From contig JAIEMJ010000001.1 of NCBI GenBank assembly GCA_019752335.1, positions 186,001 through 250,000 on the forward strand: a stretch of DNA of 64,000 nucleotides, read 5' to 3'. Position numbers and translations under genes: made by a program. This DNA is from Bryobacteraceae bacterium. GTDB lineage: Bacteria; Acidobacteriota; Terriglobia; Bryobacterales; Bryobacteraceae. The notes below the pieces were generated by a model. That model saw only the letters and a list, made by a program, of their open reading frames with translations, was not told where the DNA came from and searched no databases. Positions 1 through 64,000 of this stretch are shown in pieces. The stretch's first letter is position 1, and the number at the start of each line of letters is the position of its first letter.

Positions 1-581
1 AGACCCTTGGAGCCCGCCATGCGGATCAGCGTCCGCTGCCCATCGACGGATTCGGCTACGCAGCCCACCCGGCAATTCGTGCCGTGGATTTTCTCCGTGA
101 TGATCACCTCTTCGCCGGCCGCGAAAATGTTGGGATAGCTGCGCAGGTTCTCGATCTCGGTGTAGGACGGAAAGTGCGGATGGCTGCCGAGCGAATCGCC
201 GGCGGTGGTGCGGACGGGAGGGAAGTATTTCTTCGCGCCATAGCGTTCCGCGACGTCGTCACCGACCTGCATACCGGGCTCAGCGGCGATCACGAGCCCA
301 AACGAAGGCTCGCCCCGTAGACGCACGCGATGAATCACCAGGACCTTGTTGCCGTCGAGATCGGTCCGCTGGGCGAGGTAGTTGGTGACTCCGAGTGCTT
401 CGGACACTTCCCGCGGCAGGACGGTGCCTTGCTCGAAATACACAATGGCATCGCCATCGCGGTAGGTGTTCTTCTTGATGATCACCTGCCAGCCGCCTAC
501 GGTGGCCAGTTCCAGGGCGTCGGCATTGGGATGAGGCCGTACCGCCTCAATGGTCGTAACGATAACGCGAATGGTACTCAC
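1..581 (-). CDS. RNA ligase, DRB0094/RNA_ligase family (5' part, cut by window edge)
   Basis: Reading the minus strand from a GTG at 581 gives 193 uninterrupted codons that run off the window edge. The N-terminal ~100 residues resemble the OB-like domain seen before the nucleotidyltransferase core in Deinococcus DRB0094-type RNA ligases. Residues 163-169 read EKIHGTN, which fits nucleotidyltransferase motif I (KxxG), with K164 the expected adenylated lysine. Known members seal RNA ends, using ATP to make an enzyme-AMP intermediate; a role in RNA repair here is inferred. The start lacks a clear Shine-Dalgarno sequence, and no ATG occurs in frame close upstream. The gene is divergent from the thioredoxin-like gene, 41 nt away. 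Motifs beyond motif I lie outside the window, so integrity cannot be judged. Confidence 0.75.
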   Translation of the reverse strand, partial: MSTIRVIVTTIEAVRPHPNADALELATVGGWQVIIKKNTYRDGDAIVYFEQGTVLPREVSEALGVTNYLAQRTDLDGNKVLVIHRVRLRGEPSFGLVIAAEPGMQVGDDVAERYGAKKYFPPVRTTAGDSLGSHPHFPSYTEIENLRSYPNIFAAGEEVIITEKIHGTNCRVGCVAESVDGQRTLIRMAGSKG

Positions 582-622
582 TAGAACTAGTCTAAGCGCA
601 CGGGTTGGAGTACTCTCGAAGC

Positions 623-1063
623 ATGCTGTCCCTTCTTCTGCTCTTGACGCTGAATACGGAATTCGTGAGCCGCTTCGATCCCGCGCGCGACGCCGCGCAG
701 GATTTGGTTGCCGCTCGTGAGATGGCCACGCGGGAAGGGAAGCACATCTTGCTCGATGTGGGCGGGAAGTGGTGCGTCTGGTGCCGTTACATGGATCGCT
801 TTTTCGAGGAAACGCCGGAGTTGAAAGAGCTCCGCGCGAAGAATTTCGTGGTGATGAAAGTGAACTTCAGCCCGGATAACGAGAATAAGGAATTCCTGGG
901 CCAATATCCGAAGATTCAGGGCTATCCGCATCTGTTCGTGCTCGATGCCACGGGAAAGCTGTTGGTTTCGCAAGAGACCGGGTCAATGGAACTGGAGAAA
1001 GCGCGCGGCTACGACATGAAGAAGATGCGGGCGTTTCTGGTGAAGTGGGGTCCGAAGAAGTAA
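623..1063 (+). CDS. Secreted thioredoxin-fold protein
   Basis: 146 residues. The ATG at 623 gives a short hydrophobic leader (MLSLLLLLTL), so the product is probably exported; a TTG at 605 would add six residues but spoil the signal peptide. A GGAG at 607-610 is a weak ribosome site. The thioredoxin-like redox motif C51-V-W-C54 sits after GGKW, as in DUF255/thioredoxin_7-type proteins, and is followed by a typical alternating strand-helix pattern (FVVMKVNF, then GYPHLFVLD with the cis-Pro-like YP). A periplasmic thiol-disulfide role is likely but the partner is unknown. It converges with the glucarate dehydratase gene with a 1-nt gap. Confidence 0.8.
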   Translation: MLSLLLLLTLNTEFVSRFDPARDAAQDLVAAREMATREGKHILLDVGGKWCVWCRYMDRFFEETPELKELRAKNFVVMKVNFSPDNENKEFLGQYPKIQGYPHLFVLDATGKLLVSQETGSMELEKARGYDMKKMRAFLVKWGPKK

Positions 1064-1064
1064 G

Positions 1065-2378
1065 CTACCAGCGAGGCAGCACGCGCCGCCAGTTGGGGTC
1101 GACGTGTTCGCGCATCTCGGCTTCGTCGTCGCGGCGGCGGTAGGGGAGCTTTTCGTAGCGCTCGCGCAGACGCGCGAGTTGGTCATAGTCGAGCCGGACG
1201 CCGAGGCCTGGCTTATCCGGGATCGGCACGGTGCCATTGGTGAACTTCACCCGGCCGCCTTCAATCACTTCGTCCTGCTCAGTCTGCCACGGGTAATGGG
1301 TATCGCAGGCGTGGGTCAGATGCGGCGACGAGACCGCGGCGTGCGCCATGATCATCATGCTGACGCCGACGTGATTGTTGGAGTGCATCGATAGGCCGCG
1401 GCCCAACGTCTCGCAGGTGTTCGAGAGGCGCTGTTGACGGCGGATGCCGCCCCAGTAGTGCGGATCGCTGAGCACGATCTGCACGGCTTCGAGGTCGCGG
1501 GCGTGGACGACGTCGGCGAAGGTGGTGACGGCGACATTCGAGGCGAACTCGGTGTGAATGTCCTTGGCCTGCAAGCGCCGGCGGACCTCGGCCATGCCGG
1601 TGAGGTCAGCGCAGGGGTCTTCGAGATAACCGCCGTCCGAAAGTTCCTCGCGCAACGCGACGCCGATTTCGACGGACGTATCGACGCTCCACGCGCAGTT
1701 GGGGTCAATCCGCAGCGGTACCTTCGGGCCGAACTCCGCCCGCAGCGCCTGAATGGTGGCGATCTCTTCGGCGGGCTCTAAGACGCCGCCCTTCAGCTTG
1801 ATCTCGCGGAAGCCGTATTCGTCGATGAACATGTGCGCCTGGCGCACGATGCTACGGGCATCGAGACACTCGCCGTATTTGTCCTCGCGCGCGTCATCGC
1901 CGCGGCCGCCGCCGCCGGCGTGCTTATAGAAGAGATAAGCCGAGAAGGGCGCGGCGTCGCGCGCGCGGCCGCCGACGAGGTCGCAGAGGGGCTGGTTGAG
2001 GGCTTGTCCGATCAGGTCTAAGGACGCGACTTCCAGCGCGGCGTAGGTACGGGTGTGCTGGTCCAGCGGATTTTCGCCGGGTACCATATAGGTCTGCGTA
2101 GTGCCACCGGCCACGTTGGCCTGCTGCGCCTGCGTCTCAAAATGCTGCCAAAGGCGGGTGAGTTGGAAAGGGTCCTGACCCACGACGTAGGGCCGGGCGG
2201 CTTCGAGGGCCGCGAAGGGCCGGTCACCGCCGTAGGTTTCGGCAATCCCGATGAAGCCATCGGTGGAGATCAGTTCAACGATGGTTCGCAGGGCATAGGG
2301 GGCGTGCAGACCGTAACTCGAACGAATGGGGGCATCCGCCACCGCGATCTGGTGGAGGCGCATTTCCTTGATGATCAT
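1065..2378 (-). CDS. gudD: Glucarate dehydratase (enolase superfamily)
   Basis: 437 residues, close to the usual ~445. Glucarate dehydratase removes water from D-glucarate or L-idarate to give 5-keto-4-deoxyglucarate, part of sugar-acid catabolism. Seen: the N-terminal capping domain, then the barrel with KxK at K194/K196 (LKLKGG), metal ligands at D225-x-N227 (RIDPN) and E253 (LEDP), the D305-containing SDPHYW, and the His dyad partner in SMHSNNH (H332). These match the GudD subgroup rather than muconate or mandelate enzymes. The C-terminal PDKPGLGV element is also typical. It stands alone with no kdgD or garD partner nearby, so pathway context within the window is missing. Confidence 0.9.
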   Translation of the reverse strand: MIIKEMRLHQIAVADAPIRSSYGLHAPYALRTIVELISTDGFIGIAETYGGDRPFAALEAARPYVVGQDPFQLTRLWQHFETQAQQANVAGGTTQTYMVPGENPLDQHTRTYAALEVASLDLIGQALNQPLCDLVGGRARDAAPFSAYLFYKHAGGGGRGDDAREDKYGECLDARSIVRQAHMFIDEYGFREIKLKGGVLEPAEEIATIQALRAEFGPKVPLRIDPNCAWSVDTSVEIGVALREELSDGGYLEDPCADLTGMAEVRRRLQAKDIHTEFASNVAVTTFADVVHARDLEAVQIVLSDPHYWGGIRRQQRLSNTCETLGRGLSMHSNNHVGVSMMIMAHAAVSSPHLTHACDTHYPWQTEQDEVIEGGRVKFTNGTVPIPDKPGLGVRLDYDQLARLRERYEKLPYRRRDDEAEMREHVDPNWRRVLPRW

Positions 2379-2401
2379 CGGGATTTTAGGAGGGCGGGGA
2401 A

Positions 2402-2533
2402 CTACTTACGGGCGCCGCGCTGAGGGCTCTTCACGCGGCTCTGCCGCAACTTGCGGGACTTCCGCTTCGGCTTGCTGATGATGAACGTGCCGCTGCCGAT
2501 GTAGATACTCTGATAAAGCTTTTCGTCTGCCAT
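2402..2533 (-). CDS. Small basic protein, function unknown
   Basis: 43 residues starting MADEKLYQSIYIGSG. The first half looks like a short ordered segment (IYIGSGTFIISK); the second half is strongly basic (KPKRKSRKLRQSRVKSPQ), as in nucleic-acid-binding tails. I do not recognise the family. It lies 17 nt downstream of the transposase gene on the same strand and 23 nt upstream of the glucarate dehydratase start. The ribosome site is weak (GAAGAA just before the ATG). A longer in-frame reading exists upstream but would overlap the transposase. Support is the orderly composition and the placement, not homology. Confidence 0.45.
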   Translation of the reverse strand: MADEKLYQSIYIGSGTFIISKPKRKSRKLRQSRVKSPQRGARK

Positions 2534-2550
2534 TTCTTCAGTATAGCCGA

Positions 2551-3237
2551 TCACGGTGACGCGACGGCTGCTTTTCGGACCGCTGTCGGTTTTGGCAGGG
2601 GTCCGCCCGTCCAGCGGGCCAGGTCCTGCAGGAAGCTGGCTTCGCGGGGCCGTTCGAGCCAAAGGTCCCAGCGCGTGGGTTCGCCGGCCACGATTTGGAA
2701 TTCCTGGCGCCAGCGGTCCAGGTAGAGGGTCACGGTGGCGGATAGTTTCTTGTGGGTGACGGTGTAGTCGGCCTGATTGGCGAGGTGGGCGCGGGCGCTC
2801 GAGTAGGCGTAATGATGGCCTTGCTTGGTCATCGACGCGGCGGTCGGGTTGCGCTCGATGTAGATGAGGGTGTCGCAGTATTGGGAACTGGTCGCGATGT
2901 GCTTGGCGTGGAAGTGATTGCGCCAGAGGTGGCCCTGTTTGCGCGCGCGGGAGTTCACCAGCCGGGCGTGGTAGCTCTGTAAGTGCTGCATCAGCCGGGA
3001 GATAGCGCCTCGGCGTAGGGGTTCGAACATGAAGTGGACGTGGTTCGTCATGAGGCAGAAGGCGTGGATGCGGACCTTGTAGCGGCGGGCCAGCCAGTTC
3101 AGCCGGATGAGGTAGAGAATCTGGTCAGCGGGCTGGGGGAAGACGATTTGGCTTTGGGAGCCGCGCTGGTAGACGTGATAGACTTGGCGGCACTTCCAGC
3201 GTCGGAGGCGGGGCGGGTCTGGTTGGGGTCGGCGCAT
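2551..3237 (-). CDS. RAYT / IS200-like Y1 transposase
   Basis: 228 residues from the ATG at 3237; an in-frame reading continues upstream to 3324 but runs through AT-rich DNA that looks non-coding. The order is a short basic N-terminus, YHVYQRG (first strand of the Y1 fold), the metal-binding HUH motif NHVHFMF, and the helix with the likely catalytic tyrosine (LQSYHARLVN), then RNHFHAKHI. This is the layout of REP-associated tyrosine transposases and IS200/IS605 TnpA, single-strand DNA nucleases that form a 5'-phosphotyrosine link. At 228 residues it is longer than IS200 TnpA (~150), which favours RAYT. Two palindromes lie just upstream (3251-3285 and 3359-3383). The catalytic residues look intact. 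Confidence 0.85.
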   Translation of the reverse strand: MRRPQPDPPRLRRWKCRQVYHVYQRGSQSQIVFPQPADQILYLIRLNWLARRYKVRIHAFCLMTNHVHFMFEPLRRGAISRLMQHLQSYHARLVNSRARKQGHLWRNHFHAKHIATSSQYCDTLIYIERNPTAASMTKQGHHYAYSSARAHLANQADYTVTHKKLSATVTLYLDRWRQEFQIVAGEPTRWDLWLERPREASFLQDLARWTGGPLPKPTAVRKAAVASP

Positions 3238-3250
3238 GGGCTGTCTGCCT

Positions 3251-3285
3251 ATAAGTGTGTTTTCGCCGGGAAAATTCTCACTTAT
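3251..3285. repeat. Bipartite inverted repeat upstream of the RAYT gene
   Basis: Perfect 7-nt arms ATAAGTG (3251-3257) and CACTTAT (3279-3285) enclose a second stem, TTTTC (3260-3264) with GAAAA (3270-3274), around a GCCGG loop. It lies 13 nt upstream of the transposase start in unusually AT-rich DNA. RAYT and IS200-type enzymes act on imperfect hairpins of about this size, so it may be their substrate. This link is inference from position and form only. Confidence 0.5.
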
Positions 3286-3358
3286 TTTCCATTTATTTTT
3301 GCAATTCGACCGTGATCCATTCAAAGCAAAGCACTTAGAATTGAGTCCGACTAGTTTT

Positions 3359-3383
3359 TAAAGCATTTATAATCAATGCTTTA
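3359..3383. repeat. AT-rich inverted repeat at the acyltransferase stop codon
   Basis: Arms TAAAGCAT (3359-3366) and ATGCTTTA (3376-3383) are perfect 8-nt complements with a 9-nt loop. The right arm contains the stop codon of the minus-strand acyltransferase gene. There is no T-run after the hairpin in the direction of that gene, so it is not a classic intrinsic terminator. It may be a second structure belonging to the transposon flank. Confidence 0.45.
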
Positions 3384-4241
3384 TGGGCGAGTCTTCCAGC
3401 GGCGGTGGATCCACAGCCACTGACTCGGATACTCGCGGACCGCTCGCTCGACGGCCGCTTGCACCGCTTGCGTGTCGGCCACTTCGTCACCCGTCATCGG
3501 GACCGGCGCGTAGAACTTCAGAACGAAGCCCTCCTGGCGCCAGACGGCGAACCCCGGCAGGACCGTTGCGCCGCTCCGGGCGGCGATCTTGGCGAAGACT
3601 GGCGACGTGCAGGCCGGCGTGCCGAAGAAGTCGACGAAGATGCCTTCGTTGGCCATCGCGTTCTGGTCCACCAGAATGCCGACGGCCTCGTTGGCCCGTA
3701 GCGCGCGAATCAGGCCGCGGGCGAAGTCCTTCTTCTCGATCACGCGATTCCCGCTGCCCGCGCGACGCTTCGCGACGAAAGCGTCCAGCAGCGGGTTGTC
3801 GAGCGGCCGCACGACGAACGACATCGGCTCCGTCAGCAGAGCGTGCGCGTAGGCGGAGAGCTCCCAGTTGCCGAGGTGGCCCGTGGCGAAAAGGACACCC
3901 TTGCCCCGGCGCTTGGCTTCCTCGTAGTGTTCGAACCCCTCATAGCGAATCCATTCGCCGATATTGCCCTGATGGAGCGATGGCAGGTGGGCGAAGCTGT
4001 GGAGCAGGCGCCCGAGTGAAACGAAGTTACCGTCGATCAACTCGTCCGCATTCGCGTAACCCGCGCGCAGGAGGTTTTCGCGGCCCGCTCGCCGCAGACG
4101 CGGCGCGGCGCGATCCAGCAGCCGGGCGATGCGGAGCGCCAACCGGAGCGACGCGTCCCGGGGCAGGGAAGCCAACGTGCCCACCACGGCCCTAGCGACC
4201 AGGCACTCGGCCCAATTGCGAAATGAGGAACGCTGTTTCAC
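3381..4241 (-). CDS. LpxL/HtrB-family acyltransferase
   Basis: 286 residues, near the ~300 of lipid A late acyltransferases. Enzymes of this family add an acyl chain from acyl-ACP to Kdo-lipid A or a related lipid at the inner membrane. The catalytic HX4E motif is present as TGHLGNWE, followed by the PLDNPLLD region (RPLDNPLLDAFVAKRR) and the VDQN segment (GILVDQNA) with FFGTPA, all conserved in LpxL/LpxM. The C-terminal WLWIHRRWKTRP is the standard ending. No long N-terminal membrane anchor is evident, though residues 10-30 are hydrophobic. The exact acceptor cannot be read from sequence. The stop codon lies within an inverted repeat. Confidence 0.85.
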   Translation of the reverse strand: MKQRSSFRNWAECLVARAVVGTLASLPRDASLRLALRIARLLDRAAPRLRRAGRENLLRAGYANADELIDGNFVSLGRLLHSFAHLPSLHQGNIGEWIRYEGFEHYEEAKRRGKGVLFATGHLGNWELSAYAHALLTEPMSFVVRPLDNPLLDAFVAKRRAGSGNRVIEKKDFARGLIRALRANEAVGILVDQNAMANEGIFVDFFGTPACTSPVFAKIAARSGATVLPGFAVWRQEGFVLKFYAPVPMTGDEVADTQAVQAAVERAVREYPSQWLWIHRRWKTRP

Positions 4242-4263
4242 GAAGCGTACAAAGCGGACAGGG

Positions 4264-5334
4264 TCAGAGCTCGCTCCAGCGTACGACCCGTTTCTCGTAA
4301 ATCGACTTCCGCCCCAACATGGCCACCAACGTCGACTGCCGCGCGCTAACGATGTCGTTCAGCGGACGCTTCTTGCCGCGTGCGTTCCCGAGGAAGGCTT
4401 CGATGGAGAGCTCGGTGCTATCGCCCGGCGCGAAGTCCAGCTTCTGCGCGGGCCGCTTGTCGAGGTAGTGGACCATGCCCGTCGCCAGGTCCACCGCGCC
4501 GCGCTCGGCATAGACGCGCTCCTTGATGCCGGAGAAGCCGGGCGGATCGAAGTACATCTGGCTAAAGTTGAGGCGCTTGCCGTCGGCCCATTCGTACAGG
4601 ACGCTGTAGTTATCCAGAATGCTGCGGCCCCTCGGTTCATCCCGCAAGAGGTTGATCCCGCCCGACCCGTAGGCCGTCTCCGGCGGACCGCCCGCGGCCC
4701 ACACCATCAAGTCGATAATGTGGCATGCCTGCTCGACAATGATGTCGCCGGAGCGTTTCTTATCGAAGTACCATTCGATGTGGTGCGGCAAATCGCCCGT
4801 GTGCCGGTGGGCGTGCAAGTAGATCACCTTGCCGAGCGCGCCGCTGTGCAGATGCGCCATCGACGCCGCGCGGGCGGGATCGTGGCGCAGTTGAAAGCCC
4901 AGTTGGAGAATGCCCTTGGCGGACTTCGCCGCCGCGGCGACCGCCGCGCACTCGGCGGGATCCAGTGCGACGGGCTTTTCGAGATAGACATGCTTGCCCA
5001 CCTCCAGCGTCGCTACCGCGATGGCCTTGTGCGTATCCACCGGTGTCGCGATGATTACGGCGTCGACGTCCTTGTGCGCGTCGAGCATTTGGCGAAAATC
5101 AGTGTAAAGCTTAGGCGCGGGTTGGCCTGCTTCGGTGATGCGCGCGGCGGCTGCGTTGCGGCGTGCTTCATCCAGGTCCGCGACGGCGACGATGCGCGCG
5201 CCCTTGGCCTTCAGCGCGGCGGCCAGCAGCGCCGTGCCCCGGTTGCCGACGCCGATGATCGCGACGCGCATCTCGTCACTGGGAGCTTGGGCCAGCAGGA
5301 CGGCTGGCGCGGCGACTAGGGTTCGTCTGGTCAT
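4264..5334 (-). CDS. Secreted Gfo/Idh/MocA-family oxidoreductase
   Basis: 356 residues. The ATG at 5334 overlaps the stop of the upstream FG-GAP gene by ATGA, which fixes the start; an in-frame extension upstream is an artefact. A short leader (MTRRTLVAAPAVLLAQAP) suggests export, possibly Tat, as is common for acidobacterial members. The Rossmann motif is GVGNRG, the nucleotide/sugar-binding EKP motif is YLEKPVALDP, and the second-domain catalytic His region is EQACHIIDLM. Family members oxidise, reduce or epimerise sugar derivatives with a tightly bound NAD(P). The substrate is unknown; the coupled FG-GAP gene and the general sugar context fit carbohydrate turnover. Confidence 0.85.
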   Translation of the reverse strand: MTRRTLVAAPAVLLAQAPSDEMRVAIIGVGNRGTALLAAALKAKGARIVAVADLDEARRNAAAARITEAGQPAPKLYTDFRQMLDAHKDVDAVIIATPVDTHKAIAVATLEVGKHVYLEKPVALDPAECAAVAAAAKSAKGILQLGFQLRHDPARAASMAHLHSGALGKVIYLHAHRHTGDLPHHIEWYFDKKRSGDIIVEQACHIIDLMVWAAGGPPETAYGSGGINLLRDEPRGRSILDNYSVLYEWADGKRLNFSQMYFDPPGFSGIKERVYAERGAVDLATGMVHYLDKRPAQKLDFAPGDSTELSIEAFLGNARGKKRPLNDIVSARQSTLVAMLGRKSIYEKRVVRWSEL

Positions 5335-6452
5335 TTCGTTTTGTTCTCGAAGAGGTAGAGGCCGCTCTTGCCGGGCGTGAGGAAGTCGAGGTCGCCGTCG
5401 CCGTCGAGGTCGGCCACCGGTAGCTGCATGCCGGCCCCGGTGCGGGTGCTGAAGTCGATGATGTGGCGCGCCCATTCCACCGGCTTGCCCGGCGTCACCA
5501 GGCTCTCGTACCAGTAGATGCCCAACGGTTCGCGCTCCCCGGGATCCTTGCCGTTGTGGGCCATATAGCGCTTGCCAGTGAGGATATCGGGCTTGCCGTC
5601 CTTGTTGAGGTCGACGACGGTGACGGCGTGCGGCTGGCTCCAGCTTTCGTCGATGGTGAACTTCTTCCATTTACCATCGCCGAGATTCTCGAAGTAGAAC
5701 AAGCCGTAGTCGTGCGCGTTGCCGGCGATCACGTCGGGCCGTTTGTCGCCGTTCACGTCGAGGACGTGCATGAAGCTCAGCGACTTCGTGCCCAGTGGTG
5801 CGAAGTCTTCGTGGGCCACCCAATTGCCGCTGCGTGGATCCGCCGGGGCTTCGAACCAGCCGGTGGGGGTGAGGATATCGGTGCGGCCGTCGCCGTTCAC
5901 GTCGCCCGCGCCGATGCCGTGGCCGAAGCTTTTGCTGGCTACTTCGTGCCGCACCCAGGCATTGCCCCGATACTCGTACCAGCTCATCGCCGCGGCCGTA
6001 CCGCCGAATTGCGGCAGCACTTCGCGAGCCTTGCCGTCGTTGTCGAGATCCACCAGGAAGCAGAACTCAACGTTGTAGCCTTCCTGAATGAACTGGCGCT
6101 TCCACGCGCCCTTGGCCTTGCCGGGATTCTTCCAAAACGTAAGCGACTTGCCAAACCAGGCGCAAGAGACGATGTCGGTGTGGCCGTCGCCGTCGAAGTC
6201 CGCGGCGAGGTCAGAGAAGTTGTCGATGTAGTTGTTCGTGTAGTCGAGTTCGCGGAAGCGATGCTGCTTATAGGCCGGTCCCTCATACCAGTTCTCGCCG
6301 GAAATGAGGTCGAGCTTGCCGTCGCCGTTGAGGTCCGCGATGGTGGCGCTCTCGTTGCCACCCAGGTCGATCGTGCGTTTTTCGAAGGCGAGTTCGGCTG
6401 GACGGGTGGCGGCCAAGGCGGTCAGCGTCACCAAAAGAAGAGATTTGCGCAT
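5331..6452 (-). CDS. Secreted FG-GAP/VCBS repeat protein
   Basis: 373 residues. The ATG at 6452 follows GGGAG and gives a signal peptide (MRKSLLLVTLTALAATRP). At least six repeats of the form D-x-[DN]-x-D-G are visible (DLNGDGK, DFDGDGHTD, DLDNDGK, DVNGDGRTD, DVNGDKRPD, DLNKDGKPD, DLDGDGDLD), the calcium-binding loops of an FG-GAP beta-propeller. Such proteins are secreted and usually bind or scaffold; no catalytic motif is seen. It is translationally coupled by ATGA to the following oxidoreductase. Its start codon abuts the putative promoter of the divergent tRNA-Glu gene. Confidence 0.85.
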   Translation of the reverse strand: MRKSLLLVTLTALAATRPAELAFEKRTIDLGGNESATIADLNGDGKLDLISGENWYEGPAYKQHRFRELDYTNNYIDNFSDLAADFDGDGHTDIVSCAWFGKSLTFWKNPGKAKGAWKRQFIQEGYNVEFCFLVDLDNDGKAREVLPQFGGTAAAMSWYEYRGNAWVRHEVASKSFGHGIGAGDVNGDGRTDILTPTGWFEAPADPRSGNWVAHEDFAPLGTKSLSFMHVLDVNGDKRPDVIAGNAHDYGLFYFENLGDGKWKKFTIDESWSQPHAVTVVDLNKDGKPDILTGKRYMAHNGKDPGEREPLGIYWYESLVTPGKPVEWARHIIDFSTRTGAGMQLPVADLDGDGDLDFLTPGKSGLYLFENKTK

Positions 6453-6481
6453 TGCTCCCAGATTGTATCGCAGGGTATACT
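6452..6481 (+). promoter_or_regulatory. Putative sigma-70 promoter of tRNA-Glu
   Basis: TTGCTC (6452-6457), an 18-nt spacer and TATACT (6476-6481) precede the tRNA by 23 nt. The -10 box matches 5 of 6; the -35 box matches only the TTG. It overlaps the start codon of the divergent FG-GAP gene. Confidence 0.5.
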
Positions 6482-6504
6482 CAAAGGGTTCGTTTCCCAC
6501 GTGT

Positions 6505-6579
6505 GGCGCTATCGTCTAACGGTTAGGACAGAGCCCTCTCAAGGCTTAAATAGGGGTTCGATTCCCCTTAGCGCTACCA
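6505..6579 (+). tRNA. tRNA-Glu (anticodon CTC)
   Basis: The cloverleaf is complete: acceptor GGCGCTA/TAGCGCT, D-arm GTCT-AACGGTTA-GGAC, anticodon stem GAGCC/GGCTT with loop CTCTCAA (anticodon CTC), T-arm AGGGG-TTCGATT-CCCCT, discriminator A and an encoded CCA. The D-loop sequence is typical of bacterial tRNA-Glu. The 3' half overlaps the end of a protein gene on the other strand (6546-6579). Confidence 0.93.
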
Positions 6580-7487
6580 TTCATCCAACGCTTCACCCAA
6601 ATCGCCGGCGCCAGCAACGCGCGCGAAAGCCGGTACGAGTGTGAATTCAACAAACTCTCCCGCACTTCGGTGAACTCCTTCTCCCGCTCATACAAGAACC
6701 GCAGGAGCTCATTGCGCCGCGAGAACTGCTCGTCCAGCGCGTCGACATCGGCCTCGGTCAGCGTATGCCCGGCCCGTAGATGCGCAGGCATTCGCCAGGG
6801 CACATACACGGTGCTGTGCGCGGGCGCGGTCTCAGCGGCGGGGCGTTCAGCGGTGTAGTAGTAGATCGCCAAGGACCGGCGCGACAGCGTCTCGTCCGGT
6901 ACCTGCACGCGGCGAAAACCGTGCCACGAAGTCTCCGTAGTTTCAAAGATCACACAGCGATTCAGCAGCGGCACCACGCTGACCACTTCGTCATCTTCGG
7001 GGGCACCCCAGGGATCCCGACGTAATTCCAGGCAGCCGCCCCAGGCCGCTTCCCAGCGCGGGTTCAGGAAGATGATCAGGTTCAGGCGGCGATGGGTGTG
7101 GGTCTTCGGGTGATAGTTGAAATCGACGTGGATGTCGAGGTCCTGCCCGTGCCGGTTCTCGTGGGTGCCGCCGCCGAAGTAGTGCGGATCGTAGAGCAGA
7201 CGCGGGATACCGGTAATGGCCTCGATCTTCGCGAGAAACTCCGGCGACTGAATCAGCGTATCGAACTGCCGGTAAGCCGGGCCGATTTGCGGGAGCTTCT
7301 CCACCACGGCCTTGGCGCCGGGTAAGCCCATCTCGTTCAAGGCCTGCTTCTGGTCAAAGGCGGGGAACTCACGCAAGAGCGCCGCGCAGAACTCTTCGCT
7401 GAGGAAGTTATCGATGATGACATGCCGGAACGGGCGCGCGTTTGCGAAGGCGTCCCGGTTCGCGGCGATGGGCCAGTCGCGCAGCAT
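6546..7487 (-). CDS. 2-oxoglutarate/Fe(II)-dependent dioxygenase (prolyl-4-hydroxylase-like)
   Basis: 313 residues. The ATG at 7487 follows AGGGAG, which itself lies in the end of the upstream transporter gene; a longer in-frame reading upstream overlaps that gene and is rejected. Iron ligands are visible as H120-x-D122 (HVDFNYHP) and the distal H189 (SWHGF), with R203/R204 (LSRRSLAIYYY) as the 2OG-binding basic residue. The strand pattern is that of a 2OG-FeII_Oxy_3 double-stranded helix. The C-terminal ~90 residues are charged and helical and of unknown role. The last ten residues and the stop are encoded antisense to the tRNA-Glu 3' half. The substrate is unknown. Confidence 0.85.
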   Translation of the reverse strand: MLRDWPIAANRDAFANARPFRHVIIDNFLSEEFCAALLREFPAFDQKQALNEMGLPGAKAVVEKLPQIGPAYRQFDTLIQSPEFLAKIEAITGIPRLLYDPHYFGGGTHENRHGQDLDIHVDFNYHPKTHTHRRLNLIIFLNPRWEAAWGGCLELRRDPWGAPEDDEVVSVVPLLNRCVIFETTETSWHGFRRVQVPDETLSRRSLAIYYYTAERPAAETAPAHSTVYVPWRMPAHLRAGHTLTEADVDALDEQFSRRNELLRFLYEREKEFTEVRESLLNSHSYRLSRALLAPAIWVKRWMNGSAKGNRTPI

Positions 7488-7492
7488 TCTCC

Positions 7493-8938
<1,446 letters not shown>

Positions 8939-8954
8939 GAATCCGATGATAGCG

Positions 8955-10046
8955 TTATTCGCGGAGGAACTTGGCGGCTAGAGCCGTGGCGCGGCGCCGC
9001 AGGTCCAGGCGCTCCGTGGTGGCGAGCACCAATTGGCAGTGTTCCGCAGCCTCCACGCCGCGGCCCTGCGTGGCCAGATGCTCGGCCAACAGCAGGTGCG
9101 CGCGCTCGGTGTACTCGAAGTCATGCCGGCCGCCCGCCGAAAGCACGCGGGTCAGCACTTCGATGGCGCGCGCGGCCGGCAGCAGCGACGCATAGTCGTA
9201 CGCGATCACGCTGATCTCCGGCGCCATCAGGTGCGCGGCCTCCAGCAAGCGAACCGCCTCCGCCCGATTGCGATCCTTCTGCGCCAGCCCTTCCGCCCGG
9301 CGTTGCCAGGCCTGCTGCCAGCGCACCGGCCACGGACGCACTTCGGGCGACGGAGGAAAGGCCCATACTTGCCCCGCCGTACGCAGGTCCCGCGCGCCGA
9401 CGGGCCAGCGATTCGTCCGCAGGCGCGTGACGTTCGGCTGTTGCGCGAGCCACGGCTCAATCGGCCCCAAGGAGTCCGGCAAGTCCGACAGTTCTGGCAA
9501 CTGGTAGTGCATCGGCACCACGATGCTGGGCTTCAACTGCTTGCGGATCTCTTCAATCTGCGCCGGCTTCAGAATGTGGTTATCGCCGTCGATGGGCAGC
9601 AGCACCACGTCCACGCGGCCGACGCGCTTCACCTGCTCGGCGTCCAGCGGACCCGCGTCGCCGAAGTGCGCCACGCGCACCCCGCCGGTCTCGACGACAA
9701 AGACGGTACTCTTCTGGCCGAACTCGGCGCCGAAGCCGCCGGCGTGCTTCGCGGGGACGCCGAGGATGCGGAATGCGCCCAGCGTGTATTCGCCGGGCTC
9801 GCGCAGCACAGGCGCGCGGAAGTAGTAGCTGGCGTCGTGGTCGTAGTGCGGATGCGTCACCAGCACGAAGTCCGCGGGGACGTTCTCCGGGAAGGTGTAG
9901 CCAAGCCAGCGCTCGCTGTTGTAAGGGTCAATCACCAGGCGCTGGCCATTCACGGCCTCGAGGACGAAGGCGGCGTGTGCGACGTACTCTATCGTCACCT
10001 GCGCGGCGAGCGGTAGCGTGAGCAGGAGCGCGGCAACCAGGCGCAT
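8955..10046 (-). CDS. Secreted MBL-fold metallohydrolase with C-terminal helical repeats
   Basis: 363 residues with a signal peptide (MRLVAALLLTLPLAAQ). The metal-binding motif HxHxDH is THPHYDHD (H65, H67, D69, H70), followed by VPAKHAG, AHFGDAG and VVPMHYQ, the other ligand positions of UlaG-like/Lactamase_B_2 hydrolases. Residues ~230-363 are helical and TPR-like (repeated AEAVRLLEAAHLM and AEHCQLVLATTERL segments) and probably bind a partner. The ATG is 1 nt after the pgl stop, so it belongs to the zwf-opcA-pgl run. A link to sugar-phosphate metabolism is not evident from its sequence. Confidence 0.8.
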   Translation of the reverse strand: MRLVAALLLTLPLAAQVTIEYVAHAAFVLEAVNGQRLVIDPYNSERWLGYTFPENVPADFVLVTHPHYDHDASYYFRAPVLREPGEYTLGAFRILGVPAKHAGGFGAEFGQKSTVFVVETGGVRVAHFGDAGPLDAEQVKRVGRVDVVLLPIDGDNHILKPAQIEEIRKQLKPSIVVPMHYQLPELSDLPDSLGPIEPWLAQQPNVTRLRTNRWPVGARDLRTAGQVWAFPPSPEVRPWPVRWQQAWQRRAEGLAQKDRNRAEAVRLLEAAHLMAPEISVIAYDYASLLPAARAIEVLTRVLSAGGRHDFEYTERAHLLLAEHLATQGRGVEAAEHCQLVLATTERLDLRRRATALAAKFLRE

Positions 10047-10047
10047 G

Positions 10048-10773
10048 TTAGTCCAGCTTTGCCGCCGCCGCGCGATCCAGATACCAGGCGACGTTGCGGC
10101 CGTGCGGCGTGTCGATCTGCGAGGGGTACAGCAGGGGATCGTGTTCGGCGTTGAAGACCTGATCGAGCGGTTCGGCCTTGTCTGAGCCGGCGGCTAGCAC
10201 CACGGTGTGCCGGGCGTTCAGCAGGACGCCGGGCAGCAAAGTCACCCGGTACTTACTCAGCTTCGGCACCCAGACGGCCGCGCAGATGCCTTCGCGGTCA
10301 TTGATCAAGGGCTCGCCCGGAAACAGGCTCGCCGTATGCGCGTCGGCGCCCATGCCGCGATGGATCACGTCGAAGGCCGGCAGTTCGCCGTCTTTCAGAT
10401 CAAAGAAGCCCGCCAGATCCGTCTGATAGCGGCGCGCGGCTTCGTCGGGCGCGAGTTCGCCTTCAATGCGGTGGACGTGGCTGGCGGGAAAGTGCGCCGG
10501 TTGAATAAAGGCTTCCAGACACATACGGTAATTACTATCCGCATCCGTCGGGCCCACGCAGCGCTCGTCGACGAAGAAGAGATGCACCTGCCGCCAATCG
10601 AAGCGCGTACGCGCCAGATGGCCGAACATCAGCTTCGGCGTGCTGCCGCCGGAGACGGCCAGCGACACGGCGCGCCGGGCGTCCAGCGCGGTTTCAAGAT
10701 CCCGCAGAATGCGCTGCGCACAGTGCGCCGCCGCATCGTCGGGCGTGGAGTAGGCGTACCAGTTGACGCTCAT
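10048..10773 (-). CDS. pgl: 6-phosphogluconolactonase
   Basis: 241 residues, typical for the DevB/SOL family. It hydrolyses 6-phosphogluconolactone to 6-phosphogluconate, the second step of the oxidative pentose phosphate pathway. Seen: the phosphate-binding SGGSTPKLMF, the FFVDERCVGPTDADSNYRM motif, and GMGADAHTASLFPG, the variant of the usual GxGxDGHTASLFPG with Ala for Gly. The ATG overlaps the opcA stop by ATGA. Its position directly after zwf and opcA is strong supporting context. Confidence 0.92.
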   Translation of the reverse strand: MSVNWYAYSTPDDAAAHCAQRILRDLETALDARRAVSLAVSGGSTPKLMFGHLARTRFDWRQVHLFFVDERCVGPTDADSNYRMCLEAFIQPAHFPASHVHRIEGELAPDEAARRYQTDLAGFFDLKDGELPAFDVIHRGMGADAHTASLFPGEPLINDREGICAAVWVPKLSKYRVTLLPGVLLNARHTVVLAAGSDKAEPLDQVFNAEHDPLLYPSQIDTPHGRNVAWYLDRAAAAKLD

Positions 10774-11735
10774 AGCCGGGCCAGCACCCGTTCAAAGATC
10801 GGATCGCGATCCAGCACTTCGAATTCCTCCAGCAGCAGCGTCGACGGGGTCAGCTTGGGAAACATCAGCGCGCTGGTGTAGCCGTCCCAGCGAATCTCCA
10901 CCTGATTGGCGTCCTTGCGGGTGATCGTCGCCGCGAAGCCGTCGCCGCGCAGCTCGAGCGAATGAATTTCCCACGCCCTGGGCTGGCTCAGGCTCTTGTA
11001 CTCTATCGCCACGTCGCGCCCCAAGGACGACGCCACCCACTCGGCCAGATAGCGCGACGTGGTCGGCGTGGAGAGGCTGGTGTGCGTCACGGTGATGGCG
11101 TTGATGGCGCCGCTCTTGGCCGCGCACGATGGGTGATCGAACATCTGCGCGACGCTCTCCCGCCAGCGCGTGATGCGGGACCAGGCGAGGTCGCCCACGG
11201 CGTGGCCTTTCTGTTGCAGCGCTTGCAACTCGGTGATCGTCCGCTCCGGGTCTTCGGAGTCCCGGCTATCGACAATCACCTTATGCGCCATCGGCAACAG
11301 CGTCGCGAACTCGGGATAACGCAGCAGGCCCGCGTGGCGGAACCACATCACGATTGGCAATTCCGACGCCCACAGTCCGCGAATCACGCTCGGCGTGTCG
11401 CGAAGCGTATCGGGGCTCGCCATCAATTCAATCTGTTCGGCGCAGATCTGTTGCCGGCGGCCGAAGGGCATCCAGCATTGCGCGATCGCGCGGCCCTCCA
11501 GCGTCGGCTTCGACGTCTTCTTTACGCGCAGTACAATCACGCGGCTGGGGAATTCGTGTACCAGGTCCGCCAGCGTCTCGCCGACCTCCACGTCGCCCTC
11601 GACGCATACTAGCAGGTTCATGGCGCAGGCGCGCAGCACGCCGCCGCTTTTATCTTCCACGCCCTGCTTGCCCATCTCTTCCCAGACGTTGGCCAAGTCG
11701 CGCAGCAGCTTATCGGCTTGTAAAGTGGCGGCCAT
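10770..11735 (-). CDS. opcA: Glucose-6-phosphate dehydrogenase assembly protein OpcA
   Basis: 321 residues. OpcA is the allosteric or assembly effector of G6PDH, known mainly from cyanobacteria and actinobacteria. Family features seen: the RACAMNLLV segment, HEFPSRVIVL, and IVMWFRHAGLL where cyanobacterial members have a similar P-[IV]-x-x-W stretch. The start at 11735 (TAATG overlap with zwf) has a good ribosome site, GGAGGA, inside the zwf 3' end; a GTG at 11750 would place this site within the coding region. Position between zwf and pgl confirms the call. Confidence 0.88.
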   Translation of the reverse strand: MAATLQADKLLRDLANVWEEMGKQGVEDKSGGVLRACAMNLLVCVEGDVEVGETLADLVHEFPSRVIVLRVKKTSKPTLEGRAIAQCWMPFGRRQQICAEQIELMASPDTLRDTPSVIRGLWASELPIVMWFRHAGLLRYPEFATLLPMAHKVIVDSRDSEDPERTITELQALQQKGHAVGDLAWSRITRWRESVAQMFDHPSCAAKSGAINAITVTHTSLSTPTTSRYLAEWVASSLGRDVAIEYKSLSQPRAWEIHSLELRGDGFAATITRKDANQVEIRWDGYTSALMFPKLTPSTLLLEEFEVLDRDPIFERVLARL

Positions 11736-13303
11736 TACGGCGTCCTCCACTGGTGGCCGTGCCGGCCCAGCATCTCTTCCGCCGCTCGCGGACCCCAGCT
11801 ACCGGCCTCGTAGTTCGGGAAGTCGAACTTCGTATTGCCCCACACTTCCATGATCGGCCGTACCACCTGCCAACTGGCCTCCACCATGTCCTGGCGGGTG
11901 TAGAGGGTGGAGTCGCCGGCCATCACATCGACCAGCAGCGTTTCGTAAGCGGTCGGCGTGCGCGCGCCGAAGCTGGTGCCGTAGTTGAAGTCCATCGACA
12001 CGGGGCGCAAACGCATGCCGGTTCCGGGCTGCTTCGAAAGGAAGCGCAGCGAGATGCCCTCTTCGGGCTGAATGCGCAGGATGAGCATATTGGGCCGTCC
12101 GCCAAAGCTGCCGAGCGGCTCGCCGCTGAACACCGAATGCGGGGCCTCGTTAAACTGAATCGCAATCTCCGTCACGCGCTTCGGCAATCGCTTGCCGCTG
12201 CGGATGTAGAAGGGGACCCCTGCCCAGCGCCAGTTGTCGACAAAGAAGGTCGCCGACGCAAACGTGTCGGTCTGCGCGTCGGGACTGACCTTGTCCTCCT
12301 GCCGGAAGCCCTTGATCTCCTCACCGCCGATGCGTGCCGGGCCGTACTGTCCTGGGACGGCGTTCGCGAGCACCTCGCTGTCCTTCATGATGCGGATGGA
12401 CCTGAGCAGCTTCGCGCGCTCGTCGCGCACGGCGTCAGGCTCAAAGACCGCCGACGGCTCCATGGCGACGGTAGCCATGATCTGCAGCAGATGGCCTTGG
12501 ATCATATCGCGCAACGCGCCGGTCTCCTGATAGAAGGCACCGCGTCCGCCCACACCGATACTTTCCGCCGCCGTAATCTGCACGTGGTTCACGTAGCGGC
12601 GATCCCACAGCGGCTCAAAGATGCCGTTACCGAAGCGGAAGGCGAAGACGTTTTGCACGGTCTCCTTACCGAGGTAATGGTCAATGCGGTAGACGTCTTG
12701 CTCCGGGAAGACGCGCTGCACGACGTCGTTGAGGGTGCGCGCGGTCTCGAGGTCATGCCCGAAGGGCTTCTCGATGACTAGACGGCGGTAACCGGCTCCG
12801 AAGGGATTCGCCGACTTGGGCGCCAGGCCCGCGGCGCCCAGGTGCTCGATCACGGGCGCGTAGTAGCTGGGCTGCGTCGAGAGGTAATAGAGGATGTTCC
12901 CGCCCGTGGCATGGTCCTGGTCCACCTCGGCGAGTTTGGCCTTGATGGCCTCGTAGCAGGCGGGGTCATTCAAGTCGCCGGCGATGTAGTGCAGCTTGCG
13001 CGCGAACTCCATCCAGAGGTCTTCGTCGAAGGCGCTGTCCTCCAGAAACTGCTTTACGCTCTCGTACATCTTCTGGCGGAAGGCGTCGTCGGTCATGGGC
13101 GTACGGGAGTTGCCGATGACGGCGAACCCGGCGGGCAGGCGTCGCTCATAGGCCAGGCGGTAGAGCGCCGGGAGCAGTTTGCGCATGGTGAGGTCGCCAT
13201 TGGCTCCGAAGATCACGAGCGCCACGGGCTCCAGCCGTCGTTGGAACCGGAGCGGATCCTCAAAGGGATTGGCGAGAGAAGAATTTGAAGAAGAATCTGC
13301 CAT
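11735..13303 (-). CDS. zwf: Glucose-6-phosphate 1-dehydrogenase
   Basis: 522 residues. Oxidises glucose-6-phosphate to 6-phosphogluconolactone with NAD(P)+. The Rossmann motif is GANGDLTMRKLLPAL (GxxGDLxxR), the active-site signature is RIDHYLGKETVQN near residue 205, and FFVDNWRWAGVPFYIRSGK is the conserved C-domain block. First gene of a tight minus-strand run with opcA and pgl. A purine-rich GGGG precedes the ATG. The N-terminal tail of ~18 residues before LEPVALVIFG is unremarkable. Confidence 0.95.
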   Translation of the reverse strand: MADSSSNSSLANPFEDPLRFQRRLEPVALVIFGANGDLTMRKLLPALYRLAYERRLPAGFAVIGNSRTPMTDDAFRQKMYESVKQFLEDSAFDEDLWMEFARKLHYIAGDLNDPACYEAIKAKLAEVDQDHATGGNILYYLSTQPSYYAPVIEHLGAAGLAPKSANPFGAGYRRLVIEKPFGHDLETARTLNDVVQRVFPEQDVYRIDHYLGKETVQNVFAFRFGNGIFEPLWDRRYVNHVQITAAESIGVGGRGAFYQETGALRDMIQGHLLQIMATVAMEPSAVFEPDAVRDERAKLLRSIRIMKDSEVLANAVPGQYGPARIGGEEIKGFRQEDKVSPDAQTDTFASATFFVDNWRWAGVPFYIRSGKRLPKRVTEIAIQFNEAPHSVFSGEPLGSFGGRPNMLILRIQPEEGISLRFLSKQPGTGMRLRPVSMDFNYGTSFGARTPTAYETLLVDVMAGDSTLYTRQDMVEASWQVVRPIMEVWGNTKFDFPNYEAGSWGPRAAEEMLGRHGHQWRTP

Positions 13304-13352
13304 GAAACCCCAAACATAGCACGCAAATATGCTTCAATGGAAACTGGCAAAA

Positions 13353-13637
13353 ATGAGCGTTCTGGCCCGCATCGGCAATCGCAAGGCAATCTTCCGCACC
13401 GGCGTGTGGCTGTGCAGCGACTCCGGCACCGAAACCCTCTTGAACCAAGCCACCGAGACTTGGTTTACCACCACCGGCGGCCCGCCGCTGAACCACCCGG
13501 ACCCCGAACACGCCGCCGCCCGCGAAGTGATCCGGCAGGTGGGAGGCGAGATCACGGTCCATGTTCCAGCCGCCGGCCGCCACATCAGGCGAATCTTCTT
13601 CGGCCGCCGCCAGATGCATTTCAACTTCGAGCCGTAG
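13353..13637 (+). CDS. Small hypothetical protein
   Basis: 94 residues from the ATG at 13353; an in-frame ATG at 13329 would add eight. Composition is protein-like: RIGNRKAIFRTGVWLCSD, then a helix HAAAREVIRQVGG and a basic tail ending in an aromatic pair (FNFEP). I recognise no family. It diverges from zwf by 49 nt and precedes TonB receptor 1 by 161 nt. The competing reading on the opposite strand is Arg/His-rich and looks like a shadow. Confidence 0.45.
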   Translation: MSVLARIGNRKAIFRTGVWLCSDSGTETLLNQATETWFTTTGGPPLNHPDPEHAAAREVIRQVGGEITVHVPAAGRHIRRIFFGRRQMHFNFEP

Positions 13638-13798
13638 ACCCCTGAGCTAACTCGTTCAGGGTGCCGCTTGTCCGGTCGACTGGCCGCAGACGACAGCATT
13701 TTCCGGCTCATCATTTCGGAGCCTTGTCCTGGTCTGACGTGGCGCGGTGGCACCACCCCTTCGGACGTAATACAATTGTCGCCCAGGTGGGATATCCA

Positions 13799-16700
13799 AT
13801 GTTCAAATACCAAGTAGTGTTTTTTTGTTTGTTCCTTTCGGCGACGCCGCTCGCCTTTCCGCAGGCGTCCTCTCAGCAGATTTCCGGCGTGGTCCGCGAT
13901 CCCGCGGGTGCGGTGGTGGGAAGCGCCAAGGTAATCGTTCGCAATACTGGTACGGGGCTGGAGCGGGAAGCGGCGGTGAATGAGTCGGGCTCCTACGCGG
14001 TGACCGGCCTGGCGATTGGCCTCTACGACATCGAGACGACGGCCACCGGATTCAAGAAGAATGTCCGGAAGGACGTACGGGTGGAAGTGAATGCCAAGGT
14101 CGCGGTGGACATTCAACTCGAAGTGGGCACGCTGAACGAATCGGTGACGGTGCGCTCCGACGCGGCGAATGTCGAAACGACGACCGGCGAAATTGGGCGC
14201 TTGATTACGGGAACGCAGGCGACGCAGCTTCAACTGAATGGCCGCAATTACATTCAACTGCTGGCGCTGATCCCTGGCGTGTCGACGAATTACGCTTCGA
14301 GTTTCAATTTGGCCGGCGGTTTCGGCACGAACGCGAGCGGGCAGTCGGCGAACGGTGGCCGTTCGGACTCCTTCTCCTGGAACGTGGATGGCGTCGACAA
14401 CAAGGACAACGGCGGCGGCGGCAATAATTTCGTGAACGTGAATCCGGACGCGATCGCCGAGTTTAAGGTTCTGACCACGAATTACAGCGCCGAGTATGGC
14501 CAGAATGCCAGCGCGATCATCAACCTGGCTTTAAAGAGCGGTACGCGTGCCTTTCACGGGAGCGCCTACGAGTTCGTGCGGAACGATGCCTTCGACGCGC
14601 GAGCCTTCAATGCCTTCCAGAAGCAGAAGCTGCGCTTCAATAACTTCGGTTGGAATTTGGGGGGGCCGATCTACATCCCGCGCAAGTTCAACACGGACAA
14701 GTCTAAGTTGTTCTTCTTCTTCAGCCAGGAGTACAAGCGCTTGCGGCAAGGTGCGATCAATACGTGGGTAGTGCCGGCACTGGAGCAACGCTCCGGAAAC
14801 TTTTCCGCGCTCCCCGTGGCCCAGCAGCCGCGCGACCTGAGCACGAATGCTCCGTTTCCCAACGGGATCATCCCGGCGTCGCGTTTGAATCGCAACATGG
14901 CCGTCTTGCTGAGGAATTATCCGAATCCGAATTTCAGCGGGGCGGGCGGGAATTTGATTTTCCCCACCACGACGCCCTCGAATACGAACCAGAATATCTT
15001 CAAGGTGGACTACAACCTGAGTGCGAAGGATCAGATTTCCTTTCACTATCTCGCCGACCAGTTTTATCAGTTACAAAATCTGACGAATCTGGTGCTGTTC
15101 GATCGTAATATTCCCGGCAAGAGCTACAAGGCACAGTGGACGCGCGTGATTAACCCCTCGACGGTGAACACGCTACAGCTTTCCACCAGCGGCAATGTGA
15201 TTCGGCAGGACGGCTACCGGCCCAATCCTACTTTCACAACCGACACCACGCGCCGAGGTTCGGGCTACGCGGCGCCGTCGATTTACGGAATTACGAATGA
15301 CATCCCCACGTTGACGATCGCTGGGTTTAACGGGTTGAATGCGGCGCCGCGCCAGTTTAATAACTTTAACCGGATCATCAATATCAAGGAAGACTTTTCG
15401 AAGTTGATCGGCCGGCATAACTTCAAGGCAGGTTTCCTCTTCCAGCGTAGCCGTAAGAACCAGGACAATATCCCAGCCATTAACGGTACGCTGAACTTCC
15501 AGGCTGGCCATGCGCTGAGCTCGGGCAATCCATTGGCCGACGCGGTGCTCGGCAACTTCCAGCAGTATCAGGAAGCCAACACGAATCGCGAGGGCTGGTA
15601 TCGTTTCGGCCAATTCGAGCCTTACGTGCAGGACGATTGGAAGATAACTTCGCGGCTCACCCTGAACCTCGGTTACCGCTATATGTACATGGGGCCGCAG
15701 TACGCCGCCCTGCAGAACACGACGTCCTTTCTGCCCGAGTTCTACAATCCCGCCAACGCTCCGGGGATTGTGCCCGGCACCGGCGCGCTGATACCCAATA
15801 CCGGTGACCCCTTCAACGGCCTGGCGTTGGGTAGCAGCGGATTCCCGCAGGCGGCACTCGATCGAATTCCGGCGTCGATCACGGGCGATCCGCGCGTCAA
15901 GGCGCTTTTCCGGGGCATTCCGCAGGGCGGCGCGAACACCTTCTGGGGTACGCACGCCCCACGCCTCGGCTTCGCCTATGACGTGGGCGGCAAGCAACGC
16001 ACTGTCGTCCGCGGCGGCTATGGACTCTTCTACGAGCGGACGCAGGGCAACTTCATTTTCAGCGCCATCAATAATCCGCCGTTTATTCAGCAGCAGACGA
16101 TTCAGAGCGCGACCGTGGATGCACCCACCGGTGGCACGCCGGCGGCGTTCCCAGCCTCCATCACGAACTCGCACCCCGTGGATTTCAAGGTTCCTCGCAT
16201 CATGAATTGGAGCCTCGGCGTGCAGCAGAAGATCGATGGTTCCACCACCTTGGATGTGGCGTACGTGGGTTCGAGCGCAGCCAGCCTGACCCGCGCGCTC
16301 AATATCAATCAACTGCCGGCGGGAACGCTCCAACGGAATCCCGGTATCAACGTGAATGCGCTGCGGCCATACCGGGGTTACGCCGATATTCAGCAGTTTG
16401 TGAACGGCGCTAACTCGATTTACAATTCGCTCCAGGTACAACTCCGCCGCCAGATTAAGGGTGGCGGCCAGTTGAGCGCTTCTTACACGTGGTCTAAGGC
16501 GATCACCGATGCGAGCGGCTTCAACGAACAGCCGATGGACAGTTACAACGCCAAGCGCGACCGGGGCCATATGGCGTTCGACCGCCGGCACAACCTGATC
16601 CTCAGCTACGTTTATCCGATCCCCTTCTGGATGAGCGGCAACGAATGGTACAAGAAGGCTTTCGGCGGTTGGCAGCTTTCCGGTATTACGACGCTGAACA

Positions 16701-17098
16701 CCGGCTTGCCGTTGAACCTGGCCATCGCGGCCGATCGCGCCGGCACGGGCTTGGGCAATCAACGCCCCGATGTGGTGGGCGATTGGCAGCAGAACGGCGG
16801 TACGCGCTTCCAGTGGTTCAATCAGGCGGCATTTGCGCAGCCTGCGTTGGGTACCTTCGGTAACTTGGGCCGGAATATTGTGCGGGGTCCGGGCACGAAT
16901 AACTGGGATGCCTCCCTGCAGAAGAACTTCGCGGTGAGTGAGAAGGTGAAGATGCAGTTCCGCATGGAAGTGTACAACGCGCCGCACCACTTCTCCTGGC
17001 TGGGCGTCGGCACCACGGTGGGAGCGGGCAACTTCGGGCAGATTACGAGCGCGTCCGATCCGCGTAGCCTTCAACTGGGCTTACGTACGGACTTCTAA
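13799..17098 (+). CDS. TonB-dependent receptor, Oar-like with carboxypeptidase-regulatory domain
   Basis: 1099 residues. The ATG at 13799 follows AGGTGGG and gives a signal peptide (MFKYQVVFFCLFLSATPLAF); a longer in-frame reading upstream has low-complexity, non-coding character. A TACAAT at 13771-13776 could be its -10 box. Order: signal, CarboxypepD_reg beta-sandwich (ISGVVRDPAGAVV, ~25-110), plug (QLNGRNYIQLLALIPGV, ~135-250), then a ~22-strand barrel of alternating aromatic strands ending in the Phe (LGLRTDF) expected for BAM recognition. Such receptors import large ligands, often glycans or siderophores, using TonB/ExbBD. No SusD-like partner is adjacent, as usual in Acidobacteria. Substrate unknown. 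Confidence 0.9.
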   Translation: MFKYQVVFFCLFLSATPLAFPQASSQQISGVVRDPAGAVVGSAKVIVRNTGTGLEREAAVNESGSYAVTGLAIGLYDIETTATGFKKNVRKDVRVEVNAKVAVDIQLEVGTLNESVTVRSDAANVETTTGEIGRLITGTQATQLQLNGRNYIQLLALIPGVSTNYASSFNLAGGFGTNASGQSANGGRSDSFSWNVDGVDNKDNGGGGNNFVNVNPDAIAEFKVLTTNYSAEYGQNASAIINLALKSGTRAFHGSAYEFVRNDAFDARAFNAFQKQKLRFNNFGWNLGGPIYIPRKFNTDKSKLFFFFSQEYKRLRQGAINTWVVPALEQRSGNFSALPVAQQPRDLSTNAPFPNGIIPASRLNRNMAVLLRNYPNPNFSGAGGNLIFPTTTPSNTNQNIFKVDYNLSAKDQISFHYLADQFYQLQNLTNLVLFDRNIPGKSYKAQWTRVINPSTVNTLQLSTSGNVIRQDGYRPNPTFTTDTTRRGSGYAAPSIYGITNDIPTLTIAGFNGLNAAPRQFNNFNRIINIKEDFSKLIGRHNFKAGFLFQRSRKNQDNIPAINGTLNFQAGHALSSGNPLADAVLGNFQQYQEANTNREGWYRFGQFEPYVQDDWKITSRLTLNLGYRYMYMGPQYAALQNTTSFLPEFYNPANAPGIVPGTGALIPNTGDPFNGLALGSSGFPQAALDRIPASITGDPRVKALFRGIPQGGANTFWGTHAPRLGFAYDVGGKQRTVVRGGYGLFYERTQGNFIFSAINNPPFIQQQTIQSATVDAPTGGTPAAFPASITNSHPVDFKVPRIMNWSLGVQQKIDGSTTLDVAYVGSSAASLTRALNINQLPAGTLQRNPGINVNALRPYRGYADIQQFVNGANSIYNSLQVQLRRQIKGGGQLSASYTWSKAITDASGFNEQPMDSYNAKRDRGHMAFDRRHNLILSYVYPIPFWMSGNEWYKKAFGGWQLSGITTLNTGLPLNLAIAADRAGTGLGNQRPDVVGDWQQNGGTRFQWFNQAAFAQPALGTFGNLGRNIVRGPGTNNWDASLQKNFAVSEKVKMQFRMEVYNAPHHFSWLGVGTTVGAGNFGQITSASDPRSLQLGLRTDF

Positions 17099-17101
17099 GG
17101 C

Positions 17102-17545
17102 TTACATGCCCTCGCCGGGCGTTCCTGGCGGGGGCGACTTGACCGGGAGGCTAGACAGACGGGCTTTCATGTCCGAGTAGGCGTTGACAATCAGCCGCGT
17201 GAGCGCCGCCCGATTGACGGCCTTGCCTGGGGCCACCTTCACATGACGCATGAACTTGCCCGTGCCGATCAGTAAGTGGGCCGGATCCGGCAGCGACGCG
17301 CCTTGAAAGAAACCCACGTTTACATGCGAAGTGAAGGCATTCACGTACGCGAAGGGTGCATCTTCCAGGCACACCACCGGGTGGCCATCGTGCAGTAGCT
17401 CGCGTACTTCGCCGCCGCACTGCCGCATCACCTCAAACCACTCGCGGGCGATGGCGCTCAGGTCGCCTGCTTGTCCATTCATCCAGCTCTCGATAGCGGG
17501 ATCGTGCTCCATGGCATGAGGGAAGCGAAGCAATGTTGAACTCAT
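17102..17545 (-). CDS. DUF1801 (YdhG-like) protein
   Basis: 147 residues. The core matches the DUF1801/YdhG fold: HPVVCLEDAPFAYVNAFTSH, then VGFFQGASLPDP and GTGKFMRHVKV, which is the G-x-G-K-x-x-R-H-[VI]-[KR] block of that family. The biochemical role of the family is not established. It converges on TonB receptor 1 with a 3-nt gap and starts 57 nt after hypE on the same strand; cotranscription with the hyp genes is possible but no functional link is known. The C-terminal PPPGTPGEGM tail is probably disordered. Confidence 0.75.
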   Translation of the reverse strand: MSSTLLRFPHAMEHDPAIESWMNGQAGDLSAIAREWFEVMRQCGGEVRELLHDGHPVVCLEDAPFAYVNAFTSHVNVGFFQGASLPDPAHLLIGTGKFMRHVKVAPGKAVNRAALTRLIVNAYSDMKARLSSLPVKSPPPGTPGEGM

Positions 17546-17602
17546 CTAGTGTCAGGTTACTCCGATCGGGCTGGAAGCAGCCGCGAAAGCTGAAGTTTTT
17601 TA

Positions 17603-18637
17603 CTAACAGATCCGGGGAAGCTGTTCGCCCAGCGGCATGGGAATTACGCGGGTACCGCCGATGGAGGTTTTGGCGGCGAGAACTCCAGGATGCTGGCCGG
17701 TGACGCTGCCGATGCGGGCAGCGTGGCGTCCCAGCGGGTGACGCCGCATGGCGGCCAGGACCGCGTCGGCGGACTCCGCCGCCAGGACCGCCACCAGTTT
17801 TCCTTCGTTCGCTACGTGAAGCGGATCGAGACCCAGCAACTCGCACGCCGATTGCACTTTCTCCCCGATCGGCACGCGCGCTTCGTCGAGGACGATGCCC
17901 ACCTGGCTGCTGCGGGCAATTTCATTGAGGGAGGCCGCCAGACCGCCGCGCGTGGGATCGCGCAGCACGTGAATCGTCCCCGCGTCCAGCATCACTTCGG
18001 TGAGCTCATGCAAGGCGGCGCAATCGCTTTCCAGTTGTCCGTCAAATTCGAGATCCTCGCGTGCGCAAAGAATCGCCATGCCGTGGTCGCCCATGGTGCC
18101 GGAGACGAGCACCACGTCGCCCGGCCGGGCCTGGCAGGGTCCGATATCGACGCCGGGCCGCAATTCGCCGATGCCTGCCGTGTTGATAAAGAGCCCGTCG
18201 GCTTGGCCTTTGCCCACCACCTTGGTGTCGCCGGCCACGATCCGCACCCCGGCCTGGCGTGCCGCCTCGCCCATGCGGCGCGCGACTTCCGCCAAAGTGG
18301 CGAGCGGAAAGCCTTCTTCGAGAATGAAACCCGCGGTGAGGTACAAGGGTCGCGCGCCGGACATGGCCAGGTCGTTGATGGTGCCATTGACCGCCAGTTC
18401 GCCGATGCTGCCGCCGGGGAAGAAGAGGGGCCGCACGACGTAGCTATCGGTGGAGATGGCGAGGCGCCCGGCGATGGGCGGCACCACCGTGGAGTCACCG
18501 AGTGCTCCGGCGGATTGGCCGCCGAAGGCCGGCAGAATGAGGTGTTCGACGAGGTCGGCGGAGAGCCGGCCCCCGCCACCATGCCCCATGACGATGTGCG
18601 GATAGTGGCGTAACGGCAGGGGGCAAGCCCAGTTCAC
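17603..18637 (-). CDS. hypE: Hydrogenase maturation protein HypE
   Basis: 344 residues from a GTG at 18637 that overlaps the hypD stop as GTGA; the longer in-frame reading upstream lies inside hypD. HypE receives a carbamoyl group from HypF on its C-terminal Cys and dehydrates it with ATP to make the cyanide ligand of the Ni-Fe site. Seen: MGHGGGGRL at the N-terminus, the ATP-binding GDST...DSYVV block, DPTRGGLA and the obligatory C-terminal PRIC (C344). Last hyp gene of the operon. Confidence 0.95.
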
Positions 18638-19725
18638 GGCGCCACCAGTTTGTATTGGTAATAAGCTGAGCAGGCGCCTTCGCTTGACACCATCGGCGCA
18701 CCAAGCGGACGTTCGGGTGAGCAGCGTATGCCGAAGGCCGGACAGTCCGTGGGCTTCTTTTGCCCCATTAGCACCTGTGCGCTGATGCATTCGGAGTCTT
18801 CCTCCACCCCCGGTGCTTCGAGGCCAAAGACCACCTCGGCATCGAAGCCCGCGTACTTGCGCCGCAAGCGCAGGCCGCTCAGGGGCAGTTCGCCGATGCC
18901 TCGCCAACGCCGGTCGCACACCTCGTACACTTCTTCGACCATGCGGCGTGCGGCGGGGTTGCCGGCGGCGGAAACGACCCGGGAATACTGGTTCTCGAGC
19001 CGGGTCTGCCCGCTTTCGAGTTGCTGCACGAGCATGAGGATGGACTGGAGCAGATCGAGCGGCTCGAAGCCTCCCACCACGATTGGGATTTGAAAACGCG
19101 CGGCGAGACTGGCATAGTCGGCGCAACCCGCCACGCTGCAGACATGGCCGGGCGCGATGAGCCCTTGCACGCGGTTTTCCGGGGCCGAGAGCAGCACGGT
19201 GAGCGCCGGCGGTACGAGCACGTGCGAGACCAGGGCCGAGTAGTTGCCGAGACCTTCCCGCGCGGCTTGCCAGACGGCCTGCGCATTCGCCGGGGCCGTG
19301 GTTTCAAAGCCGACGGCGAAGAACACCACCTGCTTGTCCGGGTGCTGGCGCGCCACTTCGAGGGCTTGCATCGGCGAGTAAACAAAGCGGACATCGCCGC
19401 CCGCCGCCTTCGCCTGAAGCAGATCGCCCTCGGAGCCCGGCACGCGCATCATGTCGCCGTAGGTGAGAAAGATTACATCCGGTCGGGCGGCGATCTGAAT
19501 GGCCTTGTCCACCATCTCGAGCGGGGTGACGCAGACGGGGCAACCTGGCCCGTGGACGAGTTCGATTTGCGGGGGCAACAGTTCGTCGATGCCGTAGCGC
19601 ATCAAACTATGGGTTTGCCCGCCACAGATCTCCATCAGCACCCAGGGACGTGTGACGCTCGCGTGAATTTCGGCGAGGATCGCTTTGGCGAGTGTGGGGT
19701 TACGGTATTCGTCGAGATACTTCAT
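18634..19725 (-). CDS. hypD: Hydrogenase maturation protein HypD
   Basis: 363 residues. HypD, an iron-sulfur protein, is the scaffold with HypC on which Fe(CN)2CO is built. Seen: the [12 protein letters not shown] motif, [11 protein letters not shown] with the two reactive cysteines, [24 protein letters not shown], and the C-terminal cysteines C-x-A-Q-V-L-M-G, [28 protein letters not shown] that bind the 4Fe-4S cluster. Overlaps hypC by ATGA and hypE by GTGA. Confidence 0.96.
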
Positions 19726-19997
19726 GGGTCTACCTCATCCTTGGGCTTCTCGTTTGGCTCATCCATGGGCTCCATCATGCCGAGACGCTCGATCAACTCG
19801 TAGGTAGCTTGGGCCTCGGCTTCGTCAATCCGGCTGAGTGCGAAGCCCACGTGGACCAGAACGAAATCGCCGGGTGCGGCTTCCGGGACAAAATCGAGAA
19901 ACACCGGCCGGTCAATGGCGCCGAACCGCACTTGGCCCACACGATTGCAACCGATGTCCGCGATCGACTGTACCTGGCCGGGAATCGCTAAACACAT
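19722..19997 (-). CDS. hypC: Hydrogenase maturation chaperone HypC
   Basis: 91 residues. The N-terminus MCLAIPGQV is the family signature: Cys2, exposed after Met removal, binds the Fe(CN)2CO unit and the large-subunit precursor. [12 protein letters not shown] is the second conserved block. The tail from residue 75 on ([17 protein letters not shown]) is acidic, longer than in E. coli HypC, and probably disordered. It overlaps hupD by 10 nt at its start and hypD by 4 nt at its end. Confidence 0.95.
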
Positions 19998-20494
19998 GCC
20001 GGTGCCTCCCGTAGCTCTTCGATCAACTGGCAGGCCAGCATTTCGGCCTCCGCGAGACGCTCGGCCACCGGGGTGCTGAGTCCGATGCCGGTGGCGATGA
20101 CTGCGGGCTCGATACCGATGACACAGAGTTGCTCCGGCAAGTCGCCGGTGAGAGCCGCCGCCGCCAGCAGGCTGGCGGCATTGCCTTCGTGCGCGCTTCG
20201 TCCGGACGCGGGGCCGGCCGCGGGCCAGCGAAAGTCTTTGTACACGGAGAGTGTCCCCGCTGGCGATCCCGAGCGGAACGCGTCCAGCAGGATCACGGCC
20301 CGGCGTCCGTCCAGCAGCCCGAGCAGGCCCATCCCCATGGTGCCGCCATCCACCAGCTCTACCAGGCCATCGGTTTCGACGCGTGTCCGCAGTCGTTCCA
20401 CCAGAGCCGGCCCGAAGCCATCGTCCATCAGGAGCAGGTTGCCCAAGCCCAGCACCAGAATCGGCCTAACTGATCCAGGTATCGCTGTCGACAT
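19988..20494 (-). CDS. hupD: Hydrogenase large-subunit maturation endopeptidase (HupD/HyaD type)
   Basis: 168 residues. This protease removes the C-terminal extension of the large subunit after nickel insertion. Conserved nickel-sensing positions are visible: VLGLGNLLLMDDGFG (Asp in place of the Glu16 of HybD, as in some HycI-like proteases), LLDAFRSG (Asp62 equivalent) and SAHEGN (His93 equivalent). The start overlaps the cytochrome b gene by 29 nt; no better start lies downstream, because the conserved GLGN follows within 15 residues. The C-terminal residues beyond EMLACQLIEEL are unremarkable. Confidence 0.9.
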   Translation of the reverse strand: MSTAIPGSVRPILVLGLGNLLLMDDGFGPALVERLRTRVETDGLVELVDGGTMGMGLLGLLDGRRAVILLDAFRSGSPAGTLSVYKDFRWPAAGPASGRSAHEGNAASLLAAAALTGDLPEQLCVIGIEPAVIATGIGLSTPVAERLAEAEMLACQLIEELREAPACV

Positions 20495-21179
20495 CAGACC
20501 TCCGTACGTACTTCCGTCCCGTGAAGATACTGCCGACCATGCCGTTATCGAGATAGATGCTATCCAGCACCACGATGTAGACGTGAATGCCGATGAAGAG
20601 CAGGATGCCCCAGGCGAAGTAGTGGTGCCATTGGTGTACCTGGTAGGATCCGCCGCAGAGCGGGATCACCCAGCCGAAGATCTTGCTCCAGAAGCCTCCG
20701 GGGTTGGTTTCGCTATACATGGCAAAGCCAGTGGCGATCTCCGCGCCGCCCATGCCGGCGATGAAGATCAGGTAACTGAGCGCGCCCAACTGGTTGTGGC
20801 CGACGAAGCGCTGGGTGATCCGGATGGTGAGATACTCCCAGGCCTGTCCGGCCAGTTCGCGCCACCACGATACGTGCCAAAAGAAGGGGAAGCCGGAGCG
20901 CGCGTAGTTGTTGCCGGCGAAGAACCAGTAGAGGCGGATGAGGAAAGCGGACAGCAGCACGTAGCCCGAGATGAAATGAATCTGACGGATACGGCCCATT
21001 AGAAAGCTTCCCGTCGCTTCACCCTGCACTGAGGCATAGGGCCAGGCGATGAAGAAACCGGTGGCGAGCAGCACGGGGATGGACAGGGCCATCATCCAGT
21101 GAGCCAGGCGGATGGGCGATTCCCAGACATAGCGCGATTGCAGCTCTTCGGCGACGGGTACGGGAGAGATGGTCGTCAT
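20466..21179 (-). CDS. hupC: Ni/Fe-hydrogenase b-type cytochrome subunit
   Basis: 237 residues with four hydrophobic segments (RLAHWMMALSIPVLLATGFF, FISGYVLLSAFLIRLYWFFA, LGALSYLIFIAGMGGAEIATG, HHYFAWGILLFIGIHVYIVV). Histidines in RLAHW, IHFISGY and HQWHHYFAW are the expected axial ligands of two b hemes. HupC/HyaC anchors the hydrogenase dimer in the membrane and passes electrons from the small subunit to quinone. It follows hupL by 9 nt. Presence of this subunit places the enzyme among membrane-bound uptake hydrogenases. Confidence 0.93.
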   Translation of the reverse strand: MTTISPVPVAEELQSRYVWESPIRLAHWMMALSIPVLLATGFFIAWPYASVQGEATGSFLMGRIRQIHFISGYVLLSAFLIRLYWFFAGNNYARSGFPFFWHVSWWRELAGQAWEYLTIRITQRFVGHNQLGALSYLIFIAGMGGAEIATGFAMYSETNPGGFWSKIFGWVIPLCGGSYQVHQWHHYFAWGILLFIGIHVYIVVLDSIYLDNGMVGSIFTGRKYVRRSDVDSDTWIS

Positions 21180-21188
21180 GGCGTCCTC

Positions 21189-22916
21189 CTAGCGCACGAT
21201 CAATTGGGCCAAGGTTTCGCCGCCCGCGCCCATGACGTGCGTGGCGCAGGCCAGGCAGGGGTCGAAGGAGTGGATGGTGCGCAGAATCTCCACGGGCTTC
21301 ATCCCGTCCACCATGGGCGTGCCGATCAAGGCGGCCTCATAAGCGCCGTGCTGGCCTGCCGCATCGCGGGGCGAAGCGTTCCACGTACTGGGCACGACAA
21401 TTTGATACGAGGCCGTCTTTTGGTCCTTGATCCGGATCCAGTGGCCGAGCGAACCGCGCGGAGCCTCGACAAAGCCGACCCCCTTGGCTTCCGACGGCCA
21501 ACTCGCCGGCTCCCACTTGGTGGTGTTGGCCGTCACCAGGTCACCGGCCTTCAGGTTAGCCATCAGGCTGTTGAATTCGTCCATCATCCACTGGACGGCC
21601 AGCTTGGTTTCGAGACCGCGGGCAAAGGTACGGCCCAACGTGGAGAACAGTGCCTCCGCGGGCAGCTTCGTGACTTCGAGGCCCCACTTCACGACGTCCT
21701 TGATGGGCCCGTTGTTGGCCGCGTAGCCGATCACCATGCGCGCCAGCGGGCCTACCTCGACGGCGTGGCCGCGCCAGCGCGGCGTCTTCACCCAGGAGTA
21801 GCCCTTGGTTTCGTCGAGTTGTTGATAGGGCGGCTTCGGCCCCGAGTATTTGGCCTTGGTTTCGCCCTCCCAGGGGTGCAGCTTCTGCTTGCCGGCCGGA
21901 TACTCATACCAGGAGTGAGTGACTTCTTCCTGCACCTGGGTGAAGTCGGCCAGGTCGAGCGGCAGCACTTCGTTGAGGTTCTTATTCAGGACCACGCCGC
22001 GGGGAAAGCGGAACTTGGAGGGATCCTGTAAGTCATAGTTGGTGGGCATGTCGCCGTAGGCCATGTAGCTGCCCAGCCCGCCGCCGATCTTGGTCCACTC
22101 CGGGTAGAAGCTTGCGATGGCGGCTAAGTCCGGAAGATAGAGATCCTCGACGATCCGCTTGGCTTCGACGATCAGATCCTTGACGAAATTCAACCGCTCC
22201 ATGTTGATGGGCGCGTTGTCGTCTTCGAGGTTGATGGCGCAGGCGACGCCGCCCACCAGGTAGTTGGGGTGGGGGTTCTTGCCGCCGAAGACGGTGTGGA
22301 TCTTGGCCACTTCTTTCTGCCACTGCAAGGCTTCCAGATAGTGGGCTACCGCCATCAGGTTCGCTTCGGGCGGCAGCTTGTACGCGGGGTGGCCCCAATA
22401 GGCGTTCTGAAAGATGCCCAGTTGCCCCGAGTCAACGAACTTCTTGAGGGTCAAGGCCGTGTCGGCAAAGTACCCCGGGGAAGATTTCGGCCAATGGGGC
22501 GAAACCTTCTGCGCGAGGGCCGCGGTGGCCGCCGGATCAGCCTTCAGCGCCGACACCACATCCACCCAGTCGAGCGCATGCAAGTGGTAGAAGTGGATGA
22601 CGTGATCCTGTACGATCTGCGTGAAATTCATCAAATTACGGATGATATTGGCGTTTCTTGGCACGTCGATGCCGAGCGCGTTCTCGACGCTGCGGACGCT
22701 GGCCAAGGCATGGATCGTCGTGCAGACGCCGCAGATCCGTTCGGCGAAGGCCCATACTTCACGGGGGTCGCGGCCTTGCACGATCAACTCGATGCCGCGC
22801 CACATCGTACCGCTCGACAGGGCGTCGGCGATCACCTTCTGCTCATTGAGTACCGCCTCGACACGCAGGTGACCCTCAATGCGCGTGACGGGGTCGACGA
22901 CAACACGGGTAGACAT
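21189..22916 (-). CDS. hupL: [NiFe] uptake hydrogenase large subunit, group 1
   Basis: 575 residues as a precursor. It holds the Ni-Fe(CN)2CO site that splits H2. The L1 motif is RICGVC (C62, C65) followed by TTIHALASVRSVENAL; the L2 motif is DPCLACATH (C554, C557) near the C-terminus. Cleavage after H560 would remove a 15-residue tail (VMGAGGETLAQLIVR), the job of the HupD protease encoded two genes downstream. TRIEGHLR at residues 11-18 is the conserved N-terminal block. It follows hupS by 3 nt. All four Ni-ligand cysteines are intact. Confidence 0.97.
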   Translation of the reverse strand: MSTRVVVDPVTRIEGHLRVEAVLNEQKVIADALSSGTMWRGIELIVQGRDPREVWAFAERICGVCTTIHALASVRSVENALGIDVPRNANIIRNLMNFTQIVQDHVIHFYHLHALDWVDVVSALKADPAATAALAQKVSPHWPKSSPGYFADTALTLKKFVDSGQLGIFQNAYWGHPAYKLPPEANLMAVAHYLEALQWQKEVAKIHTVFGGKNPHPNYLVGGVACAINLEDDNAPINMERLNFVKDLIVEAKRIVEDLYLPDLAAIASFYPEWTKIGGGLGSYMAYGDMPTNYDLQDPSKFRFPRGVVLNKNLNEVLPLDLADFTQVQEEVTHSWYEYPAGKQKLHPWEGETKAKYSGPKPPYQQLDETKGYSWVKTPRWRGHAVEVGPLARMVIGYAANNGPIKDVVKWGLEVTKLPAEALFSTLGRTFARGLETKLAVQWMMDEFNSLMANLKAGDLVTANTTKWEPASWPSEAKGVGFVEAPRGSLGHWIRIKDQKTASYQIVVPSTWNASPRDAAGQHGAYEAALIGTPMVDGMKPVEILRTIHSFDPCLACATHVMGAGGETLAQLIVR

Positions 22917-22919
22917 GGC

Positions 22920-24023
22920 TTAGCTCCTGGGTTCTGGCTTCTGGGTGGGATCGATGTGAATCAGCTTGTGTTTGGCCAGCGCCACCGCACCATGGGCGGC
23001 GATGGCGCCGGCGACGACGGTGGTGAGGCCCAGCCCGACCCGGTCGGCGGTGAGGTCGGTGGTTGGGTTCGGGAGGTTGGCCAGCCGTTCGTAGAACGGG
23101 CCATTGTCCCAGAAGTTGTCTTCCGAACAGCCGAAACAACCATGCCCCGAGCCAATGGGGAAAGAGACGCACTCATTCCACTTCATCGACGCACAGGCGT
23201 TGTAAGTGGACGGGCCGCGGCAGCCCATCTTATAAAGACACCAACCTTTGCGCGCGCCTTCGTCATCCCACTTTTCGACAAACTGCCCGGCGTCGAAGTA
23301 ACTGCGGCGATAGCAGCGGTCATGGATGCGCTGGCCGTAGAACATCTTCGGGCGGCGGGCGCTATCGAGTTCGGGCAGGCGGTCGAAGGTCAGGATGTAA
23401 CTCAGCACACCGGTCATCACCTCGGCGATCGGGGGGCAACCGGGGACGTTGATCACCGGCTTATCGGTGATCATCTTGTAGACCGGTTTAGCGCCGGTGG
23501 GGTTGGGGTAGGCAGCCTGCACGCAACCGTTCGATGCGCAACTGCCCCAGGCGATGATGGCCTTGGCGCCGGCGGCGGCCTCTTCCAGAATGCTGCTGAA
23601 GGTTTCGCCGCCGATGGTGCAGTAGACGCCGCCGTCGTTGGTGGGCGCGTTGCCTTCCACGGCCAGTAGATATTGGCCTTTGTACTCTTTCATGATCTTC
23701 CGCCGGATCTCTTCCGCCTGATGGCCGGCGGCGGCTTGGAGGACATCGTCGTAGTCCAGCGAGATCATGTTGAAGAGAATGTCCTGGGCTACCGGGTGGG
23801 TGCTCCGGATAAAGGACTCGCTGCAGCAGGTGCATTCGAGGCCATGAATCCACAGCACGGGGATGCGGGGTTTATGGTCCAGTGCGTGAGCAATCTGGGC
23901 CGCCGCATCCGCCGGCAAACCCAGCGAAGCGGCGGTCATGGTGCAAAAGGTGAGGATGTCGCGGCGGCTGATGCCGCGTCTTTCGAGTACGGCAGAGGTG
24001 GAAGTGGAGGGCGTACTGGACAT
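22920..24023 (-). CDS. hupS: [NiFe] uptake hydrogenase small subunit, oxygen-tolerant (group 1d-like)
   Basis: 367 residues. The ATG at 24023 follows AAGGAG and precedes a Tat signal ([10 protein letters not shown], residues 15-24), so the heterodimer is exported folded. The proximal-cluster motif is C64-T-C66-C67-SE instead of the usual CTGCSE, and an extra C135 lies in GGVYCTIGG. Together with C162 and C196 this gives the six cysteines of the [4Fe-3S] cluster known from oxygen-tolerant Hyd-1/MBH enzymes. The distal and medial cluster ligands follow (H234/C237/C262/C268; C277/C296/C299 region). A hydrophobic C-terminal helix ([20 protein letters not shown]) anchors it next to HupC. Confidence 0.95.
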
Positions 24024-24056
24024 GAAGGGCCAACTCCTTAGGCGTACCCCGCAGAG

Positions 24057-24072
24057 AGCAATCCAAGGGCCA
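24057..24072 (-). promoter_or_regulatory. Putative sigma-54 (-24/-12) promoter of hupS
   Basis: On the minus strand the site reads TGGCCCTTGGATTGCT. The GG and GC dinucleotides are exactly 10 nt apart; TGGC matches the -24 element and TTGCT the -12 element, with mismatches at the A and final G of TGGCACG. The implied transcription start near 24046 leaves ~22 nt of leader holding the AAGGAG ribosome site (24034-24039). Sigma-54 control of hup operons is well established in proteobacteria; no enhancer-binding regulator is seen here. Confidence 0.5.
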
Positions 24073-24166
24073 TTCAGTTTCTGAGGGAAAACGCCATTCC
24101 GGCGCGCGGAATTGGGACCGGTGCGTGAAATCACGTGGCGCGTTGCGCGAGATGGCGCAGGCGGCC

Positions 24167-26407
24167 CTATGGCGTCAGCGCGCCGAGGTAAAGCTGGCCC
24201 AGAGCTAAACCACCGTCATTGGCGGGCAAAAAGCGGGGTACGAGGACGCGGAAGCCCCGCTTCTCGAGGGCGACCGAGACCTCTTCGAGCAGCAGAACGT
24301 TCTGGAAGACGCCGCCCGATAGCACGATGGTGGAGATGCCGCTCGCGAGTTCTAGCAGGGTATGGATAGTCCAGAGGGCGACGGTACTGTGGAAGCGGCG
24401 GGCTTGGCGGCCGGCGCCGGCGCGATCAGCCAGCAACTCAGCCCAGAGTTCGGGGAGTTGCCAGAGAGCGGCGCCATATGGCTCAGCCGGGTGCGGCGCG
24501 GCCAGTGCTTCCATCTCAATGGCTGCCTGTGCCTCGTAAGTGACGCGGTGGCGAATGCCCAACAGGCTGGCAGCGGCGTCGAAAAGACGCCCCATGCTGG
24601 AAGTGGGATGGCAGTGGATTTGACGCTCCAACTGCCGGGCGGCGAGGGCGGCCTCGGACGGCGTGAGCGACCGGCCGGCGGCCGTGTCGCGCCAATCGAT
24701 GCCCGCCGCCGCCAGGTGGGCGATGGCCGAGAGCGCGGGACGCTTCGCCGAGGCGTCGCCGCCGGGCAGGACCACATAAGGCAAATGGCGGCATCGTTGC
24801 AACTGGGCGACCGGGCCACGGAAAAACTCGCCACCCCAAATGGCGCCGTCGTCACCGTACCCCGTGCCGTCGAAGACGGCGGCGGCCACCGGCACGGAGG
24901 GCGGGATGCCGTGTTCCGCGAGGACGGCCGCGACATGGGCGCGATGATGCTGGATGGCCAGGGCCGGCACCCCCCGCTGCAGGGCCCACTGCGTGGACAG
25001 ATAGCCGGGGTGAGCGTCGTGGAGCACGCGCTCCGGGTGCACGCGATACAGGCGGCACAGATGCTGGAGCGTCCGGTCAAAGGCTTCGAGTGTGGCCAGG
25101 TTTTCCATGTCGCCGACGTGGGGGCCGAGCCAGGCGTGGGTGCCTTGGCTGAGCCCAAGGGCCGCTTTCAGCTCCGCTCCCATTGCCAAGGCTGGGGCCT
25201 GGCTCTGAAAGCTCTCCACGGGAAGGGTGAAGCCGAGCGGCGCATAACCCCGGCCGCGCCGGAGGGCGAGAGCGCGGCCGCGATGGAGCCGGACCACGGA
25301 GTCATCGGCCGCGGCCACAATCTCACGGTCGTGGGTGAGGAAGAAATCGGCCAGGCCGGACAACCGGACGCGGGCGTCGTGGTTCCCGGTGACGATCGGC
25401 TCACCATGCGGATTGGCTGAAGTCATCACGAGGGCATCGAGTCCCGCGGTGGAGTCCAGCAAGAGCCGATGCAAGGGGCTGTACGGCAGAATCACGCCGA
25501 GGTAGCCGTTGCCGGGCGCCAGGGCCTGGCCCACCGGGTGACCGTCGCGTTGGGGCAACAGGACGATGGGAGCCGCGGTGGAACCGAGCAGCCGGGCGGC
25601 TTGCTCGTCCACCGTGACGAACTCGCGCGCCGTAGCCACGTCGCGCACCATCATCGCAAAAGGCTGTGTGCCGCGCGCCTTACGTTCGCGCAGGCGTGCG
25701 ACGGCCGCAAGGTCGCGGGCGTTCGCCGCCAGGTGAAAGCCACCGATGCCGCGAACGGCGCCGATCTGGCCGGCGCCCAAAGCAGCGCAAGCCTGCTCGA
25801 GCGCCCGGCCTGTGTCGCCATCGAAGGCGAGTTGGGGCCCGCAGGCCGGGCAGGCAATCGGCTGGGCATGATAGCGGCGATCGCTGGGATCGTCATACTC
25901 ACGAGCGCAATCGGCGCACAAAGGGAAGTGCCGCATGGAGGTGAGCGGACGGTCATAGGGCAGGGCGTCCGCGATGGAGTAGCGGGGTCCGCAAACGGTA
26001 CAGTTCAGGAAGGGATAGCGAAAGCGGCGGTCTCGTGGGTCGTCCATTTCGCGCCGGCAATCCGCGCAAATGGCCAGGTCGGGCGGCAGGCCGACGCCGG
26101 AGGTTTCCGCCCGTTCACTAGCGGCGATCCGGAAAGCGGTGTCACCGAGAGGCTCGATCGCCTGCCGGTCCACATGCTCGATAGTCGCGACCAGGGGCGC
26201 TTCCGCGGTCAGTCGCGGAACGAAACTGGTGAGTGCCGCGGGCGCACCCTCCACTTCAATCTCCACGGCGCCGGTCGTGTTTCGCACGAAACCCGCCAGG
26301 CCGAGCTGTGCCGCCAGCCGGGCCACGAACGGCCGGAAGCCCACGCCCTGCACAACGCCGGTGACGCGGATCCGCAAGCGATGGTTGCCGTTTCCCAAGC
26401 CTTTCAC
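24167..26407 (-). CDS. hypF: Carbamoyltransferase HypF
   Basis: 746 residues from the GTG at 26407, near the usual ~750. HypF converts carbamoyl phosphate to thiocarboxamide on HypE, the source of cyanide ligands. Order: acylphosphatase domain ([13 protein letters not shown], ~15-28), two zinc fingers ([17 protein letters not shown] and [15 protein letters not shown], ~105-185), YrdC-like domain (GGFHLAANA, ~200-380), and Kae1-like carbamoyltransferase domain ([35 protein letters not shown]). An ATG at 26446 has a better ribosome site (AGGGA) but would overlap hypA head to head, and the added stretch is low in GC. hypF lies upstream of hupS, 143 nt apart. Confidence 0.93.
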
Positions 26408-26440
26408 TCTATCGAAATCGGGTATATGCTCAGGAAGAAG

Positions 26441-26797
26441 GTGCATGAACTGTCCCTGAGTTACGCGATGGTGGATACGGTGTTGGAGTCGCTGGTTGGG
26501 ATGAACGTGCGCCGGATCGTATCGGTGACGGTATCGGCGGGCGAACTGAGCGGCGTTTCCGCCGATGCTTTGCGGTTTAGCTTTCCGATCGCCGCGGCGG
26601 GCACGCTCGTCGAGGGAGTGGAACTGAAAGTGGAGTCCGCGCCGGTGACCGTGTACTGTGGCGCTTGCGACGCCATCGCCCCGCTGGCCAGCCTGCAGCA
26701 GTTTTGCTGTCCAACTTGTGGCCGGCCCTCCGCCGACGTGCGCGGCGGCCAGCATTTGGTGCTGCAATCGATCGAGTTGGAGGCCGAAGAGAGATGA
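26441..26797 (+). CDS. hypA: Hydrogenase nickel-insertion protein HypA
   Basis: 118 residues from the GTG at 26441, preceded by AGGAAG. This start is required because the product must begin fMet-His-Glu-Leu-Ser: His2 is the nickel ligand of HypA. The zinc site is C73-x2-C76 and C90-x2-C93 (FCCPTCG). HypA with HypB delivers nickel to the large subunit. The gene diverges from hypF across only 33 nt of low-GC DNA and overlaps hypB by ATGA. Annotation from an upstream ATG would bury the N-terminal nickel site and be wrong. Confidence 0.94.
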   Translation: MHELSLSYAMVDTVLESLVGMNVRRIVSVTVSAGELSGVSADALRFSFPIAAAGTLVEGVELKVESAPVTVYCGACDAIAPLASLQQFCCPTCGRPSADVRGGQHLVLQSIELEAEER

Positions 26798-27486
26798 CGA
26801 CCCGCATCGTGGAACTCCGTAAGAATGTCCTGCACAAGAACGACGCGCTGGCCCACACTCTGCGCGGGCGCTTCCAGGCGGCCGGCTGCACGGTGCTGAA
26901 TTGGGTGTCGAGCCCGGGCACAGGAAAGACCGAATTGCTGAAGCAGGTGATGATCCGCCTGCGCGCCCAAGGCTACCGTCCGGCGGCCCTCGTTGGTGAC
27001 CTTGAAACTGACAACGACGCGCGCCGTTTGGCCGAAAGCGGCGCCCCGGCGCGCCAGATTGAGACGCACACCCTTTGCCATCTGGAGGCCGATATGGTGG
27101 AGCGCCACCTCGACGGCTGGACGCTGGCGGACTTCGATTTCCTCTTCATCGAGAACATCGGCAACCTCGTCTGCCCCGCGGCCTGGGACCTCGGCGAAGA
27201 CGTGCGCATCGTCCTTTTGAGCGCGACCGAGGGCGAAGATAAGCCCCTCAAATACCCAAAGCTGTTCCACACCGCTGACGTGGTGGTTTTCACCAAGATG
27301 GACCTGGCGGGTCCGTGCGAATTTGACGAAGCCACCGCCGAACGCAACGTCCACGCCATCCGCCCGGATGTCGCCATCTGGAAGACGTCGGCGAGGAAGG
27401 GCGATGGCCTGGCGGAGTTTTGCGAGTATCTGACTACGCTACGGCCGGCGCAACAGCCGCCGGGTAAAGGATCACCGGACTGCTGA
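26794..27486 (+). CDS. hypB: Hydrogenase nickel-incorporation GTPase HypB
   Basis: 230 residues. The P-loop is SSPGTGKT (residues 39-46), followed by the SIMIBI GTPase metal-site region GDLETDNDARR and the FIENIGNLVCP block conserved in HypB; the G4-like motif is TKMD. HypB uses GTP hydrolysis to drive nickel insertion with HypA. There is no N-terminal His-rich nickel store and no CXXCGC motif, so this is the simple form that loads rather than stores nickel. Coupled to hypA by ATGA. It converges on the ggt gene with a 9-nt gap. Confidence 0.95.
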   Translation: MTTRIVELRKNVLHKNDALAHTLRGRFQAAGCTVLNWVSSPGTGKTELLKQVMIRLRAQGYRPAALVGDLETDNDARRLAESGAPARQIETHTLCHLEADMVERHLDGWTLADFDFLFIENIGNLVCPAAWDLGEDVRIVLLSATEGEDKPLKYPKLFHTADVVVFTKMDLAGPCEFDEATAERNVHAIRPDVAIWKTSARKGDGLAEFCEYLTTLRPAQQPPGKGSPDC

Positions 27487-27495
27487 GCGAGCGCG

Positions 27496-29259
27496 TTAGC
27501 GCCCGAAGATAAAGCGGCCGCGACGCAGGTCGGCGCCGCCGTTCAGGATGCCGTCCTTGATCAGGATCACCGTCGGCGCCGAGCCGTTGGACCAGGGTCC
27601 CGTCACCTGTACCTTGTGACCCTTGGCCCGCAAAGCCTCAATCACGGGCTTCGCGAAGCGCTCTTCGAGATTCACGCGACCGGCTTGGAACTCGTGATGG
27701 GCGAACGAGGCGTAAAAGTGCTCCGTCTGAAAACGGGGCGCCTCCACGGCTTCCTGCGGTTGCATGTCGAACACCAGCAGGTTCAACAGCACCTGCAGCA
27801 TCGCCTGATCCTGGTTATCGCCGCCGGGCGTGGACATCGCAAGATACGGCTCGCCGTTCTTCAGCACCATGGTCGGGCTGAGGGTGACGCGCGGCCGCTT
27901 GCCGGGCGCGAGGGTGTTGGCGTGATCCGGCGTGAGGACGAAGGACTGTAGACGGCTGGAGAGCGGTATGCCCGTGCCGGGAACGATCACCGAGGGCAGC
28001 CAGGCGCCGCTGGGCGTCGCCGTGAAGACGTTGCCCCACTGGTCGACGACGTTGACGCACGTCGTGTCCTGGTCAACCGAGCGGCTCTTGGTGTCGCCGA
28101 GCGAGAGGGCGGGGAAGCCATTTACCTGGCCGGGCCGGTGTTCGAGCGAAGCGCGCGCTGGATCAATCTGGGTGCGGCGGCCGGTGGCGTAGTCCATCGA
28201 AAGCAGGGTCGCTTCGGGGATCTGGCTGAACTTGGGGTCGCCGTAGTAGCGGTCGCGGTCAGCGAAGGCGAGCTTCACGGCTTCGATCACCGTGTGCAGA
28301 TACTCGGGCGAATTGTGGCCCATCGCCTTCAGGTCGTAGCCCGAGAGAATGTTCAAGGCCTGCAGCATCACCGGACCCTGGGTAAAGAAGCCGGGCTTCA
28401 GCACTTCATAGCCCGCGAACATCGAGGTGCGCGGCGTATCCCATTCGGCTTTGAACTTAGCCAGGTCGTCGAGCGTGATCAAGCCGTCGTTGGCCGTGTT
28501 GAAATCGGCGATGCGCTTGGCGAGTGCGCCTTTGTACAAATAGTCGTGTACGGCGGCGAGCTTCCGGGCGCGGTTGCCCTTGGCTTTCTTTTCGACGGCC
28601 GCGAGTTCGCGTAGCGTCTTGGCCAGGTCCGTCAGTTTGTAGAGGCTGCCGCGCGCGGGCAGTTTGTTATCCGGGAAGAAGAACTCCCGCGAACTCGGCC
28701 ACAGTTGCATGATGCGGCCGGTGGTCCTCAGAAAGCTCGCGAACTCCTCGCCGAGCGGGAAGCCCTCAGCATAGCCGATGGCCGGTTCAGCGACTTCGGC
28801 GAAGCTCTTCGTGCCGCTATCGGTGAGAGCGACAATGGCCGCGCTGGGGATGCCCGGCAGGATCGACGAATGGATGCCCATGGCCGGAATCGGCGGGAAG
28901 TCGTCGTTGCTCTCCCACGCCTCTTGCTTACGCGACTTGTAGTAGACGACGGTGGCCTTGGCAGGCGCGGTGCCGATCCCCGAAAGCACCCGGGCGGGTT
29001 TGCCCTTCATCTTGACGATGAGCGGGACTTCGCCGCCGAAGCCAATGCGGGCTTGCTCGGTAACCGTGGCCGCCAGCATCGCCGCGACCCCGGCATCCAC
29101 GGCGTTGCCGCCTTGCTGCAGCAGCCGGTAGCCGGCTTCCACCTCGAAGTTGTTCGCCGCGGCGACCATCTCCTTGGTGCCGCGCACGGCGGGGAACATC
29201 GAGTATTGGGCGTAGATCGCTCCGGCGAGCGCGAGTAAGGCGGCCAGCGTCAGTTTCAT
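27496..29259 (-). CDS. ggt: Gamma-glutamyltransferase (secreted Ntn-hydrolase precursor)
   Basis: 587 residues with a signal peptide (MKLTLAALLALAGAIYAQ). GGT cleaves the gamma-glutamyl bond of glutathione and related compounds in the periplasm. The precursor should self-cleave before Thr399 in DQDTTCVNVVDQWGN; the usual TTH is TTC here, a change one residue past the second Thr. GNAVDAGVAAML and the GGEVPLIV region of the large subunit, and MSTPGGDNQDQAMLQVL (oxyanion GG) in the small subunit, are conserved. Members also include cephalosporin acylases, so the exact substrate is open. Coupled by ATGA to the methylase gene upstream. Confidence 0.88.
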   Translation of the reverse strand: MKLTLAALLALAGAIYAQYSMFPAVRGTKEMVAAANNFEVEAGYRLLQQGGNAVDAGVAAMLAATVTEQARIGFGGEVPLIVKMKGKPARVLSGIGTAPAKATVVYYKSRKQEAWESNDDFPPIPAMGIHSSILPGIPSAAIVALTDSGTKSFAEVAEPAIGYAEGFPLGEEFASFLRTTGRIMQLWPSSREFFFPDNKLPARGSLYKLTDLAKTLRELAAVEKKAKGNRARKLAAVHDYLYKGALAKRIADFNTANDGLITLDDLAKFKAEWDTPRTSMFAGYEVLKPGFFTQGPVMLQALNILSGYDLKAMGHNSPEYLHTVIEAVKLAFADRDRYYGDPKFSQIPEATLLSMDYATGRRTQIDPARASLEHRPGQVNGFPALSLGDTKSRSVDQDTTCVNVVDQWGNVFTATPSGAWLPSVIVPGTGIPLSSRLQSFVLTPDHANTLAPGKRPRVTLSPTMVLKNGEPYLAMSTPGGDNQDQAMLQVLLNLLVFDMQPQEAVEAPRFQTEHFYASFAHHEFQAGRVNLEERFAKPVIEALRAKGHKVQVTGPWSNGSAPTVILIKDGILNGGADLRRGRFIFGR

Positions 29260-29798
29260 TGCTCTTTATTCTCACTCATCCGGCGGTACTTCCGCAGCAG
29301 TTCGTACAGGACGATTCCGCCGGCCGTGGCGACGTTCAGCGAATGCTTCTGCCCCAACATCGGCAGGCGCACGTGCGTGTCGGCGGCGGCGAGCAGATGG
29401 GACTGCACGCCATCCACCTCGTGGCCGAACAGGACGCAGACCGGAAAACGCGGCTGCCAATCGAAGATGTCCACCGCGTGGACGCTGGTCTCGATGGCGG
29501 CGATCTCCCAATTGCGGGCGCGCAAATCGGCCAGCAACGCGGCGGGGTCGTTGGCGCCTTCCCAGGGCACGGTGAGGTCGGCGCCGAGCGCGGTCTTGGT
29601 GATCTCCTTCATCGGCGGACGCGCGGTGATACCGGCCAGATAGATCCTTTCGAGCGCGACACCGTCGGCGGTGCGAAAGAAGGCGCCGACGTTGTACATG
29701 CTGCGAACATTGTCCAGCAGAATGGCGGCGGGCAGGCGCAAACCGTCGTAAGGCGCGGCGCCCGGGGTTAAGCGGTAAGGAACGCGATCATCAGCCAA
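29256..29798 (-). CDS. SpoU/TrmH-family RNA 2'-O-methyltransferase
   Basis: 180 residues, a bare SPOUT domain without the N-terminal RNA-binding extension. Motif 1 is LLDNVRSMYNVGAFFRTAD with the catalytic Arg, motif 2 is VLFGHEVDGV, and motif 3 is LPMLGQKHSLNVATAGGIVLYE, the SAM-binding trefoil knot. Enzymes of this class methylate ribose 2'-OH in tRNA or rRNA. The exact target cannot be assigned from the sequence. First gene of a two-gene unit with ggt, overlapping it by 4 nt. Confidence 0.88.
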   Translation of the reverse strand: MADDRVPYRLTPGAAPYDGLRLPAAILLDNVRSMYNVGAFFRTADGVALERIYLAGITARPPMKEITKTALGADLTVPWEGANDPAALLADLRARNWEIAAIETSVHAVDIFDWQPRFPVCVLFGHEVDGVQSHLLAAADTHVRLPMLGQKHSLNVATAGGIVLYELLRKYRRMSENKEQ

Positions 29799-29845
29799 GC
29801 TCGTTATTGTAGCAATCGCAATCCGTACTATGATCGAAAGAATTT

Positions 29846-31435
29846 ATGTTGCGAACGACGATTTTCCTGACCCTGACCGCCGTGCTCGGATTCGCGCAGG
29901 CGCCTACGCGCGATAAGGTGCTGAAGAGCGATTTGGCCGGTGAGATCCAAAGCATGGCCAAACAGGCGCAGGTGATGGTGGATACCGTTTTCAGCTTCGG
30001 CGAACTCGGCTTTCAGGAGGTGGAGACGTCCAAATACCTTACCGGCATTCTGGAGAAAGAAGGCTTCACGATTGAGCGCGGCGTCGCGGGCATCCCGACG
30101 GCGTGGATGGCCACCTGGGGTACGGGCAAACCCGTGATCGCCCTCGGCTCCGACATCGACTGTATTCCGCAAGCCTCGCAGAAGCCCGGCGTGGCCTACT
30201 ACGATCCGCTGATCGAAGGCGCCCCTGGCCATGGCGAAGGCCACAACTCCGGCGTGCCCTTGAATATTCTGGCGGCCCTCTCGGTGAAGAAGATCATGGA
30301 GCGCGAGAAGATTCCTGGCACCATCAAGCTGTGGCCCGGCGTCGCGGAAGAGCAACTGGGCACCAAGGCTTACTTTGTCCGGGCCGGTTTATTCAAGGGC
30401 GTCGATGTGGTTTTGTTTACTCACGTTGGAAGTAACCTGGGCGTCAGTTACGGTGGGGGCGGCGGCAACGGGATGATTTCGCTCGAATATACTTTCCGCG
30501 GTGAAACGGCGCATAGCGCGGGCGCTCCCTGGCGCGGACGGAGCGCGCTCGACGCTGTCGAATTGATGGACATTGGCTGGAATTTCCGGCGCGAGCACTT
30601 ACGCCTGGCACAGCGGTCCCATTATGTAATTACCAACGGTGGCGACCAGCCCAACGTGGTACCGCGCAACGCCTCCGTCTGGTACTACTTCCGCGAGGCT
30701 GACTATAGCCACATCATGGACCTGTGGAAACTCGGCGACAAGATGGCGCAAGGCGCCACCTTGATGACTGATACCACCTGGGAGAGCAAGGTGCTGGGCA
30801 GCGCCTGGCCTGGCCACTTCAACAAACCAGTGGCCGAGGCGATGTACGAGAACATCAAGACCGTTGGCCTGCCCGCCTGGACCGAAGCCGATCAGACGCT
30901 TGCCAAGGGTATTCAGAAGGAACTCAAGCAGCCAGAAAAGGGGCTCGATACCAAGCTGGAGGAGTTACGCGCTCCCCGTGCGGCCGAAACGGGTATGAAT
31001 GCCGGTATTGGCCCTTTGGGCGGCGGCTCGGACGACATCGGCGATATCTCGTGGAACGTGCCCACCGTGGTATTGCGCTTCCCGTCGAACATTCCTGGCC
31101 TGCCCGGACACAATTGGGCCAACGCCATTTCCATGGCCACGCCGATCGCGCACAAAGGCGTCATCGCGGGCGCCAAGGCGCAAGCCATGACGATGCTGGA
31201 TCTCTTTACGAAGCCGGAGTTAATCACGCAGGCCTGGGATTATTTCAAGAAAGTCCAAACGAAGGACGAGACCTACAAGCCGCTGATTCGGGAAGGCGAC
31301 AAACCGGCGATTCATTTGAATAAGCGCATCATGGAAGAGTATCGTCCCCGCATGACGCAGTTCTACTACAACCCGGAGAAATACAACACTTACTTGGAAC
31401 AGCTGGGGATCACTTACCCGACGGTGAAGAAATAA
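29846..31435 (+). CDS. Secreted M20-family amidohydrolase/peptidase
   Basis: 529 residues with a signal peptide (MLRTTIFLTLTAVLGFAQ). The M20 layout is clear: GSDIDCIPQ (metal Asp region), GHGEGHNSGVP (metal His), KLWPGVAEEQLG (Glu-Glu, general base and metal) and the C-terminal LPGHNWANA with the last His. The dimerisation domain lies between ~230 and 340 (GRSALDAVELMDIG). It is most like the aminobenzoyl-glutamate hydrolase/AbgB branch, given the long C-terminal part. Periplasmic hydrolysis of an N-acyl amino acid is likely. Its 3' end overlaps the polysaccharide-lyase-like gene by 26 nt, convergently. Confidence 0.85.
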   Translation: MLRTTIFLTLTAVLGFAQAPTRDKVLKSDLAGEIQSMAKQAQVMVDTVFSFGELGFQEVETSKYLTGILEKEGFTIERGVAGIPTAWMATWGTGKPVIALGSDIDCIPQASQKPGVAYYDPLIEGAPGHGEGHNSGVPLNILAALSVKKIMEREKIPGTIKLWPGVAEEQLGTKAYFVRAGLFKGVDVVLFTHVGSNLGVSYGGGGGNGMISLEYTFRGETAHSAGAPWRGRSALDAVELMDIGWNFRREHLRLAQRSHYVITNGGDQPNVVPRNASVWYYFREADYSHIMDLWKLGDKMAQGATLMTDTTWESKVLGSAWPGHFNKPVAEAMYENIKTVGLPAWTEADQTLAKGIQKELKQPEKGLDTKLEELRAPRAAETGMNAGIGPLGGGSDDIGDISWNVPTVVLRFPSNIPGLPGHNWANAISMATPIAHKGVIAGAKAQAMTMLDLFTKPELITQAWDYFKKVQTKDETYKPLIREGDKPAIHLNKRIMEEYRPRMTQFYYNPEKYNTYLEQLGITYPTVKK

Positions 31436-32147
31436 CTTCTTCGAGCGTATCGGCCAGTATGAAGTTGTCGAAGTAAATTGAGTCCACTGAGGGCCGGTGC
31501 GGGCTGCGATGAATGCCCGGCTGGCAAAAGTATACGCTCTCCGCGCCCTTGGTTTTGAGCTTGCGGTCCAGTACCGGTTTTCCGTCGAACCAGAGACGCG
31601 TGTTGCCCTTGGTAGGATCTTCTGACCAGTGGATGTGCATCGCCAGATGATGCCATTTCCCTACCGTGAACTCGGCGGACCATTCGGTGCCATTGCGGCC
31701 CAGGTTCCCGGTGCCATAGCGAATCAGCGCGCCGCCGTTTTCGCTGGGCTCAATCCACCACGTCATCACGTTGTTGTAGCGCGGCGGCGGATTGCCTTCC
31801 CAGTAGAAGAAGTTATCGCGATCCTCCGGAGCCTGGTCCACATAGAGGTAGAAGGAGAGGTAAGTATCCGAACCTTCCTCCACGGTCACACGCGGCCCGC
31901 CCACCTGCGCGCGCAGTTGCGACGGGTTGAAGACGTCGTCCGGGTGAATGGTGAACTTAGCGGCGCGTTTGCCGTGGGGAATCCCCGGAACGTCATCCAC
32001 CACCTGGATATTGCGCGGCGTCGCATTCTGGCCGCGGGTACCGGTCTGGCTCCATTCGCTAAGGTCGCCGGTTTCGAAGCTGGCTTGGAAGAGAATCTTT
32101 GCGGGCAGCGGCAGGCAGTGCAGGAAAGCCAGGGAGTAGCGACACAT
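31410..32147 (-). CDS. Polysaccharide lyase-like (heparin lyase I family) beta-jelly-roll protein
   Basis: 245 residues. An N-terminal hydrophobic stretch (YSLAFLHCLPLPA) probably serves as signal. The core has the Polysacc_lyase/heparin lyase I pattern: ILFQASFETGDLSEW, YLSFYLYVD, WHHLAMHIHWSEDPTKGNTRLWFDGKPVLD and YFDNFILAD, strands of a concanavalin-like sandwich with an acidic ligand loop. Members cut uronate-rich polysaccharides or only bind glycans. Catalytic residues cannot be confirmed without alignment. The ATG directly follows the SDR stop (TAA-ATG), so the two are cotranscribed; the 3' end overlaps the M20 gene by 26 nt. Confidence 0.7.
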   Translation of the reverse strand: MCRYSLAFLHCLPLPAKILFQASFETGDLSEWSQTGTRGQNATPRNIQVVDDVPGIPHGKRAAKFTIHPDDVFNPSQLRAQVGGPRVTVEEGSDTYLSFYLYVDQAPEDRDNFFYWEGNPPPRYNNVMTWWIEPSENGGALIRYGTGNLGRNGTEWSAEFTVGKWHHLAMHIHWSEDPTKGNTRLWFDGKPVLDRKLKTKGAESVYFCQPGIHRSPHRPSVDSIYFDNFILADTLEEVISSPSGK

Positions 32148-32885
32148 TTAGCGTAGGCTCCAGTGGTCACCGTCGAAGGTGGCGCGCTCTTCGTTCCACG
32201 TCCCGAACTTCGTACACATCTGCCCACCATCGACGAGCAACGCCGCGCCGGTGATATAGCTGGCGGCGGAACTGGCCAGGAACGCGATCGCCTGGGCGAC
32301 TTCGCTCGCCTCGCCGCCGCGGCCCAACGGAATCGCCCGGAAGTACTCCTTCAGCGTCTCCGGACTGGCGAAGCTGCTGCGCGTGAGCGGCGTGCGGATC
32401 AGCCCCGGGCAAACGGCATTGACGCGAATGCCCCAGGGGCCCAGCTCATTGGCCGCCGTATGCAGCAGGCCCAGCACGCCGGCTTTGCTCGCGTTGTAAG
32501 CCATCAGGTCGGCCTCGCCGTCGTAGCTGTTCGTGGAGGCCGTGAGCACGATGGCGCCCCGGCGTTGGGGCTTCATGTGCGCGGCCGCCAGTTGTAGCGT
32601 TCGAAAGACCCCCGCCAGATTCACGTCCAGCGTGCGGGCGAATTCTTCGTCGGTCGTCTCGTCCGTCGACACTGGGCGGCCGATGCCGGCGTTGGCGATC
32701 ACCGCGTCCAGCGGCCCCAGCGCGGCGAACGCGGCCGCAAGCGTCGCGCGGCGGGTGACGTCGACCTCGGGAAGGTCAAAGATGTGAACGGTGGCGCCGT
32801 GCTCCCGCAGCAGGGCGGCCGTCGCCGCGCCGATGCCGGACGCGCCGCCAGTAATGGCGATGGTTTGGCCGTGAAAGTTGATCAC
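32148..32885 (-). CDS. Short-chain dehydrogenase/reductase
   Basis: 245 residues, a classical SDR. The nucleotide motif is TGGASGIG (12-19), NAG is at 65-67, and the catalytic set is Ser in TASTNS (~117), Y130 and K134 (YNASK). The acidic residue after the second strand (FDLPE) suggests NAD rather than NADP. The C-terminal ALLVDGGQM is standard. The substrate is unknown. First of a two-gene unit with the lyase-like protein, which might suggest a sugar or uronate alcohol, but this is inference. Confidence 0.9.
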   Translation of the reverse strand: MINFHGQTIAITGGASGIGAATAALLREHGATVHIFDLPEVDVTRRATLAAAFAALGPLDAVIANAGIGRPVSTDETTDEEFARTLDVNLAGVFRTLQLAAAHMKPQRRGAIVLTASTNSYDGEADLMAYNASKAGVLGLLHTAANELGPWGIRVNAVCPGLIRTPLTRSSFASPETLKEYFRAIPLGRGGEASEVAQAIAFLASSAASYITGAALLVDGGQMCTKFGTWNEERATFDGDHWSLR

Positions 32886-32910
32886 GCTTTATCCTCTCAG
32901 ATGATCGTGA

Positions 32911-32916
32911 TACTAT
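32911..32916 (+). promoter_or_regulatory. Putative -10 box of tRNA-Val
   Basis: TACTAT at 32911-32916 lies 8 nt before the tRNA 5' end, placing the transcript start about at the tRNA. The -35 region 17 nt upstream (TTTATC) matches only 3 of 6, so support is modest. Confidence 0.4.
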
Positions 32917-32924
32917 GAAAGTTC

Positions 32925-33001
32925 GGGCTCGTAGCTCAGTTGGTTAGAGCGCTTCCTTGACACGGAAGAGGTCGGATGTTCGAGTCATCTCGAGCCCACC
33001 A
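32925..33001 (+). tRNA. tRNA-Val (anticodon GAC)
   Basis: The cloverleaf is complete: acceptor GGGCTCG/CGAGCCC, D-arm in GCTCAGTTGGTTAGAGC, anticodon stem CTTCC/GGAAG with loop TTGACAC (anticodon GAC), a T-arm around TTCGAGT, discriminator A and an encoded CCA. It is followed 13 nt later by the CYTH reading frame on the same strand. Confidence 0.93.
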
Positions 33002-33014
33002 TCCACACCCCACA

Positions 33015-33581
33015 TTGCAGGAAATCGAGATCAAACTACGGCTTTCCTCCGTCAGCGCGGCCAAACGGCTGCTCCGGCAGAAGGGCTTCGTGGTGACGAC
33101 GCCCAGGCATCGCGAAAGTAATCTCTTGCTCGATAGCACCCCGGCTACCTTGCGACCGGCCGGCAGTTTACTGCGCGTCCGGCAAGCCAACGGCGAGACC
33201 GTGATCACCTACAAGGATAGGGGTGTGACCGCTGGCGGCCATAAGGTCCGCGAGGAGTTGGAGGTCACCGCAAGTGATCCGAAACAGACGCTCGCCATCT
33301 TCGCCCGCCTGGGTTACACGCCAAATTTCCGCTACGACAAGTTCCGCACGGTTTTGGCGCGGCCCAAAGAGCGTGGTTACGCCATGCTGGACGAGACGCC
33401 GATCGGTGTGTTTCTGGAACTTGAAGGCGGGGCGAAGTGGATCGACCGTACGGCGAAGCGGCTCGGTTTCACCGCTGCCGACTACCTCACCGCGAGCTAT
33501 GGCGCCCTCTGGGCGGCCCACCTCCAAGCCGCCGGCCTCCCTCCCGCCGACTTTATCTTTCCGCCCCGTCGCAAGAGCTAG
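33015..33581 (+). CDS. CYTH-domain phosphohydrolase
   Basis: 188 residues if started at the TTG at 33015, which puts the diagnostic ExExK motif (EIEIK, residues 3-7) at the N-terminus as the family requires. The next in-frame ATG upstream (32976) lies inside tRNA-Val. Later motifs: LLRVR, VITYKDRG (K/R substrate clamp), REELEVTA, FLELEGG near the C-terminus. CYTH enzymes bind triphosphates in a tunnel; known activities are thiamine triphosphatase, tripolyphosphatase and class IV adenylate cyclase, and which applies is unknown. It lies 23 nt before moxR on the same strand. Confidence 0.85.
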   Translation: MQEIEIKLRLSSVSAAKRLLRQKGFVVTTPRHRESNLLLDSTPATLRPAGSLLRVRQANGETVITYKDRGVTAGGHKVREELEVTASDPKQTLAIFARLGYTPNFRYDKFRTVLARPKERGYAMLDETPIGVFLELEGGAKWIDRTAKRLGFTAADYLTASYGALWAAHLQAAGLPPADFIFPPRRKS

Positions 33582-33604
33582 CCGTTACCCACTAGAATAG
33601 TGGG

Positions 33605-34591
<987 letters not shown>

Positions 34592-35476
34592 GTGGCGGAC
34601 GATTTCCAAATAGAACGCGCTTTCCTCGAGAAGCTGGAGCGCCTGACGATCCGCTGGCGGAAGTCCTTTCCGGGGCTGGTGGGCGGGCACAACGCGTCCC
34701 GCTTCGCGGGCCCGGGGCAGGAGTTTCTTGACCATCGCAACTTCCACCAGGGCGACGACCTGCGCGCCGTCAATTGGCGCGCCTATTTGCGCCTGGACAA
34801 GATGTTTCTGAAGATGTTCCAGGTGGAGCCGCGCGTACCGGTGCGGCTGCTGTTGGACGTCTCCCAGTCCATGACGACCGGCAGTAAGTTCGACTACGCC
34901 CGGCGCCTAGCCGCCGCACTCACCTATGTGGCGCTGGTTCGTCTCGATACCATGTCCATCCAGCCCTTCCGCGAAACCCTGGGCGATTCGATTGGCTGCG
35001 GCGGCGGCCGGCATCAGTTTGCCCCCGTCGCGAATTACTTGCGCGCCTTGCAGCCCGGTGGGCGCACCCACTTCTTCGAGATGACGCGGAAGTTCATCTC
35101 CGAGAACCCTCAGCGCGGACTGGTGATCGTCATCTCGGATTTTCTCGACGACGAGGACTGCCTCAAGCCTCTCCAATACCTTTCGGACTTCGGCCACGAA
35201 CTGCTGCTGATTCAGCTCTGGGCCGACGAGGATCGCACGCCGCCGTGGTCGGGCGAACTCGCGCTCACGCAAGCCGAGACCGGCGAGGAGATGGAGATTT
35301 CCTTCGACGATGCCGCCCGCGCCGGTTACACCGCGGCCTTCGATGAATATGCGAATCAGATTCAGCGCTTAGCTCTGCGGAACGGCGGCCGGTATGCCGG
35401 CATTCCGACGTCGATGCCGGTGGAAGAGGCGATCTTCGGGCCGGTGATGCGTCCGCCGGAGGGGCTGCGCGGCTAA
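34592..35476 (+). CDS. DUF58 (VWA-like) protein
   Basis: 294 residues from a GTG directly after the moxR stop. The DUF58 signature is PGQEFLDHRNFHQGDDLRAV followed by NWRAYLR. The VWA-like fold follows, with RLLLDVSQSMTTG (DxSxS MIDAS-like, D-V-S-Q-S). DUF58 proteins are coupled to MoxR and presumed to be its adaptor or substrate. No membrane segment is seen, so it is probably cytoplasmic. Confidence 0.92.
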   Translation: MADDFQIERAFLEKLERLTIRWRKSFPGLVGGHNASRFAGPGQEFLDHRNFHQGDDLRAVNWRAYLRLDKMFLKMFQVEPRVPVRLLLDVSQSMTTGSKFDYARRLAAALTYVALVRLDTMSIQPFRETLGDSIGCGGGRHQFAPVANYLRALQPGGRTHFFEMTRKFISENPQRGLVIVISDFLDDEDCLKPLQYLSDFGHELLLIQLWADEDRTPPWSGELALTQAETGEEMEISFDDAARAGYTAAFDEYANQIQRLALRNGGRYAGIPTSMPVEEAIFGPVMRPPEGLRG

Positions 35477-37354
35477 GTGTTTTTCTTCAACCTCAGCTTG
35501 CTCGAATTCCTGGGCGCCTTCGCGGCCGTCTCCGGCGTCGTGGTGGCGCTGTACCTGCTGGACCGTTCGAAGCAACGCCACACCGTGGCTACGTTTCGCT
35601 TCTGGAACCCTGCGCAGATGCCCACCGAGCAACGCCAACGCAAGCGCATTCAACAGCCGTGGAGCTTGCTGCTACAGCTCATCAGCCTGCTGCTGCTCTT
35701 GCTCGCCATCGCCCAACTGCGTTGGGGCTCGGCCGAGACCGGCGCGCGCGACCACGTGCTGGTGCTCGACACTTCGGCCTGGATGGCGGCGCGTTCTGTG
35801 AACGGCCCGTATATGGATCAGGCGCGCGTGGCGGCCTTGGCGTGGTTGAACGCGCTGCCCGCCGCGGATCGCGTGATGGTGATCCGCGCGGACGCCGCTG
35901 CCTCTCCCGCCACGTCCTTTGAGAGCAAACGCGAAGTGGTGCGGAAAGCAATCACTGAGTCCCGGCCCGGCGCCTCGGCGCTGCGGCTGGAGCCGGCCTT
36001 GCGCCTGGCGGAGAGCGTTCAGCGCAATCATGCGACGCGCGCGGGCGAGATCGTCTTTGCCGGCGCGGGCCGCATTCCCGAGACCGACAACTTCACGGCG
36101 CTGCCCGTAGCCGCGAATCGCGTGCGGCTGCTGCCCGTTCGTGGCCGCGTGGAGAACGTCGGCATCCGGAGAATTGGCGTGCGCCGTTCGCGGCGCGACG
36201 TCGAATACTGGGACGTGCTGGTGTCGGTACGGAATGACTCTTCGAAACCCAAGCTGGTGCCGCTCGAAGTTCGCTATGGCGGCGCGGCCGCGGCGGTACG
36301 GCAGTTGACGCTGGCGCCCGGTACCGAGCAGCAGGTCGCCTTCGAATACCGCACCAAGTCCGGCGGACTCTTCGAAGCGCGCATCCTCCTGGATGACGGC
36401 TTCCCCGCCGATAATCGCGCCATTCTCGATCTCCCGGCCGACCGGCAGTTGCTGGTGACCGTCTTTTCGAACGAGCCCAGCTTGATGGCGCCGGTGTTCT
36501 CGGCGAACCCGCGCTTGCGCGTCGAGTACAAGACTCCCGCGCAGTACGCCGCGCCCTCGGAAGGCGTGGTGGTGCTGGATCGATTTCTGCCGCCCACTCC
36601 GCTGGCTTTGCCATCCATTCAGATTGAGGCGAAGGGCAAGAGCGCCGTCACGCAGGCGAAGCTGACGCGTTGGCACAACGAGACGAACCTCGGCTTGGGC
36701 TTGCGTTCGCGCGACACGGTGCTGGATACGGCGCAGGTGTACGCGCTCGCCCCGGGCGACATTCCGATTGCCGAAGTGGCGGCGGGGCCGGTGATGCTGG
36801 CGCGGCCCGGTGCGGCTAAGACTGTCCTGCTGGGCTTTCAGCCGCTGCGGTCGTCGTTGCGCTACGAACTGGCCACGCCGCTCTTGTTCGCCAATGCGCT
36901 GCACTGGCTCGCGCCCGAGAGCTTTCTGCGCTGGGAACTGCAGGCGTCGAGCGTCGGCACCGTGAGCGCCACCGTCGACGAGAATTCGGCCAATGAGATC
37001 CGCGTGCGCGACGAGCAAGGCCAGGCCTTGCCGTTCACCCGCGAGGGCTCTACCGTACGCTTCTTCGCTGGCTCGCCAGGCACGGTGAAGCTCACCGACG
37101 GCCAGCGCGAAAGCGTCTATTCGCTCACCCTGCCGGAGCCCGGCGAGACCGACTTCACGTGGCCCACAGGCATCCGCCGCGGCGTACCCCGGGCGAATTC
37201 GTTTGGAGCGTCATCGCGCGAACTCTGGTACGGGCTGGCGATTCTAGGAGCGCTCGGTCTATTGCTCGAATGGCTCTTCTTTGGTCTGGGCCGTCGCGCG
37301 CTACCGAGCCTACGGACGGCGCCAGCGAGCGTCCCGTTAAGGAAGGCATCATGA
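35477..37354 (+). CDS. BatA-like membrane protein with degenerate VWA domain
   Basis: 625 residues from a GTG directly after the DUF58 stop. The N-terminal BatA region has two membrane helices (FLGAFAAVSGVVVALYLLD, LLLQLISLLLLLLAIAQL) separated by RSKQRHTVATFRFW, typical of aerotolerance regulators. The VWA domain begins VLVLDTSAWMA, where the third MIDAS Ser is Trp, so metal binding is doubtful. A beta-rich region follows, and a C-terminal helix (YGLAILGALGLLLEWLFF) anchors the end. Overlaps the next VWA gene by ATGA. A role in envelope stress or complex assembly is inferred from MoxR context. Confidence 0.85.
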   Translation: MFFFNLSLLEFLGAFAAVSGVVVALYLLDRSKQRHTVATFRFWNPAQMPTEQRQRKRIQQPWSLLLQLISLLLLLLAIAQLRWGSAETGARDHVLVLDTSAWMAARSVNGPYMDQARVAALAWLNALPAADRVMVIRADAAASPATSFESKREVVRKAITESRPGASALRLEPALRLAESVQRNHATRAGEIVFAGAGRIPETDNFTALPVAANRVRLLPVRGRVENVGIRRIGVRRSRRDVEYWDVLVSVRNDSSKPKLVPLEVRYGGAAAAVRQLTLAPGTEQQVAFEYRTKSGGLFEARILLDDGFPADNRAILDLPADRQLLVTVFSNEPSLMAPVFSANPRLRVEYKTPAQYAAPSEGVVVLDRFLPPTPLALPSIQIEAKGKSAVTQAKLTRWHNETNLGLGLRSRDTVLDTAQVYALAPGDIPIAEVAAGPVMLARPGAAKTVLLGFQPLRSSLRYELATPLLFANALHWLAPESFLRWELQASSVGTVSATVDENSANEIRVRDEQGQALPFTREGSTVRFFAGSPGTVKLTDGQRESVYSLTLPEPGETDFTWPTGIRRGVPRANSFGASSRELWYGLAILGALGLLLEWLFFGLGRRALPSLRTAPASVPLRKAS

Positions 37355-39864
37355 CGTTTGAACGACCGTGGGTGCTGTTGCTACTGCTTTTGCCCGTCGC
37401 CTGGGCGATCTTCCAATGGCGCGCCAGCGCGCTCGTCGCGCAGGGGCGCTTGCGTCTGGTGCTGAAGGCGCTGGCGGTAGCCGCCGTGTTGCTCGCGCTC
37501 GCGGAGCCAAGGGTGGAAAGCTCGGAGTCCAAACTGGCCGTTGCCGCGTTAGTGGATACGTCGGCCAGCGTCAGCGCCGCGGATCTCGAACGTGCCAATG
37601 CGCTAGTGAAGCAACTGAACGACGAGAGTGGCCGGCACGATCTGCGCGTCCTGCCCTTCGCCCGCGGAGCACGTCCGCGTGGGGCCACTGAGAAAGAGGC
37701 GTTGGGACTGACGGCCGGCGAAGCGGGGCGGGGAACTGACCTGGAGTCTGCCATTCGCGAAGCGGCTGCCGCCTTGCCCGAACGGCGCGTGCCGCGTTTG
37801 GCCCTGATCAGCGACGGCAAGGAGAATCGCGGCAGCGTGATGCGCGCCGCCTGGCAGATGCGGGGGCTGGGCATTCCGATTGACGTCTTCCCGATGAAGG
37901 GGCGTCCGCGTCCGGAACTACGCCTGACCGGCGTGGGCCTGCCGGCCCAGGCCTTCGCGGGTGAACGCTTCTCCGTGGAGTTGCAAGTGAGTTCGCCGAA
38001 AGCGACGAACGCCACGGTCGAGATCACGGCTGAAGGCAAGGTGCTCGGCAGCAGCCCAGTAGCTCTGGAGGCCGGCGAAAACACGGTCCGCGCCGCGGCC
38101 ACGCTTACCGAAGCCGGCGCTGTGGATTTGGGCGGCAGCGTGAAGGCGGGGGCCCTGGGCGAGGTCCGCTTCGCGCGGGCGATTACCTTGCGCCGTCCGC
38201 GGTTGCTGTATCTGTCGCAGGATCCGGTGGGCACGGAGAGTAACATCGCGCAGGCCGCGGCGGCCGCGAAGTTCGACTTTGAACGGTCAGAAGATCCAGC
38301 CAACGCGCCCCTGGCCGGGCGGCAGATCGTCGCGCTCAATAACGTGGATCTGGAAGCGCTGCCCGACACGCGGAAAGCCGAACTCGAAGGCTTTGTGAAG
38401 CAAGGCGGCGGACTCGTGGTGATCGGCGGCGAACGGAATATTTACCTTGAGAAGAAAAAGGACCTGCCCGAGAACGCACTGGAACGGAGCTTGCCCGCCA
38501 AGCTTGCGCCGCCGCGATCGCCCGAAGGCACCTGCGTCATTCTGATTGTCGATAAGTCGTCATCCATGGAAGGCCGCAAGATGGAGTTGGCCCGCTTGGC
38601 GGCCATCGGCGTCATTGAGAACTTACGGCCCATCGATATGGTGGGCGTCTTGATTTTCGATAACTCCTATTTGTGGGCCGTCCCCATTCGGAAGGCCGAG
38701 GATAAGTTACTCATCAAGCGTTTGGTGGGCGGCATTACTCCAGACGGCGGTACACAGATCGCCCCCGCGCTCAGTGAGGCCTTCCGTAAAGCCGTGCCGG
38801 TGAAAGCGACCTTCAAGCACATCGTCCTGCTGACGGACGGTATTTCCGAAGAGGGCGATTCGATCTCCGTGGCCAAGGAAGCCGCGGCTTTGCGCATTAC
38901 GATCTCTACGGTGGGCTTAGGCCAAGATGTGAATCGCGCCTATCTGGAGAAAGTGGCTTCCTTCTCTAAGGGCCGCTCGTACTTTCTGATTGACCCATCG
39001 GGCCTGGAGCAGATTCTCTTGCGCGACGTCATGGAGCATACCGGATCCACGGCGATTGAGCGCGCCGTGTCGCCCGTGATTACCAAGCGGACGGAGATCT
39101 TGGAAGGCGTCGGCATGGAGAGCGCGCCCGCGCTAAAGGGCTATGTGAAGTTTGAAGCCAAGCCGACGGCCGAGACGATCCTGGCGATCGATACGGGTCC
39201 CCAAGGGCAGGATCCGCTCCTCACGCGCTGGCAGTATGGCTTGGGCCGCACCGCGGTGTTCGCTTCCGACGCGAAGAGCCGCTGGGCGGAGGATTGGATC
39301 AAATGGCCCGGCTACGAAAAGCTGTGGACAAACTTACTCCGCGACTTACTTCCGCATACCAGTGAAGGCGAAGTGAGCACCGAGTATGACCCGGCTACGG
39401 CGACCCTGATAGTCCATTACCGGCTCGGCCCCGGTACGCCGGAACCGGCTGCCGCGCCGGCCATTTATGCCTTGGGGCCAGACAACTTCCGCCAGCCGGT
39501 GACGCTGGAACGGCTAGCCGCCGGCACCTATCGCGGACGCGTCAAAATCGGCGACCTACGCGGTCTATTCCGCCTGCGCCCCCTGGAAGAATCCCGCGCG
39601 TTTCCCGAGACGGGCTTCTATCGCGACGAAGAAGAATTGAATAGCTACGGCGCCAATGAGGACTTACTCAAACAAGTGGCCAGCTACACGGGCGGGCTCT
39701 ACAATCCCACGCCCGCCGAGGTCTTCCGGGCGGGCGGCAAGTCCATTCCGGCGATTGTTGAATTGTGGCCGTCGCTGTTGTTTGCCGCGATTCTGCTCAG
39801 CTTGCTGGAACTCCTATTGCGGAAGTGGCCTGGCGTGTTGCTTTGGCGGCCGGTGCGGGCCTAG
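37351..39864 (+). CDS. Membrane protein with two VWA domains and a GATase-like domain
   Basis: 837 residues; the ATG at 37351 overlaps the previous stop by ATGA, and the in-frame reading upstream lies inside that gene. Layout: two N-terminal helices (WVLLLLLLPVAWAIF, LKALAVAAVLLALAE), VWA domain 1 with MIDAS D69-T-S71-A-S73, a beta-sandwich (~200-285), a glutamine-amidotransferase-like region (LEGFVKQGGGLVVIGGERN), VWA domain 2 with MIDAS D401-K-S403-S-S405 (IVDKSSSMEG), and a C-terminal helix (LLFAAILLSLLELLLRKW). Both MIDAS motifs look able to bind metal, unlike that of its neighbour. It is the last membrane partner of the MoxR set, 16 nt before the sigma factor gene. Confidence 0.87.
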   Translation: MTFERPWVLLLLLLPVAWAIFQWRASALVAQGRLRLVLKALAVAAVLLALAEPRVESSESKLAVAALVDTSASVSAADLERANALVKQLNDESGRHDLRVLPFARGARPRGATEKEALGLTAGEAGRGTDLESAIREAAAALPERRVPRLALISDGKENRGSVMRAAWQMRGLGIPIDVFPMKGRPRPELRLTGVGLPAQAFAGERFSVELQVSSPKATNATVEITAEGKVLGSSPVALEAGENTVRAAATLTEAGAVDLGGSVKAGALGEVRFARAITLRRPRLLYLSQDPVGTESNIAQAAAAAKFDFERSEDPANAPLAGRQIVALNNVDLEALPDTRKAELEGFVKQGGGLVVIGGERNIYLEKKKDLPENALERSLPAKLAPPRSPEGTCVILIVDKSSSMEGRKMELARLAAIGVIENLRPIDMVGVLIFDNSYLWAVPIRKAEDKLLIKRLVGGITPDGGTQIAPALSEAFRKAVPVKATFKHIVLLTDGISEEGDSISVAKEAAALRITISTVGLGQDVNRAYLEKVASFSKGRSYFLIDPSGLEQILLRDVMEHTGSTAIERAVSPVITKRTEILEGVGMESAPALKGYVKFEAKPTAETILAIDTGPQGQDPLLTRWQYGLGRTAVFASDAKSRWAEDWIKWPGYEKLWTNLLRDLLPHTSEGEVSTEYDPATATLIVHYRLGPGTPEPAAAPAIYALGPDNFRQPVTLERLAAGTYRGRVKIGDLRGLFRLRPLEESRAFPETGFYRDEEELNSYGANEDLLKQVASYTGGLYNPTPAEVFRAGGKSIPAIVELWPSLLFAAILLSLLELLLRKWPGVLLWRPVRA

Positions 39865-39880
39865 GCTATCATCAGAAACA

Positions 39881-40450
39881 ATGGAAGGCGATCATCAAGT
39901 CACCTTGCTACTGGCGGAGGTTGCGGCCGGTAAGGAAGGCGCAGCGGATGAGCTCGTGAAGGTCGTTTATGGCGAGCTACACCGTTTGGCCCAGGGCTAC
40001 ATGCGCAAGGAGCGCGTCGGTCATACGTTGCAGGCTTCGGCCCTGGTAAACGAAGCTTATGTGCGCCTGATCGGCGAACGGGATGTCCGCTGGGAGAGCC
40101 GGGCCCATTTCTACGTGACGGCCGCGCGGACCATGCGCCGCATTCTGATTGACCATGCCCGGTCCAAGCAAACCGCCAAGCGCGACGGTGGCCAGCCGGT
40201 CACCTTGAACGAAGCCCTGCTCACCATTGATTCCCGCGTGGACCGCTCCCACGAAATGGTGATGATCGACGAAGCGTTGGTGCGGCTGGAACGTCTCGAT
40301 CCGCGCCAGTGCAAGATCGTCGAGCTACGCTTCTTCGGCGGCCTCACCGTGGAAGAGACGGCGCAGGCGCTCGATGTTTCGCCCAAGACCGTGAAACGCG
40401 ATTGGAGCGTGGCGCGCGCTTGGCTCGAAGCCGAACTCAGCGGCGCATAA
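39881..40450 (+). CDS. ECF-like RNA polymerase sigma factor (sigma70_ECF/TIGR02999 type)
   Basis: 189 residues from the ATG at 39881; an in-frame reading upstream overlaps the VWA gene. Region 2 contains GHTLQASALVNEAYVRLIG and RAHFYVTAARTMRRILIDHAR, a hallmark of this subgroup. Region 4 contains ELRFFGGLTVEETAQALDVSPKTVKRDW, the helix-turn-helix. In Acidobacteria and Planctomycetes such sigma factors are often next to Ser/Thr kinases; none is seen here. It may be cotranscribed with the MoxR-VWA genes. No anti-sigma factor is recognisable in the window. The 3' end overlaps the rluE-like gene by 14 nt. Confidence 0.92.
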   Translation: MEGDHQVTLLLAEVAAGKEGAADELVKVVYGELHRLAQGYMRKERVGHTLQASALVNEAYVRLIGERDVRWESRAHFYVTAARTMRRILIDHARSKQTAKRDGGQPVTLNEALLTIDSRVDRSHEMVMIDEALVRLERLDPRQCKIVELRFFGGLTVEETAQALDVSPKTVKRDWSVARAWLEAELSGA

Positions 40451-41021
40451 AGTCGAGTAAGTGGCGGACCTCGCCCACCGTTAATTCACGATACTGGCCC
40501 GGCGCTAGGTCGCCCAGCGGCAGCGGACCCAGCGCGGCGCGCACCAGGCGCAGCGTGGGATAGCCCACCGCCGCCGTCATGCGGCGCACCTGCCGGTTCT
40601 TGCCTTCGCTGAGGATGAGCTCAAGCCAAGCCGTGGGAATTTGTGCGCGATAACGAATGGGCGGCTCTCTCGGCGGTAGCGCCGGCGCCGTGGGCAACAG
40701 GCGCGCCCGCGCGGGCCGCGTCCGGAAGTCCCGTAGGTTCACTCCGGAGGCGAGTTGCGCGATCGCCTCGGGAGTGGGCAGGCCTTCCACTTGGGCCCAG
40801 TAGGTCTTGGCGTGCGCGAAACGCGGATCGGTCAACTGGTGCTGCAGCCACCCATCGTTGGTGAGGAGAAGCAAGCCTTCGCTGTCGCGGTCCAGACGTC
40901 CAGCCGGATAAACGCCGGGCACGCGGACAAAGTCCTTCAGCGTGCGCGCGGCGGAGCCTGGCTCCGGCGTGAACTGCGTCAGGACATCGTACGGTTTGTG
41001 AAAGAGCAGGTAACGCTTCAC
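40437..41021 (-). CDS. rluE: 23S rRNA pseudouridine synthase, RluE/RsuA type
   Basis: 194 residues. The start MKRYLLFHKPYDVLTQFT matches the RsuA/RluE family without an S4 domain, which is the RluE form. The catalytic Asp is D44 in AGRLDRDSEGLLLLTNDG; the KTYWAQVEG and EGKNRQVRRM blocks are both conserved. RluE modifies uridine 2457 of E. coli 23S rRNA; assignment of the same site here is inferred. It converges on the sigma factor gene with a 14-nt overlap. Confidence 0.87.
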   Translation of the reverse strand: MKRYLLFHKPYDVLTQFTPEPGSAARTLKDFVRVPGVYPAGRLDRDSEGLLLLTNDGWLQHQLTDPRFAHAKTYWAQVEGLPTPEAIAQLASGVNLRDFRTRPARARLLPTAPALPPREPPIRYRAQIPTAWLELILSEGKNRQVRRMTAAVGYPTLRLVRAALGPLPLGDLAPGQYRELTVGEVRHLLDFMRR

Positions 41022-41073
41022 TCATCCATTACAACGCGCCGGCTGAGGCGTTCTTCAGGCATAATGAAAGCCC

Positions 41074-41943
41074 ATGAGTAAACGGCTCTTGATCGCCGGG
41101 GCCAGTGGTTCCGTAGGACTCGCCACGCTGCGCGCGGCGAAGGAGGCGGGCTATTGGGTGCGCACCTTGTCGCGGCGCATGACGCACTATCCGATGCTGG
41201 CCCGCTACGCCAACGATGTCGTGCTGGCGGACGCGACGTCCACCCTGGCAATTCAACATATCTTCGAAGACGTCGACATCGTGATCTCCGCCCTCGGCGC
41301 TTCGGTAAGCGCCGGCGCGTCCGAGAAGCGCTCCTTCCGTGCGGTGGACCTGGTGGCCAACCGCAACCTGCTCACGCTCGCCCAGAAGACCCAACGCCTG
41401 CAGCGCTTCGTCTATGTCTCGGTGCATCTCTCGCCCGGCTACACGCATACGGCCTACGTGCAAGCGCACGAGGACTTCGTCGATACGCTGCAACTGGCCA
41501 AGGTCCCGCACACGATCATCCGGCCGACGGGCGTCTTCTCCGCGTTCAGCGAAATGCTCGCTTACGCGCGCTACGGCTTTCTGCCGGTCGTCGGCGACGG
41601 GCAAGCGAAGAGCAATCCGATTCACGAGGAGGACGTGGCGCGCGCGTGCCTCGCGCGGCTGGAGGGCGAGAGCTGCCAGATCGACGTGGGCGGCCCCGAC
41701 ATCTACACGCGCCGCGAAATGGCGGAACTCGCTTTCCGCGCGCTGGGCCGCGAGCCGCGCGTGTGGCCGGTGAGTCCGCGCGTCTTCGGTTGGATGGGCC
41801 GCCTCAGCGGCATCGGCTCACCGCGCAAGCGCGAACTCTTCGAATTCCTCGGCGCGGTATCAACGACCACGTGCGTCGCCCCGTTGTACGGCGAGCGGCG
41901 GCTCGAAGACTACTTCGAGTCGTTGACGAATTTGCGGGGGTAG
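41074..41943 (+). CDS. NAD(P)-binding protein (NmrA/atypical SDR)
   Basis: 289 residues. The Rossmann motif is IAGASGSVG (residues 7-15), with R following strand 2 (RTLSRRM) suggesting NADP. VSVHLSPG replaces the usual Ser-Tyr-Lys triad, so it is an atypical SDR like those that act as NADPH-dependent isomerases, sensors or complex I assembly chaperones. TIIRPTGVFSAFSEML and DVGGPDIYTRREMAELAF are typical of the group. The substrate is unknown. It starts 52 nt from the divergent rluE-like gene. Confidence 0.8.
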   Translation: MSKRLLIAGASGSVGLATLRAAKEAGYWVRTLSRRMTHYPMLARYANDVVLADATSTLAIQHIFEDVDIVISALGASVSAGASEKRSFRAVDLVANRNLLTLAQKTQRLQRFVYVSVHLSPGYTHTAYVQAHEDFVDTLQLAKVPHTIIRPTGVFSAFSEMLAYARYGFLPVVGDGQAKSNPIHEEDVARACLARLEGESCQIDVGGPDIYTRREMAELAFRALGREPRVWPVSPRVFGWMGRLSGIGSPRKRELFEFLGAVSTTTCVAPLYGERRLEDYFESLTNLRG

Positions 41944-42055
41944 AACCAATACTGTTCACATAAGCTAGGACCAATGCTCCGACTTGACGGACTGCTGAGC
42001 AGTAACTACGCCGTTAGCCTTACGACGTGGCTTCAGCGTACGAAAAATCAGGGAG

Positions 42056-42428
42056 CTACCTGTTGCTTGGCCGAGGGGGCAAGCGAGTAACGCGGATCTT
42101 GCGGTCGTTGACGACGCAGAAATGCCCGGCCCAGACGACGCCCGATTGTAGCGTGGCAATCGCTAGGCCGGCAGATTCCGTTGGCGTGAGCGAGCTGGCT
42201 CGGAACAGGATGACTCCACACGAAGCTGGCAGGCCTTGACGGAAGGCGAGATCGCCGAAGTACTTCGTCATAGGTGAGCAGTGTTCGGCCTTCGGCCGAT
42301 GCCATACCGAGTACTTCGGTGTCGGGTAATCCGGGGTTCGTTTCGGCGATAGAGGCGACGTCGAATCCGCATTGCCGCAGTAGACGCAGCGCTTCCTGCG
42401 GGAAGTTCTCGTCCGCGACGAACTTCAT
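42056..42428 (-). pseudogene. DUF5615 PIN-like toxin, frameshifted
   Basis: The N-terminal frame reads MKFVADENFPQEALRLL to GRTLLTYD, the typical DUF5615 start with the acidic DEN motif. After about 52 codons the frame becomes meaningless (EVLRRSRLPSRP), while the next frame over resumes the family with YFGDLAFRQGLPASCGVILFR and ends at 42056. A single extra base near GACGAAGTAC restores a continuous product. Members are PIN-like RNases paired with DUF433 antitoxins. The toxin is therefore either inactivated or affected by a sequencing error. It overlaps the antitoxin gene by ATGA. Confidence 0.75.
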
Positions 42429-42664
42429 GCAAGTTGGAGAGGAACTACGTGCTCAGTGTGAAGGAGCTCGGCGGCATAGGCCAAACAGGCCTGGATGTCG
42501 TCCTGACGGAGGTGCGGATAGTTGTCCAAGATCTGCTCATGGGTCCACCCGGCGGCAAGAAGATCGACGATGAACTCAACGGCGAGCCGTGTGCCCCGAA
42601 TGACTGGTTTGCCAACGAGGACTTTGGGGTCGACCGTAATGCGTTCGCGCCAGTTCATTTCCAT
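42425..42664 (-). CDS. DUF433 antitoxin-like protein
   Basis: 79 residues. The DUF433 hallmark ITVDPKVLVGKPVIRGTRLAV is intact, followed by the winged-helix-like segment LLAAGWTHEQILDNYPHLRQDDIQACLAYA. DUF433 proteins bind DNA and neutralise the adjacent DUF5615 PIN-like toxin in type II systems. It precedes its frameshifted partner with an ATGA overlap, so the antitoxin has outlived a functional toxin frame. Confidence 0.85.
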   Translation of the reverse strand: MEMNWRERITVDPKVLVGKPVIRGTRLAVEFIVDLLAAGWTHEQILDNYPHLRQDDIQACLAYAAELLHTEHVVPLQLA

Positions 42665-42912
42665 CGCTTCCAGGATACCAGCCGGGTCGCTTGGTCGACG
42701 AATCGCGGCTCCCGTGCAGTTGATGGTGAGCTAGTTTGCGCCCTGCTTTCACTGCTGATTCTCGCGGCAGTTCGTCCAGATCATCGCGGCGGAAGGCGTC
42801 AGAATCACTGCGTGGATCTTCCTAACGATTTTCCTTCGGCACGACGATGCTTGCAATGGAACACTCCTTCAACGTCCCAATTCCCCGTTCGTCATGAAAG
42901 AACGCGGCAGGA
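42665..42912. other. Gene-free stretch between the antitoxin gene and a permease remnant
   Basis: No reading frame in this 248-nt stretch looks like a conserved protein. The plus strand shows short, broken hydrophobic pieces (for example CALLSLLILAAV near 42740) that could be decayed permease sequence ahead of the recognisable remnant at 42913. No tRNA, hairpin-plus-T-run or repeat was found. Confidence 0.5.
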
Positions 42913-43203
42913 TTGGAGATTGGTATCCGTTTGGCCCTGGGCGGCACGAGTTGGCAGGTCCTCCGCTCCGTATTGGGTCGCGTGTTCCTAACTGTGTGTG
43001 TCGGCCTCGCGCTCGGTATCGGCGTAGCGCTGGGAGTGGCAAACCCACTGTCTTTCCTACTAGCACAGGGAATTCAGGCATTGGATCCCGCGAACTTTGG
43101 ATCTGTCGCGGTCATTTGCCTCCTTACCGCGCTGCCTGCCGCTATCGTTCCCGCAAATCGGTTGCTCTCGGTTGATCCCATACGCTCACTCCGAGTTGAA
43201 TAG
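42913..43203 (+). pseudogene. C-terminal remnant of a MacB/FtsX-type ABC transporter permease
   Basis: About 96 codons match only the last part of a MacB_PCD/FtsX permease: EIGIRLALGGTSWQVLR (the signature coupling segment), one helix (VGLALGIGVALGVANPLSF), then AVICLLTALPAAIVPANRLLSVDPIRSLRVE, the usual C-terminus of acidobacterial permeases. The ~700 residues expected upstream are absent. It is therefore a fragment left by deletion or rearrangement. Base composition is lower in GC than the flanking genes. Confidence 0.75.
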
Positions 43204-43340
43204 CAGGCCATCCTGATTGACCCTGCAGGCTGGGAGCCCACAAGACGGGTAACGATCAAGTCACGCAGGTTCACTCGAAGTGGCACGTGCGGCCACACTG
43301 TACCGGCTTGCAGCGACCTTCGACGCCTGCAGAAGCCCCG

Positions 43341-44525
43341 TTATCTGAATGGCCTTAGGCGGCCCAGTAAGCAGACAGCGAACGTGGTGGCGTAGCCGGG
43401 CAGGATCCACAGGAAGCTCCAAGCGTCCGCGGTCCGGAGGTAGATCGCCGAACTCACGACCACGCCGGCGGCTAAAGAAATGAACGCTACCGGGCGTCTG
43501 ACGCCGCCGGCGGATTGCACCGCCGCCGTAAGTACGAGGCCGGTGGCCGGGATCTCGACGGGCCAGCGAAACTCAGGCCGGTAGTGACCCACCACCAGCC
43601 ATCCCAGCGCGGCGGCGGGCAGGCCCAGCCAGGTCCACCAGCGGCCTGGTACCAGGCCGCTGAAGGATCGCACTCCGAAGCGCATCGCGCCCAGCAAGGT
43701 GACAGCCGCGAGCATCATCGGCCCCGCGAGCGCCTGCTGGGAGGCGCTTCCCCAGAGGGCTCCGACGATGATGCTGAAGACTTTGCGTCGAAAGGGAGCG
43801 TGGAGCCAGGCGTCCGAAATCACTGCCATCAACGTAAGCAGGAGAAAGAAAGGCAAGACCATTCCGAAGAAGCCTGCCCGTAGGACGTCCTTGCGGCGCT
43901 CCAAGCGAGACGCGCCGTCGGCGGCGAGGAACAAGAGCGGCGCCAGGATGAAGCTGAGCCGTGAGAGCCCGCCGAAGAGATTCGGCCCGTCCGACAAGTC
44001 GGCCCAGCCGGGCAGCCCGGACCCGATGGCGGGCCAGCCCTCGCGTGCGCGCACCAGCGCCGCGATGACGATGGCCCAGCCGAGCCGGTTCGAGAAAGCC
44101 GCCAGACGTGCCGTGGTCCGCTGACTGCCCAGTCCGGTGATCATGACGAACGCGATCAGGGGCAGCGCGATCCACGGCGAGAACGTCCCGCGAAGCAGCC
44201 AATTGGCTCCTGCCAGCAGCTCTGCGATCCAAATCGAGAGGAACCAGGCTGCGCAGAGCCGCACCACGCACCCACCCGCGAAGCCCAGCGAATCGTCTAC
44301 TGCTTGCCACAAACCCACGGACCGTGCGGCGCAGGCGGGGCCTACGAAGAACAGCGCGGTCAAGGGGAGGCCCGCGAAAGCGAACACGAAGTCGCTGCCG
44401 GGCCTTTCGTACGAGATCCAGAACCCGAAGTTGAGAATCAAGGTGCTCAAGATCAGCGCGGGCTCGCGCCAGCATCCGACCATGGAATCGGGCTCGGTCC
44501 AACGAAGCATCCTCGGGTTGGACAC
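43341..44525 (-). CDS. Polytopic membrane protein, unknown function
   Basis: 394 residues with roughly ten hydrophobic segments spread evenly (for example ALILSTLILNFGFWISY, GMVLPFFLLLTLMAVISDAW, FLWILPGYATTFAVCLLG). Short charged loops and several Gly/Pro breaks suggest a transporter or permease-like fold; the arrangement is reminiscent of purine/cytosine or amino-acid permeases, but I cannot identify a family motif. An in-frame ATG at 44510 is an alternative start. It is 27 nt downstream of the sulfatase stop on the same strand and could share its transcript. Confidence 0.65.
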   Translation of the reverse strand: MSNPRMLRWTEPDSMVGCWREPALILSTLILNFGFWISYERPGSDFVFAFAGLPLTALFFVGPACAARSVGLWQAVDDSLGFAGGCVVRLCAAWFLSIWIAELLAGANWLLRGTFSPWIALPLIAFVMITGLGSQRTTARLAAFSNRLGWAIVIAALVRAREGWPAIGSGLPGWADLSDGPNLFGGLSRLSFILAPLLFLAADGASRLERRKDVLRAGFFGMVLPFFLLLTLMAVISDAWLHAPFRRKVFSIIVGALWGSASQQALAGPMMLAAVTLLGAMRFGVRSFSGLVPGRWWTWLGLPAAALGWLVVGHYRPEFRWPVEIPATGLVLTAAVQSAGGVRRPVAFISLAAGVVVSSAIYLRTADAWSFLWILPGYATTFAVCLLGRLRPFR

Positions 44526-44552
44526 CGTCGGGCGCGCGAAGTTCCGGCCCTG

Positions 44553-46034
44553 TTAGGCGTCGCGCGGACGCACGTACCACTCGAGCGACTCTTCCCGGCT
44601 CAGCCTCGCGGGTTCCTGGCTGGCTTCGGGATGCGTCGCGCGGAAGCGCGCCAGCATCAGCCCTTGCAAGCGTTCTACCTCCCGCGGATGCTTCGCGGCC
44701 ACGTTCGTAAACTCGCCTTCGTCGTTTTGCAGATCGAAGAGCTTGACGTAGCGTCCCGGCTTCGGATTCTCGGTCACATACCCGTCGGTGCGCGCGCGCC
44801 GGCCAGAGCCAAAGATGCACTTCCAGCGCCGGTCCATCGCGTAGCACTCCTCGTTCTCCAAATAGGTGCTGAAGACATGATCCCGGGGCTTGGTGGATTT
44901 ACCCTCGAGATACGGCCGCAGGGACTGGCCGTGGCGCACGGGCAGAGCCTCCAGGCCGAGCAAGTCCGTCAACGTGTGCGGCAGGTCAATGTGTTCCGTG
45001 AAGTCCCGCACCGTCCCCTGCCGGATCTTGCCGGGCCAACGCATCATCAACGGCACATGCAGCGCCGGCATGTAGCCGCAGTGCTTCTCGAAACGCCCGT
45101 GTTGGCCCAGCGAGTAGCCGTGGTCTGCCAGATACACGACGAGCGTGTTCTGTTCAAGGCCATGTTTCTTGAGCAGGTCCAAGGCGCGGCCGACGTTGCG
45201 ATCGAGGAAACGAACGGAGGTGTAATAAGCGGCGATGATGCCTTGTTTCTCCGCAGGGCTTAGGTCGCGAAAGATCAGCGGAATCTGGCCGGCGTCTTCC
45301 GGGCCGACGCGGGGCACGGGAAAGCGCCGAGGATCGAAGGCGTTCCGGTCTTCGAGCGGAAAGTCGTATGGCGAGTGCGGCTCCTGAAAGCTCAGCCAAA
45401 GCGCGAAAGGCTGCTGGCTCGCCGCGCCGAGGAATTCGTCCGCCAGCCGTAACTGATACAGCGACTTCATTTCGGCCTCCACGCGTCCGAAGGGCAGCTT
45501 CTCGGCGTTCAGCCAGATGCGCGCCGGGTCCTGAAAGGGCTTCCACGGCGGCTTCACGCGCACGCCTTCCGGCAACGCGGACGGCTTCACGGTGGCCATC
45601 CAGGCGCGCTGCACTTCGCCTTCGGTCTGGCAATAGTCGAAGCCGTGGAGTCCGGCGCGGCCTGGTTGGTTGAAGTGCATCTTGCCGATCACGCCGGTGC
45701 GGTAGCCGGCCTGCTTCAACTGCTTGGCCAGCGTTGGCTTCTCCGTCGAAAGCGGGGTCTTGAGGACGGTCACTCCGGCCGCGTGCGGCAATTGCCCGGT
45801 CAACAGACTCTGCCGCGAAGGCGTGCAGACCGGCGAATTGCAGAAGTGGCGAGCGAAGCGCGTACCCTGGCTCGCCAGGCGATCCAGATTCGGCGTCTCG
45901 GCCAGCGCATTGCCCTGCGCGCCCAGGACGTAGCCCGCATGGTCATCTGCGATGATGTACAGCAAGTTGGGCCGCTTCGGAGCTTGGTAGGCGGTTCCGG
46001 CAAAGGCCGCCAAGGCGTGACGACGAGAGGTCAT
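44553..46034 (-). CDS. Secreted sulfatase (formylglycine-dependent)
   Basis: 493 residues with a Tat-like leader (MTSRRHALAAFAGTAY). Metal ligands D30/D31 (YIIADDHAG) and the sulfatase signature C70-T-P-S-R74 (CxPSR) are intact; C70 must be oxidised to formylglycine by an FGE not seen in the window. LYIIADDH, NLDRLASQGTRF and YLADHGYSLGQHGRFEKHCGY (third metal site) are family blocks. Overall it resembles the choline/iduronate-type sulfatases common in Acidobacteria and Planctomycetes. Likely acts on sulfated glycans in the periplasm; the substrate cannot be named. Confidence 0.88.
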   Translation of the reverse strand: MTSRRHALAAFAGTAYQAPKRPNLLYIIADDHAGYVLGAQGNALAETPNLDRLASQGTRFARHFCNSPVCTPSRQSLLTGQLPHAAGVTVLKTPLSTEKPTLAKQLKQAGYRTGVIGKMHFNQPGRAGLHGFDYCQTEGEVQRAWMATVKPSALPEGVRVKPPWKPFQDPARIWLNAEKLPFGRVEAEMKSLYQLRLADEFLGAASQQPFALWLSFQEPHSPYDFPLEDRNAFDPRRFPVPRVGPEDAGQIPLIFRDLSPAEKQGIIAAYYTSVRFLDRNVGRALDLLKKHGLEQNTLVVYLADHGYSLGQHGRFEKHCGYMPALHVPLMMRWPGKIRQGTVRDFTEHIDLPHTLTDLLGLEALPVRHGQSLRPYLEGKSTKPRDHVFSTYLENEECYAMDRRWKCIFGSGRRARTDGYVTENPKPGRYVKLFDLQNDEGEFTNVAAKHPREVERLQGLMLARFRATHPEASQEPARLSREESLEWYVRPRDA

Positions 46035-46053
46035 CCCCAGAGTATATAGCTCG

Positions 46054-46443
46054 TCAGCGTTTGGGCGGCAGCATCGTATGCGCTACCAGGTGGACAGGAA
46101 TCGCGCCCAGGTGGGCATTCCGATGGACCAACTCGAAGCCACGGATCCGCGCTGCCGCCGCAATCAGGCAGTCGGCTGCCGGAATGCGGACTCCCGCTTC
46201 GTGCCGCAGCGCGAAAGCCGCGTCGGCGACCTCCCGGGTGATGTCCACCGTGCCGGCAATGGACTCAGCATAGGCCATCATCAGCTCTGGCCCTCCCTCC
46301 TCATCGCGTAGCTTCATCCGCAACTCGAACCAAGTTACAGCGGCGACATGCCCCTGCCTTTCGGCCAGGATGCGCTCCACCAGGTCGCTGCCCGGGTCGG
46401 CGTAGCAGTGGGCGAGGATGGCGGAGGTATCGAGGAGATACAT
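46054..46443 (-). CDS. vapC: VapC-like PIN-domain toxin
   Basis: 129 residues. PIN acidic residues are visible: D5 in MYLLDTSAIL, Glu in VTWFELRMKL, and Asp in IPAADCLIAAAA. All required carboxylates appear intact, so the RNase is probably active. PIN toxins cleave tRNA or rRNA when their antitoxin is lost. The ATG starts just after the stop of the AbrB-type antitoxin gene. Confidence 0.87.
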   Translation of the reverse strand: MYLLDTSAILAHCYADPGSDLVERILAERQGHVAAVTWFELRMKLRDEEGGPELMMAYAESIAGTVDITREVADAAFALRHEAGVRIPAADCLIAAAARIRGFELVHRNAHLGAIPVHLVAHTMLPPKR

Positions 46444-46444
46444 C

Positions 46445-46687
46445 CTACTCCATGTCCATTTCGCGCTCAGCGATCAACTCTTCCACCAGGTTCCGATTCT
46501 TTAGCTGCCGACCCAATTCCTGGGCGCGCGCCAAAAGCTGCTTGACGGTGGGCTTTACTTCGATGATCATCGTGCCCGGCTTCTCGCCCCGGCTCCACTC
46601 GAACTTATTGCCCGGCTCCAAGCCCATCTCGCGAACCATGTCGGCCGGAACGGTTACTTGATTCTTCCCAGTCAAGGTGCTTACCAT
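46445..46687 (-). CDS. AbrB/MazE-type antitoxin
   Basis: 80 residues. The swapped-hairpin DNA-binding domain is clear: LTGKNQVTVPADMVREMGLEPGNKFEW. The charged C-terminal helix (NRNLVEELIAEREMD) would clamp the VapC toxin. Such pairs repress their own promoter. It overlaps no gene and is followed by the toxin within 1 nt. The first 70 nt upstream hold the divergent start of the TldD-like gene. Confidence 0.88.
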   Translation of the reverse strand: MVSTLTGKNQVTVPADMVREMGLEPGNKFEWSRGEKPGTMIIEVKPTVKQLLARAQELGRQLKNRNLVEELIAEREMDME

Positions 46688-46759
46688 GCCCTTGATTGTA
46701 CCGCGTTCAAGGCGTCGGCGGAAGATGTCGTTTTGCCAGCGTCATGGTATTCTGAGGCC

Positions 46760-48445
46760 GTGCGCACCCCCTTTTCCGCGCTGGCTCGGCTAGTCGCTCC
46801 TTTACTTTTGCTCCAATCCGCGCCCGCTCAGGCGCCGCTTGTGGAAATTCTGTCCAGCGAATTGGAACGGAACTTCGCGGCCCTCAAAGCGAAGGCGGAT
46901 CCGCCACCCTACTTCCTCGCCTACGCCGTTACCGAGCAAGAGGTGGAGAGCGTCTCCGCCAGCCTGGGATCCTTGAATTCGCGCAACCGCAGCCAACGGC
47001 GCAATCTCGACATCACCATGCGCGTGGGCTCTCCCCAACTCGACAACTACCGCCGAGTCCGCGGCGACCTGCCGCAGTTCACCGCCGGCGCCCCCATTAC
47101 CATCGACGACTCCCCGGATGCCATCAAGCGGCGCCTGTGGAGTGAGACGGATCGCGTCTATCGTCTGGCTTCACAACGCCTGCTAAACGTCAAGACCAAC
47201 CAGCAGGTGCAGGTGGAAACCAAGGACGATGCCGGCGACTTCAGCACCGCGGAGAAAGTGGTCGCCGTTTCCGCCGTGCCGCCGCTCAAATTTAAGGCCG
47301 AGGAATGGCAAACCAAGCTGCGCAAATGGTCCGCCGACTTCGGCGCGAAGCCCGGCATCCTGTCCGCCTCCATCACGGTGGTGGCGCAGCGCGAAACCAA
47401 AACCTTCGTCAACAGCGAGGGCACCAGGCTGCAACATGGCCGTACCTTTGCCCGTTTGATCTTCGGCGCCCAGGCCAAGGCGGCCGACGGCATGGACCTG
47501 GCGACCAGCGAGATTTTGGACGCCGAAGATGCAAGCCGTTTGCCTGACGAAAAGACGGTGAAAGCTGCCATGGCGAAGGTGGAGCGCGACCTGGTGAACC
47601 TGCTGGCGGCGCCCGTTGTCGAGCCGTTTGTCGGCCCGGCGATTCTCTCGGGCCGCGCCTCCGGCGTTTTCTTTCACGAAATCTTCGGCCATCGCATTGA
47701 GGGCCACCGCCAGAAGGACGAAAGCGATGGACAGACGTTCGCGAAGAGTGTCGGCACGAAGATTCTGCCGGAGTTTTTGTCCGTCACCTTCGACGCCACC
47801 AAGCGCTCGTTGGACGGGACGGACTTGAATGGCTGGTATGAATACGACGACGAGGGCGTGAAAGCGCGCCCGGTGAGCATTGTTGACAAGGGCATTCTGC
47901 GGGGATTCCTGCTTTCCCGTTCCCCCCTTACTGGTTTTCCCGGTTCCAATGGCCACGGGCGCCGCCAAGCCGGCAGAGAGATCGTTCCGCGCCAGTCGAA
48001 CTTGATCGTGCAGTCCGCCAATCAGGTGAAGACCAGTGAACTACGCGCTCTGTTGCTGGCCGAATTGAAGAAGCAGAATAAGCCCTACGGCTTGTATTTC
48101 GAGAAGGTGGATTCGGGCTACACCACTACGGGAAGGCGAGGGTTGCAGGCCTTCACCGTGGTGCCGCAAATCGTGTACCGGGTTTACGCCGACGGCCGTC
48201 CGGATGAGCTAGTCCGAGGGGCGGACATTGTCGGGACTCCTCTAACGGCCTTCGCCAAGATTGCGGCGACCTCCGACAAGAACGAAATCTTCAATGGCGT
48301 CTGTGGTGCCGAGAGCGGCAGTGTCCCCGTGTCAGCCACGTCTCCCGCCATCTTCGTCAGCGAAGTGGAGATTCAGAAGAAAGAACGTTCCCAGGACCGG
48401 CCGCCGATCCTACCGCCACCGACCGTGTCGCAGGGAGGGTTCTAA
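46760..48445 (+). CDS. TldD-like metalloprotease with signal peptide
   Basis: 561 residues from a GTG at 46760 preceded by GAGG; it begins MRTPFSALARLVAPLLLLQSAPAQA, a convincing signal peptide with an AQA cleavage site. The zinc motif HExxxH is H306-E-I-F-G-H311 followed by RIEGH, the TldD form. The C-terminal domain carries YTTTGRRGLQAFTVVPQIVYRVY, conserved in TldD/TldE. In E. coli TldD-TldE is a cytoplasmic heterodimer that degrades unfolded peptides such as CcdA and processes microcin. This copy appears exported, unlike the well-studied members. It is followed 1 nt later by its TldE-like partner. Confidence 0.85.
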   Translation: MRTPFSALARLVAPLLLLQSAPAQAPLVEILSSELERNFAALKAKADPPPYFLAYAVTEQEVESVSASLGSLNSRNRSQRRNLDITMRVGSPQLDNYRRVRGDLPQFTAGAPITIDDSPDAIKRRLWSETDRVYRLASQRLLNVKTNQQVQVETKDDAGDFSTAEKVVAVSAVPPLKFKAEEWQTKLRKWSADFGAKPGILSASITVVAQRETKTFVNSEGTRLQHGRTFARLIFGAQAKAADGMDLATSEILDAEDASRLPDEKTVKAAMAKVERDLVNLLAAPVVEPFVGPAILSGRASGVFFHEIFGHRIEGHRQKDESDGQTFAKSVGTKILPEFLSVTFDATKRSLDGTDLNGWYEYDDEGVKARPVSIVDKGILRGFLLSRSPLTGFPGSNGHGRRQAGREIVPRQSNLIVQSANQVKTSELRALLLAELKKQNKPYGLYFEKVDSGYTTTGRRGLQAFTVVPQIVYRVYADGRPDELVRGADIVGTPLTAFAKIAATSDKNEIFNGVCGAESGSVPVSATSPAIFVSEVEIQKKERSQDRPPILPPPTVSQGGF

Positions 48446-48446
48446 C

Positions 48447-50195
48447 GTGAAGCCACTAGTTTATTGCTTACTCGCCGGGAGCTTGGCGGCGCAAAGTACG
48501 GATCCGATTCTAAAGGTGCTGACTCAGGAAATGGAGCGCTCGCGTGGTCTGCGCATCGCCGGCGGCGCCGATGTGCCTTACTTCTTCGAGTACAGCGTCG
48601 ACGACGTACGATCCTACGTCGTAAACGCCACACTGGGCGGCCTGATCGACGAGACGCGCAATCGGGCCCGCGTGCCGCAGGTCCGTGTCCGCGTGGGCGA
48701 TTACGCCTTCGATAACTCGAACTTCGCGCTCTCTGACGCGAATTTCTCGGCCCGCTATGACACCGGCTTATTGGCCCAGGACGACAATCCCCTAGCCTTG
48801 CGCCAGCAGCTTTGGCTCGCCACGGACCGCGCGTTCAAGAATGCCCTGGAAAGTATCGGGCGTAAGCGCTCCGCCATGCGCAGCGTCACCGCGGCCCCTG
48901 ATCCTCTGCCGGACTTCTGGAAGGCTGAGCCGGTGAAGTTAGTCGTGAACACGACGTCGGCGGCGCTCGATGAAGCGGCTTGGAAGAAGCGAGTGCTCGC
49001 CGCCTCGGCCCGTTTCAAGGCCTTTCCCGCGGTACTCAATTCATCGGTGGAGTTAGAAAGCCTGGTGAATACTTCTTACCTGGTGAATTCGGAAGGTTCT
49101 GAAATTAAGTACCCCGACAATATTCACTACATTCGTGTCCGCGCCAGTGGGATGGCGGCGGACGGCTCCACCGTGCGTAGCCACGAAGTGTTCCATGCCG
49201 TGGATGTACAACGGCTGCCCAGCGAAGCGGACCTGAACAAGGCGGTGGACGAAATCGGCCGGCAAGTAACGGCCTTGGCCACGGCGCCCGTCGGCGATGC
49301 CTATGCGGGGCCAATTCTTTTTGAGGGCCCCGCTGGCGCCCAATTGATCGCCGAGTTGCTGGGCTCTCAACTCAGCCTGCCGCGGCGGCCCATCATGAAC
49401 GCGGGGCAGGGAAATCGCTTCACCGCTTCTGACCTCGAAGGCCGGCTCGGTTCCCGCATTCTGCCGTCAGCCTTTACCTTGGTCGACGATCCCACGCAGA
49501 ACGAATTCCGCGGCCGCCCGCTCATCGGTTCCTATCCCGTCGACGGCGAGGCCATTGTTCCGAAACCGGTTACCGTCATCGAGAACGGCGTCTTTAAGAC
49601 GCCGCTCCTCTCCCGGCAGCCGATCGCTGGCTTCACTGCATCGAACGGCCGTGGCCGCTTGCCCGGCAGTTACGGCCATCGCTTCGCGACGTTGAGTAAC
49701 CTGTTCGTGAAATCCACCGAAGCGGTAAGCGACGCTGACCTGAAAAAGCGACTATTGGAGCTAGTGAAACAGCGCAGTAAGCCGTTTGGCATTTTAGTGA
49801 AACAGATGGACTATCCGTCCTCCGCCGGCGGCGACGAGTTACGGCGGCTGGCGGCAAGCCTCGGCAATAACTCCAGTGGTACGGTCCTGAGTTCGCCGCT
49901 ACTCGTTTACCGGATTTATCCCGATGGCAAGGAAGAGCTGATGCGCGGAGTTCGTTTCCGGGGCTTGAATCTGCGGTCGCTGAAGGACATTCTCTCGGCC
50001 TCCACCGAGTTACACCAGTTCGACTTCATCGGCAACCGCGGACCTTTCGCCCTGATGGGTGTCGGCGGCTACATTTTCCCGGCTAGCGTCGTCGCGCCGT
50101 CGTTGTTGTTTGACGATCTCGAAATCGAGAAGCCGACGATCGAAGTGCCGCCGCCTCCTACCGTCCCGCCGCCGCCACTCAGCACCACCAATTAA
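48447..50195 (+). CDS. TldE/PmbA-like partner with signal peptide, no zinc motif
   Basis: 582 residues from a GTG at 48447, 1 nt after the TldD-like stop. Leader: MKPLVYCLLAGSLAAQS. It is homologous in layout to the preceding protein (ADVPYFFEYSVDDV, then GPAGAQLIAELLGSQL where the HExxxH would be). The metal motif is absent, as in TldE/PmbA, the non-catalytic subunit of the heterodimer. The C-terminal PPPPTVPPPP tail is a proline-rich linker of unknown role; the TldD-like neighbour ends in a similar PPPTVSQGGF. Heterodimerisation is inferred from the pairing. Confidence 0.8.
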   Translation: MKPLVYCLLAGSLAAQSTDPILKVLTQEMERSRGLRIAGGADVPYFFEYSVDDVRSYVVNATLGGLIDETRNRARVPQVRVRVGDYAFDNSNFALSDANFSARYDTGLLAQDDNPLALRQQLWLATDRAFKNALESIGRKRSAMRSVTAAPDPLPDFWKAEPVKLVVNTTSAALDEAAWKKRVLAASARFKAFPAVLNSSVELESLVNTSYLVNSEGSEIKYPDNIHYIRVRASGMAADGSTVRSHEVFHAVDVQRLPSEADLNKAVDEIGRQVTALATAPVGDAYAGPILFEGPAGAQLIAELLGSQLSLPRRPIMNAGQGNRFTASDLEGRLGSRILPSAFTLVDDPTQNEFRGRPLIGSYPVDGEAIVPKPVTVIENGVFKTPLLSRQPIAGFTASNGRGRLPGSYGHRFATLSNLFVKSTEAVSDADLKKRLLELVKQRSKPFGILVKQMDYPSSAGGDELRRLAASLGNNSSGTVLSSPLLVYRIYPDGKEELMRGVRFRGLNLRSLKDILSASTELHQFDFIGNRGPFALMGVGGYIFPASVVAPSLLFDDLEIEKPTIEVPPPPTVPPPPLSTTN

Positions 50196-50201
50196 CTTAC
50201 C

Positions 50202-52538
50202 TTGAGCATCATTAGCCGCGCCGTTTTTCGCGAGATTGCCACCAGCGCCCTGCTGGGTACGATGCTGTTTACCTTTATTCTCTTTCTACGCAACCTGGGT
50301 AAGCTCGCCGAGCAGTTAGTTCGCGGTTCGGCCTCGCCGGAGACGGTGGGCTATCTATCGGGCCTGGTCTTTGTTCCGACGCTTACCTTCGCCGTGCCGG
50401 TGGGCGTCCTGGTGGGCATCCTGATCGGCCTCAGCCGGCAATCGAGCGACAACGAGATCATTGCCCTGCGCGCCTCCGGCGTTCCCGCGCGACGGTTGAT
50501 GTGGCCCGTGATGACCTTTGCCTTTCTGGGCTTCCTGGTCGCCGGGGCCGCCAGTTTATGGCTGACTCCCTGGTCCATTCGCGAGACCGGCCGCATCTTG
50601 AATGAACTTGCGGCCGTCCAACTTACCGCGGAGATTCAGGAACGCGTTTTCGATGAGCAGTTTCCGAATCTGATTCTCTACGTCGGTGGCGTCGACCCTG
50701 GCCCGGTGGTCCGCTGGCGTAATGTCTTTATGGCCGATACCACCCCGGCCGAGCAGCGCCCCGGAGGCATCCGGCAGGAAGCGCTGGGCCCGCGCGTTAC
50801 CTTCGCCGAAGAAGCCATCGCCGTCGCGGACCCCAAGAGCAACCGCATCCAGCTCTCCCTCCGCAACGCCCGGTCGCATGAATTGGGGAAAGAACCGACG
50901 GATGACTTCAACTCCGCCTTCCCTAGCGGCGATCAGGCGCTCGAAGCAAAGAAGCCCGCCGAGCGCGTCGTGCGTCCGTACCCCGAGATGGACTCGCTGC
51001 CCCTGGCTCGCCTCTCTTATGGCAAGGGGCAACGCAATATTGATGCATTGATTGAATTACACCAGCGCCTGGCCTTGCCCCTGGCTTGTTTCCTGCTGGC
51101 CATGGTAGGCTTGCCGCTCGGCATTTCGCAACGCAAAGCGGGGAAGAGCGTCTCGTTCGTTCTTACGGTACTGCTCGCTTTCTTCTATTACATGGGCTTT
51201 ATCAGCCTGGTGAGTCTCGCGCGGCAGGGCAAACTGCCGGTGGAGTTCGCCGTCTGGCTGCCCAACGCGCTATTTGGTCTAGCGGGCATGATCTTGCTGC
51301 TGCGCCTGGAGCGGCCCGGCGACTTCGACCTGGTCGGCCTCATCTCCGGCCGGGTACGGGAGACGTTTTCCTCGCTGGCCCAGCGCTTCGAGAGCCGCTC
51401 CGAGCGCGGCGCTCCCAAACAAGCGCGCCGTTGGGCGATCCTGCCCCAGATTATCGATACTTACGTGCTGAGTACGTTTCTCTTTTACTTCGCGCTTTTG
51501 CTACTCACGTGCGTGCTGCTAACGGAGGTCTTCACGTTCTTCGAGTTACTCGGTGACATTGTCAAAAACAATATCGCCATGACGCGCGTGCTCACTTATC
51601 TCTATTTCCTGATTCCGAAATTCATCTACGATTTCACGCCCGTCAGCGTCCTGGTGGCGGTGCTGGTCACGTTCGGCGTATTGAGCAAGAGCAACGAGGT
51701 TACCGCCTTTAAGGCCTGCGGTGTCAGTCTCTATCGCCTGATGGCGCCCGTACTCGCTGCCAGCGCCGTCTTGAGTGGAGCCCTGTTCGCTTTCGACTAT
51801 TACTATGTCCCGGACGCCAATCGCAAACAGGATGCGATTCGCAACGAAATTAAAGGCAACGCTCCGCAAAGTTTCCTGCGGCCGGACCGCAAATACATTT
51901 ATGGCCAAGGCTCCCGCATTTACTATTACCGCTACTTCGAGCCCGCTGACAGCGTCATGCTCGACGTCAACGTCTACGAGATCGATCCCAAGCGCTTTCG
52001 CCTGCAAGAAGTGATCAGCGCGGAGCGGGCGCGTTGGGAGCCCTCTATCAAAACCTGGGTCTTTCAGAATGGCTACCGCCGGATCTTCGATGGCGTCCGC
52101 GTGGCGAACTTCAACGACTTTCGCGGCGGGTCGGCCAGCTTCCCTCAGTTGAGTGAGCCGCCAAGTTACTTCCTGAAAGAAGTAAAGCTCTCCAGCCAGA
52201 TGAACTTCCACGAGTTGCGGAAATACATGGGCGAACTACAACAGAGTGGTTTCGATACCACGCGCCTCCAGGTGCAGTATCACAACAAATTCTCCGTCCC
52301 GCTCTTCGCGCTGATCATGGCGCTGCTGGCCGCGCCGTTCGGCTTCCTCGCTGGCAACCGCGGCGCGATGACCGGCATCGGCGTTAGCCTGGGCATCGGC
52401 ATCGCCTACCTCACGTTGAACAAGCTCTTCGAGCAGATCGGCAACTTGAATCAGCTCCCCGCCCAAATTGCCGCCTGGTCACCCGACGTGATCTTCTCGT
52501 TGGCCGGCCTGTACCTCATCGCTCGGGTGCGAACCTGA
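50202..52538 (+). CDS. LptF-LptG fusion, LPS export permease
   Basis: 778 residues, about twice the usual 360-400 of a single LptF or LptG. Two YjgP/YjgQ units are visible in tandem. Unit 1 spans ~1-395: SRAVFREIATSALLGTMLFTF, then LALPLACFLLAMVGLPLGIS. Unit 2 spans ~420-778: IDTYVLSTFLFYFALLLLTC, SKSNEVTAFKACGVSLYRL, a periplasmic beta-jellyroll, and FSVPLFALIMALLAAPFGFLAG. LptF and LptG, with LptB, extract LPS from the inner membrane. The start is a TTG without a clear ribosome site, chosen because it precedes TM1. It sits 6 nt downstream of the TldE-like gene. Confidence 0.9.
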   Translation: MSIISRAVFREIATSALLGTMLFTFILFLRNLGKLAEQLVRGSASPETVGYLSGLVFVPTLTFAVPVGVLVGILIGLSRQSSDNEIIALRASGVPARRLMWPVMTFAFLGFLVAGAASLWLTPWSIRETGRILNELAAVQLTAEIQERVFDEQFPNLILYVGGVDPGPVVRWRNVFMADTTPAEQRPGGIRQEALGPRVTFAEEAIAVADPKSNRIQLSLRNARSHELGKEPTDDFNSAFPSGDQALEAKKPAERVVRPYPEMDSLPLARLSYGKGQRNIDALIELHQRLALPLACFLLAMVGLPLGISQRKAGKSVSFVLTVLLAFFYYMGFISLVSLARQGKLPVEFAVWLPNALFGLAGMILLLRLERPGDFDLVGLISGRVRETFSSLAQRFESRSERGAPKQARRWAILPQIIDTYVLSTFLFYFALLLLTCVLLTEVFTFFELLGDIVKNNIAMTRVLTYLYFLIPKFIYDFTPVSVLVAVLVTFGVLSKSNEVTAFKACGVSLYRLMAPVLAASAVLSGALFAFDYYYVPDANRKQDAIRNEIKGNAPQSFLRPDRKYIYGQGSRIYYYRYFEPADSVMLDVNVYEIDPKRFRLQEVISAERARWEPSIKTWVFQNGYRRIFDGVRVANFNDFRGGSASFPQLSEPPSYFLKEVKLSSQMNFHELRKYMGELQQSGFDTTRLQVQYHNKFSVPLFALIMALLAAPFGFLAGNRGAMTGIGVSLGIGIAYLTLNKLFEQIGNLNQLPAQIAAWSPDVIFSLAGLYLIARVRT

Positions 52539-52539
52539 T

Positions 52540-52569
52540 TTGACGCGCACCCTACAATAAGCATAGAAT
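52540..52569 (+). promoter_or_regulatory. Putative sigma-70 promoter of TonB receptor 2
   Basis: TTGACG (52540-52545), 18-nt spacer, TAGAAT (52564-52569), 33 nt before the ATG at 52602. Each box matches 5 of 6 consensus bases. An AGGGAAAG ribosome site lies between the inferred start and the ATG. It starts just after the lptFG stop. Confidence 0.6.
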
Positions 52570-52601
52570 CTCCCCAGTAGATCAGGGAAAGTTAATTTCA
52601 A

Positions 52602-55600
52602 ATGAAAAACGCATTGTGGGTCTTCTTTCTGGTTAGTTGTCTCTCCGCGCAGAACGAGCGCGGATCCATCACGGGCATCGTCACGGACCCAACGGGGGCC
52701 GCTGTGCCCGGGGCCATCGTCACGGTGACGAATCGTGATACCAATGTCGCGAACAAGAGTACGGCTACCGCGACAGGCGAGTACAGCGTCCCCAATCTCA
52801 GTCCGGGCACCTACCGGATTGAGGTGAGTTCCACGGGCTTCAAACGCTATTTGCAGCAGAATGCCGTGGTGACCGCGTCGTCCACCGTGCGTATCGACGC
52901 CGTGTTGCAACTGGGCCAGGTAACGGATCAGATCGAAGTAACGGCGGCGGCGAGCGTCCTGCAGACCGACAGTTCGCGGGTGTCGACCTCCGTGCAGAAT
53001 AAGCTAGTGGACGAACTGCCGTTGGTGGTGGGTGGCGCCATGCGGAGTCCGTTTAACCTGGTGTCCGTCGCCGCGGAGGCCCGTGGCCAGGGTCAGCAAC
53101 TATCCATCGGCGGCGGCCAGGCCGCGCAGTGGGACGCCACGCTTGATGGCCATTCCGTCGGCACGAATCGCTCGGGAGATACGGCCGAGGCGGCCCTCAA
53201 TACACCTTCGGTGGAAGCGCTCACCGAGTTCAGCGTCGACACCAATGGCTTCAAAGCCGAGTACGGCCAGGCCGGTGGCGGCGTGATGACGTTTGCCTCT
53301 AAGTCCGGCACGAACTCCCTGCACGGATCCGTCTACAACTTCCTGCGCAACGACAAATTGGATGCGCGCGGTTTCTTCGCGCAGACGCGGTCGATCTACC
53401 GGCAGAACGACTTTGGCTTTTCTGCTTCCGGCCCGGTCGTGATTCCCAAACTCTACAATGGCCGCAATAAGAGCTTTTGGTTTGTCTCCTACGAAGGCTT
53501 CCGGAATCGCGTTGGCGCGAATGCAACCATTCTGAGTGTGCCGGCGCCGGAGATGTACGCCGGCGACTTCCGCAATTGGGTGGACGCGAACAATCGTTTG
53601 TTGCCGGTCTACGATCCGGCGACGACGCGTACCAGTGGTAGTAGTTCGGTGCGCGACATTTTCCCTAACAACCAGATTCCCGTCAGCCGGTTCTCCTCCA
53701 CCGCCAATGCCATCGCCTCCTTTGGCAAAGGGGTGGTTCCGAATCGCGGCTTTGCCCCAGGCACCAGTAACTACGTCCGTAATAACTACATCGTCACCGG
53801 TGGCACGAACGTCACTCCCACCGACAAGTGGAGCATCAAAGGTGACCAGGTACTCGGCAACAATCACCGGGTGAGCTTTCTCTGGAATCAGACCACCTTC
53901 TTCAACAAGCCCGGTCCCGGTGGCCCTCCTGGTCTCCCTGGCACCATTTACAATGGCCAGATTCAGGATTGGGATACCAGCGCGATTCGTCTTGTCCACG
54001 ATTGGACGATCTCCTCCCGCATGGTGAATCATCTTTCGTTTACGCGGAACACTTTCATCAAGAACTCCTATTCGCCGAACGTGGATCAGAACTGGAAGGA
54101 TAAAGTCTGCATCAAGAATGCTGTCGACTGTAACCAGAATTTCCCTACCATTAACTTCGACGGCTTGACGGCTTGGGGCGGGGCTTCCTACAACGGCACG
54201 AATCAACCGGGCTGGGGCTTGAAGAATGACTTGAGCTACATTCGCGGTTCGCACACCATGAAGTTCGGCTTTCACCATCAGAATCAGAACGCCGATGGCT
54301 TCGGCCAGCAGGACATCGCCGGACGGGCGGATTTTAGCTTTCTGGGCACCAGCGTGCCCGGCGCGACAACTCAAACCAGCGGCAGTTCCTTCGCCTCATT
54401 CCTATTGGGCGATGCCTTCCTGGGCCGCACGGAAACCATTCGCGCCGTTACGCAGCGGTACCCCTACTTTGGCTTCTATGCCCAGGACGATTGGCGCGTG
54501 AACCGTAAATTGACGATTAACTTTGGTCTGCGCTACGACTTTACCCAGCCGCCGACCAATAAGAAAGACGAGTATTCTGACTTTAATCCTTCGCGTCCGA
54601 ACCCTGGCGCCGATGGACGCTTGGGCGCCCTGTGGTTTGCTGGATTCGGCCCAGGCCGTGAGAATCGCCGTAGCCTCGTCCCCGGCTGGTACGGTGGCTG
54701 GGGCCCTCGCCTCGGTATCGCCTACACTCCGGACCAGAAGACGACCTTCCGCGTCGCCTTTGGCCGCTCCTTCTCGCGCGTTACCGCGGTGCAGGGAAGT
54801 GGCCACTTCGCGGGCTTCATTGGCCAGTATGTCTTCAACAATACCTCGCAGGGAGTAACGCCGACCTTCAAGCTGGACCAGGGGCTACCTCCCTACACCC
54901 TGCCGCCGTCAATTGACCCCGCGTTCTCCAATCAGAACGATGTCGACTATTGGCAGGGCCAGGAAGCGACGCGCGCGCCGGAGAATCTCTTCTGGACCTT
55001 CAATATTCAGCGCCAGGTGGCGGCAAATACCGTCGTAGAGATCGGCTACAACGCCACCGTGGGTACCCACTTACAAACCGGTTTGCTCACGCTCAATCAA
55101 CTCAACACCGACGTCTATAAGGGGCTCGTCTCGCGCCTGGGCGTCACCCAGGCGCAATCGATTCTGCGTGGCGATATTCTGGCGCCGGCGGCCGTGGCGG
55201 CCGGCATCGCCGTTCCCTATCCAAGCTTTCTGAATCAACGCATCCGCACTGTGAACCAGGCGCTGCGTCCGTATCCGCAGTATCAGAACATCAACACCGA
55301 CGTGCAGAACGGCGATAAGAGCGGCCACTCCAGCTACCACGCCATGGTGATCAAAATGGATCGCCGCTTCTCGAAGGGACTTACCCTCAATTGGAACTAC
55401 GTCTTCTCGAAAATCCTGACGGACTCCGATACTTACTTCGCGAATTCCGTAGCCGCTATGGATCACTACAACCGGCGCCTGGAGAAATCCATCGGCGCTT
55501 TTGACCAAACGCACGCCTTCAAGTTCTCCACGCTGTACGAACTACCTTTCGGTAAGGGACAGCGCTGGCTCACCAGTGGTCCGTTGAACCATTTGCTGGG

Positions 55601-56060
55601 TGGTTGGCGTTTGGCGGCGATTCAGAGTTATAACAGCGGCAACCCGGTCGCTTTGACTCGGAATAACCCCTTGCCGATCTTCAACGAAATCAGCCGGCCG
55701 CTGGTGGATAGCTACGACAACTGGCGCGGACCGGTAGCCGGCAGTAAATTTGACCCTGCCGTCGACCGTTTCTTCAAGCCAGCCAGCGCGTTTCCGGCCC
55801 AGCCCAATGACTTTGGCAACGCCACGCGTTTCAATCCGAAGTTGCGTGGCTTCTGGGGCCAGAATGAAAACATCAGCTTGGCCAAAACCTTTCGGGTGAC
55901 CGAAAGCATCCGTGTGGATTTCCGCGCCGAAGCGTTCAACTTACTCAACCGCGTCATCTTCGGTACGGGCAACAACAACCTCAACTCGAACGCCTTCGGC
56001 CAGGTAACCGGCGCGAATACTCCCCGGCAGATGCAAGCGGGACTCAAGGTTTATTGGTAG
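52602..56060 (+). CDS. TonB-dependent receptor, Oar-like with carboxypeptidase-regulatory domain
   Basis: 1152 residues with a signal peptide (MKNALWVFFLVSCLSAQ). Domain order: CarboxypepD_reg (SITGIVTDPTGAAVPGAIV, ~22-105), plug (VDELPLVVGGAMRSPFNLV, ~130-260), then a large barrel with alternating aromatic strands, ending QAGLKVYW with C-terminal Trp for outer-membrane insertion. It resembles TonB receptor 1 in layout but not in plug sequence, so they probably take different ligands. The putative promoter at 52540-52569 serves it alone. Its 3' end overlaps the PQQ-dehydrogenase gene by 17 nt. Confidence 0.9.
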   Translation: MKNALWVFFLVSCLSAQNERGSITGIVTDPTGAAVPGAIVTVTNRDTNVANKSTATATGEYSVPNLSPGTYRIEVSSTGFKRYLQQNAVVTASSTVRIDAVLQLGQVTDQIEVTAAASVLQTDSSRVSTSVQNKLVDELPLVVGGAMRSPFNLVSVAAEARGQGQQLSIGGGQAAQWDATLDGHSVGTNRSGDTAEAALNTPSVEALTEFSVDTNGFKAEYGQAGGGVMTFASKSGTNSLHGSVYNFLRNDKLDARGFFAQTRSIYRQNDFGFSASGPVVIPKLYNGRNKSFWFVSYEGFRNRVGANATILSVPAPEMYAGDFRNWVDANNRLLPVYDPATTRTSGSSSVRDIFPNNQIPVSRFSSTANAIASFGKGVVPNRGFAPGTSNYVRNNYIVTGGTNVTPTDKWSIKGDQVLGNNHRVSFLWNQTTFFNKPGPGGPPGLPGTIYNGQIQDWDTSAIRLVHDWTISSRMVNHLSFTRNTFIKNSYSPNVDQNWKDKVCIKNAVDCNQNFPTINFDGLTAWGGASYNGTNQPGWGLKNDLSYIRGSHTMKFGFHHQNQNADGFGQQDIAGRADFSFLGTSVPGATTQTSGSSFASFLLGDAFLGRTETIRAVTQRYPYFGFYAQDDWRVNRKLTINFGLRYDFTQPPTNKKDEYSDFNPSRPNPGADGRLGALWFAGFGPGRENRRSLVPGWYGGWGPRLGIAYTPDQKTTFRVAFGRSFSRVTAVQGSGHFAGFIGQYVFNNTSQGVTPTFKLDQGLPPYTLPPSIDPAFSNQNDVDYWQGQEATRAPENLFWTFNIQRQVAANTVVEIGYNATVGTHLQTGLLTLNQLNTDVYKGLVSRLGVTQAQSILRGDILAPAAVAAGIAVPYPSFLNQRIRTVNQALRPYPQYQNINTDVQNGDKSGHSSYHAMVIKMDRRFSKGLTLNWNYVFSKILTDSDTYFANSVAAMDHYNRRLEKSIGAFDQTHAFKFSTLYELPFGKGQRWLTSGPLNHLLGGWRLAAIQSYNSGNPVALTRNNPLPIFNEISRPLVDSYDNWRGPVAGSKFDPAVDRFFKPASAFPAQPNDFGNATRFNPKLRGFWGQNENISLAKTFRVTESIRVDFRAEAFNLLNRVIFGTGNNNLNSNAFGQVTGANTPRQMQAGLKVYW

Positions 56061-58113
56061 CGCCCACGTGCTGCGTGAGGTAATCGAGAATTACCTGCAC
56101 TTCGTCATCCTTCGCGACCGCGCCACGCGCCAACATGTTATCGACCATGGCGCGCCAGCTTTGCCGGTCGCGGGTCACCACGGTTACCGTATCGAGGGTA
56201 TGGCAGGAAGAGCCGCAGGCGCGTTGCAGCACGACTTTGCCGGGCCCCTCCGGTAGAGACCGTTTCGCCACTGCAGTTCCGCCCGCGGCATTCCGCGAAA
56301 GTACCGGCGCGGGTGAGTCGCCCAGGGCGAAAGCCATCAGGCTGTCGCTCGGCGTACCCCCAAAGTAGCCGCCGCCGCCACCGGCCATCAGCGCGACGTA
56401 TTGCTTGCCATTCTTCCCGAGATAGGTAATCGGAATGGTGTGCCCGTTGGCGTCGATGGGTTGCTCCCAAACGAGCTTCCCGGTCTTCGACTCGAAGGCG
56501 CGGAAGCGGCTATCGTTGGTGGCCGCGATAAACACCAGCCCGCCGGCCGTGGCGATGCTGCCCCCCAGGCTGGGCGCGCCCGTGTCCTTCACGCCGAGCG
56601 CTTCCAGAGCGGGTACCGTGCCCAGCGGCACGTGCCAGGCGATGTCGCCCGTCCGCGCATTCACCGCCACCAATTCGCCAAACGGCGGATTCGTGCAAGG
56701 AATACGGGTATCGCGATTCCAGAAGCGGGCGTAGGCGCCGTACGCCGAAGTCCGCACGTAGGTGTCGCCCTTCTTCTCCATATGGCCCCACTGGCCAAGG
56801 TGATTCACGTTGGTGAAGAGGAGTTCCTGCGTAGGATCCACGGACACGCCGCCCCAGCCTCCTCCGCCCAGGGTGCTGGGAAACATGAGGAGATTCTGGT
56901 CCACCGCGAGGGGCGTGTAAAGTTCCGCGATCGTCATCTGGTTCTTGTCGAAGAGCTCGCGGCAGAAGGCGGCGTGTTCCGGCGTCCGGTCATACATCTC
57001 TTCCCTGGTGAAGCGAATGCGCGCCAGCGGCGGCGGCTTCAGGGGAAAGGGCTGCGTGGGCGACGTCTTCTCGCCCGGCACCGTCGACGGCGGCACGGGC
57101 CGCTCTTCCATGCCATAGAGCGGTGCGCCCGTGACGCGATGGAAGGTAAACAGCAGGCCGGTCTTCGTGATCTGCGCGACGGCCGGAACGCGCTGGCCCT
57201 TCTGGGTGGTTTCAAAGAGGATGGGCGCGGCGGCGGGATCGAAGTCCCAGAGGTCGTGGTGGACGAGTTGTTGGTGCCAGAGCCGGCGGCCGGTCTTCAC
57301 GTCCAGCGCGACCAGACAATTGCCGAAGAGGCCGTCGCCGTGACGGTCCGCGCCGTAGAAGTCCGTGGTGGGAGAGCCGAGTGGCACATAGAGAATGCCG
57401 CGCGCGACGTCGATGGTGAGAAAGCCCCAGGCATTGGTCCCGGAGCGATTCTTATAGGCGTTGGGCGGCCAGGTCTCGTAGCCGAACTCGCCGGGGCGCG
57501 GCACGGTGTGAAAGGTCCAAACCAGCTTGCCGCTGCGCGCATCCCAGGCGCGAATGTCGCCGTAGGCGCCGGTACTGGGCGCGCCTTCGCCATTCGCGCT
57601 GCCCGTGATCACCAGGTTCTGATACACGCTCGGCGGCGACTGTAGGGAGATCTTGGCCTCCGGCAATCCATCCAGCACGCCTTGCCGCAGGTCGAGCAGT
57701 CCTTCGTTGGCGAAGCCCGGGGCAGGCTTGCCCGTGATGGCGTCGAGCGCGAGCATGCCGCCCTTCACGCCCGCAAAGACGCGCGGATGGGTGCCACGCT
57801 CACCCGGCCAATAGGCGAGCCCCCGCAGCGCGACCTGCGTGGCCGGATGATGCCAAAGCTGTTTGCCGGTTTCGGGATCAATGGCGAAGATGCCATTGGC
57901 AGCGGCGAGATACATGGTTCCGCCCACCACAATCGGAATGCCCTCTGACCCTGGCTGTCCCGTGTGAAAGGTCCAGACGCGCTGCAACCGGTTCACGTTG
58001 CGCGTGTTGATCTGCGTCAGCGGAGAGAAGCGGCGCGCGCCCGCGTCGTGGCCGAAGGTGGGCCAATCGGATTGCGCGAGCGTTGTGAGGAGCAGCAAGG
58101 TACTAAGCGGCAT
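56044..58113 (-). CDS. Secreted PQQ-dependent dehydrogenase with C-terminal cytochrome c-like motif
   Basis: 689 residues with a short signal (MPLSTLLLLTTLAQS). The eight-bladed PQQ propeller shows tryptophan-docking repeats (VNRLQRVWTF, DPETGKQLWHH, DARSGKLVWTFHT, DVKTGRRLWHQQ, NARTGDIAWHVPL, ESKTGKLVWEQP). It oxidises alcohols or sugars in the periplasm with PQQ. The tail from ~620 resembles a small cytochrome c (RSWRAMVDNMLARGA) but its heme motif is C-G-S-S-C-H, one residue longer than CxxCH. Electron exit via this heme is therefore uncertain. The 3' end overlaps TonB receptor 2 by 17 nt. Confidence 0.87.
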   Translation of the reverse strand: MPLSTLLLLTTLAQSDWPTFGHDAGARRFSPLTQINTRNVNRLQRVWTFHTGQPGSEGIPIVVGGTMYLAAANGIFAIDPETGKQLWHHPATQVALRGLAYWPGERGTHPRVFAGVKGGMLALDAITGKPAPGFANEGLLDLRQGVLDGLPEAKISLQSPPSVYQNLVITGSANGEGAPSTGAYGDIRAWDARSGKLVWTFHTVPRPGEFGYETWPPNAYKNRSGTNAWGFLTIDVARGILYVPLGSPTTDFYGADRHGDGLFGNCLVALDVKTGRRLWHQQLVHHDLWDFDPAAAPILFETTQKGQRVPAVAQITKTGLLFTFHRVTGAPLYGMEERPVPPSTVPGEKTSPTQPFPLKPPPLARIRFTREEMYDRTPEHAAFCRELFDKNQMTIAELYTPLAVDQNLLMFPSTLGGGGWGGVSVDPTQELLFTNVNHLGQWGHMEKKGDTYVRTSAYGAYARFWNRDTRIPCTNPPFGELVAVNARTGDIAWHVPLGTVPALEALGVKDTGAPSLGGSIATAGGLVFIAATNDSRFRAFESKTGKLVWEQPIDANGHTIPITYLGKNGKQYVALMAGGGGGYFGGTPSDSLMAFALGDSPAPVLSRNAAGGTAVAKRSLPEGPGKVVLQRACGSSCHTLDTVTVVTRDRQSWRAMVDNMLARGAVAKDDEVQVILDYLTQHVGATNKP

Positions 58114-58137
58114 GCGCCTTCAATTTATCATTGGAGG

Positions 58138-59115
58138 ATGGTGCGCTCCCTGATTCTTCTGGTGCTTGGTGTGTCCGCCGCTCAACCGCAAGACCTCGAC
58201 GCCTTTGTCACGCAGGCCAGCCAGCGCTTCACCCCCAAGCCGCGCCGATTTTCTTTCGGCCTGATTGGCGATCAGCAGTACAACGCCGAGCAGGAGGCCA
58301 AGTTTCCGCGCGTCATCGACGCGATGAATCGCGAAAAGCTTCGCTTCGTTACCCACGACGGCGACACCAAGAGCGGCGAGAGCGCCTGCAGCGACGCCAC
58401 CTTCGCCAATCGCCTGGCCGTCTTCCAGCGTTCCATCCACCCCTTCATCCTCACGCCTGGCGATAACGACTGGACCGACTGTGGCGCCAAGGCGGCCGAC
58501 CACCGTGACCCCCGGGAGCGCTTAGCCCACATTCGAAAGCTCTTTTATCCTCAGCCTGAGCGCAGCCTGGGCCAGCGCAAACTGGCCCTGCTGCCGCAAA
58601 GTTCCTTGCCCGCCTTTCGCGACTTTGTCGAGAACGCCATGTGGGCGGAGGGCGAAGTGCTCTTTGCCACGCTGCATATTGTTGGAACGAACAACAATCT
58701 CGCCCAGCGCGCCGAGTTCGGGCCGCGCAACCAGGCAAATCTCTTCTGGCTCCGCGCCGCCTTTGCGATCGCCAAGCAGCGCAAGTTCCGCGCGCTGATG
58801 TTGATTATGCAGGCCAACCCCAAGTTCGAAGAGCGCCAACGTCCGGCCGCCGACGGCTTCGGCGAAATGATTCGCTTGCTTGAAAAAGAGACGATCGCTT
58901 TTCCCGGACAGGTGGTGATGGTGCATGGCGATAGCCATTACTTCCGGATCGATAAGCCGCTGGCGCCTACGCCCGCGCGGATCGAGAACTTTACGCGCGT
59001 GGAGACCTTTGGTCCGCCCGACGTGCATTGGGTGCGCGCCACCGTGGATCCACGCAATCCGATGATCTTCGTCTTTGAGCAACGGATCGTGTCGGAAAAT
59101 ATCGTGAAGCGTTAG
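58138..59115 (+). CDS. Secreted calcineurin-like metallophosphoesterase
   Basis: 325 residues. The ATG at 58138 has GGAGG directly before it and gives a signal peptide (MVRSLILLVLGVSAAQPQ); an in-frame reading upstream overlaps the PQQ-dehydrogenase start and is rejected. Phosphoesterase motifs are partly visible: GLIGDQQY, HDGDTKSG, LTPGDNDW (GDN motif), VMVHGDSHYF (GH-like ending). The order matches Metallophos proteins, though the second HxH metal site is atypical (GDSH). Its substrate is unknown. It diverges from the PQQ dehydrogenase gene by 24 nt. Confidence 0.75.
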   Translation: MVRSLILLVLGVSAAQPQDLDAFVTQASQRFTPKPRRFSFGLIGDQQYNAEQEAKFPRVIDAMNREKLRFVTHDGDTKSGESACSDATFANRLAVFQRSIHPFILTPGDNDWTDCGAKAADHRDPRERLAHIRKLFYPQPERSLGQRKLALLPQSSLPAFRDFVENAMWAEGEVLFATLHIVGTNNNLAQRAEFGPRNQANLFWLRAAFAIAKQRKFRALMLIMQANPKFEERQRPAADGFGEMIRLLEKETIAFPGQVVMVHGDSHYFRIDKPLAPTPARIENFTRVETFGPPDVHWVRATVDPRNPMIFVFEQRIVSENIVKR

Positions 59116-59173
59116 AATACCAGGCCGCCAAGAAACCCCCAGAAGACCAGAAGGGACCGGCCAGGAGCCTGTC

Positions 59174-60628
59174 CTACCGGGTGCGGGCGACGGCGCGCTG
59201 CCAACCGTCGTAGAGGCTTTCGCGCTCGCTTTCGGGCATGGTGGGCTCGAAGCGGCGTTCGGCGCGCCAAAAGCGCTCCACTGCGTCGAGCGACGCGAAG
59301 AAGCCTGTCGCCAAGCCGGCCAGGTAAGCCGCGCCGAGCGCCGTGGTTTCGACGTCGGCGGGGCGCACGATGGGCCGGCCCAGGATGTCGGCTTGAAACT
59401 GCATCAGCAGATTATTGGCGGCGGCGCCGCCATCGACGCGCAGTTCGTGCAGGCGCTCGCCGGTATCGTTCTCCATGGCCGAGATCAGGTCGCGCGTTTG
59501 GTAGGCCATGCTTTCGAGCGTCGCGCGGACGACATGGGCGCGCATGGTGCCGCGGGTGAGGCCGGTGAGGATGCCGCGCGCGTTGGAGTCCCAGTGCGGC
59601 GCGCCGAGCCCGACGAAGGCCGGCACGAGGTACACGCCGCCGGCGTCGGGCACGGTGGCCGCTACCGCCTCGCTTTCGGCGGCCGTGGTGATCAAGCCCA
59701 GGCCGTCGCGCAGCCACTGGACGGCGGCGCCGGCGACGAAGACACTGCCTTCAATGGCGTACTGCGGCGTCGCGTTCGTGCTGGCGGCGGCCGTGGCCAA
59801 CAAACGGTTGCGGGAGACGGGCTGCTTCCCGCCGCTGTGCATTAGCGCGAAACATCCGGTGCCATACGTGTTTTTGGAGAGGCCCGGACGGAAGCAGGCT
59901 TGCCCCACCAGGGCGGCTTGCTGATCTCCCGCGATGCCAGCAATCGGAATGGCCGCGCCGAAGTGTTCGGCGAGCGCGGTGCCACACACCGAACTCGACG
60001 GCACTACTTGGGGCAGCATCGCGCGGGTGAGGCCGAAGATCTTGAGCAAGTCATCGTCCCAGTCCCCGGTGGCGAGGTTGTAGAGCATGGTGCGCGAGGC
60101 GTTGGTCGGGTCCGTGACGTGGACCTTGCCGCCCGTGAGTTTCCAGATCAGCCAGGTATCGACGGTGCCGAAGAGATAGTCGCCGGCGGGCGCGTGCTGG
60201 AGGAGCCAGCGGGCCTTGCTGCCGGAGAAGTAGGCGTCGATGACGAGCCCGGTTTTGGCGGTGATGGCCGCCGCGTCGGCGCTTTTGGCGAGTGCCTGGC
60301 AGAAGTCCGCGGTGCGGCGGCATTGCCAGACGATGGCCGGGCCAACCGGCTTGCCGGTGTGGCGGTCCCAGAGGATGGTGGTTTCGCGTTGATTCGTGAT
60401 GCCGATCGCGGCCACGTCCGCGGGCGAGATCCCGGCATGCTCCAGCAAACGCCGGCCGGCGCTCAGTTGCGCTTGCCAGATCTCTTCGGGTTCCTGCTCC
60501 ACCCAGCCGGGATGCGGGAAACGCGACTCAAAGCTGTTGGCTTCCATGGCGACGCGCTCGCCGCGTTCGTTGTAGAGGGCCGCGCGGGCCGAGGTGGTAC
60601 CTTCGTCAAGAGAGAGAATATAGGGCAC
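59174..60628 (-). CDS. glpK: Glycerol kinase
   Basis: 484 residues from a GTG at 60628, giving MPYILSLDEGTTSARA, the conserved FGGY N-terminus. An in-frame TTG at 60652 is an alternative. Motifs: DEGTTS phosphate loop, ITNQRETTILWDR, the FGGY-type TGLTRGTMRAHVVRATLESMAYQTRDL, and the adenosine region RVDGGAAANNLLMQFQAD. It phosphorylates glycerol to glycerol-3-phosphate. A TATAAT at 60635-60640 on this strand lies 6 nt before the start, suggesting a leaderless transcript. No glpF or glpD is adjacent. Confidence 0.93.
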   Translation of the reverse strand: MPYILSLDEGTTSARAALYNERGERVAMEANSFESRFPHPGWVEQEPEEIWQAQLSAGRRLLEHAGISPADVAAIGITNQRETTILWDRHTGKPVGPAIVWQCRRTADFCQALAKSADAAAITAKTGLVIDAYFSGSKARWLLQHAPAGDYLFGTVDTWLIWKLTGGKVHVTDPTNASRTMLYNLATGDWDDDLLKIFGLTRAMLPQVVPSSSVCGTALAEHFGAAIPIAGIAGDQQAALVGQACFRPGLSKNTYGTGCFALMHSGGKQPVSRNRLLATAAASTNATPQYAIEGSVFVAGAAVQWLRDGLGLITTAAESEAVAATVPDAGGVYLVPAFVGLGAPHWDSNARGILTGLTRGTMRAHVVRATLESMAYQTRDLISAMENDTGERLHELRVDGGAAANNLLMQFQADILGRPIVRPADVETTALGAAYLAGLATGFFASLDAVERFWRAERRFEPTMPESERESLYDGWQRAVARTR

Positions 60629-60690
60629 GCGTTCATTATATGGACATCGCAAGCGACGTACACTAAGAAGGAAAAGGAGTTTACCGCCCC

Positions 60691-61626
60691 ATGCGTAAGA
60701 TCGGCATCCTGTACGGGATGGAGAGCACGTTTCCGCCCGCCTTCGTCGACGAGATCAACAGCCGTAAGATCGACGGAGTTGTCGCCGAACACCTGAAGAT
60801 CGGCGGGATTAAGATGGCCGACCCCACCGGTTATCGTGTCATCGTCGACCGGATTTCGCAGGACATCGACTTCTACCGTGCGTTTCTGAAGAACGCCGTG
60901 CTCACCGGCACGCACGTCATCAACAACCCCTTCTGGTGGACGGCGGACGACAAGTTCTTCAACTACGCGATGGCGCACAAGATGGGCGTCGCGATTCCGC
61001 CCACCGTGCTGCTGCCGCACCACTCGCATCCGCCCGGCACCACGGACCGGTCCATGCGCAACCTGATGTTCCCCCTGAACTGGGAGGAGATCTTCGACTA
61101 CATCGGCTTCCCCGCCTTCCTGAAGCCTTACGACGGCGGCGGCTGGAAGCACGTCTACAAGGTGGACACGCCGCAAGAGCTCTTTGACCGTTACAACGAA
61201 ACCGGCGATCTCTGCATGACGCTGCAGCGCGCGGTGGATTTCGACGAGTACTACCGCTGCTACGTCATTGGCCAGAACAACGTCCACATCATGCCTTATG
61301 ACCCGCGCGCGCCGCAGGAGAATCGCTACGTGCTGGATGGGCCGCCGATTGATCCGGTGATGGAAGCCCGCTTGCGCAAGGACTGTCTGTCGATCTGCCA
61401 GGCGCTCGGCTACGATATGAATACCGTGGAGTTTGCCTGCCAGGACGGCATCCCTTACGCGATTGACTTTATGAATCCCGCCCCGGACGCCGACGTCAAC
61501 TCCGTGGGCGAGGAGAATTTCCAATGGATGGTGAAAGCCATGGCCGACCTCACCATTGCCAAGGCGCTTTCTGATGTAAAGCCGGCGGCAGACTTCCGCT
61601 GGTCGAGATTTTTGAACGGTGAGTAA
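60691..61626 (+). CDS. ATP-grasp ligase (RimK/glutathione-synthase-like)
   Basis: 311 residues; AAGGAG at 60674-60679 supports the ATG. The ATP-grasp fold is recognisable: an N-terminal pre-ATP domain (MRKIGILYGME), FLKPYDGGGWKHVY (nucleotide Lys and glycine-rich loop), TLQRAVDFDEYYRCYVIG and the Mg-binding end VEFACQDG...DFMNPAPDADVNS. Family members form amide bonds between a carboxylate and an amine by acyl-phosphate chemistry. The substrate is unknown. It starts an operon with a YbdK-type ligase (3 nt downstream) and an M29 aminopeptidase, which suggests a peptide- or amide-forming pathway. Confidence 0.85.
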   Translation: MRKIGILYGMESTFPPAFVDEINSRKIDGVVAEHLKIGGIKMADPTGYRVIVDRISQDIDFYRAFLKNAVLTGTHVINNPFWWTADDKFFNYAMAHKMGVAIPPTVLLPHHSHPPGTTDRSMRNLMFPLNWEEIFDYIGFPAFLKPYDGGGWKHVYKVDTPQELFDRYNETGDLCMTLQRAVDFDEYYRCYVIGQNNVHIMPYDPRAPQENRYVLDGPPIDPVMEARLRKDCLSICQALGYDMNTVEFACQDGIPYAIDFMNPAPDADVNSVGEENFQWMVKAMADLTIAKALSDVKPAADFRWSRFLNGE

Positions 61627-61629
61627 ATT

Positions 61630-62775
61630 ATGACCCGGCCCAGTTTTAGCCTCGGCATCGAAGAGGAATATCAGAGTATTGACCCGGAGACGCGGGACCT
61701 GCGTTCGCACATCCGGTTCGAGATTCTCGAACAGGGCCGGCGCATCCTGCATGAGCGGGTGAAGGCGGAAATGCACCAGTCCGTGGTGGAAGTCGGCACG
61801 GGGGTCTGCAAGGATATTGCGGCCGCGCGGGCTGACTTGACCGAGCTGCGCAGCGAAATGATCGGGCTGGCGCGCAAGAACGGGCTGCGTCTGGCCGCCG
61901 CGGCCACGCATCCTTTTGCGGATTGGCGTGACCAGGAGATCTATCCCGACGCCCGTTACGCTACGATTGTCGAGGACATGCAGACGGTCGCGCGGTCGAA
62001 CCTGATCTTCGGTTTGCACGTCCATGTGGGCGTGGAAGACCGCGAGACGGCGATCCACCTGATGAACGCGGCGCGTTACTTCTTGCCGCATATCCTCGCG
62101 CTTTCGAGTAACTCGCCGTTTTGGCTCGGCATGGAGACCGGACTCAAGAGCTATCGCTGCAAGGTGTTCGACAAGTTTCCGCGCACGAATATTCCCGACT
62201 ATTTTCCGAGCTACGGCGAGTACGAATCCTTCGTCAACTTACTCATCAAAACGGGTTGCATCGACAACGCGAAGAAGATCTATTGGGACATTCGGCCGCA
62301 CCCGCATTTTCCGACGCTCGAGTTTCGCGTCATGGATCTGCCGATGCGCCTGGATGAGACGCTGGCCATCGCCGCGTTGTGCCAGGCGACGCTGGCTAAG
62401 CTGTGGAAGCTGCATTCCAATAACCAGGGTTTTCGCTTGTATCGCCGCCTGCTGATCATGGAAAACAAGTGGCGCGCGGCGCGCTACGGCCTGGACGGCA
62501 AGTTGATCGACTTCGGTAAGCAGACCGAGGTCCCCATGCGGGACTTGATGCTCGAGTATCTGCATTTCGTCGACGACGTCGTCGACGATCTGGGCTCGCG
62601 GAACGAAATCAACTACGTCTACAAAATGCTGCAGGAGGGCAGCGGGGCCGACCGGCAACTGCGCGTCTTCCGCGAAACCGGCGACTTGAAGAAGGTCGTC
62701 GACTATATTATTTCCGAGACCGAAGCCGGTGTGTACAACGCGCCCGCGTCGGAGGCTGCCACGACAAACCAATGA
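61630..62775 (+). CDS. YbdK-type carboxylate-amine ligase (glutamate-cysteine ligase 2 family)
   Basis: 381 residues, the typical length of YbdK/GCS2 proteins. N-terminal GIEEEYQSIDPETRDL carries the EEE metal/glutamate motif; GLHVHVGVEDRETAI and RPHPHFPTLEFRVMDLP are the other conserved blocks. GCS2-type enzymes make gamma-glutamyl-amine bonds; E. coli YbdK has only weak glutamate-cysteine ligase activity and its true role is unclear. Here it sits between an ATP-grasp ligase and an M29 aminopeptidase, with an ATGA overlap into the latter. Confidence 0.9.
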   Translation: MTRPSFSLGIEEEYQSIDPETRDLRSHIRFEILEQGRRILHERVKAEMHQSVVEVGTGVCKDIAAARADLTELRSEMIGLARKNGLRLAAAATHPFADWRDQEIYPDARYATIVEDMQTVARSNLIFGLHVHVGVEDRETAIHLMNAARYFLPHILALSSNSPFWLGMETGLKSYRCKVFDKFPRTNIPDYFPSYGEYESFVNLLIKTGCIDNAKKIYWDIRPHPHFPTLEFRVMDLPMRLDETLAIAALCQATLAKLWKLHSNNQGFRLYRRLLIMENKWRAARYGLDGKLIDFGKQTEVPMRDLMLEYLHFVDDVVDDLGSRNEINYVYKMLQEGSGADRQLRVFRETGDLKKVVDYIISETEAGVYNAPASEAATTNQ

Positions 62776-63806
62776 ACTTTGCGACTTTCCCTTTTGACCC
62801 TGAGTTGACCCCGGGCGCACGCAACGCGATTCGGACCTGTTTGCGCGTTGATCCAAGCGAGCGCGTGACGATCATTACCGACGTCGCCAGCCAGGAGATC
62901 GCTGCCGCGCTGGTGCGCGAGATTGAGGAGGTGGGCGCGCCCTATGCCGCCTTCCGCCTGGAAGACTATGAACAGCGCCCGTCGCCCAATATGCCGGCGC
63001 CGATCCTGGCCGACATGGAACTCAGCACCGTGAGTATCTTCGCCGCCGTGGCGCAGCAGAACGAATTGCATAGCCGCATGCAGATGACCGATGTCGTGAA
63101 CCGGCGGAAGATGCGGCACGCGCACATGGTGAACATCGAAAAGCGGATCATGATGCAGGGTATGCGCGCGGACTTCCTGAAGGTGGACGAACTTACCGCC
63201 AAGATTCGCGCCATCGGCGCGGGTGCGCGGTACATTCACGCCAAGACTGCCCACGGTACCGACATTACCGCCCGCATGAATCCGGATTACAAGTGGATCA
63301 AGACCAGCGGAATCATTTCGACGCTGAAGTGGGGCAACCTGCCAGGCGGCGAAACCTTTACTACGCCGGGCGAAGTGAACGGTGTTTTTGTGATCGACGG
63401 CGTAGTGGGCGACTACTTATGCGCCAAGTATGGCGACTTGCGGGACAATCCGCTCACCATCGAGATCAAGGGCAACCGCCTGGTGAGTGCCGAGAGTAAG
63501 AATCGCGAACTGCGCGACGAATTCTGGGAGTACACGCATCGCGACGAAAATTCTGACCGCGTGGGCGAATTCGCCATTGGGACGAATCTGGCGCTCGATG
63601 ACGTGATCGGCAATATCCTGCAGGACGAGAAGATTCCCGGCGTACACATTGCCTTTGGGAATCCGTACGGCGTCCATACAGGAGCCGACTGGTATTCGTC
63701 GACGCACATCGATGTCGTCGGCCGCCAATTCGACATCTGGGCCGACGAGCGGCAGATCATGCACGCCGGCAAGTTCTCCGCGGACTTAATGCCCGCCGCG
63801 GCCTAA
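62772..63806 (+). CDS. M29-family aminopeptidase
   Basis: 344 residues. The M29 (thermophilic aminopeptidase, AmpS/PepS-like) pattern is visible: GEFAIGTN with the metal Glu, LQDEKIPGVHIAFGNPYG and the metal-binding HTGADWYSSTHIDVV. These dinuclear exopeptidases cut N-terminal residues. It lacks a signal peptide and so acts in the cytoplasm. In an operon with two amide ligases it could trim or mature the product, or recycle it. The start overlaps the YbdK stop by ATGA; the 3' end overlaps the next gene by 4 nt. Confidence 0.88.
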   Translation: MNFATFPFDPELTPGARNAIRTCLRVDPSERVTIITDVASQEIAAALVREIEEVGAPYAAFRLEDYEQRPSPNMPAPILADMELSTVSIFAAVAQQNELHSRMQMTDVVNRRKMRHAHMVNIEKRIMMQGMRADFLKVDELTAKIRAIGAGARYIHAKTAHGTDITARMNPDYKWIKTSGIISTLKWGNLPGGETFTTPGEVNGVFVIDGVVGDYLCAKYGDLRDNPLTIEIKGNRLVSAESKNRELRDEFWEYTHRDENSDRVGEFAIGTNLALDDVIGNILQDEKIPGVHIAFGNPYGVHTGADWYSSTHIDVVGRQFDIWADERQIMHAGKFSADLMPAAA

Positions 63807-64000
63807 GCCGGTTTCTGCCGCGCCAGCGCGAGGTTCTCCGTAACGTGCTCCATGGTGATCATCTCCGAGATCACCGCGGTTAGGTTCGGATTCTTCAGCG
63901 CCCAGACATAGCTCTTGCGCGGCGCGCTGAGCGGACCCGGCACCGCCGCGTTTAGCCGGGCAATCCGTTCGGGCGGCGTCACCCGTCCGCGGCCTAGGTT
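63803..64000 (-). CDS. Aldo/keto reductase, C-terminal part (cut by window edge)
   Basis: Sixty-five codons plus a TAG stop are read on the minus strand from the window edge. SYVWALKNPNLTAVISEM followed by ITMEHVTENLALA is the C-terminal cofactor-end block of aldo/keto reductases, where NADPH-binding helices and the [ST]-x-V-I-x-G/E-M pattern lie. The catalytic Tyr/Lys/Asp/His residues are outside the window. It converges on the M29 gene with a 4-nt overlap. Substrate unknown. Confidence 0.65.
   Translation of the reverse strand, partial: NLGRGRVTPPERIARLNAAVPGPLSAPRKSYVWALKNPNLTAVISEMITMEHVTENLALARQKPA

What the first reader, a model, noticed from the sequence alone, without database searches (positions are those of the whole stretch)
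46760..50195. TldD/TldE pair that carries signal peptides
Both proteins begin with clear signal peptides (ending AQA and AAQ) and have the catalytic/non-catalytic split of TldD (HExxxH) and TldE (motif lost). Characterised TldD-TldE act in the cytoplasm on unfolded peptides and microcins. A secreted pair would be an envelope peptidase of undescribed role, and it is followed directly by the LPS-export permease.
Basis: partly seen in the sequence, partly recalled or inferred. Interest (0 to 1): 0.57.

Follow-up and report, generated by a model that had tools for sequence, protein, structure and literature searches.

The report
Exported second-origin TldD/TldE-like protease pair
Next to a soil bacterium's LPS-export gene sits a pair of proteins built like the TldD/TldE peptide-trimming protease but tagged for export from the cytoplasm; its inactive partner appears to have arisen separately from the known one, which points to an unstudied peptide-cutting machine in the cell envelope.

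Summary
Confirmed and extended. Window 46760-48445 (TldD-like) and 48447-50195 (TldE-like) both begin with Sec-type leaders and fold like E. coli TldD/TldE (AF2 pLDDT 89; Z 32.6 and 26.4). Leaders recur in relatives: by a simple rule 69/77 and 35/38 catalytic, 61/73 and 33/36 partner subunits, against 1/53 partner subunits of other TldD/E pairs. The catalytic ligands are kept in the catalytic relatives and lost in the partners. Two genomes encode leader-TldD-TldE as one chain with the inner leader gone. The window's genome also has two other TldD/E pairs.

New: this 'TldE' does not group with canonical TldE/PmbA. It groups with its own catalytic partner, and a single TldE clade is rejected (AU p 9e-7, 2e-5, 3e-5). 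So the active/inactive heterodimer seems to have evolved twice. Class members occur in Acidobacteriota (49/297 genomes), the Kapabacteria-side phylum (24/247), WOR-3 (17/141) and rarely Verrucomicrobiota (1/240).

The LptF-LptG neighbour is real and is the genome's only LptF/G, but the link is nearly confined to one order: 54/56 testable Bryobacterales-like loci, 1/13 elsewhere. Most likely a periplasmic trimmer of unfolded peptides; substrate unknown, nothing tested at the bench.

The parts
46760..48445 (+). catalytic subunit (exported TldD-like metallopeptidase, class C), 561 aa, GTG start
   Evidence: (PF19289 87.3 bits, cut-off 22)
46760..46828 (+). Sec-type leader of the catalytic subunit (end point assumed after residue 23; cleavage site not determined)
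47675..47692 (+). HEIFGH (HExxxH) metal-binding motif, H306/E307/H311
   Evidence: ligand roles of E. coli H262/E263/H267 from PMC5810440 passages
48302..48304 (+). Cys515, aligned with metal ligand Cys454 of E. coli; the only Cys of this protein
48392..48442 (+). proline-rich C-terminal tail QDRPPILPPPTVSQGGF; tail motif in 108 of 113 class C catalytic subunits, 4 of 107 non-C proteins
48447..50195 (+). non-catalytic partner subunit (TldE-like in role; descends with the exported catalytic subunit), 582 aa, GTG start
   Evidence: (PF19289 53.6 bits)
48447..48491 (+). short leader of the partner subunit (15 aa assumed); holds its only Cys
50145..50192 (+). proline-rich C-terminal tail of the partner
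50202..52538 (+). LptF-LptG fusion, LPS export permease, 778 aa; conserved downstream neighbour in Bryobacterales-like genomes

Best explanation
The pair is a periplasmic (cell-envelope) heterodimeric metallopeptidase of the TldD fold. Each subunit is exported separately by its own leader, in this window through Sec. The first subunit binds the metal through H306, H311 and Cys515 and uses E307 as general base. The second has lost all metal ligands and closes the shell, so that only unfolded chains can thread in and are clipped from the N end, as proposed for E. coli TldD/E. The heterodimer arose by a duplication of its own: the inactive partner is sister to the exported catalytic subunit, not to canonical TldE. 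Likely job: removing unfolded peptides and protein fragments in the envelope; in Bryobacterales it is probably made together with the LPS-export permease. Shown here by sequence or model: leaders, ligands, folds, pairing, phylogeny, gene order. Inferred: Sec use, location, heterodimer, metal, activity, substrate, cotranscription.
For: Fold: AF2 models pLDDT 89.4 and 88.6; best PDB matches are all TldD/TldE, catalytic subunit Z 32.6, rmsd 3.3, 451 aligned to 5njf_C, partner Z 26.4, rmsd 3.5, 440 aligned to 5njf_C. Ligands: H, E, G, H in 113 of 113 and Cys in 112 of 113 (one gap) catalytic subunits; in 107 partners the first His is never kept, the second in 3, the Cys is not among the residues listed. 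Export: rule-positive leaders 69/77 and 61/73, 35/38 and 33/36, 6/7 and 7/7; partners of other pairs 1/53. Leader identity (0.38) is near that of shuffled leaders (0.32) while mature parts are 0.62 identical, 18 of 75 relatives compared. In two genomes leader-TldD-TldE is one ORF (1129 and 1153 aa) without the inner leader. Low Cys: 0.28 and 0.22 per 100 aa against 0.73 and 0.53 in the canonical-type class. Pairing: 44 of 45 Acidobacteriota genomes with both genes have them adjacent. Separate origin; partner sequences match an archaeal TldD model (33 of 49) more often than the PmbA model (17 of 49). Own genome has two further pairs, one of canonical type without leaders.
Against: No localisation, complex or activity was measured. 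The leader rule is my own and crude; it misses 8/77 and 12/73, many of which look like leaders by eye. Some partners carry Tat-like leaders while their catalytic partner carries a Sec-like one, which is odd for one complex. Two Bryobacterales-like loci (L060, L061) have no partner gene beside the catalytic gene, and one genome has the two genes unlinked. Leaderless single relatives in family f25 fall inside class C in one tree with an unresolved place. The long class C stem (about 2 changes per site) leaves room for model error.
Confidence: 0.66

Rival explanations
1. The pair serves LPS export itself: it trims or clears a peptide or protein of the Lpt bridge or of LPS-modifying steps, and is therefore kept in one operon with LptFG.
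For: LptFG follows the pair directly in 54 of 56 testable Bryobacterales-like loci, and no other neighbour is conserved as widely (next best family in 16 loci); LptFG is the only LptF/G of the genome; a separate LptF-like gene follows one WOR-3 pair.
Against: Outside that order 12 of 13 testable loci lack it, including the Terriglobales examined. Of the 40 regions only three show an LptF/G match (two same-family genomes and the WOR-3 locus already counted). An essential gene downstream can hold an operon together without shared function.
Confidence: 0.17
2. A maturation peptidase for an exported peptide (RiPP-like or signal peptide product) rather than a general degrader.
For: Characterised TldD/E mature microcin B17 and other RiPPs (PMC5810440 and PMC10885120 passages).
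Against: No conserved modification gene was noticed near the pair, and the only widely shared neighbour is LptFG; no dedicated RiPP search was made and small ORFs under 110 aa were not compared.
Confidence: 0.1
3. Both are cytoplasmic and the hydrophobic N-termini are misjudged starts or membrane-facing segments.
For: Canonical TldD/E need no leader; start codons are GTG with only weak ribosome-binding context.
Against: Leaders recur in relatives from several phyla at two different genes and vanish from the inner subunit in natural fusions.
Confidence: 0.05
4. The partner is a true TldE orthologue drawn to its neighbour by gene conversion or long-branch attraction.
For: Long stem; conversion between tandem copies before the phyla diverged cannot be excluded.
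Against: Rejected with all columns (p 8.9e-7), with the C-terminal part only (p 1.75e-5) and with other rows (p 3.2e-5); several small shared insertions and the C-terminal tail are found in both class C subunits and not in the others; the decayed motif still shows Glu in 43 and Gly in 61 of 107 partners.
Confidence: 0.15

Closest known systems
E. coli TldD/TldE (PmbA), MEROPS M103 (earlier U62), PDB 5NJ5 to 5NJF
   Same: Fold of both subunits, HExxxH plus Cys metal site, one active and one inactive subunit
   Different: Leaders on both subunits; under 20% structural-alignment identity; inactive partner of separate descent; Pfam N-terminal domain PF01523 not recognised; proline-rich C-terminal tails; genes adjacent and next to LptFG (in E. 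coli tldD and tldE lie apart)
Archaeal zinc metalloprotease TldD (NCBIfam NF040952)
   Same: Best NCBIfam match of the catalytic subunit (91 bits) and of many partner subunits (33 of 49)
   Different: Far below the curated cut-off (635 bits); no leader in that family as far as I recall
Tat-leader TldD with leaderless TldE (classes A and B of this report; own genome C9:31-34 kb)
   Same: A TldD/E-type pair predicted to leave the cytoplasm
   Different: Tat motif on the catalytic subunit only, partner without leader, canonical TldE descent
Leptospira interrogans TldD in the exoproteome (PMC5881292, passages)
   Same: A TldD-type protein reported outside the cell
   Different: Reported from an exoproteome; the passages give no leader, and no link to this clade was tested

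Membership tests
TldD/PmbA metallopeptidase superfamily (PF19289; M103) | C-terminal domain PF19289 above cut-off | tested here: met
   87.3 and 53.6 bits, cut-off 22; 54 of 54 members of A1 match
TldD/PmbA metallopeptidase superfamily (PF19289; M103) | N-terminal and central domains PF01523, PF19290 | tested here: inconclusive
   PF01523 not found in either protein, PF19290 16 bits in each, below cut-off 20.9; but the whole-chain fold aligns over 451 and 440 residues
TldD/PmbA metallopeptidase superfamily (PF19289; M103) | Fold of solved TldD/TldE | tested here: met
   Z 32.6 and 26.4; the best row outside the family has Z 4.8 and 5.0
TldD (catalytic subunit) | HExxxH plus Cys metal ligands | tested here: met
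   113/113 for H, E, H; 112/113 Cys, one gap
TldD (catalytic subunit) | NCBIfam equivalog cut-off (PRK10735, Arch TldD) | tested here: not met
   40.6 of 513 and 91 of 635 bits; so it is a TldD-like protein, not an equivalog
TldE/PmbA orthologue (partner) | Groups with canonical TldE in a tree | tested here: not met
   One clade of all partners rejected, AU p 8.86e-7, 1.75e-5, 3.22e-5
TldE/PmbA orthologue (partner) | Lack of metal ligands | tested here: met
   First His 0/107, second 3/107, Cys not among the listed residues
Active TldD/E heterodimer | Physical complex and peptidase activity | not testable with these tools
   Indirect only: adjacency 44/45, two natural fusions
Sec/SPase I exported protein | n-h-c leader | tested here: met
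   Own rule; no standard predictor available
Tat substrate | Twin-arginine motif in the leader | tested here: not met
   None in the window pair; present in some partner subunits of relatives
RiPP maturation protease | Linked precursor and modification genes | not tested
   Only a general look at neighbours

The most novel reading that the evidence does not exclude
The 'active plus inactive' TldD/E protease was invented twice. The second invention was exported, spread over several phyla, and became an envelope counterpart of the cytoplasmic peptide sharpener, tied in Bryobacterales to LPS export. In the same phylum the older pair was exported by another route: a Tat leader on TldD alone, with the leaderless TldE carried across as a folded passenger.
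Probability: 0.3. Interest if true: 0.8.

Novelty: new variant of a known kind. Interest (0 to 1): 0.6.

Why it matters
TldD/E is common but its general role is unclear, and it is studied as a cytoplasmic enzyme. A separate exported lineage with its own inactive partner would be a natural repeat of the evolution of a heterodimeric protease, and would put an unexplored peptidase in the envelope of abundant soil bacteria. Cultured carriers named (Granulicella aggregans, Silvibacterium bohemicum, Paracidobacterium acidisoli) make export, complex formation and activity testable now.

Tried and rejected
Misannotated start: the longer TTG frame from 46658 gives no leader by the rule and overlaps the divergent antitoxin-like ORF, so GTG 46760 is preferred. 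Lipoprotein leader: no lipobox seen by eye. Tat export of the window pair: no RR motif. Partner as TldE orthologue: rejected by AU tests. PHROGs: no match. Plasmids: two distant matches only. PDB by sequence: TldD only for the first protein; nothing but a chance-level glutathione transferase match (E 1.7) for the second. Position of the leaderless single genes of family f25 inside class C: unresolved (grouping with the catalytic subunits not rejected, p 0.45; a further test did not finish). Fold matches outside the TldD/TldE entries (Z 5.0 or less) were taken as background.
Full report
WHAT IS THERE. The two ORFs are at the stated coordinates, one base apart, and LptF-LptG follows after 6 bases as a single 778-aa chain. 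Both leaders are visible and pass a simple n-h-c rule at the GTG starts. The window lies in a 7.2 Mb genome, and the closest relative (84% identity) is titled Bryobacter; most others are Bryobacterales or Acidobacteria. Pfam recognises only the TldD/PmbA C-terminal domain above cut-off. AF2 models built from 54 and 49 aligned relatives are confident (pLDDT 89.4 and 88.6). The nearest solved structures are E. coli TldD/TldE and other TldE/PmbA entries, far above anything else.

CATALYTIC SITE. In E. coli the metal is held by H262, H267 and C454 and E263 is the base (PMC5810440, passages). The window protein has H306, E307, H311 and C515, its only cysteine. Over 113 catalytic subunits H, E, G, H are invariant and Cys is present in 112 (one gap). 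In 107 partners the first His is never present, the second in 3, and Cys is not among the residues listed for its column; Glu remains in 43 and Gly in 61, as if the motif had decayed in place.

EXPORT. Of 80 relatives found in genome contigs (109 loci passed, best 80 kept), 77 catalytic and 73 partner genes had room for a leader; 69 and 61 pass the rule. Many of the misses look like leaders by eye. In 40 further regions from Acidobacteriota, the Kapabacteria-side phylum and WOR-3, 35 of 38 catalytic subunits (two leaderless singles, L234 and L235, left out) and 33 of 36 partners pass (one region re-covers the locus of L081). In a 60-genome Acidobacteriota survey (121 ORFs extracted) class C gives 6/7 and 7/7, while partners of all other pairs give 1/53. 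Other catalytic subunits give 11/54, of which 10 carry a Tat motif and one is a doubtful upstream start. Classes were assigned from the TldD tree; partner ORFs in loci not placed on that tree were counted as class A. Two genomes, drawn from two different phyla, carry the pair as one ORF with one leader at the front and none before the second half (L224, 1129 aa; L258, 1153 aa). That speaks for a shared compartment and a physical pair. Mature class C subunits are poor in cysteine (0.28 and 0.22 per 100 aa, against 0.73 and 0.53 in class A).

A SEPARATE ORIGIN OF THE INACTIVE PARTNER. The window's two subunits are 29% identical, and their profiles align end to end. In a joint tree of three pair classes (A canonical with E. 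coli, B, C exported) the class C catalytic and partner subunits form one side of a branch with full support, while A and B partners group together (quick, careful, 100/100). Holding all partners as one clade is rejected: p 8.86e-7, 1.75e-5 with the C-terminal part alone, 3.22e-5 with other rows. Small insertions and the C-terminal tail are shared by both class C subunits and absent from A and B in the 38 rows compared. The tail motif is in 108/113 catalytic subunits, and my looser partner motif in 72/107 partners; the same two patterns occur in 4/107 and 2/107 non-C proteins. Partner sequences match an archaeal TldD model in 33 of 49 and the PmbA model in 17 of 49. The trees are unrooted, the class C stem is long, and early gene conversion cannot be excluded. 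In one search the deep WOR-3 catalytic subunits and two leaderless single genes branch near the partners with weak support, so the order of events inside class C is open.

DISTRIBUTION AND PAIRING. With the catalytic profile at E <= 1e-40: 49 of 297 Acidobacteriota genomes, 24 of 247 in the phylum of the Kapabacteria locus, 17 of 141 in the WOR-3 phylum (one search repeated it), 1 of 240 in the phylum of the Verrucomicrobiota locus. These are draws, not full counts, and the centre genomes that were known to carry the pair are included. In Acidobacteriota 45 of the 49 list both genes, and 44 of these 45 have them adjacent. The other four are one genome with only catalytic fragments listed, one with only the catalytic gene, and two leaderless singles of family f25. 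The window's genome holds three pairs: one canonical without leaders, one with a Tat-like leader on TldD only, and this one.

LPT NEIGHBOUR. Of 62 Bryobacterales-like loci, 54 have LptFG after the pair, 2 end after the partner, 4 end before it, and 2 (L060, L061) have no partner gene there: 54 of 56 testable. Of 18 other loci, 1 (L081, a separate LptF-like gene at 25% identity) has it, 5 end too early, and 12 do not. No other neighbour is conserved as widely. LptFG is the only LptF/G in the genome. This shows a stable gene order in one taxonomic order, not a shared function.

HOW IT MOST LIKELY WORKS. By homology to E. coli TldD/E, which admits only unfolded chains through a narrow channel and trims them from the N end (PMC5810440, passages), the exported pair would do the same in the periplasm. 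Steps shown: leaders, intact site, fold, pairing, gene order. Steps inferred: export, assembly, metal, activity, substrate. A general clean-up role fits a broad but patchy distribution without a conserved substrate gene; an Lpt-specific or RiPP-specific role is possible but less supported.

TAT-BORNE TldD. In the 60-genome survey 16 catalytic subunits of classes A and B carry convincing Tat leaders (17 rule matches, L125 dropped as chance); the own-genome L093 was missed by the rule but shows MFTRRQFIASAALA. Of the 16, 15 have a partner ORF in the fetched locus, and none of the 15 has a leader by the rule. The own genome encodes TatC. A folded heterodimer exported by the leader of one subunit would explain this; it was not tested.

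LITERATURE. Library searches. Passages were read in PMC5810440, PMC5881292, PMC10885120 and PMC4605624; everything else was seen as search listings only. PMC10885120 repeats the view that TldE evolved from TldD with loss of catalytic residues; a second, separate event was not seen in its passages.

Noticed in passing
window 50202-52538 (+): LptF and LptG fused in one 778-aa protein, the only LptF/G match in the genome; the fusion recurs in the Bryobacterales-like loci.
   Followed up: partly
own genome C9:31-34 kb (L093); L097, L099, L101, L110, L113, L116, L118, L119, L132, L135, L137, L149, L151, L154, L160, L161: TldD proteins of other classes with Tat leaders; where the partner TldE is adjacent it has no leader, suggesting passenger export of a folded pair.
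   Followed up: partly
L224 (G801) 4524-7910 and L258 (G631) 1527-4985: Natural leader-TldD-TldE fusions in one ORF, in genomes drawn from two different phyla.
   Followed up: yes
L013-L015, L017-L020, L032, L033, L042, L046, L048, L239: Partner subunits with Tat-like leaders, several beside a catalytic partner with a Sec-like leader: two subunits of one presumed complex may use different export routes.
   Followed up: no
L234 (G305), L235 (G031): Single leaderless class C-like TldD genes in family f25 with no partner found beside them; possible remnants of an older homodimeric form.
   Followed up: partly
L060, L061: Exported catalytic subunit without a partner gene next to it.
   Followed up: no
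window 46054-46687 (-): PIN-domain toxin-like gene (46054-46443) with an 80-aa antitoxin-like ORF (46445-46687), divergent from the exported pair.
   Followed up: no
window 44553-46034 (-) and 52602-56060 (+): A sulfatase gene on one side and a carboxypeptidase-regulatory-domain outer-membrane beta-barrel protein on the other side of the locus.
   Followed up: no
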